DNA of 64,000 bases from Fibrobacter sp. (lineage in GTDB: Bacteria; Fibrobacterota; Fibrobacteria; Fibrobacterales; Fibrobacteraceae): positions 212,431 through 276,430 of the forward strand of contig JAFPWY010000008.1 in the NCBI GenBank assembly GCA_017412605.1. The letters are read 5' to 3'. The notes beneath the pieces were generated by a model. That model ran no database searches. It had not been told where the DNA came from and saw nothing but the letters and a program-made list of their open reading frames with translations. Both the position numbers and the translations under genes were made by a program. This document shows, one piece after another, positions 1 to 64,000 of the stretch. How positions within the stretch are numbered: the first letter of the stretch is position 1; each line of letters begins with the position of its first letter.

Positions 1-568
1 CTATGCCAAACAAAAATCCGAGTTTCATAAGAGCGTCATGAACGCAGAACTTATGGACCTGCGTAATGAGCGTATCTTCGTTATAGCTGACTTTACGGGC
101 GATAAAATCTAGGTACACGAGATTCTGGGCATCTTCGGTAATGACAGGTTGCACGGCCTTGATTGTCCGGCCCCAATGGATTTTCCCGTTTGCGCCCTTT
201 TTGTACAGAATTTCCTTTTCGTCAAGGTAACCGAAATCAAGAAAATTCCGGATAACATTCAAGTACGAAACCATCGGAAATTCAGATTCGCCATATTCTT
301 CTGCAAATGTGGAAATGGACGAATCCTGATGAATCTGTTCCTGCAGCGAAGGGTCAGAAAGTACCATAAAAAGATTGACGACACATTCCCGTAATTCTTC
401 TTCGGGGAGCTCGCGCAAGGCCGGGTCGTCTTTGAAATATCCCAAGGGAAAGGTGATACTTGTTTCCAGCGCTCCATCTTCCTTTGATTTTTCACAACGA
501 ATGCCGACGAACTCGGTCTCCGAATTCGCCTTGGATTCGCAGGAACATATTTCGTTTAGCTTTTGCAT
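1..568 (-). CDS. LlaJI-like restriction endonuclease, N-terminal part (runs off the window)
   Basis: The reading frame opens with ATG at 568-566, six bases after the stop of the AAA+ gene, and stays open to the window edge (189 codons visible). The visible N-terminal half has the pattern I associate with the LlaJI-type restriction endonuclease family (PF09563): an opening FVGI segment, a central KIHWGRTIK block followed by a proline, then LVYLDFIARK and a TQVHKF segment. The catalytic PD-(D/E)XK core would lie in the part cut off by the window. In LlaJI systems this subunit works with a McrB-like AAA+ protein and C5-cytosine methyltransferases, which is exactly the neighbourhood here. The family call comes from memory of the motif pattern and gene order. 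McrC is the main alternative. Confidence 0.68.
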   Translation of the reverse strand, partial: MQKLNEICSCESKANSETEFVGIRCEKSKEDGALETSITFPLGYFKDDPALRELPEEELRECVVNLFMVLSDPSLQEQIHQDSSISTFAEEYGESEFPMVSYLNVIRNFLDFGYLDEKEILYKKGANGKIHWGRTIKAVQPVITEDAQNLVYLDFIARKVSYNEDTLITQVHKFCVHDALMKLGFLFGI

Positions 569-574
569 CAAGGA

Positions 575-2026
575 TTACAACGTTGGCGATGCTACAAAAG
601 CGACAAGATTCGCCTTGTCCTTGAAAACGTCAAAGCGTTCTTTCCCTTCAGACGGTTTTTCAAAGGAGTTGATCAACTTTTCCAGAGTATCAATTCCTTC
701 GGCAAATACTTGCGGACGCTTGAATTTGAAAACGTCATCCCACAGGAACTTCAGGACCTTTTCGCCAAAGACCTTGTCGTCAATAATGCCGCCCGCGTTG
801 CTCACGAACCACACGCCAAGCCGTTTATCTTCGGTGCTGGAAAGACCCTTGAGGGTGGCCGTAATTTTGGCGTTGATCCATCCCCAGAATTGTCCCCATT
901 TAATACCGGTATCGTCAATTTCCGCGTTGTACTGAGCATTGACGGTAGGCTTAGTGAGGTCAAATTCGTTGCGGACTAGTTCCATGTCGAAACGGCGCTG
1001 GAAGGCATTATCCAAGGTGAACACATTCTGGTCGCTGGTGTTCATCGTCGCTAAGATGGAAAGGTTAGGCGGCAAGCGGATAGCCGTATTCGAATCAAAG
1101 CGAATATTCCCAATCTGAATGCTATTTTCAGTTCCCCGAATATAGGCGTTGACATCATCGTTCTGGACAAAATACTGGCTCCAGCCTTCTGTAAACGTAT
1201 TTGCCGCCGCATTTGCAGGGTCGTTGCCGAGAGAGTCTGTTTCGCCTGTCTTGAGCCTGTCTAACAACTGGAAGGTGTCACCGAAAATGGCAGCCGCATT
1301 ACCACGGTTGATTTCTTCGATAACCAGGTAAAAATGTTCATTAGGATTAAGGTACGCCCGCTTGATAATTTGCGTAAACGGCCCAGGAGTAAATTCGTAA
1401 GTAACATGCCCGTTGACCTTAGGCAAAATCTGCCCGATGAATTCGGCATTAGTGTATTCCGGGTGGAATACGACGCGAATCTTGTTCTTCTCAGGAACAT
1501 TCTTCAGATTCTCCCTGATTTTATTGCTCTTACCGCAGCCTGGAACACCGTAGTAGATGATTTGGGAGGGGGTGAAATTAGGTAAACTAGAGCCAAGGCC
1601 ATTATCTGTCCCTGAATCATCTTTTTTCACATCATTGATGGTTGTGTCAACAACCTCTTGAATACTGTCAAAAAAATTTTTTAACGTTATTGCGTCGTAA
1701 ATCTTTCTGGGATTATTTGGGGAATTTCCTTGATAAACTTCCCATAATTCGCTTTCACGATTTTGATGAACTAATACATATTGATCAGCTCGTAACTGTG
1801 TAACTCCTGAAAAAGTTTGATTTGACAAAGGTTTGCCATTTAAAGAATCTAAAAGTAGTAAAAATTGATTGCGTAAAATTCCGCTATTCAATCTGTTTCG
1901 GCTTGAGCCAATATATTCATTGGAATCAAATGCTTTCGCTGTATTGATGATGGTCTCATCATTTTTTTGTTTTTGATTAAATCCATATTGACTAAATAAT
2001 CTATCTGCATCGTATTTTCCAAACAT
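575..2026 (-). CDS. McrB-like AAA+ NTPase of a LlaJI-type restriction system
   Basis: 483 residues from the ATG at 2026; a GTG 12 bases upstream (2038) would add four. I prefer the ATG because it overlaps the methyltransferase stop as TGATG. The first ~155 residues are a family-specific N-terminal domain. The AAA+ core shows Walker A GVPGCGKS (about 160-167), Walker B LVIEEINRG (234-242, the McrB-type E-E-I-N-R-G), a sensor-like MNTSDQNVF (328-336) and AFQRRF (341-346). In McrB the signature is MNTADR, so here the Arg is replaced by Gln-Asn. That may mean ATP rather than GTP use, as in LlaJI R1-type proteins (inference). It would be the motor subunit that brings the downstream nuclease to cleavage. 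It lies between methyltransferase and nuclease in one operon. Confidence 0.87.
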   Translation of the reverse strand: MFGKYDADRLFSQYGFNQKQKNDETIINTAKAFDSNEYIGSSRNRLNSGILRNQFLLLLDSLNGKPLSNQTFSGVTQLRADQYVLVHQNRESELWEVYQGNSPNNPRKIYDAITLKNFFDSIQEVVDTTINDVKKDDSGTDNGLGSSLPNFTPSQIIYYGVPGCGKSNKIRENLKNVPEKNKIRVVFHPEYTNAEFIGQILPKVNGHVTYEFTPGPFTQIIKRAYLNPNEHFYLVIEEINRGNAAAIFGDTFQLLDRLKTGETDSLGNDPANAAANTFTEGWSQYFVQNDDVNAYIRGTENSIQIGNIRFDSNTAIRLPPNLSILATMNTSDQNVFTLDNAFQRRFDMELVRNEFDLTKPTVNAQYNAEIDDTGIKWGQFWGWINAKITATLKGLSSTEDKRLGVWFVSNAGGIIDDKVFGEKVLKFLWDDVFKFKRPQVFAEGIDTLEKLINSFEKPSEGKERFDVFKDKANLVAFVASPTL

Positions 2027-3033
2027 CACGCACCCCACTTTTTAAGATTCTCTTTTTTCTGCGGTTCAGGGGAACTTGCACCCAACGGGAATCCCATCAA
2101 GTATTCAGCATTCTTTGGAGCCGGTTTTCCAAAAACCTCTTTGAAATTTCTACAACCTTGATGTTTCATCATTGATGGGGCTGAGTAGTTTGCCATCGTA
2201 GTTGGCGTATGAACTAACCCCATCTCTTCACCATAGGTTTTCCTTATCCAAGTTTTCTGTTTTTCAAAAACCTGGAATATTTCTTTTTCCGAAACATCTT
2301 CTGTATACGTTCCATTTTCAATGTGGCGATTTACCAAAATCCTAAATGCACTTGCGGCAACAAAAGGCGATTGGGCGTTTCCGACTCCTTTCAGTTGTTC
2401 TCGGCGGTCCGCAATAGGAACATCTACACCAAGGTCATCAGGATTCTTACTCCAGTAAGAACCTTTAAATTTGGGAAGGCTAATGATGTGGTCTTTTATC
2501 TTTTCAAAAACTTTCTGATTCTTGACCGCCAACAACCAGAAACGGTTACGCTGATGATCGGCTCCAAGATTTGAACAGCTCAAGCGGCAAAACTGAACTT
2601 TGTATCCAATAGACTCCAAATCTTCCTTTGCTTTTGAAATAGCGCGTAATACAACATTTTCACCGAAAACAACCGGAGCATCAGATTCTTTGGCAAAGCG
2701 CAACATTTCATCCCAAAGGTTTTTCTCTGCGATATTTTTACCATGGGCCGCAGTACTGAAAGCTTGACAAGGAAAACCTCCGCACAGGACATCAAATTTT
2801 CCTTTGAATTCTTTGCCCTTTAATGCGCGAAGATCTCCGTAAATTTCAAACGGATTCATCCATCCGTCTTTTTGACGTTGTTTCAAAACCTTCTGACAAA
2901 AATCACTGATTTCAACGCCAGCACAACATTCGTGGCCTAATAGTTCACCTCCATAAATACCACCACCAATTCCAGCAAAGAGATGAAATTCTTGAATTTT
3001 GGCTTCGGTTGTTGCGGCTTTTTTCTGCGCCAT
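2026..3033 (-). CDS. DNA (cytosine-5-)-methyltransferase of the restriction-modification operon
   Basis: 335 residues. Methylates C5 of cytosine in the recognition site, protecting self DNA. Visible motifs in order: I (LFAGIGGG, about 18-25), IV with the catalytic PCQ (88-90), VI ENV (125-127), VIII QRNRFW (161-166) and X GVGNAQ (216-221). The stretch between motifs VIII and X, where the target-recognition domain sits, is only about 45 residues. A roughly 105-residue tail follows motif X, containing HTPTTMANYS and MGFPLG segments that look like the TPTTxxN element of other C5 methylases, so part of the specificity region may have moved to the C terminus. First gene of the operon; an ATG with GGAG upstream starts it. 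The stop overlaps the AAA+ start. LlaJI itself has two methylases; only one is visible here. Confidence 0.93.
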   Translation of the reverse strand: MAQKKAATTEAKIQEFHLFAGIGGGIYGGELLGHECCAGVEISDFCQKVLKQRQKDGWMNPFEIYGDLRALKGKEFKGKFDVLCGGFPCQAFSTAAHGKNIAEKNLWDEMLRFAKESDAPVVFGENVVLRAISKAKEDLESIGYKVQFCRLSCSNLGADHQRNRFWLLAVKNQKVFEKIKDHIISLPKFKGSYWSKNPDDLGVDVPIADRREQLKGVGNAQSPFVAASAFRILVNRHIENGTYTEDVSEKEIFQVFEKQKTWIRKTYGEEMGLVHTPTTMANYSAPSMMKHQGCRNFKEVFGKPAPKNAEYLMGFPLGASSPEPQKKENLKKWGA

Positions 3034-3261
3034 CTTTTCGCTCCGTGTTGAAAGTGAACGAGTTCACTCTCGCGGGAGCGGTTCTGGCCGATTCGCTTGG
3101 CCGGGGTGCGGACAAAAAAGAATGGGCGGGGAGCCGACTCACTCCTCGCCTAAAAGCGCGACATTTTCAAAAGAATACAATACACCCGCAAAAACCCGAG
3201 CGGATACAGTACGCCCAGGGTACACTACGCCCATGCAACTCACGGGCGACGGCGAGTTATT

Positions 3262-3319
3262 GTCTTATCCTTAATAACCTTGAAAGTGTCTAGTTTTCAG
3301 ATGAAGAACAAGAGCAAAA
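3262..3319 (+). repeat. Direct repeat copy A (58 bases)
   Basis: Aligns without gaps to 3552-3609 at an offset of exactly 290. The core CCTTGAAAGTGTCTAGTTTT continues as CAGATG and then, after one mismatch (3304), as AGAACAAGAGCAAAA, giving 41 of 42 identical positions; the left flank GTCTTAT is also shared. Confidence 0.85.
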
Positions 3320-3551
3320 CTCAGCGAGCGTTCGCCCCTGTTCAAGCAATCAAAGTACGCATTTTCTAAAAACAAAAAAGGCGTGGAGTTGAATGCACTT
3401 ACCATCTGAAGGCCTAGACTGCCCGGTTACAATAAGCACAAACAACTCACGCCCCAAAAGGCCGCTTGCATACAGGCGAACTGCGATAAATCAATAAGCC
3501 ATGTAGCGAGACGATGCGGCTGGCATACGCCGGTCGCAGACGTGAGCGTTC

Positions 3552-3609
3552 GTCTTATTCTCCGCAGCCTTGAAAGTGTCTAGTTTTCAGATGGAGAACA
3601 AGAGCAAAA
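3552..3609 (+). repeat. Direct repeat copy B (58 bases)
   Basis: Second copy of the element at 3262-3319. Only the left part (3559-3567) differs appreciably. A shorter, inverted and diverged version of the core lies between the copies at 3403-3419. Confidence 0.85.
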
Positions 3610-3851
3610 ACTCTATTTTCATTCAAAATATAGATTATTCCGCTATCAAAAGGTGACGCCACGCCCGGAAGGCAAGAAAAAAGCAAAAAAAACGCAGAAT
3701 TCAACCGCCTGCAGGGGTCAATTTTCCTCAAAATTGCCAAAATTTCCGCGAAAATCGCCGATTGTCATAATATGACATACGAGGAATGTATATTTGTATC
3801 GAGAACACTTTACCCCGCCTTTTTTTGCTTGTAGGCGGATTGGAGTAGAAG

Positions 3852-4327
3852 ATGAATAACGAAAACACGTTTTCGATTTTAATGCGCAATGTGGCAGACC
3901 GAATTGCATCCGTTCGAAATCATAAAATCATTTTGGATGCCGATGTCGCTTTGTTATATGGTGTAGAGACAAAGCGAATCAATGAGGCGGTCAGGAACAA
4001 TCCTGACAAGTTTCCCTCGACATATATGTTCCAGTTGTCAAAGGACGAAGTTGAAATTTTGCGGACGAAAATTTCGTCCACAAATTATTCGGCCAAAAGC
4101 AGATCTTTACCCTACGCTTTCACAGAAAAAGGCCTCTATATGCTTGCGACAATCTTAAAAAGCAAGACGGCGACAAGGAGGAAAAGCATTCGAAAATGCA
4201 GCATTTCGGAGAGATTCTCACAAACATCGTTATGCCGGATTTAGAAACAACGGAAACAGAATCCTCGCTGGAACTGAACTTTATCATAGGCAAGATAAAA
4301 CATTCCGTAAAGCGTGTTAAGCGATAG
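3852..4327 (+). pseudogene. ORF6N-domain (KilA-N-like) protein, frameshifted and internally deleted
   Basis: The intact start (ATG 3852) gives an ORF6N domain: a DADVALLYGVETKRINEAV stretch, FPSTYMFQLS and the signature PYAFTEKGLYMLATIL. This domain, often phage-derived, is a putative DNA-binding module. At about 4165-4180 the frame breaks: the first frame ends at 4244 in unrelated residues, while the family's usual C terminus (MQHFGEILTNIV, then ETTETESSLELNF and IKHSVKRVKR) reads on in another frame to a TAG at 4325-4327. Roughly 40 residues that normally connect the halves are missing, so an internal deletion joined the pieces out of frame. The protein is probably non-functional, although a truncated 130-residue form could be made. 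Confidence 0.8.
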
Positions 4328-4439
4328 ATGAAAAACGGTGCAATCAGCAAGCCGCCATCCTTTAAGACGCGGCGGATTTCCGCGTGCGCATCGAGAATTC
4401 ATAAACCGGTGCGAAAACATCCCAAATATTCTTGTTCAT
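4328..4439 (-). pseudogene. Remnant of a class I SAM-dependent methyltransferase
   Basis: On the minus strand an ATG at 4439, with AGAGG upstream, opens MNKNIWDVFAPVYEFSM, a typical start of a small SAM methyltransferase. It runs into a stop after about 26 codons. In another frame the same stretch encodes AHAEIRRVLKDGGLLIAP, the late RVLKxGGLLIAP strand of the same family. The middle (SAM-binding motif I) and the C terminus are missing. So this is a deletion scar, abutting the decayed ORF6N gene tail to tail. Confidence 0.7.
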
Positions 4440-4447
4440 AGCAACCT

Positions 4448-5641
4448 CTACCGAGGTAAAATATAGTTATAGGCAAATACCGCATTTTTGCGTGCTACGG
4501 CATTATCGAGAAATTCGAACATCGTGCGGTAAGCGAAATCGCGAACGTCCTTACGGGAAAGGAATACGTCGTGCATTCCGTCTTCAACAGTCACTGTCGT
4601 AACATCAGGCCCTAGCTTGGGAGCCCATTTTTCTAAGAGATTCACATCGAGCAAGCAGTCGCAGCGCATGTAGTCTTCGTCCCATTTAACGTTGTTGACC
4701 GTGCATCCGCTACGCATCATAAGTATGGGAGACTTGATTTGCATCCCGTTATGGATCCACTTGATTCCCCTTGTGGTCGCGCGAAGGAAACCGAAGTATT
4801 GCTGCGGCCATTCGGCGCTCTTTAATTCCGTGTTGAATTCCCATTCGCCTCTTTCAGTCTTCAAAAGAGACGTGTTGTACTTGGGAGATTCTTGTTTTGG
4901 TGCCGGAGCATCGGGCATGAGGAGCGCGACGTCCGAAAGAACGGGGAATGCCACATTACGGACAAACCAGCTGTTTTTGTAGTCGAGGAAGGGACTGTTC
5001 AAGACAAACGCCGCAAAATCTTCGCTATTGCGCTCATTCAGGTAATTCGGCGTAATCAAGCCTCCATTGGAATGCGCGATAATGACAAACGGCAGATTGC
5101 TCGAAATGGAATTCCCAGCAATCTTTTTACTGAGCGCCACAGCGGCATCTAATTCGGCATAGTATTCCTTGACGCTGCGCATATCGGAACGCGGTTCCCC
5201 AGCGCGGTACGAACGTCCGTTGTAATGCAGGTCTATCGCAAAGAAAGCGAACCCGGCAGAATCGGACTTTTCGGCCAATTCTTCTTGGAAAAAGTAATCG
5301 TTGTATCCGTGTACATACAAAATAATTCCACGCGGGCTAGAAATCGGCGACACAGCGCGCGGCGAACTCCCGAAGGGATATTCAATTAACGTCGAATGGA
5401 AAACCTTGTCGTAGGGTTTCACTTCAATCGGATAAATCGTGTAAGGAGCGCCAAGTTCCGGATCTACCGACTTTTGCGGCAGGGAATTATCAACAAGGGT
5501 CTGCAAAGCCGATGTCGTAAGGGGTTTACTGTAGGCCTCATCACGTTTCTTTTCTTTGCAGGCAGCAAGGCATGCGTTAGCTGATGTGGCAGAAATTAAT
5601 ACGGCTAAAGCCGAGGCAGCGATTATTTTTAATTTGTTCAT
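4448..5641 (-). CDS. Secreted alpha/beta hydrolase (serine hydrolase, S33/monoacylglycerol-lipase-like)
   Basis: 397 residues with an N-terminal signal peptide (hydrophobic residues 5-20, small residues before Cys24), so it is exported. The alpha/beta-hydrolase core shows the oxyanion strand GIILYVHGYND (105-115), the lid-side FAIDLHYNGRS (134-144), the nucleophile elbow AHSNGG with Ser191, and a C-terminal DGMHDVF with His357; the acid is probably Asp321 or Asp328. This matches serine aminopeptidase/monoacylglycerol-lipase-type hydrolases; the substrate is unknown and could be an acyl ester from plant or lipid material. It appears to be a single-gene unit: the gene behind it is only a methyltransferase remnant, and a copy of the TTGGAGTAG motif lies about 30-45 bases upstream of the start. 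Confidence 0.85.
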   Translation of the reverse strand: MNKLKIIAASALAVLISATSANACLAACKEKKRDEAYSKPLTTSALQTLVDNSLPQKSVDPELGAPYTIYPIEVKPYDKVFHSTLIEYPFGSSPRAVSPISSPRGIILYVHGYNDYFFQEELAEKSDSAGFAFFAIDLHYNGRSYRAGEPRSDMRSVKEYYAELDAAVALSKKIAGNSISSNLPFVIIAHSNGGLITPNYLNERNSEDFAAFVLNSPFLDYKNSWFVRNVAFPVLSDVALLMPDAPAPKQESPKYNTSLLKTERGEWEFNTELKSAEWPQQYFGFLRATTRGIKWIHNGMQIKSPILMMRSGCTVNNVKWDEDYMRCDCLLDVNLLEKWAPKLGPDVTTVTVEDGMHDVFLSRKDVRDFAYRTMFEFLDNAVARKNAVFAYNYILPR

Positions 5642-5671
5642 GCCAGAACAATAATAAAGCGGGCAAATCCG

Positions 5672-5686
5672 TTCTACTCCAATTAG
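5672..5686 (-). promoter_or_regulatory. TTGGAGTAG motif upstream of the alpha/beta hydrolase gene
   Basis: Reads TAATTGGAGTAGAAC on the minus strand, 13 of 15 matching the copy at 29962. The same 9-mer recurs upstream of five other genes in the window. Role unknown; a promoter element is my guess. Confidence 0.4.
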
Positions 5687-5711
5687 GCCAAACGAAATCC
5701 GTAGGGATTAT

Positions 5712-6734
5712 TCACACAAGACATTTTGATGACAAGGCGAATTTTATTTTTTTTATAATATTCCCATTCGTCTTCCGCATAGCATTAGAAAGTCCACGGA
5801 AATACTTTAATGTAAGGGCAACCAACGAATCCCCTTCGGGGCGAAGGCTCGCAACGCATTGCGAAAGCGCCGATACCGCGGAAAGTTTCATAGCTTGCAA
5901 TATCCCGACAAGCAAGGCTCCTTCTGTTATGCCAAAAGAAAATACAGAATAAAGAACCTTGCCAGAGGGGACTAGAATATTTGCAAAGACAACGAAAAGC
6001 CACATAACAAGATGCGGAGTAAGCAGAATTTTTCGTCCCGAAACTCTTTGAGCAATTACAGAAGCGACAAGGCACACCCCTAGGATTTTCAAGTCATCCA
6101 GCATCAAGATAAACACAGCAGCAATTGCTATTACGACAGCAGTTGTAACCACAAAGGATTTTTTATGAAGGCAAATTTTCGATGCATTTTCACTCAATGT
6201 CGGGGCAATTTGGGGAATATGTAAGTGAAGTGCCATAAAAGCCGTAAGGATTCCCGCAAAAAGCGAAAAAAGAACCATAGGGCCAAGCAATGCATACGTA
6301 CCCTCACCCAGATAAAGGCTCGCCAAGGCTATTTGCACAACAGAACTTGCCGAAGCACCCGCTATCGAAATTCCATAAAGAGAAATAAATCTTATTTTCC
6401 CTGAATTTCTCCAGCTAAAGAGGTGATAAAGAGTATACATGACAATCGCTGAACTCACAGACTGCCCCAACGAAAGCAAGAAAAACGGAGTAAGTAACGT
6501 CCCCGCCATAAGGGATGCCGCAAACGCCTTTATCACCGAAAGCAATATGTAAGAAGGGAATGGCAGTGTGAAGGACAAAAGCATTACGACATTGCCTAGC
6601 CCAAGCCTAAAAAAGGGAAGCGTTCGTGGAAGGAACATCTCGGCATACGAGAAAAGCAGAGCCAAAGCGCCTAGATAAGCGATATATTCTTTTTCACGCA
6701 TCCATTTCGATGTCTGTTCATTGAGCAATGGCAT
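5712..6734 (-). CDS. Gx transporter family membrane protein (PF07456 type) with extra C-terminal membrane domain
   Basis: 340 residues from the ATG at 6734, chosen because GGAGG lies six bases upstream; the frame extends to a TTG at 6764. The N-terminal ~170 residues are a multi-spanning membrane domain with the GLGNVVMLL segment and the small-residue helices typical of proteins labelled Gx transporter or heptaprenyl diphosphate synthase component I (PF07456). These resemble ECF-type substrate-binding subunits. A second block of membrane helices (about 195-340) recalls the EcfT/CbiQ-like partner, so the protein may be a fusion. It overlaps the upstream NusG-II gene and is divergent from apbE. 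In other anaerobes this pair travels with ApbE/Rnf-type flavin functions, so flavin-precursor or quinone-related transport is plausible, not proven. Confidence 0.75.
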   Translation of the reverse strand: MPLLNEQTSKWMREKEYIAYLGALALLFSYAEMFLPRTLPFFRLGLGNVVMLLSFTLPFPSYILLSVIKAFAASLMAGTLLTPFFLLSLGQSVSSAIVMYTLYHLFSWRNSGKIRFISLYGISIAGASASSVVQIALASLYLGEGTYALLGPMVLFSLFAGILTAFMALHLHIPQIAPTLSENASKICLHKKSFVVTTAVVIAIAAVFILMLDDLKILGVCLVASVIAQRVSGRKILLTPHLVMWLFVVFANILVPSGKVLYSVFSFGITEGALLVGILQAMKLSAVSALSQCVASLRPEGDSLVALTLKYFRGLSNAMRKTNGNIIKKIKFALSSKCLV

Positions 6735-7092
6735 CGTAGCCCTCCGAATCTTCGACATGGACAATAACCTTGTTGGGGAGGCAAACTAGCGTTTTACCGA
6801 ATCCTTGGCGGATGCAAGTTTTGTTCTTGCATGGAGAACTTATAATATGCGTGCGCCCACCCTTAATTTCTATGACCGTTTCACCAAGATGTCCTTTGAC
6901 GCGATGGATTCCGTCTTCCTTTAAACTGAACTCATAAACACCGCCTTCAGCATGCACCGTAATCTTATCACCCGACACGCGCAGGGAATCTTGCATGACA
7001 TAAATTGCACCAACGAGAATCAAGGCAAAAAGCAGATAATCTAAAGGTCTTGTCTCTTGAAAAATTTTTGTAAAAATCCATTTTGCACGCAT
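6718..7092 (-). CDS. NusG domain II-containing protein
   Basis: About 124 residues from the ATG at 7092 (GTG 7098 or TTG 7101 are alternatives). One N-terminal membrane anchor (DYLLFALILVGAIYVM) is followed by a small exported beta domain. That domain has GGVYEFSLKEDGIHRVKG, an SSPCKNKTCIRQG motif with two Cys, and LVCLPNKVIVHVE, the pattern of PF07009 (NusG_II). Such proteins are not the elongation factor NusG; they sit next to Gx-transporter genes and often to ApbE. It overlaps the downstream transporter by 17 bases. Its promoter region is shared with apbE and contains a perfect DtxR-like palindrome. Confidence 0.85.
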   Translation of the reverse strand: MRAKWIFTKIFQETRPLDYLLFALILVGAIYVMQDSLRVSGDKITVHAEGGVYEFSLKEDGIHRVKGHLGETVIEIKGGRTHIISSPCKNKTCIRQGFGKTLVCLPNKVIVHVEDSEGYDAIAQ

Positions 7093-7126
7093 CGACACCA
7101 AATATAAATTCTAAATTAAGATTTGT

Positions 7127-7140
7127 TTAGACCAGTCTAA
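7127..7140. promoter_or_regulatory. DtxR-like operator between nusG-II and apbE
   Basis: TTAGAC-CA-GTCTAA, a perfect two-fold palindrome. It lies in the 51-base divergent gap and ends three bases before the apbE ATG, so a bound repressor would cover both promoters or the start region itself. Confidence 0.65.
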
Positions 7141-7143
7141 CTT

Positions 7144-8187
7144 ATGAAGTTCATTATCGCAAAAAAATATCTACCATTCACATTGGCCGCGTTGTTTTTT
7201 ATTTCTTGTTCCAAAGAAGAAACCGCAAAGCCGGCCCCCTCGCCATCGGAAAACGTAAAATCCTTTGAAGCCATGAACACCTTCATGACCATCAAAAGCT
7301 ACGGCCCAAATGCCAGCGAGGCAAACGATTCCGCAGAAGTTCTTGTACAACAACTGGAATCATTACTTTCTACCACTAGGGATTCTAGCCATATTTACAA
7401 GCTGAACCACTCCGAAAGATATCCCGTGCAAGTCGATGCCAAGGTTAAGAAACTAGCCGATTTCTCCTTAGAAATGGCCAAAGAGACAGACGGAGCTTTA
7501 AATCCCGTACTCTATCCCATTGTACACGCCTGGGGGTTTACCACCGAGAATTACAGGGTTCCCTCTGACAGTGAAATACAGAATATTTTGCCCTTGACTG
7601 ACTACAATCAGGTCAAAATTTCGGAAACCGGAATTTCAATGAAACCTGGAATGATGATGGATCTAGGAGCCGTCGGAAAAGGATACACCGGAGACCAAAT
7701 TCTTGCCTTGTTAAAATCCAAGGGAATGACTTCGGCCATTCTGGATTTAGGCGGCAACGTCCAGACTCTCGGGTGCAAAAAAGACGGGAAAAAATGGAAA
7801 GTGGGTATCACCAATCCTTGGGACGGTCCCCCTATCGGAGGCATAGAAGTCTGCGACATGGCCGTTATTACCAGCGGAGGTTACGAAAGATTCTTTGAAA
7901 AGGAAGGAAATCGTTACATTCACATCTTTGACGGAAAAAAAGGAAAAACCGTAGAAAACGGTTTGTCGGCGGTTACAATTATCGCAAAAAGCGGACTTTA
8001 TGCCGATGCACTGAGCACCGCCCTATTTGTCATGGGCGAAGAAAGCGCCATTGAATTTTGGAAAAAAAATCGTAACAAATTCCAGATGCTTTTGTTGCGC
8101 GAAGACAAAAGTGCTATTTACACTAATGAACTTGAGTCTGTTATAAAATTTACCTATAACATAAACAATAGAATAGTCATCGACTAG
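7144..8187 (+). CDS. apbE: FAD:protein FMN transferase, lipoprotein form
   Basis: 347 residues. Transfers FMN from FAD to a Ser/Thr of target proteins outside the cytoplasmic membrane. A lipoprotein signal ends in FISC (Cys22). Family motifs follow: MNTFMTIK (44-51), DLGAVGKGY (173-181), the SAILDLGGNVQTLG strand (197-210), WKVGITNPWD (218-227), TSGGYERF (243-250), HIFD (260-263) and the metal-binding region YADALSTALFVMG (286-298). No Shine-Dalgarno is visible: the operator box sits directly in front of the ATG, so initiation may be leaderless or weak. The next gene in the same direction encodes a lipoprotein with two candidate flavinylation motifs. The divergent pair behind it (NusG-II and Gx transporter) fits an extracytoplasmic flavin theme. 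Confidence 0.93.
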   Translation: MKFIIAKKYLPFTLAALFFISCSKEETAKPAPSPSENVKSFEAMNTFMTIKSYGPNASEANDSAEVLVQQLESLLSTTRDSSHIYKLNHSERYPVQVDAKVKKLADFSLEMAKETDGALNPVLYPIVHAWGFTTENYRVPSDSEIQNILPLTDYNQVKISETGISMKPGMMMDLGAVGKGYTGDQILALLKSKGMTSAILDLGGNVQTLGCKKDGKKWKVGITNPWDGPPIGGIEVCDMAVITSGGYERFFEKEGNRYIHIFDGKKGKTVENGLSAVTIIAKSGLYADALSTALFVMGEESAIEFWKKNRNKFQMLLLREDKSAIYTNELESVIKFTYNINNRIVID

Positions 8188-8233
8188 TTATTTATTGGCG
8201 ACAAAATTTTATCGCACATCAATTTTTTTTAAA

Positions 8234-8247
8234 TTAGCCTCATCTAA
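8234..8247. promoter_or_regulatory. DtxR-like operator 1 upstream of the DAFTSAT lipoprotein
   Basis: TTAGCC-TC-ATCTAA, imperfect palindrome. It starts 21 bases before a second box, i.e. two helical turns, a spacing suited to two repressor dimers. Confidence 0.55.
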
Positions 8248-8254
8248 CAATAAC

Positions 8255-8268
8255 TTAGCCCAGTCTAA
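8255..8268. promoter_or_regulatory. DtxR-like operator 2 upstream of the DAFTSAT lipoprotein
   Basis: TTAGCC-CA-GTCTAA, matching 13 of 14 positions of the box before apbE. It lies 28 bases before the start codon. Confidence 0.6.
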
Positions 8269-8296
8269 CCACGACTGGCAGTCCAATGAGGTAAAA

Positions 8297-10837
8297 ATGA
8301 AAAAAACAACCGCTATAAGAACGGCAGGATTATCCTGCGCGCTCGCATTCGGCCTGACCGCATGCGGTGACGATGTCACCAAGTACTACGATTCCGAAGG
8401 GAGAGAAATGTCAGTTACTGACACTCTTCTAGTAAAGGAAGTCATCACAGACTACGATACCATCGTGGTAACCGAGGTGATTACTAAAAAAGACACCATA
8501 AAGGCGACCGATGTCATCACGAAAAAAGACACCATAAAAGTGACCGACGCCATCACTAAAAAAGACACCGTGAAAGTGACCGACGTGATTACGAAAACGG
8601 ACACTGTGAAAACAACCATTGTCATAAAGGACACTATCCGCGATACCATCAAGGTGGAAGTCATTCCCGAGATCCCGGAAGCAGACCTAGTCTATGGTAC
8701 AGTAAATTTGACCTATGCTCAGTTCTACTATGGAGAAGTAAACAACGTAGATCCAGAATTGTACGCTACAACTGGAATTTACGACAAAGCAAGCATCCCC
8801 GATTCATTTGATGGTTATGACGCATTCACCAGCGCAACCACAAACAAGTACAAGAATTTCGGCCAGCTCGACGCAGACGTTGGAGAAAAAACGACCGAAC
8901 TGAAGGGAGTCAAGGCTGTAAATGTGGCCATCAGCAAAGCCCTTTACGACGAAGTGAAGAACAATGGATCTGAAAACGATAATAGTGATTTGTACAAGCT
9001 CGTTTCCGCAATAACTGTCATCGAAGACGCTCCAGCCGAATATAAGGTCATCAACTCCAGCGGCGTATTGAGCAAAACCATCGGAAAGACCATCACGCGA
9101 GCAGCCTCGCCTACAATCACCTCCAGCTCTAACTGGGGTAATTACATGGTTGTCATTCCAGGCATAGACATTACGGAAGCCAACACGAACAATTTACAAG
9201 GTATCGTTTTGGAAACCGAAGACGGCGAAAGCTACGGACTCATTCACCTCGGAAACATCTGGATGGACGTCCGCGAATTCGCATTCAGCGTCACCGAATT
9301 CATGGGCGGACACGGTGCGCAGCCATACAAAGCGACCACAGATATCGCAGGCAAGCGCATTTCTTCCATCCGTTACCTGCTCAAGGACGCTCCCGACGTC
9401 GTCTTGTCTACGAGTCTCTATATTCCCGTACAGGTTCCCGTTACGGCTGCCGTCGCCGAAGATAACGGCAGCATAACCTTCACGGCCGACGCTGCTATCG
9501 GCAATTACCGTTCTGCCAGCCTGAAGCTGGTCAGCTACTCCGTTGGTTCTGGCAGGAACGCGGTGACAACAAATATCGCTAACGGTAGCGCCTTCAGCAC
9601 TCGCTCAACCAGCATTAAATTCCCGACAGACGGTCTCAAGGCTGGCAGTTATACATTCACATTCGAAGATGTCAACGGAATTGCCGCTACATGCAATGTC
9701 AAGGTAACACTCGAACAGGACGGAGCACCGGTTGAAGACCTGTCCGGTATACTTTACGGCACGGTGAACCTGACTTATGCGCAGTTCTTTAATGGCGAAA
9801 TCAACGATATTGCCGCAAACGAAACCGCGACTGCCGGAAACTACAACGCAACAAGTGTTGCCGCTTGGGTCGAAGAAGATTACGACGCATTCACCAGTGC
9901 GACAAAGAGCAAGTACACCTTCTACGGTCAGGTTGACGCAGAAGTCGGCGAAGCCACATCTCAGTTGAAAGGCGTAAAGGAAGTGAATGTCGCCATCAGC
10001 AAGGCTCTTTATGCCGATGTGCAGAAGAAAATTGCAGCAGACGCCCAAGAAACCGACGGAAACGATCTCATCGCTTTGGTCAAGGCCGCCACATGGGGAA
10101 CAGAAAAGCCCGCAGAATACAAGGTCATCAACCCTGACGGATCCGTCAGCAAGACCCAGGGTGTAACCTATAGCAGAAAAGCATCCACTGAACCCACCAT
10201 ATCAACTTCGTCCAACTGGGGTAATTACCTGGTTCAGGTGAATGGAATCGACATTGTCGAAGCCAACATGAAAAATCTGCAATCCATTATCCTTGAAACC
10301 GAAGATGGAGTAAAATACGGCCTTATTCACTTGGGCAACATCTTTAACAACGCTGGTGAGTTCGCATTCAGCGTAGCTGCCATGACGGAACCTCACGGCA
10401 ACCATGTTCCATACTTGTCGACTGAAGATATCGAGGGCAAACGCATCGTCAAAATTCTTTACATGCTGAAGGACGCTAACGACATAGAACTTTCGACTAG
10501 CATTTATGTGCCAGTTCGCATTGGCGTAAGTGCAAATGCTGAATCCGTTTCCGTGGGCGATGAAATCACCTTTACGGTCGATGACGCGATTTCCAACTAC
10601 ACAAGCGCCAAGCTCAAGTTGGTAAGCTACACAGTGGGATCCGGCAGAAATGCAAAAACAACTGCTATCGAAAATGGGGGAACGTTCAGTTCTAGGGCAA
10701 AGAGCATTAAATTCGACACCTCCGTGTTGACAGTCTCCGAAGAAACCTCTTACAAGTTCAACTTTACTGATGCCTCCGGAATCCTCTCCGGGACGTCGGT
10801 AACGGTAGCTGTTAAGCCAGCATCTTCTGAAGAATAA
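8297..10837 (+). CDS. Large lipoprotein with stalk repeats and two copies of a DAFTSAT domain; candidate ApbE substrate
   Basis: 846 residues from the ATG at 8297 (GAGG just upstream); the frame is open further back, but only this start gives a lipoprotein signal (LTAC, Cys23). Residues about 41-120 are a stalk of roughly ten-residue units of the type VITKKDTIKVTD. Then come two homologous blocks. Each starts YGTVNLTYAQF (133-143, and again near 490), contains a DAFTSAT motif (175-181 and 530-536), a GVKxVNVAISKALY segment, a TSSSNWGNY segment and a GLIHLGNI segment, and ends in an Ig-like region with SVGSGRNA. DAFTSAT resembles the DxxSGAT site flavinylated by ApbE, and apbE is the preceding gene. 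I infer a surface flavoprotein. The domain's true family is not known to me, and heme or metal binding remains possible. A strong terminator follows. Confidence 0.72.
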   Translation: MKKTTAIRTAGLSCALAFGLTACGDDVTKYYDSEGREMSVTDTLLVKEVITDYDTIVVTEVITKKDTIKATDVITKKDTIKVTDAITKKDTVKVTDVITKTDTVKTTIVIKDTIRDTIKVEVIPEIPEADLVYGTVNLTYAQFYYGEVNNVDPELYATTGIYDKASIPDSFDGYDAFTSATTNKYKNFGQLDADVGEKTTELKGVKAVNVAISKALYDEVKNNGSENDNSDLYKLVSAITVIEDAPAEYKVINSSGVLSKTIGKTITRAASPTITSSSNWGNYMVVIPGIDITEANTNNLQGIVLETEDGESYGLIHLGNIWMDVREFAFSVTEFMGGHGAQPYKATTDIAGKRISSIRYLLKDAPDVVLSTSLYIPVQVPVTAAVAEDNGSITFTADAAIGNYRSASLKLVSYSVGSGRNAVTTNIANGSAFSTRSTSIKFPTDGLKAGSYTFTFEDVNGIAATCNVKVTLEQDGAPVEDLSGILYGTVNLTYAQFFNGEINDIAANETATAGNYNATSVAAWVEEDYDAFTSATKSKYTFYGQVDAEVGEATSQLKGVKEVNVAISKALYADVQKKIAADAQETDGNDLIALVKAATWGTEKPAEYKVINPDGSVSKTQGVTYSRKASTEPTISTSSNWGNYLVQVNGIDIVEANMKNLQSIILETEDGVKYGLIHLGNIFNNAGEFAFSVAAMTEPHGNHVPYLSTEDIEGKRIVKILYMLKDANDIELSTSIYVPVRIGVSANAESVSVGDEITFTVDDAISNYTSAKLKLVSYTVGSGRNAKTTAIENGGTFSSRAKSIKFDTSVLTVSEETSYKFNFTDASGILSGTSVTVAVKPASSEE

Positions 10838-10857
10838 CCTCTAAATTCCACCTACAA

Positions 10858-10888
10858 AAGCCGCAAAGAGAAATCTTTGCGGCTTTTT
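10858..10888 (+). terminator. Rho-independent terminator after the DAFTSAT lipoprotein
   Basis: AAAGCCGCAAAG and CTTTGCGGCTTT form a 12-base-pair stem with a six-base loop, followed by T residues. Confidence 0.9.
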
Positions 10889-10896
10889 GTATAGAC

Positions 10897-10927
10897 AGAA
10901 AACCCGCCGCGGCATTCGCCGGGCGGG
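10897..10927 (-). terminator. Rho-independent terminator of the porin-like gene
   Basis: On the minus strand CCCGCC...GGCGGG encloses a GC-rich inner hairpin and runs into TTTT; it lies about 85 bases past the stop of the gene ending at 11012. Confidence 0.75.
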
Positions 10928-11011
10928 AGATCAACCCATCTTTCGCCTTCAAGGAGACACAGCCAAAAAAACGAAAGAGGAGATTTTATGGCAAAAAGTA
11001 TTAGTTTTTAA

Positions 11012-12139
11012 CTAGAAGCTGAAAACGGATTCAAGTCCAAAGGTAAGCCCTGTATCGTCGCCAGCGTCATCCCCAACAGGGATATCCACCATGGCAAAGC
11101 CTGTGACTTCAAGACCTTCCACCGGAGTGAAGTAAACACGGAGACCGAAATCGAACGTTGAAGTATCGTCATTCTTGTCCACGGTATTCGTGTGATATTC
11201 CAGCGGGAGTCCCAAGGCCAGCGCATCCATGACACTTACACCCGGTTCTGCGTAGGCAAAGAAGTATTCCGGAATTTCTTCGCCATGATCAGTCGGTTCG
11301 TCTTCGTCAAAGTAAGCGTAGAAAGCAGCGCCCTTCACGTTCACATTGCCAATTTCGAGCGAGGGTTCAGCCAAGAAAGCGTGCGTCGCCTTCGGAGAAT
11401 CCTCACCGAGGTAATCCGAATGCAGGCCATAGACGGCATGCAGGCCGAAAGCACCGAACTTCAGATTCGCATCGAGACCGGCGTGCAGCTCATTGTGTTT
11501 CGCTTCCTGATAGGACTTGTAGTCCACATAGGGGCGCAGCACATGTTCGCCGAGGCCGAGTTCGTAAGCAAGGTGGGCATCGTAAGCAACGCCTACACAT
11601 TCCTCTTCATCTTCTTCTCCGGTGCAAACCTGGTTGTCGTTATCACCACGACCAAAGCCGAGGCCGACAATCAAGCCATTGTAATCGACTTCAACGCCGC
11701 GGATATCGTGTTCTGCCATGCCAGCCGCATTGTCAGCCGGATCGTCATAACCGTAATAATTCAGGAATGCGCCTTCCGAGAAGGTCAAATCGCCGAACTT
11801 CACCGCAGCATTTTCGCCATGCGTATACTGGATAAATGCTCCATTGTAAATGGCAGTGGGGTCAGTCGTCTCGCCATCGGCTTCGAGCTGCACCGATGCA
11901 GACCACTTTTCATTAAACTGGACATCTACATTAAAGTCAAAGGTCGATGCGTAACTATGGCTCTGTTTATCGTCATTCAACACATCACCTGTATAGGCAT
12001 CAAATTCTACTTCGCCAGAGAATTTGACTTCGGGGCCCTTAGATTCCGCAGCAGCAGATTCCTGAGCAAGCGCGGGCATTGCGAGGATTGCAGCGGCAGC
12101 AAGGCTGAATAAAAGATTAGACGACAAACGGTTTTTCAT
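11012..12139 (-). CDS. Outer-membrane beta-barrel (porin-like) protein
   Basis: 375 residues: a signal peptide ending ALAQE, then alternating amphipathic strands rich in aromatic and acidic residues (VKFSGEVEFDAYTG, WSASVQLEADGE, GLIVGLGFGRGD), and a C terminus ending in VFSF, the terminal Phe expected for BAM-assembled barrels. One acidic loop holds a Cys pair (VCTGEEDEEEC). The specific substrate cannot be read from sequence. The gene stands alone between two terminators. A DtxR-like box lies about 150 bases upstream, so metal-responsive expression is likely. The long untranslated leader carries two inverted repeats (TGTAACA/TGTTACA at 12179-12215, and TTGGCAT/ATGCCAA at about 12222-12269). 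Confidence 0.8.
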   Translation of the reverse strand: MKNRLSSNLLFSLAAAAILAMPALAQESAAAESKGPEVKFSGEVEFDAYTGDVLNDDKQSHSYASTFDFNVDVQFNEKWSASVQLEADGETTDPTAIYNGAFIQYTHGENAAVKFGDLTFSEGAFLNYYGYDDPADNAAGMAEHDIRGVEVDYNGLIVGLGFGRGDNDNQVCTGEEDEEECVGVAYDAHLAYELGLGEHVLRPYVDYKSYQEAKHNELHAGLDANLKFGAFGLHAVYGLHSDYLGEDSPKATHAFLAEPSLEIGNVNVKGAAFYAYFDEDEPTDHGEEIPEYFFAYAEPGVSVMDALALGLPLEYHTNTVDKNDDTSTFDFGLRVYFTPVEGLEVTGFAMVDIPVGDDAGDDTGLTFGLESVFSF

Positions 12140-12287
12140 GATTTACTCCTTTGACGGATTTCTGTTTTTTGTCATTTTTGTAACACTCCGTCTACTGTTT
12201 TACAGTTCATGTTACAAAAACGGTTGGCATTCATTCTTTCACGTATAACGATGCAAAATGCATGCCAATTTTTGTTCATTACATTTA

Positions 12288-12301
12288 TTAGTCTAGTCTA
12301 A
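12288..12301. promoter_or_regulatory. DtxR-like operator upstream of the porin-like gene
   Basis: TTAGTC-TA-GTCTAA, palindromic except for one position. It lies in the 235-base gap between the feoB terminator and the porin-like gene, so it belongs to the latter. Confidence 0.6.
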
Positions 12302-12317
12302 CTCAAACTTTTTAATT

Positions 12318-12350
12318 AAGGGCTGGCAGGTTTCGGGCCTACCAGCCCTT
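12318..12350 (-). terminator. Terminator hairpin after feoB
   Basis: AAGGGCTGG...CCAGCCCTT long stem with a small loop, 25 bases past the feoB stop; the minus-strand continuation is A/T-rich rather than a pure T run. Confidence 0.65.
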
Positions 12351-12374
12351 AATGATTCTTGATTCTAAGAATGA

Positions 12375-15323
12375 TTAATCTTCGAAGCGTTTTTCCTTGT
12401 TAGCCTTCATACCGAAGAGCTTGAGGAAAATTCCCGTACCCACGAGCACTGCGATGGCTGCGACAATCCACGTCACGTTTCCGCCAACAGGCACTTGGTA
12501 AAGGAGCACTGCAATGGCCCAAGCAAGCAGTGTCTGCACGGTCGCCATGAGAACAGCGAGGCCGAGGCCGATTTCGCGGGCGACGACACCCATCGCAGCA
12601 AGGCAAGGCACGTAAAGCAAGATGAAGATGAGGAACGCAAACACCTGCCAATTAAAGCCATCCACCGGGGTACCGTTCTTATCCGGATTGTGGAAGTAAG
12701 AGCGGAGGTTCGCGTAAATGTCGGCAGTTTCGGAAAGGTCGCCTTCTTCGAGAGCGCCCATTTCGTCTTCGGAGAGTTCGAGGCCTGCGGCAGCGAGTTT
12801 TGCAAACACGGCTTCGCGGGTCTTTTCATCCTCTTCTTCTTCGCCGAAGGTTTCGATGGCTGCATATTCTTCGCAGGTCAGCACCTTGGCGTCGGTAATC
12901 TTGTCAAGAGTTTCCTTCTTGAGTTCGGCAGCTTCCTGGCCTTCCAATTCGCCGGTGGTTCCGAGCGGGTCGGTGAGCGAGCCAAAGACTTCGGCGAGGT
13001 TAGCGGGAATCGAACCGAGGGCTTCGAGCACGGCCTCCTTGATGTCGGGAGCGCCGCCTTCTTCCTCTTCTTCGGCGGGGCATTCGTCGATGCCTACGAT
13101 AAGGGGCTTTTCTTCGGCAGGAGCGGCTTCGGCAACAACTTCTGCGGATTCAGCAGGTGCTGCGGCACTATCGGCAACCACTGCGCTATCGGTTACAGCG
13201 GAATCAGCAGCTGCAACAGTCGAATCGGCCTTCACGATATCCGTAGCGACAGAGTCAGCAACCGCCACTTGTTCCGGGGCGGATTCTTCAGCCTTCGGTT
13301 CTTCAACAGGTTCCGCAGCCTTATTTTCTTCTGCAGGCTTAGCCTCTTCAGCAGCCTCTTCGTTCTCACCCACCATCGAATACAGCGAGTTCATGGTACC
13401 GATAACGGCTTCCTTGGCCAAAAGGCCCGTGAACAGAGACACAGAGGCCGGCCAGTTTTCCTTTTCGACACCGAACGGTTCGAACACCGGCGTAATGGCC
13501 TTACCGATTACAGAGAGCAAGCTGTTTTCGGAGTCCCCGTTACCGGCAGTGAATTCATTAGCAGTGGAAATCTTGGATTCATCAACCATGAATCCTTCGG
13601 GGAGAGCGACATTTTCAGCTTCGCCTTCCTCGTTTTCCTTAACCATCTGGAAGCCATCTTCAGACTTGACGATTTCAGTCTCGGTACCGTTCACATCGAC
13701 ATACATCTTTTCCACGATGCCGAAACTGTTGAGGAAGCCGAGAACAGCAACCGCAAGCGTAATCACCTTACCGGCACGCCAAATGTAGTCACGCAGGCGC
13801 TGCCAGCAGTGGATCATCAAGGACTTGAATTTGGGCAAATGATACGGCGGAAGTTCCATCACAAAGTTAGAGGCCTGACCCTGGAACAGGGACTTCTTCA
13901 AGAAGAGGCCGTAGGCAACGGCGAACAGCACGCCAGCGAGGTAAAGCAGGAACACGACCGTGCCCGCCATCTTGCCAAAGAATGCCGCCGCGAACAGCGC
14001 ATACACCGGGAGGCGAGCGCCGCAGCTCATGAACGGCACCAGGAAGATGGTGAGGAAGCGTTCACGCTTGGATTCCAGCACGCGAGAGCCCATAATGCCC
14101 GGCACGCCGCAACCGAAGCCCACCATCATCGGCACGAAGGCACGACCCGGGAGCCCGAGGAATCTCATGAAGCGGTCCGCGACGAAAGCCGCGCGGGCCA
14201 TGTAACCCGAGTCTTCGAGGAACGAAAGGCACAGGAACATGAAGAAGATGACCGGAATGAAGGTCGAAACCGTCTGGATACCGGCACCGATACCGTCGGC
14301 GAGAATTGCCGTGACAAAAGACGGGCAACCAAGCACATCGCCCAGCACGTAGCCGAGGCCATCCACGAAAATCGCACCGAACAACACATCAAAGAAATCA
14401 ATGAATGCAGAACTGATGGTGACCGCAATCCAGAACACCAAATACATGATGACAAGGAAAATCGGGAGAGCGGCCCAACGGTTCAAAAGTACGGCGTCAA
14501 GCTTGTCCGAGAAAGTTTTCTTGGCACGCTTCTCCACAACAGCCTTCCCCGCCACTTCATGCGCAATGGAATAGCGGTTTTCGGCCATCGCGAACTCCGG
14601 CTCTTCGCCCAGAATCTTCACGACATCGGCCTTATGAAGCGTTACGCCCGCTTCGGCAAACTTGTCCGCATAACTCTTCTGGTTGCCCAAGTACATGAGC
14701 GAAACCCAACGGGCATCCGTCGCCAAGAGTTCTGCAACCGGAGCCACCTTCGGCTCCAAGACCTTCACAGCCTCTTCGACCTTATCGGCATAGGCAATCT
14801 GCTTCGGGACCGGCATCGGGCTTGCTAGCACATGGCCCATCTGGCTGATAAAGTTAGTGACGCTCTTTTCGCTCACAGCAGAAAGCGGAATGCACGGTAC
14901 GCCGTAGAAATCAGAAAGTTCATCGAGGTCCAGCTGGATTCCACGATTTTCGGCGATGTCCATCATGTTGACGGCAATCACCATCGGAATCTTCATGTCG
15001 GCAAGCTGGCTCGTGAGGAACAGGTTACGTTCGAGGTTCGTTGCATCGACAATGTTGATGATCAGGCTTGCTTCGCGGCTAAGCAGGTAGTCGACAGCGG
15101 CGCGTTCGTCTTCAGCATTTGCGAACAAAGCGTAAGTACCCGGAAGGTCCACCAGGCGAATCTGGCGGTCACCTAGTTCAAAGTAGCCTTCCTTCTTTTC
15201 GACAGTCACGCCGGGCCAGTTACCCACATGCTGACGGGCACCCGTAAGCGCGTTGAAGAGCGCCGTCTTACCGCAGTTCGGGTTACCGGCAATCGCAATC
15301 GTCAAAAGTTTTCTTGCGGCCAT
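12375..15323 (-). CDS. feoB: Ferrous iron transport protein B with a large acidic insertion
   Basis: 982 residues, about 200 longer than typical FeoB (E. coli 773). Imports Fe(II) through the inner membrane using an N-terminal G domain. G1 GNPNCGKT (13-20), the switch region HVGNWPGVTVE, G3 DLPG (59-62) and G4 NMMD (119-122) are all present. Two Gate-type membrane cores follow (MVGFGCGVPG; LLAKEAVIGT). After the second core lies an unusual stretch of about 200 residues, extremely rich in Glu, Ala, Ser, Asp and Val. Then the last helices resume at FNWQVFAFLIFILLYVPCLAAMG. It is translated last in dtxR-feoA-feoB and overlaps the feoA stop as TAATG. Expected to be repressed by the co-encoded DtxR-family protein when iron is plentiful. 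Confidence 0.95.
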   Translation of the reverse strand: MAARKLLTIAIAGNPNCGKTALFNALTGARQHVGNWPGVTVEKKEGYFELGDRQIRLVDLPGTYALFANAEDERAAVDYLLSREASLIINIVDATNLERNLFLTSQLADMKIPMVIAVNMMDIAENRGIQLDLDELSDFYGVPCIPLSAVSEKSVTNFISQMGHVLASPMPVPKQIAYADKVEEAVKVLEPKVAPVAELLATDARWVSLMYLGNQKSYADKFAEAGVTLHKADVVKILGEEPEFAMAENRYSIAHEVAGKAVVEKRAKKTFSDKLDAVLLNRWAALPIFLVIMYLVFWIAVTISSAFIDFFDVLFGAIFVDGLGYVLGDVLGCPSFVTAILADGIGAGIQTVSTFIPVIFFMFLCLSFLEDSGYMARAAFVADRFMRFLGLPGRAFVPMMVGFGCGVPGIMGSRVLESKRERFLTIFLVPFMSCGARLPVYALFAAAFFGKMAGTVVFLLYLAGVLFAVAYGLFLKKSLFQGQASNFVMELPPYHLPKFKSLMIHCWQRLRDYIWRAGKVITLAVAVLGFLNSFGIVEKMYVDVNGTETEIVKSEDGFQMVKENEEGEAENVALPEGFMVDESKISTANEFTAGNGDSENSLLSVIGKAITPVFEPFGVEKENWPASVSLFTGLLAKEAVIGTMNSLYSMVGENEEAAEEAKPAEENKAAEPVEEPKAEESAPEQVAVADSVATDIVKADSTVAAADSAVTDSAVVADSAAAPAESAEVVAEAAPAEEKPLIVGIDECPAEEEEEGGAPDIKEAVLEALGSIPANLAEVFGSLTDPLGTTGELEGQEAAELKKETLDKITDAKVLTCEEYAAIETFGEEEEDEKTREAVFAKLAAAGLELSEDEMGALEEGDLSETADIYANLRSYFHNPDKNGTPVDGFNWQVFAFLIFILLYVPCLAAMGVVAREIGLGLAVLMATVQTLLAWAIAVLLYQVPVGGNVTWIVAAIAVLVGTGIFLKLFGMKANKEKRFED

Positions 15324-15607
15324 TATACCCTCCTCAGCTTAAGAACGTTTGCTTCTTCCTTGCGCAGCGAAAGCCTGTACGAAAGTACTGCCACCTCGAT
15401 CGGGTCGCCGAGAGGGGCCGCCTGCAAGACTTCAATCTGCACGCCACGCACAAGCCCCATCGAAAGGAGCTTGGACTTGTAAGCGGAATCGCCTTCGTTA
15501 TAGCCGACGATTTCCACCTTGTCGCCACGTTTTAAGTCTGAAAATTTGGGATCCATATCCCATTTCTTTGCAGGGGTTTTGCCTCCGCATCCACAATTAC
15601 AACTCAT
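15323..15607 (-). CDS. feoA: FeoA-family protein with an N-terminal Cys cluster
   Basis: 94 residues from the ATG at 15607, which overlaps the upstream regulator's stop as ATGA; a longer frame to 15697 exists but lies inside that regulator. The C-terminal ~75 residues are the SH3-like FeoA fold: DLKRGDKVEIVGYNEGD, KLLSMGLVRGVQIEVLQ and DPIEVAVLSYRLSLRKEEANVLKL. The extra N terminus MSCNCGCGGKTP holds three Cys and could bind metal. FeoA proteins bind FeoB and support Fe(II) uptake. Translational coupling to feoB (TAATG overlap) implies matched synthesis. Confidence 0.93.
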   Translation of the reverse strand: MSCNCGCGGKTPAKKWDMDPKFSDLKRGDKVEIVGYNEGDSAYKSKLLSMGLVRGVQIEVLQAAPLGDPIEVAVLSYRLSLRKEEANVLKLRRV

Positions 15608-16002
15608 TTTTTCCTCTTTTTGAGATGTTCCACAGATTTCATATACTCTTCGATTTTGGCGAGCGTCTCGGCCGAAAGGATATGTTCCATATTGCAAGCG
15701 TCCTCGTTTGCCGCTTCCTCCGACACTCCCAAATGAATCAAAAACTGCCTCAGTAAAAGATGTCGGCTCAAAATGGTAACCGCGACTTTTTTCCCTTCTT
15801 CGGTGAGTTCCACGCCGCTGTAAGGCTCCTGCGACACGAGCCCCTGTTTCTTGAGTTCCGCCACAGCGCGCGCCACCGAAGGCATTTTTACGGTTAGGGC
15901 GGCAGCAATGTCCCTGATTCGGGCGATTTTGTTGGTCTGGAGCAAAACGTGAATCACTTCCAAATAATCTTCAAGACTCTGAGTTAGCTTTGATCGTTTC
16001 AT
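15604..16002 (-). CDS. DtxR-family metal-dependent repressor, first gene of the feo operon
   Basis: 132 residues: a winged helix (residues 1-65, recognition helix around KMPSVARAVAEL), then a dimerisation domain, and no C-terminal SH3 domain, so MntR-sized. Metal ligands can be read: Asp12/Glu15 in LEDYLE, His81, and Cys103-x2-Glu106-His107 in DACNMEHIL. The Cys-x2-Glu-His triad is the DtxR/IdeR (iron) version; MntR has Glu in place of Cys. I therefore predict Fe(II) sensing. It overlaps feoA by four bases and probably autoregulates through the boxes at 16021-16079. A close paralogue follows at 16191-16616. Confidence 0.92.
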   Translation of the reverse strand: MKRSKLTQSLEDYLEVIHVLLQTNKIARIRDIAAALTVKMPSVARAVAELKKQGLVSQEPYSGVELTEEGKKVAVTILSRHLLLRQFLIHLGVSEEAANEDACNMEHILSAETLAKIEEYMKSVEHLKKRKK

Positions 16003-16032
16003 TCTACGCCTAAAAATGTTTTCCTAGTCTAA

Positions 16033-16046
16033 TTAGACAAGGCTAA
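16033..16046. promoter_or_regulatory. DtxR-like operator upstream of dtxR-feoAB
   Basis: TTAGAC-AA-GGCTAA. Half-sites also flank it: GTCTAA at 16027-16032 and a degenerate box TTCGTC-AA-GGCTAA at 16066-16079, so several dimers could bind the 31-77 bases before the start codon. Confidence 0.6.
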
Positions 16047-16190
16047 TGTAGAAAAAACAGAATAGTTCGTCAAGGCTAATATTGTTGGTTTAGGAAAATT
16101 TACTTAGATTTAGCTAAAATTGTATCAAAATAAAAAGAAAGGACGAAACAACCCATTTCGCCCATATATATGTATTGATTACGATTATGC

Positions 16191-16616
16191 CTATTTTTTC
16201 GTGTTTTTTGCGGCCTTGGCCTTCTTGCCCGCAGCAGGTCCCTCGGCAGGGCCCATGAAGTCCTCGATTTTGCCCAGTGTTTCGCCCGAAAGGATGTGTT
16301 CCATGCAGCAGGCGTCCTTGTCGGCAATGGCTTCGGAGACGCCCAGTCGAATCAGGAAACTTTTGAGCAAAAGATGTCGGTTCAGAATCGCGGCGGCAAC
16401 GCGCTGGCCTTCTTCGGTGAGTTCCACCCCGCCGTACGGTTCCTGAGTCACGAGCCCCAGCTTCTTGAGTTCAATCATCGCCTTGGCCACAGACGGCATT
16501 TTGACCGAAAGAGAGGCCGCGATATCCTTGACACGGGCAATTCCGTGGGCGAGGCGCAACATGTGCACCATCTCCAGGTAGTCTTCAAGACTTTGGCTGA
16601 GTTTTGTGTTTTCCAT
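16191..16616 (-). CDS. Second DtxR-family metal-dependent repressor
   Basis: 141 residues, collinear with the neighbouring regulator over its first 120 residues (SQSLEDYLEMVHML, KMPSVAKAMIELKK, GVELTEEG, NRHLLLKSFLI) and clearly a paralogue. The metal triad Cys103-x2-Glu106-His107 (DACCMEHILS) is kept, with an additional neighbouring Cys104. The C terminus adds an Ala/Lys-rich basic tail (GKKAKAAKNTKK). It lies downstream of the P1B-ATPase, with a 72-base gap holding its own candidate operators, so it may be both read through from the ATPase and separately controlled. A division of labour between the two regulators (uptake versus efflux, or different metals) is plausible but not visible in the sequence. 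Confidence 0.9.
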   Translation of the reverse strand: MENTKLSQSLEDYLEMVHMLRLAHGIARVKDIAASLSVKMPSVAKAMIELKKLGLVTQEPYGGVELTEEGQRVAAAILNRHLLLKSFLIRLGVSEAIADKDACCMEHILSGETLGKIEDFMGPAEGPAAGKKAKAAKNTKK

Positions 16617-16634
16617 TCGCGTCCTCTTTTGAGG

Positions 16635-16666
16635 TTAAACCGACCTAACCAATATAGGAAGGCTAG
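16635..16666. promoter_or_regulatory. Pair of degenerate DtxR-like boxes before the second regulator
   Basis: TTAAAC-CG-ACCTAA (16635-16648) and TATAGG-AA-GGCTAG (16653-16666), 18 bases apart. Each departs from the TTAGNC-NN-GNCTAA pattern at two or three positions. Confidence 0.45.
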
Positions 16667-16688
16667 AATGTTCGGTCAAGGGCGCTTT

Positions 16689-18791
16689 TTACGGAATACG
16701 CCGTTTTAGCGGCGTCATGCTCTTGGCACAAATCGCCATGGTCGAGAGGTTGTGCAGCAGGGCCGAGGTCGAGGGGGCCAGCAGGCCGAAGAAGCCTGCC
16801 ACGAGCAGCGACGTGTTGAAGGCGACGATAAAGCGGTAATTCGCCTGGATACGTTCCATAAGCTGGACGCTCAATGTACGGAGTTCCGCAAGGTCGCGCA
16901 GGTCTTCGCTGCGGAGCGTCACGTCGGCGGTTTCGCGGGCAATGTCGCTCGCATCGCTCATGGCAACCGACACGTTCGCAGCAGCAAGAGCAGGAGCATC
17001 GTTGATTCCGTCGCCCACCATAACCACGCGGCGGCCTTCGGCCTTCATTTTTTCCACATAGCGGTGCTTGTCTTCGGGCAGCACCTGCGCAAAGAAGGTA
17101 TCGATGCCCAAAAGTTGCGCCGTGCGTTCGGCGGACTTCTGGCTGTCGCCGGTAATCATCGCCACATGCTTGATTCCGCGTTCACGGAGCATGCGGATCG
17201 CTTCGGCCGCTTCGTCCCGCGGAGGATCGCTAATGCAAAGCACACCCGCAAGGTTCCCGCCAATGGCAAGGTAAATCACGGATGCGGCTCCGGCGAGTTC
17301 GTCGATCCTTTTCTGTTCCGCCTCGCCCACTGCAATCTTCTCATCTTCGACAACGAAATGCTTGCTACCGATGACGGCACGTTCCCCGTTCAGTGTGGTC
17401 GCAATTCCATGCGCAACGATGTACTGAACGTCGGCGTGCTCTTCTTCGTGATCGATTCCCCTGTCGAGAGCCCCGCGCACAATGGCACGAGCCATGCTGT
17501 GCGGGAAATGCTCCTCGATACAGGCCGCGATGCGAAGCACCTCCTCTTCGCTACGGCCTTCAAAGGGAATGACACGTTCGAGCTTAGGTTCTGCTTTGGT
17601 GAGAGTCCCCGTCTTGTCGAAAATGATGGTGTCGGCAAGCGCAAATTCTTCCAGATACTTGCCGCCTTTTACGGTCATGTTGCGGTCGGCCGCTTCGCGC
17701 AGCGCCGAAATCACCGAAATCGGGGTGGATAGCTTGATGGCGCAGGAATAGTCCACCATCAGAATCGAGACGGCCTTGGTGATGTTGCGCGTAAACAGGA
17801 GCGTGAGTCCAAAACCGATAAAACTGAACGGCACAATTCCGTCGGCAAGCCTTTCGGCCTTGCTCTGGATAGAGGCCTTGAGGTCTTCGGACTGGTCGAT
17901 GAGTTCGATGATTTTTTGAATTTTTGTGTTGCCATTCACGGCCCGCACCGAGACAACAATCGAGCCTTCGTCGAGGATGGTCCCTGCAAATACGGTTTTC
18001 CCGGCGGACTTGTGGACAGCCTGCGATTCGCCCGTCATGGTCGCCTCGTTCACGAAGGCATCGCCATCGACAACGGTTCCATCCACAGGAATCATGCTGC
18101 CGGAACGAACGCGCACAAGGTCGCCTTCCTTGACATCTTGCATACGCACCTGGACATCGACGCCGTCACGGACCACCCACACACGGTCCACCTTCACGGC
18201 AAGGCTTGCGGTAAGGGCCGTGCGGGTACGCGCCTTGGTGTAATCTTCCAGAAGACTGCTGACACTCAACAGGAACATGATGGTTCCCGCCGAATTGTAA
18301 TTCCTCTGCAGAATGCTTGCCCCGATGGCGGCCCCGTCCAACACTTCGACGGTGAGCTTGCCCTGCGAAAGAATGTCCAGCCCCTTCACGACGTATTTCA
18401 GTCCTTTGTAAACATGGACAGCCGTCCTGATGGGCAGCGGGACAATCCACTTGAACAGGTAACGGCGAGCAAGCATGAACGCAAGCCGGTTCTTGAACTT
18501 GGAATCCAGAGCCTGCAGCTGATAGTCAGTATCCGGCTCCCCCTCGGGCAACGCCGCGGGATTTAGCTTTTTAACGAACTCAATTAGCTGTTCATGATAA
18601 AACTGTTCACGAGAACCGGTTTCATATTCAATGAGAATACCTCCGTTTTCAGAGTGGACGACGGCGCGTTTTACAAAGGGATACGCCACGCACGCCTTGT
18701 GAATGCGCGGCTCATGTTCCGGTTCAAAAGCGTACGCCCCCGCGCGAAAGCGGATTCGCCCCGGCTGATCGTAAACAATTTTTGTGCGCAT
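16689..18791 (-). CDS. P1B-type heavy-metal-transporting ATPase with a YSC membrane motif
   Basis: 700 residues. The actuator motif TGES (253-256), phosphorylation site DKTGT (392-396), nucleotide-domain EEHFPHSMARAI (426-437) and hinge GDGINDAPAL are all present, so it should be an active pump. In the metal-binding transmembrane helix the usual Cys-Pro-Cys is Tyr-Ser-Cys (348-350, within DYSCAIKLSTP), which argues against Cu or Zn CPC-type selectivity and is compatible with Mn/Fe/Co-type export. There is no CxxC HMA domain; instead the N terminus has a QPGRIRFR-type domain. The preceding small gene (DUF6110-like) ends only six bases upstream, and the second DtxR-type regulator follows. Metal efflux controlled with the iron island is the likely role; the ion is unproven. 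Confidence 0.9.
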   Translation of the reverse strand: MRTKIVYDQPGRIRFRAGAYAFEPEHEPRIHKACVAYPFVKRAVVHSENGGILIEYETGSREQFYHEQLIEFVKKLNPAALPEGEPDTDYQLQALDSKFKNRLAFMLARRYLFKWIVPLPIRTAVHVYKGLKYVVKGLDILSQGKLTVEVLDGAAIGASILQRNYNSAGTIMFLLSVSSLLEDYTKARTRTALTASLAVKVDRVWVVRDGVDVQVRMQDVKEGDLVRVRSGSMIPVDGTVVDGDAFVNEATMTGESQAVHKSAGKTVFAGTILDEGSIVVSVRAVNGNTKIQKIIELIDQSEDLKASIQSKAERLADGIVPFSFIGFGLTLLFTRNITKAVSILMVDYSCAIKLSTPISVISALREAADRNMTVKGGKYLEEFALADTIIFDKTGTLTKAEPKLERVIPFEGRSEEEVLRIAACIEEHFPHSMARAIVRGALDRGIDHEEEHADVQYIVAHGIATTLNGERAVIGSKHFVVEDEKIAVGEAEQKRIDELAGAASVIYLAIGGNLAGVLCISDPPRDEAAEAIRMLRERGIKHVAMITGDSQKSAERTAQLLGIDTFFAQVLPEDKHRYVEKMKAEGRRVVMVGDGINDAPALAAANVSVAMSDASDIARETADVTLRSEDLRDLAELRTLSVQLMERIQANYRFIVAFNTSLLVAGFFGLLAPSTSALLHNLSTMAICAKSMTPLKRRIP

Positions 18792-18797
18792 GGGAGA

Positions 18798-19019
18798 TTA
18801 CTTCTTCGCTTCTTTCTTTGCGTCGTTGCAGATGTCGGCAGCTTCGTCCTTCATATCCTGGAAGGTGGCCTTGGCATCGGCGGTAAACTTCATGCCGTGA
18901 GCAAGTCCCTTGACTGCATATTCGCGAGTCTTGGGAGCCTTGAGAACTTTCTTTGCGATGGCAGAGCCAACGGCGCCGGCGACCACGCACCAGAATTTTT
19001 CGTTATGCCAAATAGACAT
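18798..19019 (-). CDS. Small DUF6110-like protein coupled to the P1B ATPase
   Basis: 73 residues: a short N terminus, a Gly/Ala-rich hydrophobic segment (CVVAGAVGSAIAKKVL), then a charged amphipathic helix ending DAKKEAKK. Start ATG with an AAGGAG-type site upstream. This is the pattern of the small DUF6110 proteins that I know as neighbours of heavy-metal P-type ATPases. It may be a membrane-associated accessory or regulatory subunit of the pump. First gene of the two-gene ATPase operon. Confidence 0.75.
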   Translation of the reverse strand: MSIWHNEKFWCVVAGAVGSAIAKKVLKAPKTREYAVKGLAHGMKFTADAKATFQDMKDEAADICNDAKKEAKK

Positions 19020-19312
19020 GATAAACTCCTTGGTTGAGTGTTTGTTGAATTGACGATGTATAAAATCTATGTATTTTGCAACCTGCCGTTAATTGCATAC
19101 AAACTAATTTAAAACTCCGCAAGGCAGTTCGTTTTCACGCGCATTTGACTAACTTTGTTAGGATATTTGAAATTTGTTTTGTAGTTAAAAGTTTCTTAGC
19201 GAAAGAAAAGTCTATTTGGATTCTTTTACGTCCGAATGGATTATAAAGCCCATTTGGAGTAGAAAAAAATTCGTCTTCTACCTAATTTCGCACCAAAAAA
19301 TGGACATGGTGT
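19020..19312. other. 293-base divergent intergenic region
   Basis: No gene seen. AT-rich; it contains a TATTTGGA partial motif (19213-19220) and a full CATTTGGAGTAG (19251-19262) on the MMPL side, plus the palindrome CTAACTTTGTTAG (19148-19160), whose half-sites are in the opposite order to the DtxR-like boxes. Confidence 0.5.
19251..19262 (+). promoter_or_regulatory. CATTTGGAGTAG motif upstream of the first MMPL gene
   Basis: Identical 12-mer to those at 21665 and 29962, 51 bases before the start codon. Role unknown. Confidence 0.45.
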
Positions 19313-21676
19313 ATGCAAGTTTCCCGTATTAACAATTTTTTTGCCCGCATGGGGCATTTTCAGGTAGCTCACCGCTGGCAAATCCTCGCGGCGGCTTTGA
19401 TTTTTACTATAGCGGCATGCCTCGGGCTTCCGCACCTTTCGATGTCGAGCAGCGATGACGAATGGTTCGATGACTGGGATCAGGTAAAGCTGAATCAGGA
19501 GCATTTTTACGATATTTTCGGCAGTGACGATTCCTTCATGGTGTTAGTCCGTGCCGACGACGTCTTTGCACCCGATGTGCTTTCGGCTATCGACCGGCTT
19601 TCAAGAAGGCTTGAAAACGAAGTTCCGTACGCTGAACGCGTCGTCTCCTTGACACGCAACCTTTCGATTCCCAAGGCGAACGACGAAGGCTTTGAAGTCA
19701 TCGACCCATTTGAAGACGGAATCCCAACGGATTCTCAGGAACTTGCCGCCAAAAAGTCTCTCGTCATGAGCCGCCAATCATTGGTTAACGGCATCGTTTC
19801 GGACGACAGCAAAGAAACTTGGGTCATCCTCTCCCTAAAAAAATACGAAGGCGGCGTGGAATTCGGCAAAGACAGCATCGCTCCATTCGCCCGCAAGATT
19901 ATTGAGTCCGAAGAATTCAAGAGCGATCGCTATCGGCTTTTGCAGACGGGCATGAGCTACACCGAAATGGAAGAGGAAGAAATCATCACGCATGAATGCA
20001 TTATGCGCATCGGCGTGGGTTTTGCGGTGATGCTTTTGAGCCTCATTCTCTTTGTAAGATCGCTACGTGGTGTGGTCGTGCCTGCCGTTGCGACGGTTTG
20101 TGGCATCGCATCTGTCTTGGGAATCAATGCATGGCTAGACATTACGGGAGACTCCTCGATGGTGGCGCTCCCGGTGCTTTTGGGCATGGCGCTTTCAGTG
20201 GGCTATTCCATCCACTACATCAACGCATTCCGTATGCAATTCCGCCGTTCCGGCAAACGCAAGGAATCGGTGGTGTTTGCCATTCAAGAAACGGGCTGGC
20301 CCATCTTCTTTACGGTCATTACTACGGTCGCCTCGCTCCTTTCGTTCCTATTTGCGGGCATTCGGCCTATCCGTTGGATTGGTGGCATCTCGGCGGGCAT
20401 CGTGTCTATGGTTTGCCTCTATGTGATGGTGCTGATTCCCGTTCTCATGAGCTTCGGGCGCGATACGGAACCTAAACCCGACATGGTCAAGGCGGCGGGA
20501 GCCACCAAGGCCGACATTCTCTTTGAATTTTTCGGACGCAAGGTTTGCCGACACAGCATCATTATCGCCATCATTGCAGGCGCAATCATGCTGTTCCAGG
20601 TTCCGGGAATCGCACACATCGACGTGAACATGGACTACACCGAGACCATGGGCCAAAAGATTCCTTATGTGGTGCGGCTCTTGGATATGCTCAGCGGAAA
20701 ACTCGGGAGCCTTTACGACTTCAACGTGATGGTGGAATTCGACAATCCCGACGCATTGAAGGACCCGGCGAACATGAAGAGAATCGAGGAACTGGAAGAT
20801 AAACTCGGAACCCTTCAGCTGACCAAAATTTCTGGCGGAAAACCGCGAGTCCAGTCGGTCACGAGCCTCGTAAAAGAGATGAACCGAACCCTGAATAGCG
20901 ATGACACCGCGTATTACGCCATTCCTGCCGAAAAAGACATGCTCACGCAGCTGCTGTTCCTCTACGAAATCTCCGACCCCGACGCCATTTTCAGCTGGAT
21001 GGACGAAGATTACAAGACAACGTACATTCACGTGGAACTTTCGGGCTATGATGCAAATAAAATCGTCGAAGACCTGGACAGTGCGAAGAGCTATATGACA
21101 AGTATTTTCCCGGAAGCGAAAACTTCGGTGGTAGGAGACGTCATCAACTACGCCGAAATGAATGGAAAGTTGGTGGGCGGATTGCTCCGTTCCTTCGGCG
21201 GTTCATTCGTGATTATCGCCATCATGATGATACTTGCCTTCGGGAGTATCCGAGCGGGGCTTATCGGCATGATTCCGAACGTGGCACCGGTGCTGTTGAT
21301 TGGCGGGCTAATGGGTTACCTGAATATGCCGCTTGACATGATTACAATGATTATCATGCCAATGGTTTTGGGCATCGCCGTCGACGACACCATCCACATG
21401 AATAACCATATCAAGTACGGCTACGAAAAAACGGGCAGTTACAGGCAAGCGCTCCTGCTCTCTTACCGCGAAATCGGCAAGACGATGGGCATGACCACGT
21501 TCATTCTGTGCGCGATGTTCTTCGTATTTATCTTCAGCCCGATGGGAGCGCTCCACAACGTGGGCATTCTTTCCATTTTGGGTCTCGGCGGAGCTCTCTT
21601 GGCGGACTATACGCTTACCACGGCGCTTGTCTACCTATGCAAACCGTACGGGGCATCGAAAAACCATTTGGAGTAG
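19313..21676 (+). CDS. RND/MMPL-family exporter (first of a pair)
   Basis: 787 residues with the RND layout: one N-terminal helix (QILAAALIFTIAACLGL), a large exported loop (about 50-235), five helices beginning at MRIGVGFAVMLLSLILF, a further helix and second exported loop (about 410-610), and a last block of helices from FGGSFVIIAIMMILAFGS. The VLGIAVDDTIHMNNH segment of the second block is typical of COG1033 exporters, with acidic residues for proton coupling. These move lipids, sterols or hydrophobic molecules to the envelope. The ATG at 19313 has only a weak ribosome site. Tandem with a second, diverged copy starting 49 bases after this stop. Substrate unknown. Confidence 0.88.
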   Translation: MQVSRINNFFARMGHFQVAHRWQILAAALIFTIAACLGLPHLSMSSSDDEWFDDWDQVKLNQEHFYDIFGSDDSFMVLVRADDVFAPDVLSAIDRLSRRLENEVPYAERVVSLTRNLSIPKANDEGFEVIDPFEDGIPTDSQELAAKKSLVMSRQSLVNGIVSDDSKETWVILSLKKYEGGVEFGKDSIAPFARKIIESEEFKSDRYRLLQTGMSYTEMEEEEIITHECIMRIGVGFAVMLLSLILFVRSLRGVVVPAVATVCGIASVLGINAWLDITGDSSMVALPVLLGMALSVGYSIHYINAFRMQFRRSGKRKESVVFAIQETGWPIFFTVITTVASLLSFLFAGIRPIRWIGGISAGIVSMVCLYVMVLIPVLMSFGRDTEPKPDMVKAAGATKADILFEFFGRKVCRHSIIIAIIAGAIMLFQVPGIAHIDVNMDYTETMGQKIPYVVRLLDMLSGKLGSLYDFNVMVEFDNPDALKDPANMKRIEELEDKLGTLQLTKISGGKPRVQSVTSLVKEMNRTLNSDDTAYYAIPAEKDMLTQLLFLYEISDPDAIFSWMDEDYKTTYIHVELSGYDANKIVEDLDSAKSYMTSIFPEAKTSVVGDVINYAEMNGKLVGGLLRSFGGSFVIIAIMMILAFGSIRAGLIGMIPNVAPVLLIGGLMGYLNMPLDMITMIIMPMVLGIAVDDTIHMNNHIKYGYEKTGSYRQALLLSYREIGKTMGMTTFILCAMFFVFIFSPMGALHNVGILSILGLGGALLADYTLTTALVYLCKPYGASKNHLE
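21665..21676 (+). promoter_or_regulatory. CATTTGGAGTAG motif coinciding with the end of the first MMPL gene
   Basis: Encodes the last residues His-Leu-Glu-stop of the first exporter and lies 49 bases before the start of the second, a spacing like that at 19251. This suggests the second gene has its own promoter element, or that the motif travels with the duplicated gene. Confidence 0.4.
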
Positions 21677-21725
21677 TTTTTTAAGGGAGTCTCATCTACC
21701 TTTGCGGCTGAAAAAGGAGTTTAAA

Positions 21726-24107
21726 ATGAGCCTTCCAAAGATCAACATTGAAAGAATCAACGAGCGGTTCGGCCGTTTTGGCGAATTTTTGCTCGCACAC
21801 CGCGCCATTTTGCTGGTGGCGTTTATCGTTTTGCTTGCGGTATCGATCGTTGGCATGAAAAAAATCTACGTCGAGGCGTCTTGGGACAGCTACTTTATCG
21901 AGGGCGACCCGATGCTTGTCGAAACGGACAAGTTCAAGGAAACTTTCGGTAACGACTATTTCGTGGGCGTGCTGGTCGAGAGCGACCATTCCATCTTGAC
22001 GCCGGACAACCTGAAGCTTTTGCGCGAGCTTTCGAACGAACTGCGCGATAGCCTTTCGTATTCCGACGGCAAGGCAACTTCGATTGTCGATTTGGAATAC
22101 ATGCTCGGTACCGAAGAGGGCATGGAAATCACGCAGATTGTGCCCGAAGAAATCCCGACAGACGAAGCGGGACTTGCCGAAATCGAAAAGCGTCTGACCG
22201 ATAAGCCGGAACTGGCGAAGAAGCTGATTTCGAGCGACCGCAAGCAAGCCTTCATCAACATCAAGCTGCGCCCCTTCCCCGAAGATTCCGTGTGGAAGGC
22301 CGAAGGCGAAGCGAAGGGCGTGAAGGCAGAAGCGCCCGACATGAAAACGGGCCGCGAAACGGCTGAAATCATCGCGAAGGAAAAGTATGCTCCGTTGCAC
22401 CCGCGTGCTACGGGCATGCCTTACCTAAGTTTCGAAAAACTGAAATACATCGGCGAAGAAATGGGTCGCATTTTCATCATGACGATTCTCTGCGCCATCA
22501 TCGTGATGTTCTTGGTGACGCGTTCGCTCCGTGGCATTGTCTCTCCGCTGATTACGACTTTTGCAGGCGTCATCATGACCTTCGGCTTGGTGGGTTATCT
22601 CGGGCTTTACATGGATGCGACCAACATCATGGTGCCCGTGATTTTGGCCTTCGCCGTTTCAATTGCATACAACATTCACATCAACTCGTTCTTCCGCAAG
22701 AACATGATGCTTACGGGCAAGCGCAAAGAATCGGTGCTCTACGCCATGCGTGAAACCGGTTGGTCGGTGCTATTCTCGGGCCTTACCACGATTGTCGCGT
22801 TGCTCAGCTTCCTTTCGGTGATGCTCAAGCCGATCCGCTCCGTGGGCATTCTCTCGTCGATTGCTATTGCGTTTATTCTGCTTGTAGCGCTAACGGTTTC
22901 ACCGATTCTCCTGAGTTTCGGCAAAGACAAGAAGCCGAACGCCAAGGTGCTTGAACGCGGCGACACGCGCATGGGAATCATTCTCGATTCTATCGGCAAA
23001 TTCGTTCTCGGGCACGGCAAGCCGATTGCGATTGTATTCGCCATCGTGACTGCAATTTCTGTTTTCGGACTCACCAAGATAGAACCCGCCTTTGACGTAG
23101 AACGCACCATGGGCCGCAAGGTCGAATACGTGAACAAGATGCTCTACGTGGCAGAATCCGAAATCGGAAGCTTCTATTCGTACGACTTGGTGATTGACTT
23201 TGGTACAAACGACAAGGCCAAGGAAGTCGAGAACCTGAAAAAACTTGAACAGTTGCAGGATCATGCCGGCAAGTACCCGCTCACCAAGCGCTCCACCTCG
23301 ATTCTTGACATCGTCAAGGATTTGGACCGCACGCTGAACGAAAACCGTCAGGAAAAATACGCCATTCCCGAAACGGAAGAAGAAGTCGCTCAGCTGCTTT
23401 TGCTCTACGAAAACGCGGGCGGCAGCGAAGCGAGCTACTGGATGGATTACGATTACAGGAAGCTCCGCCTGATGATTGAAATTTCAAGCTACAACTCCAA
23501 CGAACTCCAGAAGGAAATCGAGGACTTGCAGAATTTTGCACGCAAACTTTATCCGGACGCGAAGGTGACTGCCGTGGGTAACTTGCCGCAATTCACCGCC
23601 ATGCAGCAGTACCTGGAAGTGGGCCAGATGACGTCGTTCCTGATTTCTGTGGTGATTGTGGCAGTCCTTTTGATGATTGTTTTCGGCAGCATCCGCACGG
23701 GCCTTATCGGCATGATTCCGAACATTGCGCCGGGTATTTTCGTGGGCGGCTACCTCGGGCTCACGGACATTCCGCTTGACATGATGACGGCGACGCTCAT
23801 TCCGATGATTATCGGCCTTTCCGTTGACGACACGATTCACTTTATCAACCATGGGCATGTGGAATTTGACCGCACCCACGATTACCGCGAGTCCATTCTC
23901 AACGTATTCCGCACGGCGGGCCCGGCTCTCGTGATGACGACGATTATCATGGTGGCGACCTTTGCGGGCTTTACCACCTCGGCCGCAACGCAGATGTTCA
24001 ACTTCGGTTTCGTGGTGTTCGTGGGCCTTGTCTCGGCATTGCTCGCCGACCTGTTCGTGACACCGCTTTTGATCAAGAAATTCAAGATTTTCGGTAAAGA
24101 ACATTAA
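21726..24107 (+). CDS. RND/MMPL-family exporter (second of a pair)
   Basis: 793 residues from the ATG at 21726, chosen for the AAGGAG site just upstream; the frame runs back into the first gene. Same topology as its neighbour: helix at about 25-45, exported loop, helices from GRIFIMTILCAIIVMFLV, the second loop, and a final helix block with IIGLSVDDTIHFINHGH. It shares long stretches of pattern with the first copy (both have a KRKESV segment after helix 4 and SYWMDYDY/FSWMDEDY in loop two), so the two arose by duplication. They might form a heterotrimer or export related lipids. A strong terminator follows. Confidence 0.88.
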   Translation: MSLPKINIERINERFGRFGEFLLAHRAILLVAFIVLLAVSIVGMKKIYVEASWDSYFIEGDPMLVETDKFKETFGNDYFVGVLVESDHSILTPDNLKLLRELSNELRDSLSYSDGKATSIVDLEYMLGTEEGMEITQIVPEEIPTDEAGLAEIEKRLTDKPELAKKLISSDRKQAFINIKLRPFPEDSVWKAEGEAKGVKAEAPDMKTGRETAEIIAKEKYAPLHPRATGMPYLSFEKLKYIGEEMGRIFIMTILCAIIVMFLVTRSLRGIVSPLITTFAGVIMTFGLVGYLGLYMDATNIMVPVILAFAVSIAYNIHINSFFRKNMMLTGKRKESVLYAMRETGWSVLFSGLTTIVALLSFLSVMLKPIRSVGILSSIAIAFILLVALTVSPILLSFGKDKKPNAKVLERGDTRMGIILDSIGKFVLGHGKPIAIVFAIVTAISVFGLTKIEPAFDVERTMGRKVEYVNKMLYVAESEIGSFYSYDLVIDFGTNDKAKEVENLKKLEQLQDHAGKYPLTKRSTSILDIVKDLDRTLNENRQEKYAIPETEEEVAQLLLLYENAGGSEASYWMDYDYRKLRLMIEISSYNSNELQKEIEDLQNFARKLYPDAKVTAVGNLPQFTAMQQYLEVGQMTSFLISVVIVAVLLMIVFGSIRTGLIGMIPNIAPGIFVGGYLGLTDIPLDMMTATLIPMIIGLSVDDTIHFINHGHVEFDRTHDYRESILNVFRTAGPALVMTTIIMVATFAGFTTSAATQMFNFGFVVFVGLVSALLADLFVTPLLIKKFKIFGKEH

Positions 24108-24112
24108 CATAG

Positions 24113-24146
24113 AAAGGGCCGTTATAAATAACGCCCTTTATTTTTT
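24113..24146 (+). terminator. Terminator after the MMPL pair
   Basis: AAAGGGC...GCCCTTT stem with an inner GTTAT/ATAAC helix, followed by ATTTTTT. Confidence 0.85.
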
Positions 24147-24153
24147 ATACAAT

Positions 24154-24182
24154 AAAAAGCATCGGTAATAACCGGTGCTTTG
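24154..24182 (-). terminator. Terminator after the flavodoxin gene
   Basis: On the minus strand AAAGCACCGGT...ACCGATGCTTT followed by TTATTG; it lies 39 bases past the flavodoxin stop. Confidence 0.7.
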
Positions 24183-24220
24183 TCTTATGAGGTGGTATAT
24201 TGGAAAGATTTTGCTATCTA

Positions 24221-24649
24221 TCAAGCCTGAAGCAATGTCTTGCCCAAATCTGCACAGGCTGTTTTGCCTGCATCGTCAGGAGCACTTTCGATAGCAAGCG
24301 GTTCTGCGACAAGGACAAGGCCAGCAGCTTCGGCATCGGCCTTCCACGGATTCATCCATTCGCCGCCACCCCAGCCGTAAGAACCGAAAAGTGCGACTTT
24401 CTTGCCGGCAAGGGACGGTTTGACCGCATCGTAGAAGGGTTGAAATTCGGAATCTTCCAGTTCCTCGGCACCCATAGCAGGGCATCCAAGCGCAAAACGG
24501 GCGTAATCGGCCAAATTGCCTTGAGAGAAATCCGAAACGCTGAAAACATCGGCTTCCCCACCGGCAGCCTTGACACCTTCGGCGATATACTTCGCCATCA
24601 TTTCGGTGTTACCCGTTCCGCTCCAGTAAATGACTGCAACTTTATCCAT
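24221..24649 (-). CDS. Short-chain flavodoxin
   Basis: 142 residues. The FMN phosphate loop SGTGNTEMM (10-18) and the later GSYGWGGGEWMNPW loop that stacks on the isoalloxazine ring are clear; no signal peptide, so cytoplasmic. Flavodoxins replace ferredoxin as electron carriers when iron is scarce and can supply electrons for reductive iron release from imported chelates. It is the last gene of an apparent AraC-ABC-ABC-DUF3793-flavodoxin unit on the minus strand, with a good AGGAGA site before the ATG. That context supports a role in iron limitation. Confidence 0.93.
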   Translation of the reverse strand: MDKVAVIYWSGTGNTEMMAKYIAEGVKAAGGEADVFSVSDFSQGNLADYARFALGCPAMGAEELEDSEFQPFYDAVKPSLAGKKVALFGSYGWGGGEWMNPWKADAEAAGLVLVAEPLAIESAPDDAGKTACADLGKTLLQA

Positions 24650-24686
24650 TATGATTCTCCTATTTGATTATGTTAAATTCCTTTTT

Positions 24687-25256
24687 TTATCCAACGGCGA
24701 GCATGGGCAAAGAATAGCCTCGCTCAAAAAGTGAACTCATGACAGCAAAGCACTTCCTAAAGCACTCAAATATCCGTTCAGAATTTTCGACATCACCATA
24801 CACTTTCCAATAGCCCGTACTTTTGCAATTTTGCCCACCATTGGCGATAAAACCTTTGACATCTTCAAGCGGATATCCCAGGAAGACGCCGATTTCATGA
24901 GGAAAGCAATGACATCGCGCAATCCGGTGAGTCAAATTCGAGAGAAGCCGTTCTTCATCGAAATGCTTGTAGTCGTACTGTTCAAGGAATCGCCGGATTT
25001 CAGCCGTTTCAAACAACCGGTTCAAGAGATTCCTGCGATAGACGTACACAAAACTGCGTCCGCAACGTTCTGCAACGATACGCACGAATATGCCCGACGG
25101 ATTCAGTTCGCGGTTCCAGCGGGCAAGAATGGCACAAAGCGGTTCGTGTTCTGCGAGCGCTTTTTCCATGCAGAAGAGGCTACCGACCTTGCGGGCGGCA
25201 AGGGTTGGCGCGCATTGGCGAACCAGTTTGTAATCCATCAATCGCTGTGCGGTCAT
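24687..25256 (-). CDS. DUF3793 family protein
   Basis: 189 residues, cytoplasmic. Matches the DUF3793 pattern: CAPTLAARKVGSLF near the N terminus, FVYVYRR in the middle, and CHCFPHEIGVFLGYPLEDVKGFI followed by GYWKVYGD. Function unknown. The family is commonly found next to flavodoxin and to iron or siderophore transport genes, as here, so a role in iron mobilisation from an imported chelate is a reasonable guess. The ATG has AGGAAT upstream. A 50-base gap to the ABC gene holds one short interspersed repeat. Confidence 0.88.
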   Translation of the reverse strand: MTAQRLMDYKLVRQCAPTLAARKVGSLFCMEKALAEHEPLCAILARWNRELNPSGIFVRIVAERCGRSFVYVYRRNLLNRLFETAEIRRFLEQYDYKHFDEERLLSNLTHRIARCHCFPHEIGVFLGYPLEDVKGFIANGGQNCKSTGYWKVYGDVENSERIFECFRKCFAVMSSLFERGYSLPMLAVG

Positions 25257-25269
25257 CGTTATTCCTCTA

Positions 25270-25297
25270 GAGATTGCTTCGCTTCGCTCGCAATGAC
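25270..25297 (-). repeat. Short interspersed repeat, ATTGCGAGC family
   Basis: Reads GTCATTGCGAGCGAAGCGAA then GCAATCTC on the minus strand, between the ABC and DUF3793 genes. Related copies lie at 34406, 34451, 35072, 41971, 51207 and 52457. Confidence 0.85.
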
Positions 25298-25306
25298 AAG
25301 ACGAAG

Positions 25307-27040
25307 TTATGCGTTCGAGACTTCCTGAAGTTCCAACATCTTGCTGAACAGGCCGCCTTTCGCCTTGAGTTCGGCAGGGGATCCTGTCTCGGCGATGTGA
25401 CCGTCCTGCAGCACAACGACCTTGTCGGCGTTTGCGATGGTACGCATACGGTGTGCAATGATGATGACGGTCTTGCCCTTCACCAACTGCGAGATGCCGC
25501 GCTGGATCTTGGATTCGTTTTCTACGTCAAGGCTTGCGGTCGCTTCATCGAGCAAGATAATCGGGGCATCCTTCAACAGGGCACGCGCAATCGAGATTCT
25601 CTGACGTTCACCACCCGAGAGCGTGTCACCATTTTCACCGATGACGGTATCGTAGCCCTGCGGCATCTTCTGCACGAATTCGTCACAGCCGGCAAGTTTT
25701 GCCACCTTCAGGATTTCCTCGTCGCTGGCATCGCGCTTGCCGATACGGATGTTATCCTTGATGCTCGTGTTGAATAGCACCACGTCCTGAAAGACAATGG
25801 AGAAATTCTTGAGGAGCGTTTCGGGGTCAATCTTGCTAATGTCCTGCCCGCCGAGGGTCACCTTGCCGCTCTGAATATCCCAGAAGCGAGCTGCAAGTTT
25901 TGCTGCAGTCGTTTTTCCGCTGCCGCTCGGGCCCACAAGTGCGGTGATTTCGCCCTGCCTTGCCGAGAACGAAACATTCTTCAGAACTTGCTTGTTCTCG
26001 TTGTAGTTAAAGTCAACATCCTTGAATTCGATATCATAATTAGCGGGCGTGAATTCCGTTACGCCTTCCTGAGGTTTCATCTGGTCCATTTCGCGGAACC
26101 GGCGCAGGCGCACATTCACAAAGAACAGTTCGGCGAGGTTGTTGAACACCAGATAAACCGGGTTGTAAACAGTCGCCGCGCACACGATGAACACCAAGTA
26201 GGTAAACACGTCGATTTCTCCCTTGGTCCAGAGTCGTGCGCCCGTAATCAGCACCGTGGCAAGGCCCATCTTGAGAATGCCTTGTGCCGAATTCAGGAAC
26301 ATGCCGACCTTGATGTCGGAATCCATCTGCGTTTTTTCGTAGCGGATGCAGTCCTTGTCAAAATGATTGAGGTAGGCGGTTTCACCCGAATACGAGCGGA
26401 TTTCCTGCACGTTTTCGAGACCTTCCTGGATATCTTCCATAATCACGCGGCGGGCGTTATATGAATTTTCGAACCAGCGGTCCTGAATTTTCTTGGAAAG
26501 CGCAATGAGCAATGCCGCTGCGGGTACCACCCAGAAAAGCGCGATAGACATTTTCCAGTTGTAGCAGAACAGCATAATGCCAATTATGGTGACGCTTCCG
26601 ATAGCGGCGAAAAGTTCCGGCACCGCATGCGAGAAAATCATTTCGAGTGCGTTGCAATCGTCCATGATGGTCGATGTCAAGTCCGAAAGGTTCTTTTTGC
26701 CAAAGAACGAGAGCGGCAGCTTGCGGAGCTTTTCGGCAATCGAGACTCGGCGGCGCATGCTTTCGTCGTAAACGCTGCTGTAAGTCGCACTGTACGAAAA
26801 CCTGTAAATGACTAGCATCACGATAAACAGGACTACCGCAATTCCTACGTAGAATAAGGTTCCGTGCGGAGTTTTGCCAGCAAATTCACCAATGCCCATC
26901 TGCTCCATCAAAAAATAAAAGAGCATCATCATCGGGAACATGAGCGAAACAAAGTGCAGGAATGTCCAGACAACGCCACGGACAAACGTGCGGGAGCCTT
27001 CTTCCGAAAGAGCAAAAGTATTCTGAACCCACTTATACAT
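25307..27040 (-). CDS. ABC transporter, fused permease/ATPase, second subunit
   Basis: 577 residues from the ATG at 27040, chosen because GGAGG lies five bases upstream; it overlaps the stop of the preceding ABC gene by eight bases. Six membrane helices occupy about the first 300 residues. The ATPase has Walker A GPSGSGKTT, signature LSGGERQRISIARAL, Walker B IILLDEATASLD and a switch His (IIAHRMRT). It forms a heterodimer with the upstream gene's product. The pair, next to an AraC regulator, DUF3793 and flavodoxin, resembles the YbtP/YbtQ or Irp6/Irp7 type that imports ferric siderophore despite an exporter fold. Import of an iron chelate is my inference; export or drug efflux is the alternative. 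Confidence 0.9.
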   Translation of the reverse strand: MYKWVQNTFALSEEGSRTFVRGVVWTFLHFVSLMFPMMMLFYFLMEQMGIGEFAGKTPHGTLFYVGIAVVLFIVMLVIYRFSYSATYSSVYDESMRRRVSIAEKLRKLPLSFFGKKNLSDLTSTIMDDCNALEMIFSHAVPELFAAIGSVTIIGIMLFCYNWKMSIALFWVVPAAALLIALSKKIQDRWFENSYNARRVIMEDIQEGLENVQEIRSYSGETAYLNHFDKDCIRYEKTQMDSDIKVGMFLNSAQGILKMGLATVLITGARLWTKGEIDVFTYLVFIVCAATVYNPVYLVFNNLAELFFVNVRLRRFREMDQMKPQEGVTEFTPANYDIEFKDVDFNYNENKQVLKNVSFSARQGEITALVGPSGSGKTTAAKLAARFWDIQSGKVTLGGQDISKIDPETLLKNFSIVFQDVVLFNTSIKDNIRIGKRDASDEEILKVAKLAGCDEFVQKMPQGYDTVIGENGDTLSGGERQRISIARALLKDAPIILLDEATASLDVENESKIQRGISQLVKGKTVIIIAHRMRTIANADKVVVLQDGHIAETGSPAELKAKGGLFSKMLELQEVSNA

Positions 27041-28817
27041 TTTCGCCTCCTTCATTATCCTTGGAATTGTCGAGGGTCCATGTGACAGACTGCTGGTATT
27101 CGGCCCACATCTTGGCATAAATGCCGTTCTTTTCAAGTAATTCGCTGTGCGTTCCGCGTTCGGCGATTTCGCCATCTTCGACAACGATAATCTGGTCGGC
27201 GTTCACCACGCTTGTAAGCCTGTGGGCGATCATCAGAACGGTCTTGCCTGCGGCCAGTTTGTGCAAGGCTTCTTGAATCAGGCGTTCGTTTTCGGGGTCA
27301 GCAAAGGCGGTCGCCTCGTCTAGCACCACGATGGGGGCGTTCTTCAAGATAGCGCGCGCAAGTACCACTCGCTGCTGCTCGCCACCCGAAAGATAAGTTC
27401 CCTTGCTCCCGATAACGGTGTCGATACCGCCCGGCAGCTTGTCAATGATTTCACGGCACTGCGCAAGGTCAAGAGCCTTGTTTACCTGCTCGAGAGTCGC
27501 ATCGGGCATGCCGTAGCGAACGTTATCCAAAATGCTCATCTTGAAAAGGCGCGTATTCTGGAACACGAACGAAACGTTCTTCATCAGTTCCTTCGGGTCA
27601 ATCTGCTTTACGGGAACACCGCCAATAGTAATCTCGCCGCTATCGACATCGAAGAATCTCGGCAGGAGTTTTGCAATCGTACTCTTGCCGCCGCCCGAAG
27701 GCCCGACAAGAGCTACCGTATGGCCCGCCGGCACCGAGAGGGAAATATCGCTCAGTACCTGCTTGTCGGTACCTGGATAGGTAAAATTCACGTTCCGGAA
27801 TTCCACATCAAACTTTTGCATCGGAACAGGATTTGTGCATATTTCCAAATCCTTGGTACGTGCTATGTCGTTGATGCGGTCAATCGCGATGCCCGCCTGG
27901 TTCGTGGCGTTACTCAGGTACATGCTGCGCATCACGCACTGCGAGAACAGCGGCGTCACCAGCACATAAATCATCATGTTCACGATAGTTTGCTGCACGT
28001 TGTCGCCATTACCGATAATCAAAACCGCCGTCGGGACTAGGAAGAGTACGAAGCCGTTTACGAGTGTGGTGTAGATGCAGTAAGGGACTTTCCAGTTGTT
28101 GGAATAGGCTGTGACCATCTTGTGGTAAGTCACGATGCTGTTGTAGAAACTCTTGAACGAAAAAATCGTCTGCTGGAAAACCTTGACTACAGGAATTCCG
28201 CGCACATATTCCACCGCTTCGGAGTTCATCTCTTCGAGTGCCTGCATGTAGCGTTCCATGAACTTGGTTCCCCTGCGGCCAAGGGTGCCCAAAATGAACA
28301 AGGCGTATGCGATAGGCACCAAAGAGGCAAGGCCGAGTCGCCAATCGAAAACGAACATCATCACAAGCGCCACGATGGGAATCAGGATGGTGCCCGAAAT
28401 ATCGGGCATTTCGTGCGCGACGAAGGTGTGCGTAATCGCGGCGTTGTCGTCAATAATCTTGCGGAGTTTGCCTGTCGGGTTCTTGTCGAAAAATCCAAGC
28501 GGCGCGCTCATCAGTTTTTTCATGGCGAATCGACGCAGGTCGCCTTCGAGCCTGAATGCAACCATGTGCGAGCAGGCGAGGGCCGCAAAGTAGAGCAATA
28601 CGCTTGTGACCGAGGCGAGAACCGCTCCGATGGAGTAGTCAAAAATCTTGATGTTCGTCATGTCGCCGCCAGAGATCACCTCGCGGACAATGAGCCACAT
28701 CAGTAAAAACGGCACGAGCCCCGCGATGGCGCTCAATGCCGAGAGAATCAATGCTAGCGGGAACAGCGGCTTTCGCGAACCCATGTATGCGTATAGTTTA
28801 GAGAATGTCTTTTTCAT
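27033..28817 (-). CDS. ABC transporter, fused permease/ATPase, first subunit
   Basis: 594 residues: N-terminal membrane domain (helices from FPLALILSALSAIAGLVPFLLMWLI), then an ATPase with GPSGGGKST, signature LSGGEQQRVVLARAI, Walker B IVVLDEATAFAD and switch MIAHRLTS. In Walker B the usual Ser after ATA is Phe (ATAFAD), a feature I associate with the siderophore-import (YbtP/Q-like) branch. Translationally coupled to the second subunit. The AraC-family gene is immediately upstream, separated by one short repeat (28847-28890). Confidence 0.9.
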   Translation of the reverse strand: MKKTFSKLYAYMGSRKPLFPLALILSALSAIAGLVPFLLMWLIVREVISGGDMTNIKIFDYSIGAVLASVTSVLLYFAALACSHMVAFRLEGDLRRFAMKKLMSAPLGFFDKNPTGKLRKIIDDNAAITHTFVAHEMPDISGTILIPIVALVMMFVFDWRLGLASLVPIAYALFILGTLGRRGTKFMERYMQALEEMNSEAVEYVRGIPVVKVFQQTIFSFKSFYNSIVTYHKMVTAYSNNWKVPYCIYTTLVNGFVLFLVPTAVLIIGNGDNVQQTIVNMMIYVLVTPLFSQCVMRSMYLSNATNQAGIAIDRINDIARTKDLEICTNPVPMQKFDVEFRNVNFTYPGTDKQVLSDISLSVPAGHTVALVGPSGGGKSTIAKLLPRFFDVDSGEITIGGVPVKQIDPKELMKNVSFVFQNTRLFKMSILDNVRYGMPDATLEQVNKALDLAQCREIIDKLPGGIDTVIGSKGTYLSGGEQQRVVLARAILKNAPIVVLDEATAFADPENERLIQEALHKLAAGKTVLMIAHRLTSVVNADQIIVVEDGEIAERGTHSELLEKNGIYAKMWAEYQQSVTWTLDNSKDNEGGENV

Positions 28818-28846
28818 AATTGTTTTACGCGAAGCGTCTTTTTTAT

Positions 28847-28890
28847 CTTTCGTCTTTCGTCTGTAGGCTCGAAGAGCCGTTCTTTCGTCT
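28847..28890 (-). repeat. Short interspersed repeat, AGACGAAAG family
   Basis: The minus strand reads AGACGAAAGAACGG, a CTTCG-looped centre, then CCTACAGACGAAAGACGAAAG. It is nearly identical to 32352-32396, differing only around the loop. Confidence 0.85.
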
Positions 28891-28892
28891 AA

Positions 28893-29729
28893 TCACGCGA
28901 CGTTTGTCATCCTGTATTTTTTCCTGTATTCCTTGGGGGTCATGCCCATCACGTCTTGGAAGGCGTGGGCAAATTTACTCCCGTTGTTGTAGCCGACCGT
29001 GCCTGCAATCTCAAGGATTCCCCGGTCACATTCGCGAAGCTGTCTTGCGGCACGCTTCATTCGCTCACGGCGAGCATAGGTAAATACAGGGAGACCGAAT
29101 ACGTTCTTGAAGCAGACCTTCATTGCAGTAGGCGGCATGTCGAACTTGTCGGCAAGTTCCTCGATGGTGTAGTGGGAATCGATGTTGTCGCAAATGAAGG
29201 AACGGATGCCGTAAACCTTTTCTGCCTGGAGCATTGAGATGTTGCAATCGCGACAGACCGATTCGCGCTGGGCATCCATATTCTTGAGAGTAACCAGGAT
29301 TTCAAGGAGCCCGAGTCGGCCATATTCCTGACAAACATTTTTCTGGGTGTGTGCGAACTTCGAGAAAACCGCCTGGATTTCTTCGTGCGTGTGCACGATA
29401 AAGGGCTTTTCGTGAATGTTGAATTTTTTCTGGATGGAATCCAGGTCGATGTCGAAGCCCCCGAAATTCTTGCGGATTGCATCTACCGCTTCTTCATAGA
29501 ACAAGATGATGTCTCCGCAGTAATCTGCCGAACGCTTGAGACCGCTCAAGATCCAACCATCGCAAACGATCATTTCACCCGGTTCCATGTGGTTGCAGGG
29601 CAAGAGCCCTCCAGCCCATTCCACGCGTCCCTGCCGGCAGAATTCCAGAGCAAGTACAGGAACCTTAGAAGAAATTACACCGGCCGTACCGATGTTTTGG
29701 CGCCATTCTATTCCAACGATATTTAACAT
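28893..29729 (-). CDS. AraC-family transcriptional regulator
   Basis: 278 residues. An N-terminal sensing region with several Cys (CRQGR, CNHM, VCDG, and VCRDC before the DNA-binding part) precedes a C-terminal AraC double helix-turn-helix: YTIEELADKFDMPPTAMKVCFKNVFGLPVFTYARRERM and GILEIAGTVGYNNGSKFAHAFQDVMGMTPKEYRK. Similar in plan to YbtA/PchR-type activators of siderophore uptake. First gene of the ABC-DUF3793-flavodoxin unit, and preceded by two DtxR-like boxes. The expected logic is derepression at low iron plus activation by the imported ligand. AAGGGG lies before the ATG. Confidence 0.9.
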   Translation of the reverse strand: MLNIVGIEWRQNIGTAGVISSKVPVLALEFCRQGRVEWAGGLLPCNHMEPGEMIVCDGWILSGLKRSADYCGDIILFYEEAVDAIRKNFGGFDIDLDSIQKKFNIHEKPFIVHTHEEIQAVFSKFAHTQKNVCQEYGRLGLLEILVTLKNMDAQRESVCRDCNISMLQAEKVYGIRSFICDNIDSHYTIEELADKFDMPPTAMKVCFKNVFGLPVFTYARRERMKRAARQLRECDRGILEIAGTVGYNNGSKFAHAFQDVMGMTPKEYRKKYRMTNVA

Positions 29730-29757
29730 AATAAACCCCTTGGCTTTCGCCTTTATG

Positions 29758-29771
29758 TTAGCCTTGGCTTA
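29758..29771. promoter_or_regulatory. DtxR-like operator 1 upstream of the AraC gene
   Basis: TTAGCC-TT-GGCTTA, near-perfect palindrome 28 bases before the AraC start codon. Confidence 0.55.
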
Positions 29772-29804
29772 AAAAGTGAGATAAATCTAACTTCATGCAA
29801 AAAC

Positions 29805-29818
29805 TTTGTCAAGGCTAA
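29805..29818. promoter_or_regulatory. DtxR-like operator 2 upstream of the AraC gene
   Basis: TTTGTC-AA-GGCTAA; the right half equals that of the box at 16033, the left half has one mismatch. Confidence 0.45.
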
Positions 29819-29961
29819 CTTATGGGATAAAAAGGTTCATTTCTATAATTTTTTTCTTACGTCCCCCACTTTCTTATGTCTATTTGGAGCCAAAACAACC
29901 CATTCGGGATAATTTCTAAAAAAATTTCACATTTCTTAGGCTAATCGGATTTTATGATTTC

Positions 29962-29973
29962 CATTTGGAGTAG
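29962..29973 (+). promoter_or_regulatory. CATTTGGAGTAG motif upstream of the beta-propeller-like lipoprotein gene
   Basis: Identical 12-mer to 19251 and 21665; 83 bases before the start codon. Role unknown. Confidence 0.45.
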
Positions 29974-30055
29974 AACGCCATATTTGACATTTCTAAAATG
30001 CACCGCAAAATTTATTCAACAAGCGGATTCACAGTAATCCCTACAGGAGCATTCA

Positions 30056-31393
30056 ATGAAATCTAAAATTCTTGCCGCCATAGTGGCGTTATCGACCTGC
30101 ATGGCCTTCGTCGCCTGCGGAGACGATTCCTCTTCCTCTGCTTCGGACGATCAGGAACTTTCCAGTTTCTCTACCGGAAAATCGGGGAAAGACGCTAAAT
30201 CCAGCAGTTCTTCCAAGAAAGAAAAGAACAGCAGTTCTTCCAAGAAAGAAAAGAACAGCAGCTCGTCCAAGAAAGCAGAAAAGGGCGCATACACTCGCGA
30301 TTTCGTAACAGCCATTGCTGCCGGCAACACCATGTTCATTGGCACCATGTCGCTGGACCACACGGACGATATCGGCAAGGACTTTATCGAAGTCGGTACC
30401 CGTGCAGGCGTAGTCTACTATGATGGAGCCATCTTCATCAACGATATGGATGTCGGCACCACAACCCGTTACAGCCTTGATGGAAACAACAAGATTGGTA
30501 AAAAACAGGGCGAAATCAACCTGAGCGGCGTGTGGGCAAACCACATTTACTTTGTGAACGAAGAAAAGGCCTACCTGGGTGGCGCTGTCGACTCCCTGAT
30601 TATCTTCAACCCGAAAACTATGAAGGTGACAGGCTCCATTGACTTGTCCAAGTATAAGGATAAGGACGCCTTTGCCGTTAGCCCGGGAACCGGAGTCATT
30701 GTGGATGGCCGTCTTTATGTGGGTCTTCTGCAGAACGTGAGCGATTACGAGACCGGTTATACCGCTGAAGTCGCCATTATCGATGTGAAAAAGGACAAGG
30801 TACTTGCCGTCGCCAAGGACGATCGCATTGCCGCCGTGGGCTCCCTGGACGATAGCCAGAGTTCCGCATTCGTTGTCGCCGGCGATTACATCTACACCTA
30901 CTGCAACGGTTCCTGGGGCTACGCTCCCGGCCAGGTCGACGGTTTCCTCCGTATCAAGATCGGCGAAACGGAATTCGACAAGGATTACGTGTGGAAAGTC
31001 TCTAAAGAAGTGGGAATCAAGGGCCTTACCGAGAAAGGCGTGTTCAAGTACCTTTCCCCGTTCACCAAGGCTGACGGCAACGTGGTTTATTCCTACCTCA
31101 ACGTGATGATGGACATGAAGAAGGAATGGGCCTCCGCCGAAAACTACTACGATTACACTTGCAAGGCTGTGAAAGTCGACCTTGCCAAGAAGAAGATAAC
31201 TGCCCTCCCCATCGATTATACTTCCAGCTGGGCAAGCTACGGCAAGTACATTGAAGAAGAAGGCACAGTACTGTTTGCCGTCTCCACCGAAAAGGATGGA
31301 AATGCCTATTTCCGCTATGACCCCAAAAAAGACAAGGCCGAAAAGATTGCTAGCATAGAACAGATTCCGATGTGGATCGTTCCGCTCAAGTAA
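30056..31393 (+). CDS. Lipoprotein with Ser/Lys linker and a beta-propeller-like domain
   Basis: 445 residues. A lipoprotein signal ends in FVAC (Cys21, followed by GDD), then comes a Fibrobacter-style linker with three runs of KKEKNSSSS type (about residues 45-75). The remaining ~365 residues read as repeated blades: AAGNTMFIGTM, VYYDGAIFINDM, ANHIYFVNEEKAYLGG, SPGTGVIVDGRLYVGLL, VAGDYIYTYCNG, FRYDPKKDKAEKI. This recalls the DUF4374-type lipoproteins that accompany TonB receptors in Bacteroidetes, but I am not certain of the family. With a TonB/ExbBD/receptor set downstream, a surface ligand-binding role is plausible. It has its own terminator. Confidence 0.75.
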   Translation: MKSKILAAIVALSTCMAFVACGDDSSSSASDDQELSSFSTGKSGKDAKSSSSSKKEKNSSSSKKEKNSSSSKKAEKGAYTRDFVTAIAAGNTMFIGTMSLDHTDDIGKDFIEVGTRAGVVYYDGAIFINDMDVGTTTRYSLDGNNKIGKKQGEINLSGVWANHIYFVNEEKAYLGGAVDSLIIFNPKTMKVTGSIDLSKYKDKDAFAVSPGTGVIVDGRLYVGLLQNVSDYETGYTAEVAIIDVKKDKVLAVAKDDRIAAVGSLDDSQSSAFVVAGDYIYTYCNGSWGYAPGQVDGFLRIKIGETEFDKDYVWKVSKEVGIKGLTEKGVFKYLSPFTKADGNVVYSYLNVMMDMKKEWASAENYYDYTCKAVKVDLAKKKITALPIDYTSSWASYGKYIEEEGTVLFAVSTEKDGNAYFRYDPKKDKAEKIASIEQIPMWIVPLK

Positions 31394-31423
31394 TCTTGAC
31401 GAAAACCTTGCTTTCTCTCTAGG

Positions 31424-31455
31424 CTTCCCGGCTTTTTAGCCGGGAAGTTTTTTTT
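31424..31455 (+). terminator. Rho-independent terminator after the beta-propeller-like lipoprotein
   Basis: CTTCCCGGCT/AGCCGGGAAG ten-base-pair stem followed by eight T residues. Confidence 0.95.
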
Positions 31456-31487
31456 ATCTCACAAGCCCCTTTTGGATTTTGCCATGT

Positions 31488-31500
31488 CTATTTGGAGTAG
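31488..31500 (+). promoter_or_regulatory. TATTTGGAGTAG motif upstream of the lolA-like/TonB operon
   Basis: CTATTTGGAGTAG, 66 bases before the start codon of the LolA-like gene. Ten bases later comes a weak DtxR-like box. Confidence 0.45.
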
Positions 31501-31509
31501 TAAAAAAAA

Positions 31510-31523
31510 TAAGATAAGACTAA
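31510..31523. promoter_or_regulatory. Weak DtxR-like box upstream of the lolA-like/TonB operon
   Basis: TAAGAT-AA-GACTAA; the right half and spacing fit, the left half has two mismatches. Low confidence on its own. Confidence 0.3.
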
Positions 31524-31565
31524 CTTTAGCGGCAAAAAAAGCCGATTTATCGGCAGGAGATCATT

Positions 31566-32348
31566 ATGGATTTGAAAATGGTTAAAAAAGGCGCGATACT
31601 GGTTGTCGCATTGGCTTCCTTTGTAGCTGCGGAATCCCTTTCGGGCCGCGATATTGTGCAAAAAGTGAAGGACCGTCCCGACGGCGATACGCGCAGTTCC
31701 GAACTGCAGATGACGCTCATCAACAAGGGTGGATCCAAGCGCGAACGCAAGATCACCTCGTTTGCGATGGACGTAGGCAAGGATACCAAGCAGATTATGT
31801 TCTTCCGCTACCCCAACGACGTGAAGGGCACGGGATTCCTGACGGTCGATTACGACGACATCAGCAAGGATGACGACAAATGGCTCTACCTGCCCGCCAT
31901 GAAGAAGACTCGCCGCATCAGCGGAAAGAGTTCCAAGACCGATTACTTCATGGGTTCCGACTTCACCTACGATGATGTGGGCCAGCGCAACGTAGACGAA
32001 GATACGCACACGCTCTTGCGCGAAGAGAAGGTGGATGGCGTAGATTGCTGGGTGATCGAATCGGTTCCCAAGAAAGGCGACGAAATTTTCTCAAAGAAGA
32101 TTTCTTGGATCCGCAAGGACTGTTTGATTGCCGCAAAAGTCGAATACTACGACAAGCTCGGCAAGCTGCACCGTTTCTTGAAGGTGGAAAAGGTCGTTCA
32201 GGTTGACGGCTTCTGGGCTATCGGCAAGATGAGCATGGAAAACGTGCAGACAAGCCACAAGACCATCCTCGAATTTGGCGAACTCAAGTTCAACATTCCG
32301 CTTGACGCAAAGACTTTCACTGTTCCGCGCCTGGAACGCGGTCTGTAA
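31566..32348 (+). CDS. Outer-membrane lipoprotein-sorting (LolA-like) protein
   Basis: 260 residues: signal peptide ([17 protein letters not shown]), then a LolA-like half-barrel of the PF17131 type, with [66 protein letters not shown], a SDFTYDD block and the paired [19 protein letters not shown] strand. Proteins of this type are typically encoded with MMPL/RND exporters and DUF1302-type barrels and are thought to move a lipid across the periplasm. The next gene is such a barrel and two MMPL genes lie about 7-10 kb upstream, so they may act together. It starts a five- to six-gene run ending with the TonB receptor; GGAGA precedes the ATG. Confidence 0.85.
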
Positions 32349-32351
32349 AAT

Positions 32352-32439
32352 AGACGAAAGAACGGACCTTCGGTCCTACAGACGAAAGACGAAAGAGAGT
32401 CATCCTGAGCGTAGTGCGAAGCACGAAGTCGAAGGATCC
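32352..32439 (+). repeat. Two short interspersed repeats in tandem
   Basis: 32352-32396 belongs to the AGACGAAAG family (compare 28847-28890). 32399-32439 is a GTCATCCTGAGC...GTCGAAGGATCC element, another interspersed type. Together they fill the gap between the LolA-like and barrel genes, and the second supplies the AAGGA before the next ATG. Confidence 0.85.
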
Positions 32440-32443
32440 AGTT

Positions 32444-33664
32444 ATGAATAAAATTGCTGTTTTTACGATGGTTGTTGCGGGGACGGTAGCGAGCCTCGCC
32501 ATGGCACAGGAATCGCCGTTTCAGTTCAACGGGTTCGTGGATACGTATCATGCCGCGCAGACGGAATGGCCTCACGACATGACATCTTCCCGAACGCGCC
32601 TGCGCACCGAGTTGCGCGTCGATTACGAGAACGCTTACCTGTTCGCAAGCCTGAATGCGACGCATAACAGCGTACTAGACGATCGCACGGGAGTGCAGCT
32701 TCAAGAAGCGTATTTCAACTACACGAACAGCGTCCTGGACATTCGCGCCGGTCGCCAAATTGTCGTGTGGGGCGTGGCCGACGGTCTCCGTGTCACTGAC
32801 TTGATTTCGCCTGTAGACTACACGGAATTCATGTCAAGCGATTACGACGACTTGCGCATGGCTGTAGACGGTTTCCGCATCAAGTACCCTGGGGAACGCG
32901 TGAATGCAGAAATTGTCTATGTGCCTGTACCGCGATACTTCCAAATGCCAATCCAGGAAGACAATCCCTGGCGTCCGAATATGCCTGAAAACGCGACCTT
33001 CGATTTTCCGGAGGGTCCCGATGCCCGTTTTAAGAACGGCGATTTCGGAACACGCCTTTCGTTCTTCCTCTCGAATTTCGACTTCTCCGTTTCGGCGCTG
33101 CATACGCATAACCAGTCACCGGTGACAGTGGCGAGTTACGACATCGAAAAGGATTCCATCATCATCCACGGCGTTCACGAAACAATGACGATGTTCGGCG
33201 GAGACATTTCCATGCCGCTCGGGGAATTCGTCATCCGGGCCGAAGTCGCAGAATATCTAGGCGAGGCTCTTGGTTATAGGAGTAATTTCGACTATGCCCG
33301 CAAGAATACGTTCAATGCGCTCGGAGGTATCGACTGGTACGCAGGTAACAACTGGACATTCATGGTGCAATACCTGCACAAATACATCGCCGATTACTCG
33401 GATGAACTTTCTGCAGAAAAAAACACCTCCGAAATGACTTTCCGCATTTCGAAGGAACTTTTGAACAATACGCTCAAACTTTCGCTTTACGGAATGTTCG
33501 ATATCGACAACCTTGCCTATTATGGTCGCGCTTCGGGTGATTACGCACTCACGGATCAGGTGACGCTTTCTGCCGGCTACGACCATTTTGGAGGCAAGCG
33601 CGGACAACTAGCTCAGTACAAGAAAAATCGCGAAGTTTGGGCAAAAGCCAAGTATTATTTCTAG
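32444..33664 (+). CDS. DUF1302-like outer-membrane beta-barrel protein
   Basis: 406 residues from the ATG at 32444; the frame is open ten codons further back but that part is repeat-derived. A signal peptide ends ASLAMAQ. The barrel shows FNGFVDTYHAAQ, RTRLRTELRVDYENAYLFASL, LQEAYFNYTNSVLDIRAGRQIVVWGVADGLRVTDLISP, and a C terminus ending AKYYF. The RAGRQIVVWG...DLISP motif is what I associate with DUF1302-type barrels partnered with LolA-like proteins and RND exporters. A role in lipid or hydrophobic-compound movement at the outer membrane is inferred. The stop is followed directly by the tonB start. Confidence 0.78.
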   Translation: MNKIAVFTMVVAGTVASLAMAQESPFQFNGFVDTYHAAQTEWPHDMTSSRTRLRTELRVDYENAYLFASLNATHNSVLDDRTGVQLQEAYFNYTNSVLDIRAGRQIVVWGVADGLRVTDLISPVDYTEFMSSDYDDLRMAVDGFRIKYPGERVNAEIVYVPVPRYFQMPIQEDNPWRPNMPENATFDFPEGPDARFKNGDFGTRLSFFLSNFDFSVSALHTHNQSPVTVASYDIEKDSIIIHGVHETMTMFGGDISMPLGEFVIRAEVAEYLGEALGYRSNFDYARKNTFNALGGIDWYAGNNWTFMVQYLHKYIADYSDELSAEKNTSEMTFRISKELLNNTLKLSLYGMFDIDNLAYYGRASGDYALTDQVTLSAGYDHFGGKRGQLAQYKKNREVWAKAKYYF

Positions 33665-34360
33665 ATGAGAAACCCTTACGCATCATTCCTCATGAAAAAC
33701 GCCTTCTGGGTGGGCGTCTGTCTTGCGATTGTCTTGCACGCCGGCTTCTATGCCTGGGGATTCTTAAGGCATTCGCAGGTGGTCACTACACGTGAGGACG
33801 CTGAAGTCATCCATGTGGAACGTCTGCTGCTCACTCCACCGGAACCACCTCCTGAAGTAAAAAAGGTCGTGCAGAAAGTTGTGCGGGCAAAGATTATCCC
33901 GAACATCGTGCAAGATACAGTTCCAGAGCCGGAGCCTGAACCCGAGCCGGAACCGATTATGGTTACGGACGCCGAAGTGGTTGAAGCGCCTGTTGTCGAA
34001 GAACCGGTTGCACCGCCACCTCCCCCGCCTCCGCCACCTCCGCCGAAACCTTCCAAGGATTCGCTGATGAAGGTGACGCGTGCCTATCTGATGGGACTTT
34101 CGAAGGAATTTGAAAAACGCAAAGATTACCCCGCAACGGCCCGTCGCTTAAAGCAAGAGGGAACTGTTCGCGTGCAATTTACGGTTGCCAAGGATGGAGT
34201 CATCAGTGGCGCCGTAGTCGCAAAGCCATGCCCGTATTCCTCACTGAACGAAAGCGCGCTGGCGGCAGTGCAGGCTGTTTCCAAGTTCGATCCCATTCCG
34301 GCCATTTTGGAAAAAGACACATGGAAAATGGAGATACCTATAAAATACAACCTGCATTAA
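33665..34360 (+). CDS. tonB: TonB-family energy transducer
   Basis: 231 residues: N-terminal membrane helix (FWVGVCLAIVLHAGFYAWGF), a periplasm-spanning Pro-rich region with Glu-Pro repeats (about 93-102) and a run of eleven prolines (about 118-128), and a C-terminal TonB domain (YPATARRLKQEGTVRVQFTV, KPCPYSSLNESALAAVQ, FDPIP). It couples the proton-driven ExbB/ExbD motor to the outer-membrane receptor encoded at the end of the operon. The ATG follows the previous stop directly (TAGATG). The Pro run is encoded by near-identical CCN triplets and may vary in length. Confidence 0.92.
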   Translation: MRNPYASFLMKNAFWVGVCLAIVLHAGFYAWGFLRHSQVVTTREDAEVIHVERLLLTPPEPPPEVKKVVQKVVRAKIIPNIVQDTVPEPEPEPEPEPIMVTDAEVVEAPVVEEPVAPPPPPPPPPPPKPSKDSLMKVTRAYLMGLSKEFEKRKDYPATARRLKQEGTVRVQFTVAKDGVISGAVVAKPCPYSSLNESALAAVQAVSKFDPIPAILEKDTWKMEIPIKYNLH

Positions 34361-34405
34361 CACTATTTTCATTGTGCAAGCTTTTCTGCAGCTCTCGGCA
34401 CCCAT

Positions 34406-34486
34406 GTCATTGCGAGCGTAGCGAAGCAATCTCAATCCAAAATTTGGTAAGAGATTGCCACGGTCACTAAGTGACCTCGCAATGAC
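34406..34486. repeat. Inverted pair of ATTGCGAGC-family repeats
   Basis: 34406-34433 (GTCATTGCGAGC...GCAATCTC) and 34451-34486 (GAGATTGCC...CTCGCAATGAC) face each other across 17 bases and could form one long hairpin between tonB and exbB. The second copy has its own inner GGTCACTAAGTGACC palindrome. Confidence 0.85.
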
Positions 34487-34518
34487 AAAGTAAAGACTTA
34501 AAAAAAGGAAAGATAAAC

Positions 34519-35127
34519 ATGAACTACATCTTAGACTTTATCCAACAGGGCGGCGTCATCGCCTACGTTCTCGTAGCCATGAATTTCGTAGGCTACTCCA
34601 TCATCGTGTGGAAAATCATTTCGCTGATTCTTTTTAACAGGAGCATTCGCAAACGTCTCCCATCCAAGATTCTACATCGCGTAGTGACGCACAATACCGA
34701 TCACCACATCATTATCGAAAGCATCCGCACCGAAATCGCACTCGCCTTCTCTCCGTTACAAAAGGGAATGACCACGATTGAAAACATCGCAAGCATTTCT
34801 CCACTGCTCGGCCTCTTGGGCACTGTTTTCGGCATCTTCAACGCATTCAGCGTCATTGCCGTTTCTGGCCTTTCTGACGCAGGTGCTTTTGCCACCGGCA
34901 TCAAACTCGCCCTCATCACGACCGTGATTGGCCTTGTAGTTGCCATTCCGCATGTCATTTCGTTCAACTACCTGAATGCCCGCATGGAATCGGAGCAGGA
35001 CAATGTGGAAAACGATGTTCTTTTGCAACTGGGCCGCATTCTGAAGGAAAAGGACCACAGACGCTCTCAGGGGGTTGCCACGTCGCCTTCGGCTCCTCGC
35101 AATGACATTATTGATGAGGATGCATAA
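34519..35127 (+). CDS. exbB: ExbB/TolQ-family proton channel subunit
   Basis: 202 residues. Three membrane helices: one near the N terminus (VIAYVLVAMNFVGYSIIVWKIISLILF) and two with the family core GMTTIENIASISPLLGLLGTVFGIFNAFSV and GIKLALITTVIGLVVAIPHVISFNYLNAR. It forms the channel with ExbD that powers TonB. The last ~15 residues (GVATSPSAPRND and the acidic tail) are encoded by an interspersed ATTGCGAGC-type repeat, so the C terminus has been altered by that element. The stop is followed without a gap by the exbD ATG. Confidence 0.92.
   Translation: MNYILDFIQQGGVIAYVLVAMNFVGYSIIVWKIISLILFNRSIRKRLPSKILHRVVTHNTDHHIIIESIRTEIALAFSPLQKGMTTIENIASISPLLGLLGTVFGIFNAFSVIAVSGLSDAGAFATGIKLALITTVIGLVVAIPHVISFNYLNARMESEQDNVENDVLLQLGRILKEKDHRRSQGVATSPSAPRNDIIDEDA
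35072..35106 (-). repeat. ATTGCGAGC-family repeat forming the 3' end of exbB
   Basis: On the plus strand GGGTTGCCACGTCGCCTTCG then GCTCCTCGCAATGAC. It lies in frame within the exbB coding sequence. Confidence 0.8.
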
Positions 35128-35523
35128 ATGGCAAAGCGAACCCGCCGAATCCGCCCCGACATGACGCCGCTGATTGACTGCGTTTTCTTGCTGCTGGTAT
35201 TTTTCCTTGTCACCTCCGTTTTCAAGCAAGACGAATCCGTGCTCAAGTTGATTCTGCCCGAGACGCAAAGCGAAGTCAAGCGCGATACGCCCGAAGGATT
35301 GTATATCGAACTTTCCGAGACAGAACTCGCATTCAATGGAGAGCGCGGCACCCCTGATGATTTACGCGTCAAGGCAGCATCAGTACAGAATAAGAAATCT
35401 CCGGTGGCCATCAAGATTGACAAGGGCACGACTTACGAACGCATCGCCATCGTACTCGACATCTTGCAAGTCCAGAAACTGTACAACATCCAGTTGATAA
35501 ACGAACTTGAAAATGGGGAATAA
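35128..35523 (+). CDS. exbD: ExbD/TolR-family protein
   Basis: 131 residues: one membrane helix with the essential Asp in MTPLIDCVFLLLVFFLVTSVF (Asp17), then a periplasmic domain (LYIELSETELAFNG and the SPVAIKIDKGTTYERIAIVLDILQ region). It converts proton flow into TonB motion. It starts at the base after the exbB stop and ends six bases before the receptor gene, so these are tightly co-translated. Confidence 0.93.
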   Translation: MAKRTRRIRPDMTPLIDCVFLLLVFFLVTSVFKQDESVLKLILPETQSEVKRDTPEGLYIELSETELAFNGERGTPDDLRVKAASVQNKKSPVAIKIDKGTTYERIAIVLDILQVQKLYNIQLINELENGE

Positions 35524-35529
35524 AGCACA

Positions 35530-37818
35530 ATGAAGAAAAATCTCGAACTCAAGGTAGTCTCGTTTTTCATGGTGGCCCTCTTCATCATCTTTGTGGCGGC
35601 CATCTCCGCACGCGCCCAGGAAGATGAAGTCACTTCAATAGATGATTTTCTGGAAGAGACCAGTGACGGCAATGGCTCTAATTTTGCAGACGAAGCAAAC
35701 AAGACAAGCAACACAAATAATGCAAGCGATGGCAGCAAGCCTAGCGAAGCCTCTTCTGCGGGAGTGACTCAACTTGACGAACTTTCGGTAGAAACTGATA
35801 TCGAAGCGGAACAGGCGAAGCAGGCAAAAAAGGTAGAGACCGTATCGACTATCGACGCAGCGGAACTGCAGAACACGAGCAAGAGCATTTCGAAAGCGGT
35901 AAACACCTCATCAGGTGTTAAAGTGCGCAAGTCCGGCGGCATGGGAAGTGAAGGAAAAATCAACATCCGCGGCATGGAAGGCAAGAACATCAAGGTGCTC
36001 GTGAACGGCGTTCCGGTTGAAACACAAGGCAATATCGGACTTGACGACATTCCCATCGACCAGATTGCCGACATCGAAGTGTACAAGGGCTACATTCCGG
36101 CACGCTTTGCAACGGACGGAGCCGGCGGTGCGATCAACATCGTGACCAAAAAGCGTCCCGCCAATTCGGTCGACGCCTCTTACAGCCTTGCAAGTTACAA
36201 TACCCACAAGGCATCGGTTACAGCAAGCCATACTATCGACAGCATTGTGGGTGCTGCCGCATTGGAAATTGGCGTATCGGGTTACTTCAACCATTCCGAT
36301 AACGATTACGAATTCACTTCGCCCTACATGAAAAGCGCCAAGGGCAAGGACACCTCTGTCGTTCGCGATCACGACCATTATACTTCGTATAATGTGCAAG
36401 CATTTGCCAACTTGATGAACGGCTGGTTCGACAACGTGGCGTTGGGATTGAGTTACGGAGCGAGCGAACACCAGGTGCAGGGAGACGCCTACCGCATCAC
36501 CCAAACGATGGTTGATGGGTATAATTTCGGTTCAACGTTCGGCCTTGACAAGCGAAATCTTTTCGTGAAGAATTTGGGCTTTAACAATAATTTCGCATTC
36601 TCTTATAGCGAAAATACCGTGACGGACACTTCAAGCGTTCGTTGCCGCAACTGGCATACTTGCGACACGACAGCGAAAAAGAAGGGAGAACTCTCGCAAA
36701 TGGGACTCCCGAAATTACGGACGGTGGAAGCCTACGAGTTCAACGACTTACTGAACCTGGATTATGAATTCCTAAAAAAGCAGTTTGTCTATTGGAATAC
36801 ATTTTTCAAGTATCACAAGGAAACTCCCGAAGACGACTTGGGTGCAAAACTGGTGGGTTTCAATACGGCGGGATATCCCGGCAAAAGCATTTCTGTGACA
36901 TCGGGACTTTCGCTTGAAGACCGCCTTTGGAATGACCACATCCAGAACCTGATTGGCTTTAAGTTCCATTACATGAAGGCGGAAATTTCGAAACCCGTCT
37001 ATACGGCTCTCAACGAACCGGAGGTGAAATCCAGTGATTTCAAGGAATTCGGCTACGACGAGAGTCTGCTTTTCCAGATTATAAAGCCCGTTGCAGTCAA
37101 GGCGTCGTACCAGCATGCGGTACGCTTGCCCACGCCTGATGAACTTTTTGGCGATGGAGTGAAAGTGAGCGCCGCGCCTGGATTAAAGCCAGAAGAAGCG
37201 GACAACTTCAACGTGGGACTTTCCCTTGACTTTATGGAATTGCCCTTGGTGGCAAGGCTTCGCTTTGATGGCGACGTATTCTATTCTTATTACAAGAACA
37301 AGATCCACTACATAACATTGGCGCAGGTCGAAACTCCTTACTCGAACTTGAACCCGATTCGCGGCTGGGGCTACGAAGGCGATGTCAAGCTGGACGTGAA
37401 CGAATGGATTTTGCTCGGTACGAACTGGACATTCCAAGATTTGCGCAATGTGGATTATGTGGCCAAGCAGGGGATTCCCGAAGACGCCATTATGCCGAAC
37501 ATCCCGCGCTATTTCATGAACTACCTGGCAGAATTCCATATCGGCGACTTGGTCAACAAGGAAGACTTCCTGAAACTTTGGTGGTCGGCAAATTACACCG
37601 CCGAATACTACTACGGCTGGAAAATCAGTTCCCGCCAAGATCGCAAGATTCCGTCTTCGTTCTCGCAAGATGTCGGCATCGAATATTCCATTTGGGACAA
37701 TACGCTCGCCTGGAGTTTCGAGGTGGACAATCTGATGGACCGCACCGTCTACGACAACTATGGCGAAAGCAAGCCGGGCCGTTCGTACGCGACAAAGATA
37801 CGGTATAGCTTCAAGTAA
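35530..37818 (+). CDS. TonB-dependent outer-membrane receptor
   Basis: 762 residues. A signal peptide ends ARAQE; a low-complexity Ser/Asn/Asp stretch (about 40-75) follows, then a TonB-box-like region and plug domain: TSKSISKAVNTSSGVKV, GSEGKINIRGMEGKNIKVLVNGVPVE, DQIADIEVYKGYIPARF and GAGGAINIVTKK. The rest is the 22-strand barrel, ending RSYATKIRYSFK with a terminal Phe-Lys. Candidate ligands are iron chelates, given the neighbouring DtxR-like boxes and iron genes, but the sequence alone does not name one. It ends the run that starts with the LolA-like gene. Confidence 0.92.
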   Translation: MKKNLELKVVSFFMVALFIIFVAAISARAQEDEVTSIDDFLEETSDGNGSNFADEANKTSNTNNASDGSKPSEASSAGVTQLDELSVETDIEAEQAKQAKKVETVSTIDAAELQNTSKSISKAVNTSSGVKVRKSGGMGSEGKINIRGMEGKNIKVLVNGVPVETQGNIGLDDIPIDQIADIEVYKGYIPARFATDGAGGAINIVTKKRPANSVDASYSLASYNTHKASVTASHTIDSIVGAAALEIGVSGYFNHSDNDYEFTSPYMKSAKGKDTSVVRDHDHYTSYNVQAFANLMNGWFDNVALGLSYGASEHQVQGDAYRITQTMVDGYNFGSTFGLDKRNLFVKNLGFNNNFAFSYSENTVTDTSSVRCRNWHTCDTTAKKKGELSQMGLPKLRTVEAYEFNDLLNLDYEFLKKQFVYWNTFFKYHKETPEDDLGAKLVGFNTAGYPGKSISVTSGLSLEDRLWNDHIQNLIGFKFHYMKAEISKPVYTALNEPEVKSSDFKEFGYDESLLFQIIKPVAVKASYQHAVRLPTPDELFGDGVKVSAAPGLKPEEADNFNVGLSLDFMELPLVARLRFDGDVFYSYYKNKIHYITLAQVETPYSNLNPIRGWGYEGDVKLDVNEWILLGTNWTFQDLRNVDYVAKQGIPEDAIMPNIPRYFMNYLAEFHIGDLVNKEDFLKLWWSANYTAEYYYGWKISSRQDRKIPSSFSQDVGIEYSIWDNTLAWSFEVDNLMDRTVYDNYGESKPGRSYATKIRYSFK

Positions 37819-37867
37819 TTTTCTAAATTTGGGGCGCAAGGAGTTACAGAACTTCAAAAAGCACCCC

Positions 37868-38494
37868 ATGAAGCACCTATTCGTCATCGCCACCGCAAGC
37901 AGCGGAAAAATCAGGGATTTCGCCCACATTCTGGGCACGGACCATTACGAATTCAAGACTTTGAAGGACATCGGGTTCGACGAGGAAATCGTCGAGAACG
38001 GCACTACGTTCGCCGAAAACGCCATTATCAAGTCGAGCACGACGGCCCGCTGGCTCGCCAAGCGCGGCATCGAAGCGACCGTACTCGCCGATGACTCCGG
38101 GCTCGAGGTTTTCGCACTGAACGGCGAACCGGGTATCTACAGCGCCCGCTACAGCGGTGGCCACGGCAACGACGACGAGAACAACAACCTTCTGCTGAAA
38201 AAGCTCGAAGGGATTGCCGACCGCAAGGCACGCTACTTTTGCGCCCTCGCCTACCAGACAATCACCAAGGATGCTAGCGGGAACCTCACCATCAGCGAAC
38301 CCATCGTATTCGAGGGAGAATGCCGCGGACAAATCAACCACGGCCCCGTAGGCGACATGGGTTTCGGCTACGATCCGCTCTTTGTCCCCGACGGCGAAAC
38401 CCGCACATTCGCACAGATGGAACTCGAAGAGAAAAAGCTCATCAGCCACCGCGGCAACGCCATCCGCGCACTGAAAAAGGCCCTCCACAAGTAA
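37868..38494 (+). CDS. rdgB: XTP/dITP diphosphatase (non-canonical purine NTP pyrophosphatase)
   Basis: 208 residues from the ATG at 37868; the frame extends upstream but MKHLFVIATASSGKIRDF is the family start. Removes ITP/XTP from the nucleotide pool. Motifs: the phosphate-binding TASSGKI (normally TxNxxK; here Ser replaces the Asn), ADDSGLEVFALNGEPGIYSARYSG, and GFGYDPLFVPDG with ISHRGNAIRAL. Cytoplasmic; a housekeeping gene that starts a new plus-strand run with dus and the radical SAM gene. Confidence 0.93.
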   Translation: MKHLFVIATASSGKIRDFAHILGTDHYEFKTLKDIGFDEEIVENGTTFAENAIIKSSTTARWLAKRGIEATVLADDSGLEVFALNGEPGIYSARYSGGHGNDDENNNLLLKKLEGIADRKARYFCALAYQTITKDASGNLTISEPIVFEGECRGQINHGPVGDMGFGYDPLFVPDGETRTFAQMELEEKKLISHRGNAIRALKKALHK

Positions 38495-38527
38495 CACGGG
38501 CAAAAGCGCCTACAACGGAATCGCGCT

Positions 38528-39529
38528 ATGCAAGTCCTGTTCGCCCCGCTGCAAGGTTACACCACCGGCATCTACCGCAAGGCCCATGCCGAAATCTTTG
38601 GCGGGGTCGACGCCTATTACGCGCCCTTCCTGCGGATGGAAAATGGCAGGCCCCGCGAAAAGGACCTGCGCGACATTGGTGACGACCACGATTTGATTAC
38701 CGGGGCAAGGATTACCGGCGCAATGGTTAACGGAGCAAAGAGAACCGGCGCAAAAACCATACCGCAAATCATCGCGAACAGCGTCAACGAATTCAGGGCT
38801 CTCGCCGACGCCATCATGCAAAAAGGGTTCACGGAAATCGACTTCAACATGGGATGTCCCTTCCCGATGCAAGTCAGCCGCCACCGCGGAGCTGGCCTGC
38901 TGAGCGACACCCAGACCGTCAAAAGCATCATGGACGAGATTGCGCAGCTTACCGTCAAGAATTCCATAAAGTTTTCCGTCAAGATGCGGCTCGGCCAAAA
39001 CTCCCCCGACGAAGCATTTGCCCTGTTGCCCATCCTGAACGCTACCCCGCTCGCCCACATTACGCTCCACCCGAGGCTCGGCAAGCAGCAATATAAGGGA
39101 GCCATCGACTTCACCTCCTTTGTGCGGTTCTACGAAGAATGCCGTCACCCCCTTGTCTACAACGGCGACATCACAAGCGTTAGCCAGATGCGCAAAATGG
39201 AATCGGGCTACCCCAAGCTGGCAGGCATCATGATTGGGCGCGGGATGCTCGCCCGTCCAAGCCTCGCCGCCGAATACAAGGCAGCATCCGACACAAGCGC
39301 AGCCAGCATCAGCGAAAGAGACTTGCTAAACAAAATCCTCGAGATGCACGGCAAGCTGTACGAACATGCGCGCAGCACCTACCAAGGCGACAACCAGATT
39401 CTCTCGCACATCAAGAGTTTCTGGGAATACCTAGAACCAAGCATTCCCAAGAAAGCCTTCAAGAAAATCAAGAAAGCAGGAAACCAGAGCGAATACGACG
39501 CAGCCGTATTGTCGCTCAACATGGAGTAG
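38528..39529 (+). CDS. tRNA-dihydrouridine synthase
   Basis: 333 residues. FMN enzyme reducing uridines of tRNA. Visible: APLQGYTTGIYR (FMN-binding start), the DFNMGCPFPMQVSRHRGAGLL block with the catalytic Cys in N-x-G-C-P, SVKMRLGQN, ITLHPR, YNGDI and MIGRGMLARP. Subtype (DusA/B/C) cannot be fixed from sequence alone. Four bases before the next gene, whose ribosome site lies in the dus 3' end. Confidence 0.92.
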   Translation: MQVLFAPLQGYTTGIYRKAHAEIFGGVDAYYAPFLRMENGRPREKDLRDIGDDHDLITGARITGAMVNGAKRTGAKTIPQIIANSVNEFRALADAIMQKGFTEIDFNMGCPFPMQVSRHRGAGLLSDTQTVKSIMDEIAQLTVKNSIKFSVKMRLGQNSPDEAFALLPILNATPLAHITLHPRLGKQQYKGAIDFTSFVRFYEECRHPLVYNGDITSVSQMRKMESGYPKLAGIMIGRGMLARPSLAAEYKAASDTSAASISERDLLNKILEMHGKLYEHARSTYQGDNQILSHIKSFWEYLEPSIPKKAFKKIKKAGNQSEYDAAVLSLNME

Positions 39530-39533
39530 ACCG

Positions 39534-40433
39534 ATGGAAAGCGTGTACATCGAAATAACGGATTCCTGCAACCTGCGCTGCAGTTTTTGCCCGTGCGGAA
39601 CGCGCTCACAAAGTGGCGACACCAGCGGAGCCCAGCGCAGCTACATGCCAACTCCGCTTTTCGAAAAATGCATCGCCGGAGCACAAGAAATCGGCGCAAA
39701 GAATGTCTTTTTCCATGTCCTCGGCGAACCGACACTGCATCCCGGCTTCGTACATTACCTCAAGAAGTTGGAACAGACGCAGCTCAAGCTGACGCTCACC
39801 ACCAACGGCACCACCATCGAGCGTACGGGACGCAGCATCCTTGCCAGCCCAGCGGTACGGCAGGTCAACTTTTCGACCCACGCCTACGCAGAACTCCCCC
39901 GCGAGGCAGCGGAACGTTACTTGCAGAACGTCCTTGACTTTTGCCAGTTCGCAGCCGTCGAGCGCTCGGACCTCTACATCAATCTGCGCCTGTGGAACGT
40001 AGGGGCAGCCGAAGCTACGTCCTGGAACCGCTACATGCTCGACCGCATCCGCGAAACGTTCGGAGTCGATGTCACACCGGGGAACTTCTGCAGCCGCCAC
40101 AAGAGTTTCAGCATCGCAGGGCGAATTTACCTGCACGAAGACACCCGATTTGAATGGCCAGAATTAAGCGAGAATGGCGAGAGGTCTGTTCAAGGAACTT
40201 GCCATGCACTGGATACGCACGTGGCCATCTTGCACGACGGACGGGTTGTCGCCTGCTGCTTGGATTACAGCGGGCAAATCACGCTCGGGAACATCCAAGA
40301 AACCAACCTCGCCGAAATTATCGAAGCACCCCTCGCCCGCGAACTCCACGAAGGGTTTACACAAAACGAGCTGCGCCACCCATTATGCAAGGCGTGCTCG
40401 TATTGCAAAAGATTTTCTCGAAAAAAAACCTAA
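39534..40433 (+). CDS. Radical SAM/SPASM-type protein
   Basis: 299 residues. The radical SAM cluster motif is Cys12-x3-Cys16-x2-Cys19 (CNLRCSFC), followed by GEPTLHPGF (SAM-binding), TLTTNGTTI, and a C-terminal Cys cluster (GTCHAL, VVACCLDYSG, CKACSYC) with LGNI, the layout of SPASM or twitch auxiliary Fe-S domains. It could modify a peptide or RNA; the gap of four bases to dus suggests co-transcription, perhaps with a tRNA or translation link. No recognisable precursor peptide lies next to it. Ends in a four-base overlap with the convergent nrnA-like gene. Confidence 0.85.
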   Translation: MESVYIEITDSCNLRCSFCPCGTRSQSGDTSGAQRSYMPTPLFEKCIAGAQEIGAKNVFFHVLGEPTLHPGFVHYLKKLEQTQLKLTLTTNGTTIERTGRSILASPAVRQVNFSTHAYAELPREAAERYLQNVLDFCQFAAVERSDLYINLRLWNVGAAEATSWNRYMLDRIRETFGVDVTPGNFCSRHKSFSIAGRIYLHEDTRFEWPELSENGERSVQGTCHALDTHVAILHDGRVVACCLDYSGQITLGNIQETNLAEIIEAPLARELHEGFTQNELRHPLCKACSYCKRFSRKKT

Positions 40434-41383
40434 AGCTGTTCGTCTATCAGCATCAAGATTTTCTGGATAGCAAATTCCGGACTGTATTCCGTATCGCCGC
40501 CGGCCGCACGAACATGGCCGCCACCGCCAAACGTCTTGGCAATGGCGTTCACATCCACGATGTAGTTACTGCGCAAGCTTATCTTGTACTTGCCATTGAC
40601 CGGATAAAGGAAGACGGCGACTTCCGTGCCACCCACTTCGCGAAGCGTATCGATGACATTGCTCAAGTCGACCGGCTGGACACCGAACTTTTCCATATCC
40701 TTCTCGGTCACGATGGAATACACCACCTTGCCATCGAGGCCCATCTTGCAATTTTCCAGAACAAACCCGGTAATCAGAGTCTGCTTGTAAGTGCGTGTAT
40801 AGTAGGTTTCGTTCACTATCTTTGCAAAATCGACACCCTTGTCAATCAAGTCGCCCACAACGTTCATGGTCCGCTTGCCCGTACATGAGTACTTAAACGC
40901 ACCCGTGTCGTGGACAATGCCCAGATAAAGACAGCTAGCCGTTTCGGTGCTGATTTTTTCCTTGTCCATCAAGAAATACAGAGTCTCGCACGTCGAACTG
41001 GATTGCGCTTCCAAGAAGCACTTTGTACACAGATTCTGCGGATTGCTGACATGATGGTCTACGTTACACGTAAACTTTGCGCTTTTGATGCAAGGCACGC
41101 CATTCGCTCCGACTCGTTCAAAAGAGGGCGTATCCAGCATGAAGGCGATGTCGCAGCCATTTGCGAAAACATTTTCGGAATACTCAGGCAAAACGATATC
41201 GGCGCCCTTGAGGATCCCGTAAGTCTCGGGGAACTTTTCCAAAAAGACCTTGACTTCGACCTGCGGAAAATTATCCTTGACATAATTATAAAGTGCTAGA
41301 GCAGAGCCGACGCAATCCCCATCAGGGCGAACATGTCCAAAAATGGCGGCAGTCTTGGCATTTAGCAACATTTCATCGATCAT
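40430..41383 (-). CDS. DHH/DHHA1 phosphoesterase (NrnA-like oligoribonuclease/pAp phosphatase)
   Basis: About 317 residues from the ATG at 41383, which has AAAGG nine bases upstream; ATG 41392 or TTG 41416 are possible. The DHH domain shows GHVRPDGDCVGSAL, FMLDTP, CNVDHHVSN (the DHH triad) and a LGIVHDTGAF block. The C-terminal DHHA1 domain carries GGGGHVRAAGG. Such enzymes degrade nano-RNA and dephosphorylate pAp in the cytoplasm. Convergent with the radical SAM gene and divergent from the UPF0489 gene. Confidence 0.88.
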   Translation of the reverse strand: MIDEMLLNAKTAAIFGHVRPDGDCVGSALALYNYVKDNFPQVEVKVFLEKFPETYGILKGADIVLPEYSENVFANGCDIAFMLDTPSFERVGANGVPCIKSAKFTCNVDHHVSNPQNLCTKCFLEAQSSSTCETLYFLMDKEKISTETASCLYLGIVHDTGAFKYSCTGKRTMNVVGDLIDKGVDFAKIVNETYYTRTYKQTLITGFVLENCKMGLDGKVVYSIVTEKDMEKFGVQPVDLSNVIDTLREVGGTEVAVFLYPVNGKYKISLRSNYIVDVNAIAKTFGGGGHVRAAGGDTEYSPEFAIQKILMLIDEQL

Positions 41384-41484
41384 CGTCAACATCCTTTTAT
41401 AAAAATCCAATATCAAAGATAAAAAAACGGGCCTATAAAATACCGAAGAAGCAAAAATTAACTGAATTAACCTATCTTTCTGTA

Positions 41485-42369
41485 ATGCAAATCACAATTC
41501 ACGATTTCAGTGGCGTCTATTCCGAGCAGCCTTTCTTGCAGACATTGAGAGATTCGTCACATAATGTAGCCTCAGCATCCGATAATGTCGGCTCCGTCAC
41601 AGCCGAGAAAAAAACAAAAAAGATCAAATGGCTGGACTGCACACAGATTTCGGGAACAGATTGCTATTGCGACAACGACGCGGTTGCCGTCATTCGCGAA
41701 CAAATTGCCAAAGCAGGCATCGAAAACGCCGAAGGAATTCATTTTTTTGACAACGGCAACTACCACTATATGAGCAAGATCTGGACCGACATGATCCAAG
41801 AGCCTTTCACGCTCGTGGTATTCGACCACCATCCCGATATGCAACCGCCGCGATTCGGCGACATTCTAAGTTGCGGAGGGTGGGTCAAGAAAGCCCTGGA
41901 CGAAAATAAGTTCATAGACAACGTTATCATTATTGGAGTCGCCGACCATCTGGTGGATGAAATCCGCGAAGAGATTGCTTCGCACCCTTCGGGCGCTCGT
42001 AATGACAACCATCAAAACAAGGTCACGTTCATCCGCGAAAGCGAGATAGCAAACATACAGACGAACTCACTGCTCACAGCTCATAGTTCACAGCCCCTCT
42101 ACATTTCCATCGACAAAGACGCCCTCTCCCATGCCGATGCAGCCACCAACTGGGACCAAGGCTCGCTCAGTCTTGAGCACATGAAAGCTATTATTACCGA
42201 AATTGCAAAAGACCGCCGGATTATCGGCGTAGATATTTGTGGGGAGCGTGCCCGCGACTTTGCAGGCGACGAGCACCACTCCATCCAGGAAGCTGATGCG
42301 CAAAACGACCGCACAAATCGCGAACTGGTCGAATTTTTTAGAAATCTTCTAATTCCATCCCATGGATAG
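41485..42369 (+). CDS. UPF0489 family protein (arginase-like fold) with repeat-derived insertions
   Basis: 294 residues from the ATG at 41485. Motifs typical of UPF0489: HFFDNGNYHYMSKIW, LVVFDHHPDMQPP, the ISIDKDALSHADAATNWDQG block and GVDICGE, which supply His/Asp residues for a binuclear metal site as in arginase/deacetylase folds. Function not established. Two stretches, SHPSGARND and NSLLTAHSSQPL, are encoded by interspersed repeats inserted in frame (41971-42006, 42065-42094). The 3' end overlaps the convergent GH5 gene by 32 bases. Confidence 0.83.
   Translation: MQITIHDFSGVYSEQPFLQTLRDSSHNVASASDNVGSVTAEKKTKKIKWLDCTQISGTDCYCDNDAVAVIREQIAKAGIENAEGIHFFDNGNYHYMSKIWTDMIQEPFTLVVFDHHPDMQPPRFGDILSCGGWVKKALDENKFIDNVIIIGVADHLVDEIREEIASHPSGARNDNHQNKVTFIRESEIANIQTNSLLTAHSSQPLYISIDKDALSHADAATNWDQGSLSLEHMKAIITEIAKDRRIIGVDICGERARDFAGDEHHSIQEADAQNDRTNRELVEFFRNLLIPSHG
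41971..42006 (-). repeat. ATTGCGAGC-family repeat inside the UPF0489 gene
   Basis: Plus strand GAGATTGCTTCGC...GCGCTCGTAATGAC with a CTTCGGG loop. In frame; the coding sequence continues undisturbed on both sides. Confidence 0.8.
42065..42094 (+). repeat. CTCAC/CTCAT-type low-complexity repeat inside the UPF0489 gene
   Basis: CTCACTGCTCACAGCTCATA followed by GTTCACAG; in frame. Confidence 0.6.
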
Positions 42370-44605
42370 TGATGTCGTCCAAGTACCATTCTATGGTGGA
42401 TTTCATGCCTTGAAGAATGCCATCGCCATTCTTGAATTCAATCTTATAAACGCGGTCCTTGGCCTTGGCCCATTCCCCACCGAAGGATTCCAATTCGGAG
42501 TACCTTTCGGGAAGTAGGGCATCCGCCCAAATTACATAGCGGGTCCATTCGTCACTCAAACTGAATTCTCCGTAGAAGCCTGCTTTCCAATCGGGATCAC
42601 TAGACTTTGCAGCAATGGAGTCACTATAGGCTGTGAAAAGCACCAGCCTTATTTTTCCATGTCCCTTGGCCCAGAAGGAAAGTGCTTCCATCTTGGAGAG
42701 ATCAACATAATCGTCGCCATTACTTAAATTGAGGTTTAAAGCCCAATACGGAGAAACATCTTTTGGCAGGTCAACAACATGCTTCATGTAAAGGCCATCC
42801 CCGGAGTGTCCATCCGCAGTCTTGAACGAAGCCATCGTCGCGCTTTCGGAGCGGGTTCCGACTTCGTTGGTCGTCACCACCGTATCGCAAGCCGTTCGGC
42901 CCTCGCAGCTATTGTAGAAGTCCCAGTTGAAATTCAAGCCCAAGTCGCTGGACAACTTACTTTTCGGGAAATCATCCCCAAAGTCTTCAACGATCGTATT
43001 TTTCGAGATTGCATCCAGGTCAGGGCGATCGGGAGCGACAAACTTTTCCTTCGGATTGAACAGCGCACGGAGCTTGTGATCCACCCACTTATCCTTTTCA
43101 AAATAATACACATAGTAATCGCCACCAAAATTATGCATCGACGTTGCAAAACCAAAATAGTCTGCAATTTGAGTAATGGAGGTCAACCACCTTTCCACAC
43201 TGGCATCATCCTTGATATAATAAATCGTACCATATTCACCTAGATACACAGGCATGTTGCCATGGGATTTAGACCACAGAGCCACTTGTTCAAAGTCTTT
43301 ATATATTGCCATTTTTTGGTTATTAGTTCCCTCCCAAGTTTCTTTCCCACAAGAATCAGCAGGCGGGGCACCCGATCCACAATTCGATGCAAATTTATAT
43401 GGATCATAATAATGGAAACTCGCCATTAAAAGCCCATTCGGGTCATCCAACTGAAGCTCATTCAAATTGTCTTTACTGTAATAATTTCTGCTGCCCACAA
43501 TAATAACACGAGCCGGATCTATCCCATGAATAATCTGGATAAGGCTATCCACTAAATTATTCCATTGCGTTGCCGTGATATACTCATCCGTAGTAGGTTC
43601 ATTAGGCAACTCAATAATCAATGAATCCGGAGATATATCTTTCATTTCTTCTATTATCTGCCGATATATCTTTTTTTCGCAAGGTGAAGCCGTCTTGTAA
43701 GTATAACTATTAGAAGCCTTATTATTATCCGTCACCCTTTGGCTCATCAGAAGTTCATGTTCATCGACAACAGCAATCATGCCGTTTGCAATGGTATTAT
43801 CTACAGCCCATCTAACTTGTTTCATATACTCAGGATTTATCAAACATTCAGTTTTTTTCCCTATAAAATGAGTATCCCATCGTATTTGGAAGCGTATATG
43901 ATCAAAGCCCTTGTCTGCTATCATCTTGAAATGCTTCTTTTCCAATCGGTCGTAATTGCTAGTATCTGTATACAAAGGCCAATCACTCATAAAAATATTG
44001 TCGTCGAATTCGCTAAAATTTTCTCTTCCTGAAAAGAACGCCGAAGCATTTATCCCTCGTTTCATCTGCTTCACAAGCTTTTTCGCGAGGCCCGGTACAA
44101 GCCCGTGGCGGCCATTATTGCCATCGGCACCATCCACGCCGTCCTTGCCGTTCAGAATCACGCCCAGTGTATCCGTGCCGCACACGATTTTGAATCCCGT
44201 GCTGTCGCCGCTTTCAAATGCGACTCCCGTACAAGAGGTGCCATCTTCACCATCGGAGCCATCGGAACCATCCTTGCCATTGGTGCCATTTTTTCCGTTA
44301 GTACCGTTTGTACCGTTCTTGCCATTCGTTCCGGCTTTGCCTTCGGAACTGCCGTCCACCGCATTCAAGGTGTACCATTTCTCGGAGTAGCACACAAAAA
44401 CCTTTTGTTTGTCCGTGGTGATGACAAAGGAGCCGTTGATGTCCTCGCCACAAGTGGGCAAGTCCTTTTCGGTCGAGACCATCGTAATCGGGACCTGCTT
44501 GACCTCGGTCACCTGAGTCACCTCGGTAACTTCGTCACCGCAGGCGGAAAGCATAGCCAGCGGAATAGCAATAGATGCTGCAAGAGCAAAGCGTGAATGG
44601 TTCAT
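42338..44605 (-). CDS. GH5-type glycoside hydrolase lipoprotein with collagen-like linker and C-terminal CBM-like domain
   Basis: 755 residues. The lipobox LSAC puts it on the envelope (Cys22). Residues about 91-122 and 152-167 are collagen-like Gly-x-y repeats (GTNGKNG, GSDGSDG). The GH5 (beta/alpha)8 domain spans about 180-500: HIRFQIRWD, acid/base Glu336 in ELPNEPT, ASFHYYDPY (His398, Tyr400), and nucleophile Glu457 in VYLGEYGT. The C-terminal ~220 residues (KTADGHSGDGLYMKH, ALSFWAKGHGKIRLVLFTA, WYLDDITIHG) look like a CBM11-type beta-sandwich. Expected to cleave beta-glucans or cellulose at the cell surface. Follows the barnase-domain lipoprotein gene by 26 bases, probably co-transcribed. 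Confidence 0.87.
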   Translation of the reverse strand: MNHSRFALAASIAIPLAMLSACGDEVTEVTQVTEVKQVPITMVSTEKDLPTCGEDINGSFVITTDKQKVFVCYSEKWYTLNAVDGSSEGKAGTNGKNGTNGTNGKNGTNGKDGSDGSDGEDGTSCTGVAFESGDSTGFKIVCGTDTLGVILNGKDGVDGADGNNGRHGLVPGLAKKLVKQMKRGINASAFFSGRENFSEFDDNIFMSDWPLYTDTSNYDRLEKKHFKMIADKGFDHIRFQIRWDTHFIGKKTECLINPEYMKQVRWAVDNTIANGMIAVVDEHELLMSQRVTDNNKASNSYTYKTASPCEKKIYRQIIEEMKDISPDSLIIELPNEPTTDEYITATQWNNLVDSLIQIIHGIDPARVIIVGSRNYYSKDNLNELQLDDPNGLLMASFHYYDPYKFASNCGSGAPPADSCGKETWEGTNNQKMAIYKDFEQVALWSKSHGNMPVYLGEYGTIYYIKDDASVERWLTSITQIADYFGFATSMHNFGGDYYVYYFEKDKWVDHKLRALFNPKEKFVAPDRPDLDAISKNTIVEDFGDDFPKSKLSSDLGLNFNWDFYNSCEGRTACDTVVTTNEVGTRSESATMASFKTADGHSGDGLYMKHVVDLPKDVSPYWALNLNLSNGDDYVDLSKMEALSFWAKGHGKIRLVLFTAYSDSIAAKSSDPDWKAGFYGEFSLSDEWTRYVIWADALLPERYSELESFGGEWAKAKDRVYKIEFKNGDGILQGMKSTIEWYLDDITIHGMELEDF

Positions 44606-44631
44606 AGGGACTCCTGTCTATTTTAAAAATT

Positions 44632-45336
44632 CTACCGGATTTCCAATTTCTTGAAAGTTTCGTAATGGTCTGCAGTGTAGTAGATTACACAATCTGACTG
44701 ATACACCAGTCGTTTGGTTCCGCGATTCTTGCCCGAATAGTCAACATCGGCTTCGTGATATGAGCCTTCGGGTAAGGTCGCATGATAATTATTAGGATGC
44801 GAGGCATAATTGTCAAAGTTATCGCCGCCTATCATCACGCCAATTGTTGTCCACGGATTAAAATTCCACTTCGAAAATGTGTTTCCCGTTTCGGATTCGT
44901 AAAGCTTTTTACCCTCATTCTTTCCCACATAATTTGCGGGCAACTTGTCGAACTTGCACAAGTACGCCGCCACGGAATCCTTTGTCGTGTACAGGCCAGA
45001 TTCCTCTACCGCTTCGTAAATGGACAACAACGAAATACTAGACGATAATTTTTTTTCGGAACTACTTGAAGACGACGAAACTTTGGAACTGCTAGACTTC
45101 GCCTTGCTTGAGGATGATTCTGTTACCTTGCTACTCGAAGATGACGAAATCTTGGAACTGCTCGACTTCGCCTTGCTTGAAGATGAAAGTTTTTTAGAAC
45201 TTGACGATTTTTCTTTGCTAGAAGAAGATTCTAATCCATACGAATCATCGTCGTTGGGAATCGTCGGAGTCGAGCAGGCCGCGAAGAAAACAGCGGTAAA
45301 AACAGCAAGGAACAACTTGAAAAACGTCCTGTTCAT
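44632..45336 (-). CDS. Lipoprotein with Ser-rich linker and C-terminal barnase-type ribonuclease domain
   Basis: 234 residues. Lipobox FAAC (Cys21); residues about 36-100 are almost entirely Ser/Lys. From about residue 118 the sequence follows barnase: DSVAAYL, KLPANYV (barnase KLPDNYI), a shared IGGD, then HEADVDY (READINY), RGTKRLVYQSD (RNSDRILYSSD) and TADHYETFKKL (TTDHYQTFTKI). The catalytic set is intact: Lys131, Glu195, Arg205, Arg209 and His224 match barnase Lys27, Glu73, Arg83, Arg87 and His102. The guanine-binding loop between IGGD and LPEG is longer and lacks the Arg-Glu of barnase. A surface RNase, for RNA feeding or as a contact toxin, is inferred. No barstar gene is visible nearby. 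Confidence 0.88.
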   Translation of the reverse strand: MNRTFFKLFLAVFTAVFFAACSTPTIPNDDDSYGLESSSSKEKSSSSKKLSSSSKAKSSSSKISSSSSSKVTESSSSKAKSSSSKVSSSSSSSEKKLSSSISLLSIYEAVEESGLYTTKDSVAAYLCKFDKLPANYVGKNEGKKLYESETGNTFSKWNFNPWTTIGVMIGGDNFDNYASHPNNYHATLPEGSYHEADVDYSGKNRGTKRLVYQSDCVIYYTADHYETFKKLEIR

Positions 45337-45429
45337 ACGAGAAATATATATTCTTCGCCGCGCTTTTGCTATTTTTCAATAAAACAAAGAACAAAAGATC
45401 ACCGGAAATCTCGCTTTGAGATCAAATAC

Positions 45430-45483
45430 AAACCTCATACCTCAAAGGGAGCCGAAGGCGACCGACCTCAAACCTCAAACCTC
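45430..45483. repeat. CTCATACCTCAAA-type interspersed repeat before hisC
   Basis: Runs of AACCTC/ACCTCAA around a GAGCCGAAGGCGACC centre, ending eight bases before the hisC start codon. Related sequence lies inside hrpA at 54684-54736 and 52391-52443. Confidence 0.7.
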
Positions 45484-45491
45484 TATTTATC

Positions 45492-46601
45492 ATGGATATA
45501 AACGAACTCGCTCAAAAGCACATCTTGAACCAGCCGCTCTACGTGACCGGCAAGCCCATCGCCTACACCGCCCGCGAATTCGGCCTCGACCCGAAAGACA
45601 TCGACAAGCTCGCGAGCAACGAGAACCCGTTCGGCCCGAGCCCGAAGGGCATGGAAGAAGCCCGCAAGGCCCTGGAAGAAATCAACCTCTACCCGGATGG
45701 CGGCAGCTACGACCTCATCGGAAAGATTGCAGAGTTCCGCGGCGTAAAGCGCGAACAGATTGCCGTGGGTAACGGCAGCAACGAACTTCTGGACATGATC
45801 GCCCAGGTGTTCCTCGGCCCCGGCACCGAAGCCGTGATGGGCAAGCACAGCTTTGCCGTCTACAAGCTCGCCACCATGGCGATGAACGCAAAGATTATCG
45901 AAGTCGACATGCCGGCCCCGGCCTACAACTACGACCTCAAGGCCATGCGCGCCGCCGTGAACGAGAAGACCCGCATCGTGTTCCTCGCGAACCCGAACAA
46001 CCCGACGGGCTCCGACCTCACAGCCAAGGAAATCATCGACTTCGCCGACAGCCTCCCGGAAACCTGCGTGCTCGTGATGGACGAAGCCTACACCGAATTC
46101 ATCGAGGACACGCCGGAACTCGTCCCGGATTTCAACAGCCGCATCGCCGAAGGCAGGAACATCATCTGCTGCCGTACGTTCAGCAAGATCTACGGTCTCG
46201 CAGGGCTGCGCGTGGGCTACTGCATCACCCGCCCCGAAATCGTGAACCTCATCAACCGCGTGCGTGAACCGTTCAACGTGAACAGCATCGCCCAGGCAGC
46301 CGCCATCGGCGCCATCGACGACCAGGAATACGTGAACAAGGTCCGCGAGCTCAACAAGAAGGGTCTCGAACAGTTGAAGGCCGGCTTCCGCGAAATGGGC
46401 CTCGCCTATGTGGACAGCCACTCGAACTTCATCGCCGTCAGCGGTTTCAAGGACCCGATGGACGCGTTCAAGTTCCTGCAGGCCAAGGGCACCATCATCC
46501 GTCCGCAGCCCGCGATGGGTGACGTGCTCCGCATTACCGTGGGCACCGAAGCGCAGAACAAGAAATGCCTCGACAACATCAAGGCATATCTCGGAAAGTA
46601 A
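45492..46601 (+). CDS. hisC: Histidinol-phosphate aminotransferase
   Basis: 369 residues, PLP fold type I. Converts imidazole-acetol phosphate to histidinol phosphate with glutamate. Visible: KLASNENPFGPSPKG near the N terminus, VGNGSNELLDMIAQ, NPNNPTGS, the VLVMDEAYTEF strand and the PLP-lysine region RTFSKIYGLAGLRVGY, plus the C-terminal IIRPQPAMGDVLRITVGT. Codon use is strongly GC-ending, like its neighbour. Not in a his operon here. The pseudouridine synthase frame overlaps or closely follows it. Confidence 0.94.
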   Translation: MDINELAQKHILNQPLYVTGKPIAYTAREFGLDPKDIDKLASNENPFGPSPKGMEEARKALEEINLYPDGGSYDLIGKIAEFRGVKREQIAVGNGSNELLDMIAQVFLGPGTEAVMGKHSFAVYKLATMAMNAKIIEVDMPAPAYNYDLKAMRAAVNEKTRIVFLANPNNPTGSDLTAKEIIDFADSLPETCVLVMDEAYTEFIEDTPELVPDFNSRIAEGRNIICCRTFSKIYGLAGLRVGYCITRPEIVNLINRVREPFNVNSIAQAAAIGAIDDQEYVNKVRELNKKGLEQLKAGFREMGLAYVDSHSNFIAVSGFKDPMDAFKFLQAKGTIIRPQPAMGDVLRITVGTEAQNKKCLDNIKAYLGK

Positions 46602-47365
46602 ACCGAGGAACGAATAACGCGAAGTCCGTGCCAGGCGAAAAGCCTCACGGAGTCGCACGCGTTATTTCCAAGCGCGGCTTTTGCAGCCGTAGCATAGCAG
46701 AAAACCTGGTCCGCGAGGGCCGGGTTTCTTTGCGTGGTAAAATCGTGCGCGACCCCGACACCCCCGCCTACGAGGACGACGAAATCATGGTTGACGGCAC
46801 ACCCGTTGAGGCCGCCCAGAAGTTCTACTTCGCGATGAACAAGCCCCGCGGCATCGTCACTACCGCAAGCGACGAGAAGGGCCGCAAGACCGTGATGGAT
46901 TTGTTCCGCGAGCAGTACGCCAAGATGTTCCCCGGCAAGCCCGTACCGCACATATCGCCGGTGGGCCGCCTCGATGCCGCCAGCGAAGGATTGCTCCTGT
47001 TCACCAACGACACGCAATGGGCCGATGATGTTTTAAGTAGCGCGGACCATCTCAAAATCTACCGCGTGCAGGTCAAAGGCCACCCCACTGCCGACGACCT
47101 CGCCAAAATGGAAAAGGGCTTCAACGTTCCACCCCGCGTCTTCGGCGAAAGCGAAGAATTCATGCACGCCGAGCGCGCAGTTTTCCACAGCGAAGGCGAA
47201 AAGAACTGCTGGCTCGAAATCACGCTATCCGAGGGCAAGAACCGCGAAATCCGTCGCATGCTCGCCCACCTGGGTTACGAAGTCATGCGCCTTATGCGCA
47301 TTCAATTCGACAATTTCACATTAAACGACTTAAAGCCCGGCGAAATCCGCGCCATTCAAGTCTAA
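46565..47365 (+). CDS. RsuA/RluB-family pseudouridine synthase
   Basis: Up to 266 residues. An N-terminal S4 RNA-binding domain (RVISKRGFCSRSIAENLVREGRVSLRGK) is followed by the RsuA-type catalytic domain: MNKPRGIVTT, VGRLDAASEGLLLFTND with the catalytic Asp in RLD, and ITLSEGKNREIRRMLAHLGYEVMRLMRI. Modifies rRNA. Start uncertain: the ATG at 46565 lies inside hisC; GTG 46628 is the main alternative, and GAGGAA at 46605 fits neither well. The stop is followed at once by the convergent gene. Confidence 0.88.
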   Translation: MPRQHQGISRKVNRGTNNAKSVPGEKPHGVARVISKRGFCSRSIAENLVREGRVSLRGKIVRDPDTPAYEDDEIMVDGTPVEAAQKFYFAMNKPRGIVTTASDEKGRKTVMDLFREQYAKMFPGKPVPHISPVGRLDAASEGLLLFTNDTQWADDVLSSADHLKIYRVQVKGHPTADDLAKMEKGFNVPPRVFGESEEFMHAERAVFHSEGEKNCWLEITLSEGKNREIRRMLAHLGYEVMRLMRIQFDNFTLNDLKPGEIRAIQV

Positions 47366-47989
47366 CTAATACCAGATACCCATGTAGATTCTCAGATAAA
47401 ATCTGGAACCTTTTTTCAGGTCATAGGTTTCCTTGACCACATACGCATACGATGCAGAAATCCTAACTATAAAGACGTTTAAATTCACATCTGCGTGCGG
47501 TCTAAAATAAAATTCATGCCCAGGGCTAAAAGCAAACCAATCCGTCTTATACCCCACACCAACCGACAGGGTCGTAAAACCTTCCCAAAAATAATACTCC
47601 AAAGTCGGATTCATCAAGGCCAAGACACCGAACATGGTATTTTCAGACTCATTGCCCGACATAACAAATGGCAAAAAAAACAGCGACACTAGGCTACTCA
47701 TGCCCGTTATTCTTGCTGTCGAATCCGAATCTTCCCTATCCTTGTCAGACATAATGTGAAGATTCAAAAAATCAGCCGTCAAATAAAGGCGATTTAAAAT
47801 GGGCTTTCCCGCTTCAAACACCATATTGTAATCAACATGATCCGACCATGTAGAGACATCGGCACCGAAATAAAACACATCATGGCTTTGATTTTCTCGC
47901 CAATACTCATTTTTCGATTCTTCTTCGGAGGCGAACACAGACAAGCTAACAAGTAGCAAACAAAAGATGCACTTAACCCAAGTACCCAT
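47366..47989 (-). CDS. Putative exported outer-membrane protein, unknown function
   Basis: 207 residues from the ATG at 47989, which has GAGGGG five bases upstream. A signal peptide (CIFCLLLVSLSVFASE) and amphipathic strands (YFGADVSTWSDHVDY, NRLYLTADFLNL, TLSVGVGYKTDW, RFYLRIYMGIWY) suggest a small eight-strand-type beta barrel ending in Trp-Tyr. No family recognised. Last gene of the ppiase-surA-ftsE run on the minus strand; a role in envelope biogenesis would fit that context but is unproven. Confidence 0.6.
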   Translation of the reverse strand: MGTWVKCIFCLLLVSLSVFASEEESKNEYWRENQSHDVFYFGADVSTWSDHVDYNMVFEAGKPILNRLYLTADFLNLHIMSDKDREDSDSTARITGMSSLVSLFFLPFVMSGNESENTMFGVLALMNPTLEYYFWEGFTTLSVGVGYKTDWFAFSPGHEFYFRPHADVNLNVFIVRISASYAYVVKETYDLKKGSRFYLRIYMGIWY

Positions 47990-48015
47990 TTTCACCCCTC
48001 TGAATTTAGGATAAA

Positions 48016-48705
48016 TTAAATCATATCCCTGTTCAAGAGTTCGCCGTGGTCAAGAACTAGGCGACGGAAGGGGCTATTCAGGTAAAAGTCCGGGTTATGC
48101 GTCGCCATCACGACAGTCGTTCCGCGAGCATTAATTTCCTTGAAAATGCTGAAAACTTCCTCTGCATTTTTGGGGTCGAGGTTTCCCGTCGGTTCGTCAG
48201 CAAGGAGCACATACGGATTGTGCACCATCGCACGGGCAATCGCCACACGTTGCTGTTCACCACCCGAAAGCGTGTACGGCATAGCAAAGCGCTTTTGGCT
48301 GATACCCACCAAGGCCAGCGCATCGAAAACCGCCGAATTAATCTTGCTGCTCGGAGTTCCCACGATACGGAGCGCAAGCGCCACGTTTTCAAAGACGTTT
48401 CTATCGGGCAGCAGTTTGAAGTCCTGGAAAACAATCCCCATCTTGCGGCGTAACGCCTGGATATTCTTGTCCGGAGTGTTCTTGCTGTCGTAGACGCAAT
48501 CCCCCGTAAACTTCACCATGACCTGTCCGCCACGGTCTTCGTCAGGGCGTTCGTCCATATAAATTAGCTTCAAGACGGTCGACTTTCCCGCACCGGAATG
48601 TCCCGTCAAGAAAACGAATTCACCCTTGTTCACTCGGAAGGTGACGTTGTTGAGCGCCTTCCAGTTGTCCTCGTAAGACTTGGTGACATGGGTAAAATCA
48701 ATCAT
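48016..48705 (-). CDS. ftsE: FtsE-like ABC ATPase
   Basis: 229 residues. Walker A GHSGAGKST (35-43), Q-loop FQDFKLL, signature LSGGEQQRVAIARAM, Walker B VLLADEPTGNLD and switch ATHNPDF; the spacing and the DFKLLPDRNVFENVALAL stretch are FtsE-like. FtsE with FtsX activates peptidoglycan hydrolases at the division site. No FtsX gene follows: the downstream gene is a putative barrel. It starts seven bases after the surA-like gene's stop. LolD-type ATPases are the alternative. Confidence 0.85.
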   Translation of the reverse strand: MIDFTHVTKSYEDNWKALNNVTFRVNKGEFVFLTGHSGAGKSTVLKLIYMDERPDEDRGGQVMVKFTGDCVYDSKNTPDKNIQALRRKMGIVFQDFKLLPDRNVFENVALALRIVGTPSSKINSAVFDALALVGISQKRFAMPYTLSGGEQQRVAIARAMVHNPYVLLADEPTGNLDPKNAEEVFSIFKEINARGTTVVMATHNPDFYLNSPFRRLVLDHGELLNRDMI

Positions 48706-48712
48706 AATCCAA

Positions 48713-50005
48713 TCATTCCGTCATGCGGATTTCAACGTGGACTTCCTTGCGCCACCTCTTGACCAGCTTTTCCAGTTTCTGGTCTTCGAGATGGTTCGCG
48801 GCAAGCTGTTCAATCTTGCCGTAATCTTCTTCCATCGTCAGTTCGCGAATCTGTCTTGAATCGTCCAGGCGGAACAGGTGGTAAGCACCATCAATCAGGA
48901 CAGGCTCAGAGATTTCACCAACATTCAAGTTGGCCACCGGGTCGACATACGCCGGTTCCATCTCATTTTTCTGGAACCAACCCAGCAGACCGCCAGCATA
49001 GTTGCTAGCCTTGTCTTCGCTATACTTCTTTGCCGCGGCCGAGAAATCCGCCTTTGTCTTGATCGATTTCTTGAGGGAATCGGCAAGCTGCAAAATCGAA
49101 GTGGAATCCTTCGCCGAAGGAATCGTGCGCAAAAGAATCTGAGCAGAGCGAACGCCGTCTTCCTTGCGACCGAGAACACGGGCGATATGCCATCCAAGGT
49201 TCGTCTTAACCGGAGTTGCCGCATACTGACCATTAGAAAGCTTATCCAAGGCGCGTTCAAATGCCGGATCCAAAAGACCACGTTTAAAATATCCTAAATC
49301 ACCGCCCTTCGCCGCACTGGTATCCTGGGAGTGGTTCTTTGCCAGGAGTTCAAAACTCATGCCCAAATTCAAGCTATCAATCAGCGATTCAGCAATCTGC
49401 TTGACGGAGTCCACAATCATGGAATCCGGAACAATGGGAATCTGTATGTGACTCAGCAGCACACAATTGTACTGCCTCGGAAGGGAATCCTTGTAATCCT
49501 TGTAGAAAGCATCCACTTCCTTCTTAGTCGGATGAATTGTTCCCACATGCATCTGGCGGACTCGCATCATTTCGATATGAGAACGGATCTGCTTTGCAAG
49601 CTGGTCGCGATACTGGGCGACACTGATACCCAACTGGGTTCGAATAGCCTTTTCTAGAGTAGACAAGTCAATGTTCTGACTTGCAGCAAGCTGCGTCATA
49701 TGGGTATTCACGCGCTGGTCGACCTCGGCATCCGTAACCACGATAGAATCGCGGTCAATACGGCTGAGCAAGACCTTTTCCTCGATCAGCTTTTCAAGGA
49801 TGTATTCCTTCTGCTGTTTTTCACTCATCTCCGCCGCTTCAGGCATTTCCTGGAACTGGTAGAGTTTGTTCATGAGTTCCGAGCGCATAATCGGTTTACC
49901 ATCAACAACGGCGGCAATTCCTTCCATAAGGACCGGCGCAGCAATGGCCACGGAACAACAGGCAACAATCAACAATGCAACATTACGAAAGAATTTGGAC
50001 ATCAT
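48713..50005 (-). CDS. surA: SurA-like periplasmic chaperone/peptidyl-prolyl isomerase
   Basis: 430 residues. A signal peptide (VALLIVACCSVAIAAP) is followed by the SurA N domain (GIAAVVDGKPIMRSELMNKLYQFQ, LIEEKVLLSRIDRD, LGISVAQYRDQL, RVRQMHVG). Two parvulin-type segments follow: the first around HIQIP and DLGYFKRGLLDPAFERAL, the second around QILLRTIPS, GGLLGWFQKNEMEPAYVDPV and GAYHLFRLDDSRQ. Helps outer-membrane proteins fold. It overlaps the upstream lipoprotein gene by four bases, so both are made together. Confidence 0.9.
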   Translation of the reverse strand: MMSKFFRNVALLIVACCSVAIAAPVLMEGIAAVVDGKPIMRSELMNKLYQFQEMPEAAEMSEKQQKEYILEKLIEEKVLLSRIDRDSIVVTDAEVDQRVNTHMTQLAASQNIDLSTLEKAIRTQLGISVAQYRDQLAKQIRSHIEMMRVRQMHVGTIHPTKKEVDAFYKDYKDSLPRQYNCVLLSHIQIPIVPDSMIVDSVKQIAESLIDSLNLGMSFELLAKNHSQDTSAAKGGDLGYFKRGLLDPAFERALDKLSNGQYAATPVKTNLGWHIARVLGRKEDGVRSAQILLRTIPSAKDSTSILQLADSLKKSIKTKADFSAAAKKYSEDKASNYAGGLLGWFQKNEMEPAYVDPVANLNVGEISEPVLIDGAYHLFRLDDSRQIRELTMEEDYGKIEQLAANHLEDQKLEKLVKRWRKEVHVEIRMTE

Positions 50006-50805
50006 TTATCCTTTCCAAATACGTTAGTCTTCATAAAAATGGGACGAGAGCTCTTCCATTCCTTTTTCAGGCGATCCAGGACAACCTTCTGGTGTTCCAG
50101 CCATGCGCGAGTCTGGACATCCTCTGCGACTTCCTCGAACGGAAGAACATCCGCAGAATCCAGGCGGTTCACAACAACACCTATCTTCAGAGCACCCCCG
50201 CAAACCTTCATCTGCGTAAGATGCCCGACTTCAGCTTCCTGCAAGTCCGGAATCAAACAAGTATCCGGAGTTGTCTCCACAGAATCAAACGGAACAATTT
50301 TCTTGACGAGATAATGAGCATGAGGGATAGAATCATACACCGTACTCTTGTGTCCCTTATAATAGGTCGAACCATTCTGCCATTCGCTAAAATACAGGAT
50401 TGCTCCAGAAGCAATCGTTTTTCCTCGCAGGAACTGCTCCGGGTGGTTCTTGTAGTATTCCTGCTTTTCAGCATCCGTCACAAGCATAGAATCCGTAAAG
50501 GTCTGGAGGAAATAGTCCACCGCCATTTTGCGCACCATGGACTCGATTTGCTGAGCAAGGGCGGAATCATCCAAAACCCCATTGGACTCGGCTTCCTGGT
50601 AAATGATTTCCTCATCAATCCAGTGATCCAAAAAAGAGAGGCGCTCGCGATTGCCCCAGGTGTCCCACTCCGGGGCCATGACCCTAATTTCGGAAAGGTG
50701 CAACTTGGTTTTCCCCACCGACACAATGACAGGATCGTCGCTGTTAGAGCAAGCGGAAATAACAGCAAAAGCCAACAAGCAGATTAAACGTAGACAAAAT
50801 TTCAT
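50002..50805 (-). CDS. SurA/PrsA-like lipoprotein
   Basis: 267 residues. Lipobox ISAC (Cys19). It starts like the SurA N domain (VIVSVGKTKLHLSEIRVM, FLDHWIDEEIIYQEAESNGVLDD, KMAVDYFLQTF, YYKNHPEQFLRG) and has a degenerate second half where a parvulin domain would be expected (AHYLVKKIVPFDS, KIGVVVNRLDSADVLPFEEV) without the isomerase motifs. Probably a chaperone without isomerase activity, working with the SurA encoded next. First gene of the four-gene unit. Confidence 0.8.
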   Translation of the reverse strand: MKFCLRLICLLAFAVISACSNSDDPVIVSVGKTKLHLSEIRVMAPEWDTWGNRERLSFLDHWIDEEIIYQEAESNGVLDDSALAQQIESMVRKMAVDYFLQTFTDSMLVTDAEKQEYYKNHPEQFLRGKTIASGAILYFSEWQNGSTYYKGHKSTVYDSIPHAHYLVKKIVPFDSVETTPDTCLIPDLQEAEVGHLTQMKVCGGALKIGVVVNRLDSADVLPFEEVAEDVQTRAWLEHQKVVLDRLKKEWKSSRPIFMKTNVFGKDK

Positions 50806-50924
50806 CCCGATAAAATTTAGAAAAACACCTATCGCAAAAGTAGCACTAAAGACGGAATAATGTCGAAATCAAACTGTTTTAAGGAAAAGCCGAGTGAGGC
50901 GCCCCAAGTTGCGTAACAAAAAGG

Positions 50925-53900
50925 TTACTTTAATTTCCCAAAACGGCCCTTGAGTTTCGCGAGGGAATCTTCCTCGATAACTTCCTCGGAATCGTCGCCC
51001 TTGCGCTTGTACTTGAGGATTTCAAAGTCCTCGAGCAGGGCGGAGGCTTGTAAGTAGAGCTCAGGATATTCGGATTCGTCAGAAGCAGTACGCTCGATTT
51101 TGGAGAGGAGGTCTCGGGCGGTTTTCAGTTCGTGGTCCTTCATGAAGCGAGCCTTGAGGAAGGGACGGAACTTTTCACGGAGATCCTTGACAGAGAGGTC
51201 TATTTTGTCATCGCTAGCCCCTTGGGCGAAGCAATCTCCGACCGGCATGTCAACGCCGAGTACGGCCAGTCTTTCGAACAAAGTATTTTCCTTGTGGTCA
51301 GGAAGGTAGAGCGTCGCAATTTTCGAGATGGACTTGTTCTTCGCCATGAGTGCGGCGATTGCATCACGGGCGTGGTCACCGCCCTGGCGCATCGCTACCG
51401 AGTATTCACGAAGAATGTCCCAGAATTTCACGAAGGTTTCAGCTCCGAGAAGGCCGGATTCATAGGTGGCGCGCACTAGAGCAAGGCGCATTTCTTCGTC
51501 TTCGTTGCGAGTGCTTGCAGCAAGATTCTTGAAATCACGTATTTTTTTGCCGCGAGAAAACTCGAGGCCCGTAAAGCGCACGCAACGGTTCGCATCTAGC
51601 TTATCGGCAACAAGTGACTTCAAAACCCACGACTTGAGCGCCGTCTTGAAAGCATCGGAATAGAGGCCGCCCGTCTCGAGCAAGTTCAGACGGTCGACAA
51701 TGAGCGAAGAATCAGCATCAGGCTGCGTGCGATTTCCGGTATTAGATTGCGCGCGACCTTCCACACGCTTGCGGAAAGCTTGCCAGAACGCAGATTCTGC
51801 CGGAGACATCAGCGCAGATTCCCCGAGACGCCAGCCAAAGCGCATATCGCCAAGCGCAAAATCGATACCGAACGTCACCAGGACGGGGCGAACCGCAGCA
51901 AAGAGCCGGAAGCTCCCCCATTCCGGGTTAATTTCGGTGGAAAATTTCTCTGGGAACCCCTGCTTGAAGATTTTCGCATGAATCCGCAGGTGGTTTTCCT
52001 TTTCGGGCGTGACCGTCGGGATGTCGCAATCGAGCTGCTTCATCTCGGCAAAGACTTCGTAGAGGCTAAAGAGCGGGGCCTTGTGCGGTTTTTCCTTGAG
52101 TTTGTCGCAGAAGGCGTCGTCGATAAACGTGCGCTTGCCTTCCAGCTGCTTTTTTGCATTCTTGGGCATCTCGCGGATAACGGATTCCGCCATCCATTCG
52201 CGCCACTGGTGAATCGAGAGAGCAAGCGTCGCAGGCGTTACCTGCGGGAGCATGTCATAAGGCAAGTCGAGCGTGATGCCGTCGCAGTCGCGTGTCGCAT
52301 CGAAGACCATCTCGCCCATCACCATGCGGCTGGAACCGTCAAGCCCTTCAATGCGGAACTGTTCGAGAGAGCCGCCGAGAGAGGGTTGGAGGTCGGCGCG
52401 TAGCGCCTTCGAGGCACGAGGTTTGAGGTTCGAGGAACGAGGGAAAAAATCCGCTAGAGATTGCCGCGCTTCGCTCGCAATGACACCGCTGATGCCGCCC
52501 TCATTCTGTTCTAACCAAAAAGCAGCATCGAATTTCAGGAACTGGTCGGTATGTTCGCGGATGTAGTCCTTGAGCGTCTTGATGGAATTCACCTCATGCG
52601 CAATGCGCACATAGTAATCCACCAGGGCATCTTCGCTCGGAGCAAGCCCGAATTGGCGCTTGCGGGCTTCCAGCGCATGCAAATCCTCGACGACGCGCTC
52701 GTTATGCGTCATAAAGGCAAACGGACGCGCCATCTGACCAAGCACTACGGCCTCGCGCCAGAAAATCTCGGCACATTCATCAGGGTTCACGCGCGCATAA
52801 TCCACGCGGTGGCCGCGGCTAATCACGAGACCGCGGAAACTCACTTCCTCCACCGCTTCCACAAAACCGCGTTCCTGGTTCCACGTAGGCGCATACCAGC
52901 GACGCGTGCAGAAAGGTTCCGCCACCTGCATAATCCATTCAGGCTTGATTTCGGCGGCCTTGTTGAGGAAGATACGGCTCGTCTCACGCACCTCGGCGCT
53001 AAAGAGCCATTCCGCACTCTTGCCGTAAAGGTCGCTGCCCGGGAACACATGCGTCTCGCGACCGCTCACCAGGCGGTAGCAGCCGTTTTCCATGTCACGC
53101 AAGGCAATACCGCCCAGGAATCCCGAAAGCAAAGCGATGTGCAGGTTGTCGCGGTGGAAACTGTCAAGCGGGCACACGCGATTCTCAAATTTCACGTCGA
53201 GGATGCGCCCGAACTGTTCGTACAAATCAATCCACTCGCGGCACCGCAAAAAATGCAGGCTGTTCTTGTCGCAGAACCTGCGCAACTTGTTCCAGGTTTT
53301 GCCATCCCATTCGGCACAGAAGGCATTCCACATGCAAATGAACGTCAGGAAATCGCTCTTATGGCCCGCGAACTTGCGGTGCAGTTGGCGAATGCGTGTG
53401 CGTTCGGGTTCTTCGCTGGGAACCACGCGCGGGTCCTGGATGGAGAGCGCCGAGCAGACAATCAGCGCAGGCTGCAATACGCCCGCATCGCGCGCCCGCA
53501 ATAGCACCGCCGAGAGCGCCACGTCCATCGGAAGGCGCGTCATCTCGCGGCCAAGTTTGGTCACATGCCCGCTGGCGTTATCGGCGGTCAACGCACCGAG
53601 TTCAAAAAGCGTCTTGTAAGCGCCGCGAAATGCCGAATGCGGCGGCGACTGCAAGAACGGGAAGTTTTCGAGTTCCAGCCCGAGGCTGCGCAGTTGCAGG
53701 ACAACATTCGCGAGATTACTCCGCCGGATTTCCGGCTCCGTAAACTCGTCTCGCTTCTCGAAATCCTCGGGAGAATAGAGACGGATGCAAACACCGGGCT
53801 TTACGCGCCCCGCTCGCCCTGTGCGCTGCCGGGCACTCGCCTTCGAAATGTCTTCGACGGGCAACCCCTGGATTCGAGACTGTGCATTGTAGCGCGAAAT

Positions 53901-54899
53901 GCGGGCCGTACCCGTGTCCACCACGTAGGCGATTCCCGGAATCGTGAGCGAAGTTTCCGCGATGTTCGTCGCGAGCACAACGCGGGTCTTTTCCGCATGC
54001 CTGAAGATACGACGCTGTTCATCGGGACTCATGCGCCCGTAAAGCGGCAAGATGTCGAATGTCGCAGAGTCCAGTTCGTGCGCGAGCTCGCCCGCCAAAT
54101 CTTGGATGTCGCGTTCCGTCGGCAAAAAACAAAGCAAGTGATCGCGGTGGCGCGTTTCCAGGTCGAGAATCGCATCGCGCGCCTCGTCAAGCAAGCCGGA
54201 ATCGCCCTTACCGGAGATGTCACGCCCCTCGCCTCTTTCGTCTTTCGTCTTTCGTCTTTCGTCTAAAAAATACTCCACATCCACCGGGAACGTGCGGCCC
54301 TCGGCTTCGAGCACGCAGCTGTTGTCGTAAAATTCCTCGAAAAGCTTGGCATCGAGCGTCGCGGAAGCCACAATCAGCTTGAATTCCGGGCGGGCCTGCA
54401 AAACCGTCTTGAAAATGCCGAGCAATATGTCGATATTCAGCGAGCGTTCATGCGCTTCGTCAATCACGATGGCCGAATACTGCCTAAAGAGCCTGTCGCG
54501 ACGGAATTCCTGCAACAAAATGCCGTCCGTCATCACCTTGATGGGGGCGTCGCTCTGGCCCTGTTCCCAGAAGCGGATTTTCGTGGAGACGAGTGTCTCG
54601 TCCTTCAATTCTTCACGCAGGCGATCCGCAATAGAAATCGCCGCAAGTCGGCGGGGTTCCGTCACACCAATTTTAAAGAGGCTATGAGGTCGCGCTTCGC
54701 GCTCTGAGGTATGAGCACGGGCTTCGCCCTTTGAGGAATACCACTCCAAAAGGAATTTGGGGAGCTGCGTCGACTTGCCGGAACCAGTGTCCGCCTTGAC
54801 AATCACCACCTGATGCTTCTCGAGCATCTCGAAGAACTCTTCCCGATGTTCAACGACAGGAAGCTCTGGGTAGGTGATTTTCAAGTTCTCGTAAGACAT
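50925..54899 (-). CDS. hrpA: DEAH-box RNA helicase HrpA, with several repeat-derived insertions
   Basis: 1324 residues. Walker A ADTGSGKSTQLP (36-47), TEPRRLA, DEAH in IVIDEAHERS, SAT in VASATLDA, TNIAETSLTIPG and RQRTGRAGRVKPG are all present, followed by the HrpA-type C-terminal DUF3418 region. Cytoplasmic, RNA processing. Compared with other HrpA proteins, segments are inserted at sites that coincide with interspersed repeats: after LLEWYSSKG (54684-54736), after VEYFLD (54233-54265), after NEGGISG (52391-52484) and near DCFAQGASD (51207-51238). All keep the frame. The enzyme core motifs are untouched. Confidence 0.93.
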   Translation of the reverse strand: MSYENLKITYPELPVVEHREEFFEMLEKHQVVIVKADTGSGKSTQLPKFLLEWYSSKGEARAHTSEREARPHSLFKIGVTEPRRLAAISIADRLREELKDETLVSTKIRFWEQGQSDAPIKVMTDGILLQEFRRDRLFRQYSAIVIDEAHERSLNIDILLGIFKTVLQARPEFKLIVASATLDAKLFEEFYDNSCVLEAEGRTFPVDVEYFLDERRKTKDERGEGRDISGKGDSGLLDEARDAILDLETRHRDHLLCFLPTERDIQDLAGELAHELDSATFDILPLYGRMSPDEQRRIFRHAEKTRVVLATNIAETSLTIPGIAYVVDTGTARISRYNAQSRIQGLPVEDISKASARQRTGRAGRVKPGVCIRLYSPEDFEKRDEFTEPEIRRSNLANVVLQLRSLGLELENFPFLQSPPHSAFRGAYKTLFELGALTADNASGHVTKLGREMTRLPMDVALSAVLLRARDAGVLQPALIVCSALSIQDPRVVPSEEPERTRIRQLHRKFAGHKSDFLTFICMWNAFCAEWDGKTWNKLRRFCDKNSLHFLRCREWIDLYEQFGRILDVKFENRVCPLDSFHRDNLHIALLSGFLGGIALRDMENGCYRLVSGRETHVFPGSDLYGKSAEWLFSAEVRETSRIFLNKAAEIKPEWIMQVAEPFCTRRWYAPTWNQERGFVEAVEEVSFRGLVISRGHRVDYARVNPDECAEIFWREAVVLGQMARPFAFMTHNERVVEDLHALEARKRQFGLAPSEDALVDYYVRIAHEVNSIKTLKDYIREHTDQFLKFDAAFWLEQNEGGISGVIASEARQSLADFFPRSSNLKPRASKALRADLQPSLGGSLEQFRIEGLDGSSRMVMGEMVFDATRDCDGITLDLPYDMLPQVTPATLALSIHQWREWMAESVIREMPKNAKKQLEGKRTFIDDAFCDKLKEKPHKAPLFSLYEVFAEMKQLDCDIPTVTPEKENHLRIHAKIFKQGFPEKFSTEINPEWGSFRLFAAVRPVLVTFGIDFALGDMRFGWRLGESALMSPAESAFWQAFRKRVEGRAQSNTGNRTQPDADSSLIVDRLNLLETGGLYSDAFKTALKSWVLKSLVADKLDANRCVRFTGLEFSRGKKIRDFKNLAASTRNEDEEMRLALVRATYESGLLGAETFVKFWDILREYSVAMRQGGDHARDAIAALMAKNKSISKIATLYLPDHKENTLFERLAVLGVDMPVGDCFAQGASDDKIDLSVKDLREKFRPFLKARFMKDHELKTARDLLSKIERTASDESEYPELYLQASALLEDFEILKYKRKGDDSEEVIEEDSLAKLKGRFGKLK
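51207..51238 (+). repeat. ATTGCGAGC-family repeat (diverged) inside hrpA
   Basis: GTCATCGCTAGC...GGGCGAAGCAATCTC; in frame with hrpA on the opposite strand. Confidence 0.55.
52391..52484. repeat. Two interspersed repeats side by side inside hrpA
   Basis: 52391-52443 is a GAGGTTTGAGGTTCGAGG-type element; 52457-52484 is a clean ATTGCGAGC-family copy (GAGATTGCC...CTCGCAATGAC). Both are translated in frame by hrpA. Confidence 0.8.
54233..54265 (-). repeat. AGACGAAAG tandem repeat inside hrpA
   Basis: The minus strand reads four AGACGAAAG-type units; encodes the DERRKTKDERGEG part of the helicase. Confidence 0.8.
54684..54736. repeat. CTCATACCTCA-type repeat inside hrpA
   Basis: Contains ATGAGGTCGCGCTTCGCG, CTGAGGTATGAG and GGGCTTCGCCC, two small hairpins of the kind seen in the intergenic copies; encodes an extra ~18 residues between Walker A and motif Ia of HrpA. 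Confidence 0.75.
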
Positions 54900-54900
54900 T

Positions 54901-54969
54901 TGGCAATGGATAATTGATAATGGATAATGGATGATGTAAAATTATCAATCATCAATTATCAATCATCAA
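54901..54969. repeat. AT-rich tandem repeat between hrpA and the zinc-ribbon gene
   Basis: GGATAATTGATAATGGATAATGG on one side mirrored by TCAATCATCAATTATCAATCATCAATC on the other; quasi-palindromic low-complexity sequence. Confidence 0.7.
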
Positions 54970-55110
54970 TCACTCCTTGATATGCCCGCACTTGTCGCAG
55001 GTGAGTTTGTAGCTGTTATCGGGGTCGACGACCATCACGCCGTCGCAATCCGGCACTTCGCACGGGAGCTCCCCCGGCATCACTTCGCGGTATGTCTGTT
55101 TTTCTTCCAT
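54970..55110 (-). CDS. Small zinc-ribbon protein (46 residues)
   Basis: ATG 55110 to TGA 54970. Opens MEEKQTYREV and carries two Cys pairs, CEVPDC and CDKCGH, separated by about 20 residues, which makes a compact zinc ribbon. Cytoplasmic. Its ORF is in the normal codon style of the region and its 3' end touches the low-complexity repeat. Function unknown. It is co-directional with hrpA downstream and the HAD gene upstream. Confidence 0.65.
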   Translation of the reverse strand: MEEKQTYREVMPGELPCEVPDCDGVMVVDPDNSYKLTCDKCGHIKE

Positions 55111-55129
55111 ATCCCAAATATAGAAAACG

Positions 55130-55957
55130 CTACATCACAAACTTCTCAATCACCTCGGCAATTGCCGAATGGTTGTTGTCGTTTGTGGTCACATAATCGG
55201 CAGCCGCCTTCGCCACCGGTGAAGCGTTCGCCACGGCAACGCCCACTCCCGCAGCCTCGATCATGGGGCAATCGTTCTCTTCGTCGCCCACCGCAATCGT
55301 ATCGGCAACCGGCACCTTGTAGAAGTCCGCCATGAACCGCACCGCATCGCCCTTGTTGCTCTGCATATGCGAAAACTCGAGCATTTCGGGCTTACTGAAC
55401 ACGTCAAAAAGCTTGCCCGCCGTCGTCTTGCGCATTTCGGCACGGAAATCCACAAGGCTCGAATGGTCGAACGGCGTAATGATATTCACCTTGATGGGCG
55501 GCTTCACCACCACATTGATAAATTCGCCGTAGTATTCGCGGATATCCTTCACGACAACGTAATCCATCTTCATCAGGCGGCAATACGTCTTGAGCTGTTC
55601 CGTCTCGTATTCCGAAACCACGAGGTCACCCGAATACGTATGCGCATGCATGCCGCAGCGGTGCGCCGCATCCATGATGAATTTCACCTCATCGACAGGA
55701 ATGTACCGCGTGAGAATCGCGCTCTCGGTCGCATAATCGTAGATTAGCCCGCCGTTGAAACTCACCAGGAAAAAGCCCGGCTTGTCAAAGCCGTACTTTT
55801 GCGCCAGTTGCTTTGCGCTCGTGAGCGGACGGCCCGTGCAGAGCACCAATTTGTGCCCGCGAGAAAGCATCGCTTCAATAGCGGCCATATCCGCATCGAG
55901 GATGCGCTTGTCATCGGTCAGGAGCGTTCCGTCCAGGTCGGTAAAAAGGAGTTTCAT
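55130..55957 (-). CDS. Cof-type HAD-superfamily phosphatase
   Basis: 275 residues from the ATG at 55957 (a TTG at 55966 is also in frame). HAD motif I DLDGTLLTDD, motif II CTGRP, the C2B cap of the Cof/YidA type (GKLFDVFSKPEMLEFSHMQSNKGDAV) and motif IV VGDEENDCPMIEAAG. Dephosphorylates small sugar or cofactor phosphates in the cytoplasm; substrate not readable. Confidence 0.9.
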   Translation of the reverse strand: MKLLFTDLDGTLLTDDKRILDADMAAIEAMLSRGHKLVLCTGRPLTSAKQLAQKYGFDKPGFFLVSFNGGLIYDYATESAILTRYIPVDEVKFIMDAAHRCGMHAHTYSGDLVVSEYETEQLKTYCRLMKMDYVVVKDIREYYGEFINVVVKPPIKVNIITPFDHSSLVDFRAEMRKTTAGKLFDVFSKPEMLEFSHMQSNKGDAVRFMADFYKVPVADTIAVGDEENDCPMIEAAGVGVAVANASPVAKAAADYVTTNDNNHSAIAEVIEKFVM

Positions 55958-56171
55958 CAAGCCCAAATTTAGAAAATCAACGTCATCCTTCTTTTCTTAG
56001 GGGCACTTTAATAGGATTGAGTTTTAGGTGATTTTTACGCAACACACAACAAAATTTTAATCGCTACTCCCGTTTTTCGCTGAATTTCGGAAGTAGGACT
56101 CCTGTTTTTCTTGCTTTTTTCTATTGCTTTTTTGCTGAATTTTTGTTATTTTCAACAAAAAGGGCCTTGCG

Positions 56172-57320
56172 ATGCTGGAACGAATCCTAAAAATACCGGA
56201 AATAGAAGAAGACAGCCTTTTTCTCTGGGGTAGCCGCCAGACAGGGAAAAGCACCCTGCTAAAGGCGCTGTTCCCGCAGGCACGATTTTACGACCTGCTC
56301 AAAACCGACGTGCAGCTGTCATTCAAACTGCGACCGGCACGTTTGAGGGAAGAATGCGAAATGCTTGACGATGGACAGTTGGTCATCATCGACGAAGTCC
56401 AGAAAGTCCCCGCCCTTCTCGACGAAGTTCACTGGCTAATCGAAAACAAAGGCCTCAAATTCATCTTGTGCGGTTCTAGCGCACGCAAGTTGCGCAGAAG
56501 CGGAGCGAACCTGCTTGGCGGACGCGCCCTCCGAAAGACCTTGTACCCGCTAGTCAGTGCAGAGATTCCCGATTTTGACATAGACCACGCCCTGAACAAT
56601 GGAATGCTGCCGAGGCATTATCTCATTCGTAACGCCGAAAAACGTATCCAGTCCTACATAGGCGATTACCTGCAGCAAGAAGTTGTCGAGGAATCCGTAG
56701 TACGCAGGCTGGATGCGTTCACCCGTTTTTTGCAGGTGGCAGCACTCAGCAACGCAGAAATTGTCAACTACGCAAACATCGCCCGTGATTGCGGAGTATC
56801 CGCCAAGACCGTGAAGGAATACTTCTCCATCTTGGAAGAAACCCTGCTGGGATTCTGCCTACCCGCTTACGTAAAAGAGGTCAAGCGCCGCGTGCAACAG
56901 TCGCCCAAGTTCTACTTTTTCGACGTGGCGATTCCGAACCACTTACTGCACAGGATCCCGTTAGTACAAGGAACCGATGTTTACGGGCATGCCCTAGAAC
57001 ATCTGATAATCCAAGAACTGCGCGCCTACCTTTCTTATCGCAGAGGGGAGAACGAGGCCCTCAGCTACTGGCACACGCTAGACAACCGCTACGAAGTGGA
57101 TGCCGTCATTGGCGATGCCGAAATGGCAATCGAGATAAAGTCCTCAAAAAATGTTGAATCGCACGACACGAAAGGATTGAAAGCCTTCGGCGAAGAATAC
57201 CCCGAAGCAAAACTTGTCCTTATTTCGATGGAAGACACTCCGCGGAAACTGAACGGAATTGAAGTGTGGCCCGCGACCCAGTTCTTGAACAGGCTCTGGG
57301 CAGGAAAAATTTTAGCCTAG
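56172..57320 (+). CDS. AAA-family ATPase with DUF4143 domain
   Basis: 382 residues. Walker A WGSRQTGKSTLL (19-30), Walker B LVIIDEVQKVP, sensor-like FILCGSSARKL, LLGGRALRKTLYPL, then the DUF4143 part with AEIVNYANIARDCGVSAKTVKEYFSILEETLLGF, YFFDVAIPNHL, and a nuclease-like end (YEVDAVIGDAEMAIEIKSSKN). The E-V-D...E-I-K-S series recalls a PD-(D/E)XK fold. Function in cells unclear; such genes are often solitary and horizontally spread. Upstream sequence is AT-rich. Stands alone. Confidence 0.9.
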   Translation: MLERILKIPEIEEDSLFLWGSRQTGKSTLLKALFPQARFYDLLKTDVQLSFKLRPARLREECEMLDDGQLVIIDEVQKVPALLDEVHWLIENKGLKFILCGSSARKLRRSGANLLGGRALRKTLYPLVSAEIPDFDIDHALNNGMLPRHYLIRNAEKRIQSYIGDYLQQEVVEESVVRRLDAFTRFLQVAALSNAEIVNYANIARDCGVSAKTVKEYFSILEETLLGFCLPAYVKEVKRRVQQSPKFYFFDVAIPNHLLHRIPLVQGTDVYGHALEHLIIQELRAYLSYRRGENEALSYWHTLDNRYEVDAVIGDAEMAIEIKSSKNVESHDTKGLKAFGEEYPEAKLVLISMEDTPRKLNGIEVWPATQFLNRLWAGKILA

Positions 57321-57469
57321 CCAACCAAAAGAAAATGGCCAAAAAGTCAAGAATCCATCCAATTTTTCAGCGTCAAATCACTTGCGAAGCCGCATAAATA
57401 AAGGTATATACAGAAAGTATATCTTATAGGGGCTCTTTATGAACCGAGGGAAAACTCGAACGACATCGA
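57321..57469. other. 149-base gap with a TATATCTTATAGGGGCTCTTTA segment
   Basis: Contains a segment at about 57416-57441 resembling 58299-58322 (TCTTATANGGGCTCTTTA shared). The two flank the unknown membrane-protein gene as imperfect direct repeats. Confidence 0.45.
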
Positions 57470-58198
57470 CTATCTCATATATCCTTCAACACGATAGACT
57501 TTTTCCATCAGTTTCGTTTCCTTCCCAGTCTTTCCATCCCGGTGCCAGACCTCAAAACGTGCTGCGTAATAATCTTCCCAGTCGCCTTCGGAAATAACAA
57601 ACTGCTGTTTCTCAACAAGTTTGGAGAAGGAAGAAACCGCCTCAATCTGGACCATAGTTTCATTCGGCAATCTGTTTTTGGATAAAGGGTGGTTCTCGGT
57701 CACTTCATAGCAACGAAGAAATACTTCACCAGCGGGAAGGGAGCCATAATAGAAATCATAGTAATAAACTCCCATGTCTCCCCAGACCTGAAGGAAAGAG
57801 GATTCGTCCAACGAATCCACATCTACAGACGGGAATGAACGCCTTAAATAATCACTTTCAGACCGCTCAATAGGAAGGTTATAATCGAGCCCATCTGGAA
57901 TGGGATGCTTTTTCCCAAATCCATCCGGACCAGCCATAGCACCAATTATAAGAAGGTCCCAGAGGAGACAGATGATGCCAACGGAAAGAGCGGCGGACAA
58001 CAAACATTTCCCCCATTGTTTGTTTATGAGCAAGACAACCCAAGACGCAAAAAGACAAATCAGCACCAGAAGCAACAAGATACCAACGATGCTTTCCAAA
58101 AAAGACGGTTCGTCAGCAAATAAGAGCACTAACCCCAACAGGCAGATGAATAACAAAATGGGGAGAACCCACCAAAATTTCAGAATATAGCGTTTCAT
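57470..58198 (-). CDS. Membrane protein of unknown function
   Basis: 242 residues from the ATG at 58198; the open frame upstream has no supporting features. Three hydrophobic segments occupy the first ~100 residues (WWVLPILLFICLLGLVLLFA, VGILLLLVLICLFASWVVLL, LSVGIICLLWDLLIIGAM). The rest is a soluble domain with FGKKHPIPDGLDYNLPI, YYYDFYYGSLPAGEVFLRCYEVTE and a charged C terminus ending EGYMR. No family recognised. Lower GC than neighbours and flanking direct repeats suggest it was acquired. Confidence 0.7.
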   Translation of the reverse strand: MKRYILKFWWVLPILLFICLLGLVLLFADEPSFLESIVGILLLLVLICLFASWVVLLINKQWGKCLLSAALSVGIICLLWDLLIIGAMAGPDGFGKKHPIPDGLDYNLPIERSESDYLRRSFPSVDVDSLDESSFLQVWGDMGVYYYDFYYGSLPAGEVFLRCYEVTENHPLSKNRLPNETMVQIEAVSSFSKLVEKQQFVISEGDWEDYYAARFEVWHRDGKTGKETKLMEKVYRVEGYMR

Positions 58199-58527
58199 AA
58201 TTGTTTTTTTGGGGGTGATGTTATGTTGTATTAGGTACAAAGGTACAAAATGCGATTGAAGATTGCAAGCGTTAAAAATAATCTGCAAACCTTGCATATA
58301 TGTCTTATATGGGCTCTTTACGAGACTAGTAAAGAAAAAAGCCCTATAATGGTTTATTTCCTCCGTTAATTGAATCGGATGAAGTGTTTGAAGAAAAAAT
58401 GGAACGCGGTTATGCCGATGCAATTGAAGGTCGAGGGAAACCGCTGGAAGACGTTTTCTCCGATTTAAGTAAACGGTTCACCTAATGAATTAATATGAAG
58501 AAAGCTCTTTGATGATATACGAGATGA
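58199..58527. other. 329-base gap with a repeat segment and an antitoxin-like remnant
   Basis: Holds the second copy of the TCTTATANGGGCTCTTTA segment (about 58299-58322) and a short coding remnant at 58399-58485. The first ~60 bases are AT-rich promoter-like sequence for the membrane-protein gene. Confidence 0.5.
58399..58485 (+). pseudogene. C-terminal remnant of a small antitoxin-like protein
   Basis: Opens MERGYADAIEGRGK and continues PLEDVFSDLSKRFT to a stop; in the same frame upstream the codons also read sensibly (NGLFPPLIESDEVFEEK) but there is no start and a stop precedes. This looks like the tail of a short RelB- or DUF-type antitoxin found in toxin-antitoxin pairs (ERGYxDxxxGRxKPxxDVF). 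Either truncated by the neighbouring insertion or started at GTG 58384. Confidence 0.45.
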
Positions 58528-59151
58528 TTACATCACGAACAACGCGATAGCAAGGAGCACGAACACGCAGCCGCTGAACCAGTTGAGGTTGCGGTTTGCC
58601 TTGGGGCTATTGAGCAAGAAGTTCTTGACCGTTCCAGCCAAAAAGGCGATGGAGCCGAACACGATGAAGGTCGCCACGACAAATTCCACGCCGAGAATTG
58701 CCATCTGGAGCGACGGGCTCAGGGCCGAATCCATCCGGACCGCAGGCGGGATAAACGAAAGCGCAAAAAGTACAGCCTTCGGGTTCGTGAGGTTCATGAT
58801 GATGCCGCGCAAGTAAAGCTTGCGGAAAGACAAGCTAGAGGATTCGCTCTTTTCCCCTCTCTCGTCTAACTTCACCACCCCCGCGCGGACCTGGAAGCTC
58901 TTGTACGCCAAGTACAGCAAGTAGGCGGCCCCGCAGCACTGCAACACAAAGAAAGCCACCGGACTCGCCGCAATCAACGCGGAAACGCCCACAATCAGGA
59001 GCGTCGTCTGCACGGCAATCCCGGTGCAAAGCCCACAAATCACGCAGATGCCGGCACGCGTCCCGTGAGTCGCGCTCTGCGCAAGCACGAACAGGTTGTC
59101 CGGCCCCGGCGCGATGGCGACAACTAAAGCGGCAATAAAAAATTCAAACAT
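58528..59151 (-). CDS. LysE/RhtB-family amino-acid exporter
   Basis: 207 residues, six membrane helices. Family signature AIAPGPDNLFVLAQSATHGTRAGICVICGLCTG near the N terminus, YLLYLAYKSFQ in the third helix and LTNPKAVLFALSFIPP before the fourth. Exports amino acids or related small molecules. Its start lies two bases after the stop of the zinc-ribbon gene, so the two are likely co-transcribed. Confidence 0.92.
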   Translation of the reverse strand: MFEFFIAALVVAIAPGPDNLFVLAQSATHGTRAGICVICGLCTGIAVQTTLLIVGVSALIAASPVAFFVLQCCGAAYLLYLAYKSFQVRAGVVKLDERGEKSESSSLSFRKLYLRGIIMNLTNPKAVLFALSFIPPAVRMDSALSPSLQMAILGVEFVVATFIVFGSIAFLAGTVKNFLLNSPKANRNLNWFSGCVFVLLAIALFVM

Positions 59152-59153
59152 AT

Positions 59154-59537
59154 TTACAGGCTTTTCAAGAAGCTATCCGCGTCCATCTCGTCCAAGCTCT
59201 TTTGCAGCTGGGCCAACGTTTCGTCCGAGATAGAGGGCAAGTGGGGCGCGTTACGTTCCGAGGCGCGCTCATTAGAAGCATCCACCATCTTTTTCAGCGA
59301 ATCCGCGACATCGCTCACCGAATCGCCATGCTTCATGACGACGTTCAGGACCTTTGTCAGGCGTTTGCGCAAGTGTTCGAATTCGTCCCGGTCCAGTTCC
59401 GAGATTTCTCCGTGGAAATACATCAGCGGGACATTGCACCTTGCACAAGGGAATATCATCATGTTCGAGATATCACCGTCGAACTGGACGTTGAAGGAAG
59501 CTCCGCAATGGGGACAGCCGATATGCATTTCACTCAT
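59154..59537 (-). CDS. Zinc-ribbon protein with helical C terminus
   Basis: 127 residues from the ATG at 59537 (the open frame starts at a TTG twelve codons earlier). Two Cys pairs, CPHCGASF and CARC, form a zinc ribbon around FDGDISNMMIFP, followed by a charged helical region (LDRDEFEHLRKRLTKVLNVVMK) and a final amphipathic helix (ETLAQLQKSLDEMDADSFLKSL). Cytoplasmic. Function unknown; a regulatory or adaptor role is only a guess. Confidence 0.72.
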   Translation of the reverse strand: MSEMHIGCPHCGASFNVQFDGDISNMMIFPCARCNVPLMYFHGEISELDRDEFEHLRKRLTKVLNVVMKHGDSVSDVADSLKKMVDASNERASERNAPHLPSISDETLAQLQKSLDEMDADSFLKSL

Positions 59538-59703
59538 GTCCAAAATGTAGAAATTTTCGCCAGCGCAAGCCAAAAGCCACGGATTATTTTATCTTTCCCC
59601 ACGTCCAACCTGCTTTTTGTGCGCCCATTCTGATTTTTTGCATTTTTCACCCGTTTTAGCCAAGTTACACACATAAAAACACCTTCGCACTCCACCGAAT
59701 ACC

Positions 59704-60852
59704 ATGCTTTGCCGTTGGCTCTATCACGTAACCAGTCTTGAACTTTTCGACGGACGACTTTTCCGCGCCGGTTCCGCCGCGATGCTTTCCATCATCCTCG
59801 TCCTCTTCTTCATGCCCAAGTACATCCGCCTGCTGCAGAGGATCGACGCGACGAGCGACTTCGACAAGGACGGCAAGACAAAATCCCCCCCGATCATGGG
59901 CGGGCTGCTCCTGGTGGTCGTGGTCGAGATTGTCTCGCTGCTCGTGTGCAACATGAACGGCTATACCATATCTACGCTGGTCATCTTGCTCCTGTTCAGC
60001 ACCGTGGGCGCCATCGACGACATCGCGAAAGTCCGCGCCAAGCGCCTCATCAACCAGGGCCGTATCAAGGCGGCCGACTACATGGACAAGGCCGACGGCA
60101 TCTCCAGCACGCTCAGACTCTTCCTCTACTTTTTGTTCAGCCTTGTCGTCGCCATTTTCTGCTATAAGTTCATCCCCGAACTCAAGGGCGACCTGACTAT
60201 TCCGTTCTGCCCCATCGAAGTGTTCCAGATCCACCTCCCCAACTGGATTTTCGTCGGATTCATGACATTCGTCATCGCCGCCTCCGCGAACGGAACGAAC
60301 TTCACGGACGGCCTCGACAGCCTCGTCTCGGTGCCCATCCTCACCAGTATGGTGTTTGTCGGGCTTGTCGCCTACGTGAGCGGAAACTTTATCTTCAGCC
60401 AGTACCTGAGCGTCCCGTACCTGCCCGGTTGCGACGAACTGTTCCCGCTCGCCACGTCTATCGCGGGCGCACTGCTGGCGTACCTGTGGTTCAATAGCCC
60501 ACCCGCCGAAATCTACATGGGTGACGCGGGCTCCGTCGGATTCGGCGCCACCATCGGCATCATGTTCATCCTGGTGCAGGCAGGGCTATTCCTCCCCATC
60601 GTGTGCATCATCATCATCGCCGAAGCCTGCTCCGTATTGTTACAGATAAGCTGGTTCAAATTCACCAAGAAAACGACAGGCACCGGCAAACGCATATTCC
60701 TGTGCGCACCGCTCCACCACCATTACCAAAAGAAATGGGACGGCAAGTTCCCGAGCAAGCCGCTGATGAATTCCAAGATCGTTTGGCGCATGCACCTGGT
60801 GAGCATCTTCGCGCTCATCTTCAGCATGGTCGTGTTCTTCGGAATTAGGTAG
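59704..60852 (+). CDS. mraY: Phospho-N-acetylmuramoyl-pentapeptide transferase (MraY)-type enzyme
   Basis: 382 residues, about ten membrane helices. Family motifs: KSPPIMGG (normally KxxPTMGG), VGAIDDIAKV with the Asp pair, ANGTNFTDGLDSLVSVP, the IYMGDAGSVGFGA loop and the MraY-specific APLHHHYQKK. It would make lipid I of peptidoglycan. Two deviations: DGLDSL instead of DGLDGL and a long insert of hydrophobic sequence after helix five. It is not in a division/cell-wall cluster but beside a UDP-sugar pyrophosphorylase. HHH argues for MraY rather than WecA. Confidence 0.88.
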   Translation: MLCRWLYHVTSLELFDGRLFRAGSAAMLSIILVLFFMPKYIRLLQRIDATSDFDKDGKTKSPPIMGGLLLVVVVEIVSLLVCNMNGYTISTLVILLLFSTVGAIDDIAKVRAKRLINQGRIKAADYMDKADGISSTLRLFLYFLFSLVVAIFCYKFIPELKGDLTIPFCPIEVFQIHLPNWIFVGFMTFVIAASANGTNFTDGLDSLVSVPILTSMVFVGLVAYVSGNFIFSQYLSVPYLPGCDELFPLATSIAGALLAYLWFNSPPAEIYMGDAGSVGFGATIGIMFILVQAGLFLPIVCIIIIAEACSVLLQISWFKFTKKTTGTGKRIFLCAPLHHHYQKKWDGKFPSKPLMNSKIVWRMHLVSIFALIFSMVVFFGIR

Positions 60853-60875
60853 GGATTGGTGATTAGGAAATAGGC

Positions 60876-62213
60876 ATGAGCAACATCATCGAGACTTTGA
60901 ATGCGGCGGGGCAGCAGGAGCTGGTGGCCCGCCTAGAATCGTTGAGCGGGGATGCCCGCAAAAATTTGGAACGAGACATTTTGAGCCTGGACTGGGAAGA
61001 GCTCAAGGCTCTTTACGCCGAAAAATCAAGCGCATCGCTCGAAGACAACGTTTCGAGCAACTTGAAGCCAATGCCGTTCAAGATCGCGGTCGACGACCTG
61101 CGTTATGATTTCTGGAAAGAGACTGGCGAAATCCTGCTCGGCAAAGGCCAAGTCGCGGCATTCCTCGTCGCAGGCGGGCAAGGCTCTCGCCTCGGTTTCG
61201 ACGGCCCCAAGGGCATGTTCGACATCGGGCTCCCGAGCCACAAGAGTTTATTCCAACTGCAGGCGGAGCGCCTGCTGAACCTCTCTGCACGAGTGGAGCA
61301 TCCCATCCCCTGGTGCATCATGACGAGCCCCCTCAACCACGAGGCGACCGTCAACTTCTTTACCGAGCACGACTTTTTCGGGTACGCCCGCGAAAACATC
61401 CGCTTCTTTGAGCAGGGCACCATCTGCGCTCTCGACCCGAACGGCAAGGCCATCGTCGACGAGAACAACCGTCTCGCCCTCGTCCCCGACGGCAACGGCG
61501 GCTGCTTCCGCGCCCTTTCCCAGAGCGGCACGCTCGCCTGGCTCGTGGAGAAAGGTGTGCAGTACGTGTTCCTTTACAGCGTTGACAACGCGCTCTGCCG
61601 CATCTGCGACCCGGCCTTCATCGGAGCCCTCGCTGCCGAAGGCCGCAGCCTCAGCGCCTCCAAGGTAGTCCACAAGGCGGGTGCCCAAGAAAAGGTGGGC
61701 ATTTTCGCTTTGCAGAACAACAAGCCCGGCGTCGTCGAATACAGCGATTTGCCCGAGAACTACCGCGACATGACCAACCCCGACGGGAGCCTCACCTTCG
61801 ACGGCGGGAACATCGCGATTCACTTATTCAAAATCGCAGGGCTCAGGAAGTTGCAAACTAGCCGCCTCCCCTGGCACACCGCCCGCAAGACCGTCTGCGG
61901 CATCGAGAAATGCTGGAAATTCGAGCAGTTCCTGTTCGACGCGTTCCCGCTGCTCGGCACGATGATGCCGTTCGGCGTCCTCCGCGAAGAGGAATTCTCC
62001 CCGGTCAAGAACGCCGAAGGGAACGATTCCCCCAAGACCGCGCGCGAAATGATTGGCCGGCTCCACCGCGAATGGCTGCGCAAGGCGCACGTGGCGATCG
62101 ACCCCAAAAAGTTCTACGAAATCTCCCCCACCATCAGTTACGCCGGCGAAGGCCTCAAGCAAAGCGTGTTCGACAGGGAAATCGGGAGGAATATTCTGGA
62201 ATTTGAAGAATAG
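60876..62213 (+). CDS. UDP-sugar (UDP-GlcNAc/UDP-glucose type) pyrophosphorylase
   Basis: 445 residues. Nucleotide-binding signature VAAFLVAGGQGSRLGFDGPKGMFDIG (about 89-114) with HKSLFQLQAERLL, MTSPLNHEAT, FFEQGTICAL, PDGNGGCFRAL and the VFLYSVDNALC block are the UDPGP-family pattern close to eukaryotic-type UDP-GlcNAc pyrophosphorylases. It would supply UDP-GlcNAc or UDP-glucose for wall or LPS synthesis, which fits the MraY-type gene 23 bases upstream and the acyltransferase downstream. Confidence 0.9.
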   Translation: MSNIIETLNAAGQQELVARLESLSGDARKNLERDILSLDWEELKALYAEKSSASLEDNVSSNLKPMPFKIAVDDLRYDFWKETGEILLGKGQVAAFLVAGGQGSRLGFDGPKGMFDIGLPSHKSLFQLQAERLLNLSARVEHPIPWCIMTSPLNHEATVNFFTEHDFFGYARENIRFFEQGTICALDPNGKAIVDENNRLALVPDGNGGCFRALSQSGTLAWLVEKGVQYVFLYSVDNALCRICDPAFIGALAAEGRSLSASKVVHKAGAQEKVGIFALQNNKPGVVEYSDLPENYRDMTNPDGSLTFDGGNIAIHLFKIAGLRKLQTSRLPWHTARKTVCGIEKCWKFEQFLFDAFPLLGTMMPFGVLREEEFSPVKNAEGNDSPKTAREMIGRLHREWLRKAHVAIDPKKFYEISPTISYAGEGLKQSVFDREIGRNILEFEE

Positions 62214-62292
62214 TAAACAGTGGTTAGTGGTTAGTGGTTGGTGGTTAGGGGCACGAACCTGAAGCCTCAAGTCCCGAGCCTAAAGTAAACAG
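62214..62292. repeat. Low-complexity interspersed repeats before the acyltransferase gene
   Basis: GTGGTTAGTGGTTAGTGGTTGG-type tandem sequence (about 62219-62249) followed by a CCTGAAGCCTCAAG-type element (about 62259-62286); fills the whole gap. Confidence 0.7.
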
Positions 62293-63225
62293 GTGAATAA
62301 ATCAAAATACATTGTTTATAAATTAGCCTTAGGAGCACTTCTGCGGGTGCCGGATGTTTTCTATTCGGTGCTGTTTGCCACCGTATTCCCGATATACAAG
62401 GCGCTCCACACCAAGCGGGCCTACGGGCGCGTCGTGAAGCACCTGGAAGCGGCCAGAAAATACATGAAAACGCAGGGTCAGGACAGCGTTCCCATGCAGA
62501 AAGTGACCGCACGCGACGTATTCAAAGGCATCTACTGGAACGCACTCGATTCGTACCGCGGCCTCGCCCGCTTCAAAAGCGTTACCCGCCGCATCGTCTA
62601 CGAGAACGAAGAAATCATCCGGGACGCCGTCGCCGAATGCGCCAAGGCCGGGAAACCCATCGCAGGAATCAGCATCCACCATGGTTCCTTCGAGCTCCTG
62701 CACCGCGCACTCTGCCGTTACAGCGAGCATGTCCACCTGATTACCGATTCCGTCGGCGACGAGGCCTTCCGCAAGTGCCTCGAAGACCTCCGCAGCGACC
62801 CGCACCTCACCGAATACCACCCCGAAGAGACCGGGCGGCTCATCCGCGACCTGTTCAAGACAAAAGGCATCCTCGCGATGGTGTACGACCAGGGCCGCAA
62901 CACCAAGGGGAACACCGTCGAGCTGTTCGGGCGGCCCACCACGCTTTACCTGCGACTCCTGCAAAAAGTGAACGAGATGGGAGCAGGCATCGTCACGTTC
63001 CGCACCTGGACCGAGCGAAAGCGCATCATCATCCACTTCGAGACCTACTACCCGCCGCATTACGACAAAATTATAGGGGAAAATGCGCCAGCAGACGCAA
63101 AGAGTACCGAAAGTCCGCTTCTCGGCGCCATCGCCCGCGAGACCGAACAGTGGATAGCGGAGCACCCCGACCAGTGGAGCTGGAACTACCACGGGAACTT
63201 TCTAAATTTGTCGCCGAGGTTATAA
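62293..63225 (+). CDS. LpxL/HtrB-like lipid A acyltransferase family protein
   Basis: 310 residues with a GTG start at 62293. The acyltransferase motif is SIHHGSFELL (His-x4-Glu type); further family blocks are AMVYDQGRNTKGNTVELFGRPTTLYL and GAGIVTFRTW. An N-terminal hydrophobic helix would anchor it to the inner membrane. Probably adds a secondary acyl chain to lipid A or acts on a related lipid. One base before the Smr gene start, so co-translated. Confidence 0.87.
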   Translation: MNKSKYIVYKLALGALLRVPDVFYSVLFATVFPIYKALHTKRAYGRVVKHLEAARKYMKTQGQDSVPMQKVTARDVFKGIYWNALDSYRGLARFKSVTRRIVYENEEIIRDAVAECAKAGKPIAGISIHHGSFELLHRALCRYSEHVHLITDSVGDEAFRKCLEDLRSDPHLTEYHPEETGRLIRDLFKTKGILAMVYDQGRNTKGNTVELFGRPTTLYLRLLQKVNEMGAGIVTFRTWTERKRIIIHFETYYPPHYDKIIGENAPADAKSTESPLLGAIARETEQWIAEHPDQWSWNYHGNFLNLSPRL

Positions 63226-63226
63226 A

Positions 63227-63688
63227 ATGGCATTGAACGCAGACGAAGAGTTCCAGCTGGAATGGCTGAAGAACCACCGCATCGAAGACAAGGACGAGGA
63301 AATGCGCAAGCAGGCGGAAAAGGAAGCCGCCGAGCGCCCCGCAGCCGGACCGCGCGGACGCAAGATGCGCCGCAGCCCGGCAGCCTGGGAACTCCCCGTT
63401 CCCGAAGACGAAATTGACCTCCACGGATTCACCGCCGATGAAGCCGCCGAGGCCGTGGAACGCCGCATCGACGATCTCCTCATCGCTGGACTGAGCGTAC
63501 TGCGCATCATCCACGGCGGAGGGAACCCCGAATACGGGAACGTGAAGCACATCATCGACCGGAAAGTCCGCTCCGAATGGAAAAACAGGGTCATTTTCTA
63601 CAAGGTTGAACCCGACAACGCTGGGTCCAGCATCATGAAAATCGGGAAACCCCGCCCGACAGTCCCCCAGAAACGAAAAAAACGCTAA
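63227..63688 (+). CDS. Smr-domain protein
   Basis: 153 residues. A charged N terminus, then the Smr domain: DEIDLHGFTADEAAEAVERRIDD with the DLHG motif and VLRIIHGGGNPEYGNVKHIID where the usual HGKG reads HGGG. Ends in a basic tail (PQKRKKR). Smr domains nick or bind DNA and, in MutS2-like and stalled-ribosome factors, RNA; this stand-alone version has no established target. Follows the acyltransferase stop by one base. Confidence 0.88.
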   Translation: MALNADEEFQLEWLKNHRIEDKDEEMRKQAEKEAAERPAAGPRGRKMRRSPAAWELPVPEDEIDLHGFTADEAAEAVERRIDDLLIAGLSVLRIIHGGGNPEYGNVKHIIDRKVRSEWKNRVIFYKVEPDNAGSSIMKIGKPRPTVPQKRKKR

Positions 63689-63717
63689 AAAAACGATTTT
63701 TTTCGTGACTTTCCCCT

Positions 63718-63745
63718 TTGACAACCGACAACATTTAACTATCTT
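63718..63745 (+). promoter_or_regulatory. Promoter of the tRNA gene
   Basis: TTGACA (63718-63723), a 16-base spacer and TATCTT (63740-63745), placing the transcript start a few bases before the tRNA. This is the clearest sigma70-type promoter in the window. Confidence 0.65.
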
Positions 63746-63759
63746 TGAGCCCACAAGAA

Positions 63760-63833
63760 CGGAATATAGCTCAGCCTGGTAGAGCGCTTGCTTCGGGAGC
63801 AAGAGGTCGTGAGTTCGAATCTCGCTATTCCGA
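63760..63833 (+). tRNA. tRNA-Pro(CGG)
   Basis: The cloverleaf can be drawn: acceptor CGGAATA/TATTCCG (63760-63766, 63826-63832) with discriminator A, anticodon stem CTTGC/GCAAG around the loop TTCGGGA giving anticodon CGG, and a T-arm with GTTCGAATC. The CCA end is not encoded. A terminator follows directly. Confidence 0.97.
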
Positions 63834-63836
63834 TAC

Positions 63837-63864
63837 AAAAGGCACCCCCAAGGGTGCCTTTTTT
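63837..63864 (+). terminator. Terminator after tRNA-Pro
   Basis: AAAAGGCACCC/GGGTGCCTTTT stem with T run. The inverted repeat extends outward through ATTCCGATAC (63827-63836, the tRNA 3' end) and GTATCGGAAT (63865-63874). Confidence 0.9.
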
Positions 63865-63874
63865 GTATCGGAAT

Positions 63875-64000
63875 ATCATGCGAGATGAGAACTCACGAAG
63901 TGAGTTCGACTAAATCGTCGATGAGCGAAGCGAATATTAGACGATTTAGCGATTTCGCCGTAAGGCGGAACCCGAAGGGCAAAAGCTGAGTGAAACGAAG
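63875..64000. repeat. Array of small hairpins downstream of tRNA-Pro
   Basis: Successive perfect or near-perfect palindromes: GAACTCAC-GAA-GTGAGTTC (63889-63907), CTAAATCGTC...GACGATTTAG (63910-63949), CGCC-GTAA-GGCG and CCC-GAA-GGG. Most loops are GAA or CGAAG. No coding frame I trust; continues past the window edge. Confidence 0.7.

Follow-up and report, generated by a model that had tools for sequence, protein, structure and literature searches.

A lipoprotein gene beside apbE and a predicted flavin-export gene

In the 64-kb window (the whole stretch of Fibrobacter sp. DNA that we analyzed), a lipoprotein gene lies downstream of apbE and in the same direction (Table 1). An earlier note on this DNA had described this arrangement, together with a divergent pair of genes for a Gx transporter and a NusG domain II protein, and Pfam bears out both the apbE and the divergent pair. 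The transporter's family, PF07456, is that of EetB, the FAD-export S-subunit, which in Listeria supplies FmnB, an enzyme of the ApbE type (available text of PMC9973259). The NusG_II protein is perhaps EetA-like, given that its gene adjoins the eetB-like one. We refer to the four genes (NusG_II, EetB-like, ApbE, and lipoprotein) as the module.

Table 1. Features of the module and of its surroundings, in window coordinates
Feature	Position	Strand	Evidence or remark
EetB-like ECF S-subunit (PF07456, Hpre_diP_synt_I / Gx transporter), predicted FAD exporter	5712..6764	-	Pfam E 6.3e-21; ATG at 6758
NusG domain II protein, perhaps EetA-like	6718..7101	-	Pfam NusG_II E 8.7e-17
Operator-like site TTAGACCAGTCTAA	7127..7140	+	3 bp before apbE start
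apbE, predicted FAD:protein FMN transferase	7144..8187	+	PF02424, E 7.9e-79
Operator-like site TTAGCCTCATCTAA	8234..8247	+	Before lipoprotein gene
Operator-like site TTAGCCCAGTCTAA	8255..8268	+	Before lipoprotein gene
Lipoprotein gene, 846 aa	8297..10837	+	Lipobox LTAC, Cys23; stalk; two homologous halves
Tp47-domain-a-like domain, copy 1 (residues 128-264)	8678..9088	+	Domain profile
DAFTSAT site 1 (residues 175-181); predicted FMN acceptor Thr181 (8837-8839)	8819..8839	+	Sequence
Tp47-domain-a-like domain, copy 2 (residues 487-623)	9755..10165	+	Domain profile; 54.6% identity between halves
DAFTSAT site 2 (residues 530-536); predicted FMN acceptor Thr536 (9902-9904)	9884..9904	+	Sequence
Operator-like site TTAGTCTAGTCTAA	12288..12301	+	Between feoB and gene 11012-12139
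feoB (12375-15323) and feoA (15323-15607), ferrous iron uptake	12375..15607	-	Pfam FeoB_N, FeoB_C, FeoA
Two DtxR-type iron-dependent repressors (15604-16002 and 16191-16616)	15604..16616	-	Pfam Fe_dep_repress, Fe_dep_repr_C
Operator-like sites	16033-16046 and 16104-16117		Between the two DtxR-type repressor genes

The lipoprotein begins with a signal peptide and a lipobox (read from the sequence, with no localization predictor), and it is predicted to be extracytoplasmic. A Thr/Lys-rich repeat at about residues 40-125 forms the stalk. As the earlier note stated, two homologous halves follow, each with an exact DAFTSAT. Because the halves are 54.6% identical (across 359 columns), the two motifs are homologous and do not represent two independent events. 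When we shuffled the lipoprotein's composition, at least one D..[ST][SG]A[TS] arose in 3.2% of the shuffles, and two arose in 0.06%.

The operator that the earlier note saw before both apbE and the lipoprotein gene was found as well, with the form TTAG-N6-CTAA. The window contains 6 such sites, versus 0.47 expected, and none of 100 shuffles reached 6. Sites of this type also occur immediately ahead of apbE at two other loci (L111 and L112) and upstream at a third (L110). The palindromic predicted sites and the nearby DtxR-type repressors are consistent with a DtxR-type regulon, and the module is probably under iron control. The feoA and feoB genes are neighbors and are not part of the module. 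(Gene 11012-12139 looks porin-like by eye and has no match in Pfam.)

The DAFTSAT sites and the ApbE motif

According to the available text of PMC12052999, the motif for ApbE is D-x-x-[S/T]-G-A-[S/T], and the last residue is the FMN acceptor. (Counting from the Asp, the Gly is at +4 and the acceptor is at +6.) DAFTSAT fails to match at +4 alone, where it has Ser instead of Gly. The earlier note had counted Thr-for-Ser as a second change, but the canonical motif permits either residue at +3, so only one position departs. It had also left two candidate acceptors in each half. On the published rule, Thr181 and Thr536 are the predicted acceptors, and Thr178 and Thr533 are not. The Lys that was said to follow two or three residues later is indeed conserved, but it is at three residues past the last Thr in both halves (184 and 539).

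None of the four module proteins contains D..[ST]GA[ST]. Because of the Ser at +4, we do not classify the lipoprotein as a member of the ApbE substrates, only as likely to work as one. In a model substrate from K. pneumoniae, flavinylation was still about 50% when Ala replaced the Gly or Val replaced the Ala (PMC12052999, available text), so Ser in place of Gly may be tolerated.

We then considered conservation, which the earlier note had proposed as a test. In 107 related copies of the domain, identified with a domain profile, D-x-x-[ST]-x-x-[ST] is always kept. The last residue is Thr in 106 copies and Ser in the other, so a hydroxyl acceptor is conserved. The +4 residue is usually Ser (87 copies), with Thr in 14, Arg in 5, and Leu in 1; it is never Gly. 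At +5, where the published motif has Ala, 26 of the 107 copies have Pro. Thus the expected conservation holds for the Asp, +3, and +6, but not for +4 and +5.

Fold of the lipoprotein

The predicted model of the first half matches the structure of Tp47, the 47-kDa lipoprotein of Treponema pallidum (1o75). With the motif domain alone, Tp47 was the only entry among the matches listed. An FMN_bind chain is absent from the matches listed for the half and for the motif domain alone, although such an absence is not proof. The model and the profile both point to a Tp47 fold. The motif is modeled as ordered (pLDDT about 91), with part of it in a short strand; it is not plainly an exposed loop.

We also considered whether the lipoprotein is an FMN_bind protein (PF04205), but Pfam gives no match at E 1, and we rejected this. 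The earlier note's comparison to NqrC and RnfG, which are FMN_bind proteins, therefore survives for the motif, which is one residue off with Ser for Gly, but not for the fold.

Tp47 itself has penicillin-binding or carboxypeptidase activity. Presumably it is linked to neighboring flavoprotein genes in T. pallidum. A search of the available text of PMC4767422 for such a link gave no match, and our literature search found no paper with both Tp47 and ApbE. The Fibrobacter lipoprotein differs from Tp47 in several ways: it has no match to the Pfam models PBP-Tp47_a (PF14889) or PBP-Tp47_c (PF14888), it has tandem copies of the domain, it has Ser at +4 instead of Arg, and it is encoded in an apbE/eetB module, a link that the literature search did not find for Tp47. 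(PF14889 does match 19 of 48 aligned domains at E 0.01.)

Co-occurrence within the genus

ApbE is present in 5 of 80 Fibrobacter genomes, and the lipoprotein family is found in the same 5. Similarly, PF07456 was found in these same 5 genomes among the 61 that were searched, and in all 5 modules; NusG_II is in 5/5 modules as well. The five genomes represent only about three lineages (G000/G030, G035, and G076/G078). The modules lie in three kinds of neighborhoods: with feo and dtxR, with hem genes (in G035; labels checked by Pfam), or with thi genes (labels from reading the sequences).

What else might ApbE modify in these bacteria? Our search for known substrates covered two families, FMN_bind and NqrB/RnfD. 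Both FMN_bind and NqrB/RnfD were missing from all 61 genus genomes searched. Because these two main kinds of known targets were not found in the genus, the lipoprotein is likely the target itself. In the five genomes with the module, FMN_bind gave nothing above the cut-off, even when queried to E 10. (Among 16 sub-threshold rows, which we rejected, 15 begin at the start of the profile, as 1-36, 1-41, or 1-61; the other, at profile 50-76, comes from a 31-aa frame that occurs just in G030.) Also, the four genes that are common to the module copies (considering frames of at least 90 aa) include no other extracytoplasmic candidate.

We also scanned the lipoprotein's own genome for the canonical D..[ST]GA[ST]. 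This gave 42 places, versus 41 for a control with the pattern reversed. We read all 42 (30 at loci already given, and the other 12 within 11 stretches that we fetched), which yielded 44 pattern matches and 22 peptides of this kind, although overlap inflates both counts and one frame holds a stop. By eye, two candidates have a signal peptide or lipobox: L128, which is an FGE-sulfatase-like lipoprotein, and L144, a lipoprotein with an acidic Ser-rich linker. Neither is near apbE, and we keep them only as weak rival substrates. (L114 resembles FolK and L122 a complex-I-type membrane protein, named by eye; neither is among the secreted candidates.)

Overall, the earlier note's proposal that the lipoprotein is an ApbE substrate is supported in part, by the co-occurrence, by the missing FMN_bind and NqrB/RnfD, and by the predicted module for FAD export and FMN transfer; the covalent FMN is what we infer. 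Our literature search for ApbE or flavinylation in Fibrobacter returned only papers that, judged by their listings, concern other subjects.

Relatives in other bacteria

Relatives of the lipoprotein were collected at 72 loci, mostly from Firmicutes and one from Fibrobacter, with up to 10 kb of flanking sequence on each side. At 54 of these loci, the flanks contain frames for ApbE, NusG_II, EetB-like, or FMN_bind proteins. FMN_bind-type frames are the most common (53/72), and ApbE is near 30 of the 72. The shared 5 of 80 genomes and these 30 loci indicate a genetic association between the lipoprotein family and apbE. Some relatives are fused to FMN_bind: Pfam confirmed FMN_bind in the same frame in 9 of 15 proteins that we had preselected with our own profile. 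At the genome level, ApbE was found in 42 of the 45 genomes checked; the other three (G085, G106, and G123) may be incomplete, and the motif is kept at their loci.

In a tree of the family, the Fibrobacter rows group as a single clade (99) nested among sequences that are mostly from Firmicutes. (The tree is unrooted and quick, and we do not claim horizontal gain.)

A probable two-flavin carrier

Taken with the predicted Tp47 fold, these results lead us to think that the two halves of the lipoprotein probably carry FMN, attached by ApbE to the last Thr of each motif. With two such flavins, the lipoprotein would serve as an electron carrier tethered outside the inner membrane. The EetB-like subunit would export FAD, and ApbE would transfer the FMN part to Thr181 and Thr536. 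Both flavin domains would sit at some distance from the membrane, on the long stalk. Under iron shortage, electrons might be passed to ferric iron or to another acceptor, and any ferrous iron so produced could be taken up by the nearby Feo system. Ferric reduction is the weakest step, suggested by the regulation and the Feo neighbors only.

The closest known arrangement is the extracellular electron transfer (EET) system of Listeria monocytogenes (FmnB, EetA, EetB, and PplA). There too, a lipoprotein accompanies an enzyme of the ApbE type and an FAD exporter of the EetB type. The Listeria system also includes Ndh2 and demethylmenaquinone genes; our comparison covers EetB, ApbE/FmnB, and PplA. 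PplA has two FMN_bind domains. In Fibrobacter, EetB (PF07456) and an ApbE/FmnB-type enzyme are beside the lipoprotein, but a PplA-type FMN_bind lipoprotein was not found, either by Pfam for the lipoprotein or in the 61 genus genomes searched.

There is precedent for ApbE substrates other than FMN_bind. DUF2271 and DUF3570, which keep the [S/T]GA[S/T] motif (PMC8238504, available text), and Flavodoxin_4 and FMN_red (PMC11334425, available text) were identified from co-localization with apbE and the motif, followed by a co-expression test. These are different families from the Fibrobacter lipoprotein.

ApbE flavinylation is a widespread means of wiring electrons outside the membrane, and the substrates identified so far fall into a handful of folds. 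If our proposal is correct, then the Tp47 fold is an addition to these, and a motif with SAT for GAT would escape scans for the canonical motif. Some Fibrobacter would gain an unexpected extracytoplasmic redox system, possibly one that serves to win iron. The gene neighborhoods and fusions would also give a functional lead for a domain family that is known mainly from Tp47. We are more doubtful of a broader claim, which we consider possible but lean against: that "domain a" of Tp47 is a new class of covalent flavin-carrying domain, with FMN added by ApbE to the last Thr of D-x-x-[ST]-S-A-T in Fibrobacter and many gut Firmicutes, and that Tp47, a syphilis antigen whose role has long lacked an explanation, is a relative of this extracytoplasmic electron-transfer family.

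Alternative explanations

The most serious alternative, which we consider unlikely, is that the Asp, Ser/Thr, and Thr in DAFTSAT have a structural role, or a role in binding some other ligand, within the Tp47 fold. The lipoprotein would then be a partner of the flavin system (for docking or binding the acceptor, for example), and ApbE would modify a protein that we did not recognize. The motif residues could be structural because the pattern persists in copies from Synergistales whose fetched flanks lack ApbE, often as SSPT, and in Tp47 itself, which has DAVSRAT. (At locus L054, ApbE is in the flank, yet the motif ends in SSPT.) Also, +4 is Ser in all 69 rows of our alignment, unlike the published Gly. 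If nearby ApbE is compared to Ala at +5, the proportions are 22/23 versus 19/25 rows, which is not significant (Fisher p 0.10), and phylogenetically independent pairs were uninformative. The Firmicutes relatives adjoin FMN_bind proteins, which are obvious substrates. Of the 45 genomes searched, 44 are not from Fibrobacter, and every one of these has FMN_bind, so the relatives outside Fibrobacter could be partners rather than substrates. But within Fibrobacter, the searches described above turned up no FMN_bind or NqrB/RnfD to serve as a substrate, the genes common to the module copies offer no other candidate, and the genome scan left just L128 and L144. These results argue against this alternative.

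A second alternative is that ApbE mainly splits the exported FAD, as the Treponema pyrophosphatase Ftp does. FMN would then be a soluble shuttle or a vitamin, and the lipoprotein would bind flavin or ferric iron non-covalently. The EetB-like exporter fits this scenario. Furthermore, ApbE has Thr where 4ifu has Asn and 4xdt has Tyr (we take these to be Ftp and its variant), and because Thr is neither, this position does not settle whether the enzyme is of the transferase or pyrophosphatase type. But the best PDB match for ApbE is 7esa, which is named "FAD:protein FMN transferase" (E 1.7e-43), and which, given the residue spacing, we take to be FmnB. Ser244, Arg249, His260, and Asp288 of ApbE align with residues spaced like Ser257, Arg262, His273, and Asp301 of FmnB (numbering from the available text of PMC12052999), so the triad and the Arg of the transferase are present. 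FAD splitting would also leave the strict motif and the co-occurrence with the lipoprotein unexplained, and we consider it quite improbable.

Least credible of all is that the lipoprotein binds heme or hemoproteins as part of an iron-acquisition regulon, with the flavin genes as co-regulated neighbors: Shr-like_HID (PF07550) matches 14 of 24 aligned sequences at E up to 0.1, the sites resemble those of iron repressors, and the module of G035 is among hem genes, but Pfam finds no Shr-like_HID in the Fibrobacter lipoprotein, and the four genes are kept as a set across three different neighborhoods, so the flavin genes are not mere neighbors of the lipoprotein.

The lipoprotein gene and apbE co-occur in Fibrobacter

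As the earlier note had described, apbE lies directly upstream of the lipoprotein gene, with the genes for the NusG_II and EetB-like (PF07456) proteins divergent from them, and each half of the lipoprotein contains DAFTSAT once (residues 175-181 and 530-536). The two halves are 54.6% identical. The sequence also reads as a signal peptide with a lipobox (LTAC, Cys23) and a stalk of Thr/Lys-rich repeats that runs to about residue 125. The ApbE in the window has residues spaced like the named Ser, Arg, His, and Asp of FmnB from Listeria. The locus is also present in another genome from the genus (G030).

The co-occurrence that the same note had proposed as a check was found: the same 5 of 80 Fibrobacter genomes encode ApbE and the lipoprotein family. 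Two 5-of-80 sets would coincide with a probability of 4e-8 if genomes were independent, and of 1.3e-5 if the calculation is made for about three lineages, which is the real spread of the five genomes. PF07456 is in the same five genomes (in an earlier draw of 61). Neither FMN_bind nor NqrB/RnfD, the main known targets of ApbE, was found in any of the 61 genus genomes searched.

We compared the surroundings of the copies over about 20 kb (12 kb in G076), using frames of at least 90 amino acids. Only four genes are common to all five neighborhoods: NusG_II, PF07456, apbE, and the lipoprotein gene. In the window and G030, where the module is surrounded by feo and dtxR, the genes are divergent; they are convergent in G035, G076, and G078, where the surroundings are heme-synthesis genes (G035; checked with Pfam) or thiamine genes (G076 and G078; named by eye). 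(In G035, the heme-synthesis genes enclose the module and include a methylase/HemD fusion, ALAD, and a class-III aminotransferase resembling HemL.) PMC9973259 describes PF07456 as EetB, an FAD-exporting ECF subunit that Listeria requires for flavinylation, and reports that PF07456 genes co-localize with apbE in 2,169 genomes.

Given that FAD export and FMN transfer are the predicted functions of the module, and that the genomes searched yielded no member of the main known acceptor families, these data point to the lipoprotein, the sole remaining extracytoplasmic protein of the module, as the FMN acceptor. (Our search for acceptor families covered FMN_bind and NqrB/RnfD; ApbE substrates are also reported from DUF2271 and DUF3570 in PMC8238504 and from Flavodoxin_4 and FMN_red in PMC11334425.)

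Features in the window and at related loci
Sequence	Feature	Position	Strand	Remarks
Window	PF07456 protein gene	5712-6764	-	divergent from apbE
Window	NusG_II protein gene	6718-7101	-	divergent from apbE
Window	apbE	7144-8187	+	
Window	lipoprotein gene	8297-10837	+	846 residues
Window	feoB	12375-15323		982 aa (987 aa in G030)
Window	FeoB insert	about 12860-13650		by eye
Window	two DtxR-type repressors	15604-16616		adjoining, beside feoA/feoB
Window	P-type ATPase	16689-18791		700 aa, adjoins repressors
Window	ABC transporter	27033-28817		follows AraC-type regulator
Window	AraC-type regulator	28893-29729		
Window	two weaker operator matches	29757-29819		2 mismatches; upstream of AraC-type regulator
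Window	TTAG-N6-CTAA			one at apbE
Window	TTAG-N6-CTAA			two at lipoprotein gene
Window	TTAG-N6-CTAA			one between feoB and porin-like gene (by eye)
Window	TTAG-N6-CTAA			two palindromes between the DtxR-type repressors
L110 (G035)	heme-synthesis genes	3066-6692, 12434-13720		
L076	FMN_bind/Tp47 protein	9485-13234		Firmicutes
L082	FMN_bind/Tp47 protein	5560-8226		Firmicutes
L038	ferric-reductase-like/FMN_bind	1647-2807		Lachnospiraceae
L039	ferric-reductase-like/FMN_bind	11475-12656		Lachnospiraceae

Conservation of the motif

The ApbE motif is described as D-x-x-[S/T]-G-A-[S/T], whose last residue carries the FMN; changing Gly to Ala or Ala to Val reportedly left about half of flavinylation, and replacing the Asp had minor effects (PMC12052999). 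The canonical form (D..[ST]GA[ST]) is absent from all four module proteins. Across 69 aligned rows, the Asp and a Ser at +4 (counting from the Asp) are invariant, +3 is Thr (41) or Ser (28), +5 is Ala in 59, the last residue is Thr in all but one (Ser), and a Lys follows three residues later in 67. A wider set, which counts near-identical Fibrobacter copies, has 109 domain copies from L038-L105, L107-L113, and the window, 107 of them with the motif columns.

The earlier note had expected D-x-x-T/S-x-A-T to be conserved. The Asp, +3, and last residue are kept as D-x-x-[ST]-x-x-[ST] in 107/107 copies, but Ala at +5 is in only 73 (otherwise Pro 26, Val 5, Ser 2, Cys 1), and +4 is never Gly (Ser 87, Thr 14, Arg 5, Leu 1). 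Since the last residue is Thr or Ser throughout, and a terminal hydroxyl is ApbE's chief need, what is conserved includes that need. The pattern may instead have a structural role, because Gly is never present and the pattern persists in copies whose fetched flanks lack apbE. (The motif had no significant association with apbE proximity.)

From the genetics and the residues, our best reading is that ApbE flavinylates the lipoprotein. The EetB-like protein would export FAD, ApbE would transfer FMN onto Thr181 and Thr536, and the stalked two-flavin lipoprotein would hand electrons to a periplasmic or more distant acceptor. The system would be induced at iron shortage. Our literature search, with little coverage of subscription journals, found no paper tying Tp47 (the Treponema pallidum lipoprotein whose fold each half is predicted to share) to ApbE, or flavinylation to Fibrobacter.

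Relatives outside Fibrobacter

Scanning species-representative genomes gave 72 loci, mainly from Lachnospiraceae and other Firmicutes and from Synergistales, with one from Fibrobacter (L106). The fetched flanks extended at most 10 kb to either side and were shorter near contig ends; within them, 30 loci have ApbE, 19 NusG_II, 23 PF07456, and 53 an FMN_bind-type frame; 54 have at least one of these. By chance, about half an apbE would be expected in these 1.23 million bases (assuming about one apbE per few-million-base genome). The Fibrobacter locus is the only one with ApbE and no FMN_bind frame. Forty-five genomes were searched in full: those of the 42 loci lacking ApbE in the flank, together with L054, L106, and L107. 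ApbE is somewhere in 42 of the 45, and FMN_bind is in 44, all but the Fibrobacter.

The flanks of 18 loci show none of these four kinds of gene (ApbE, NusG_II, PF07456, FMN_bind). Fourteen of these are from Synergistales (L089, L090, and L092-L103), with no flavinylation genes in the fetched flank; ApbE is elsewhere in 13 of the 14 genomes and FMN_bind in all 14. Many of these Synergistales proteins are large and multi-copy, and the motif is often DAVSSPT, with Pro replacing Ala.

Among 15 frames preselected because our own profile placed FMN_bind in the same polypeptide, Pfam confirmed an FMN_bind fusion in nine (L057, L059, L068, L072, L074, L076, L082, L105, and L109) and gave no confirmation in L058, L063, L065, L066, L081, and L087. 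L076 and L082 combine FMN_bind with true PBP-Tp47_a and PBP-Tp47_c in single surface proteins (E = 3e-67 to 9.5e-81), a domain arrangement that links Tp47 to flavin electron transfer. The Tp47-fold lipoprotein gene of L038 and L039 is followed by one that encodes a ferric-reductase-like membrane domain fused to FMN_bind, a possible electron donor for the lipoprotein family.

Predicted control by metal

TTAG-N6-CTAA occurs six times in the 64-kb window, versus 0.47 expected. Similar sites immediately precede apbE in both G076 and G078, and the apbE of G035 also has this type of site upstream. The families of the regulators and neighbors suggest that the module is controlled by iron or a similar metal. 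The AraC-type regulator and ABC transporter are perhaps in the same regulon. The porin-like gene near feoB has no Pfam match, and the insert in FeoB is long, acidic, and Ala/Glu-rich.
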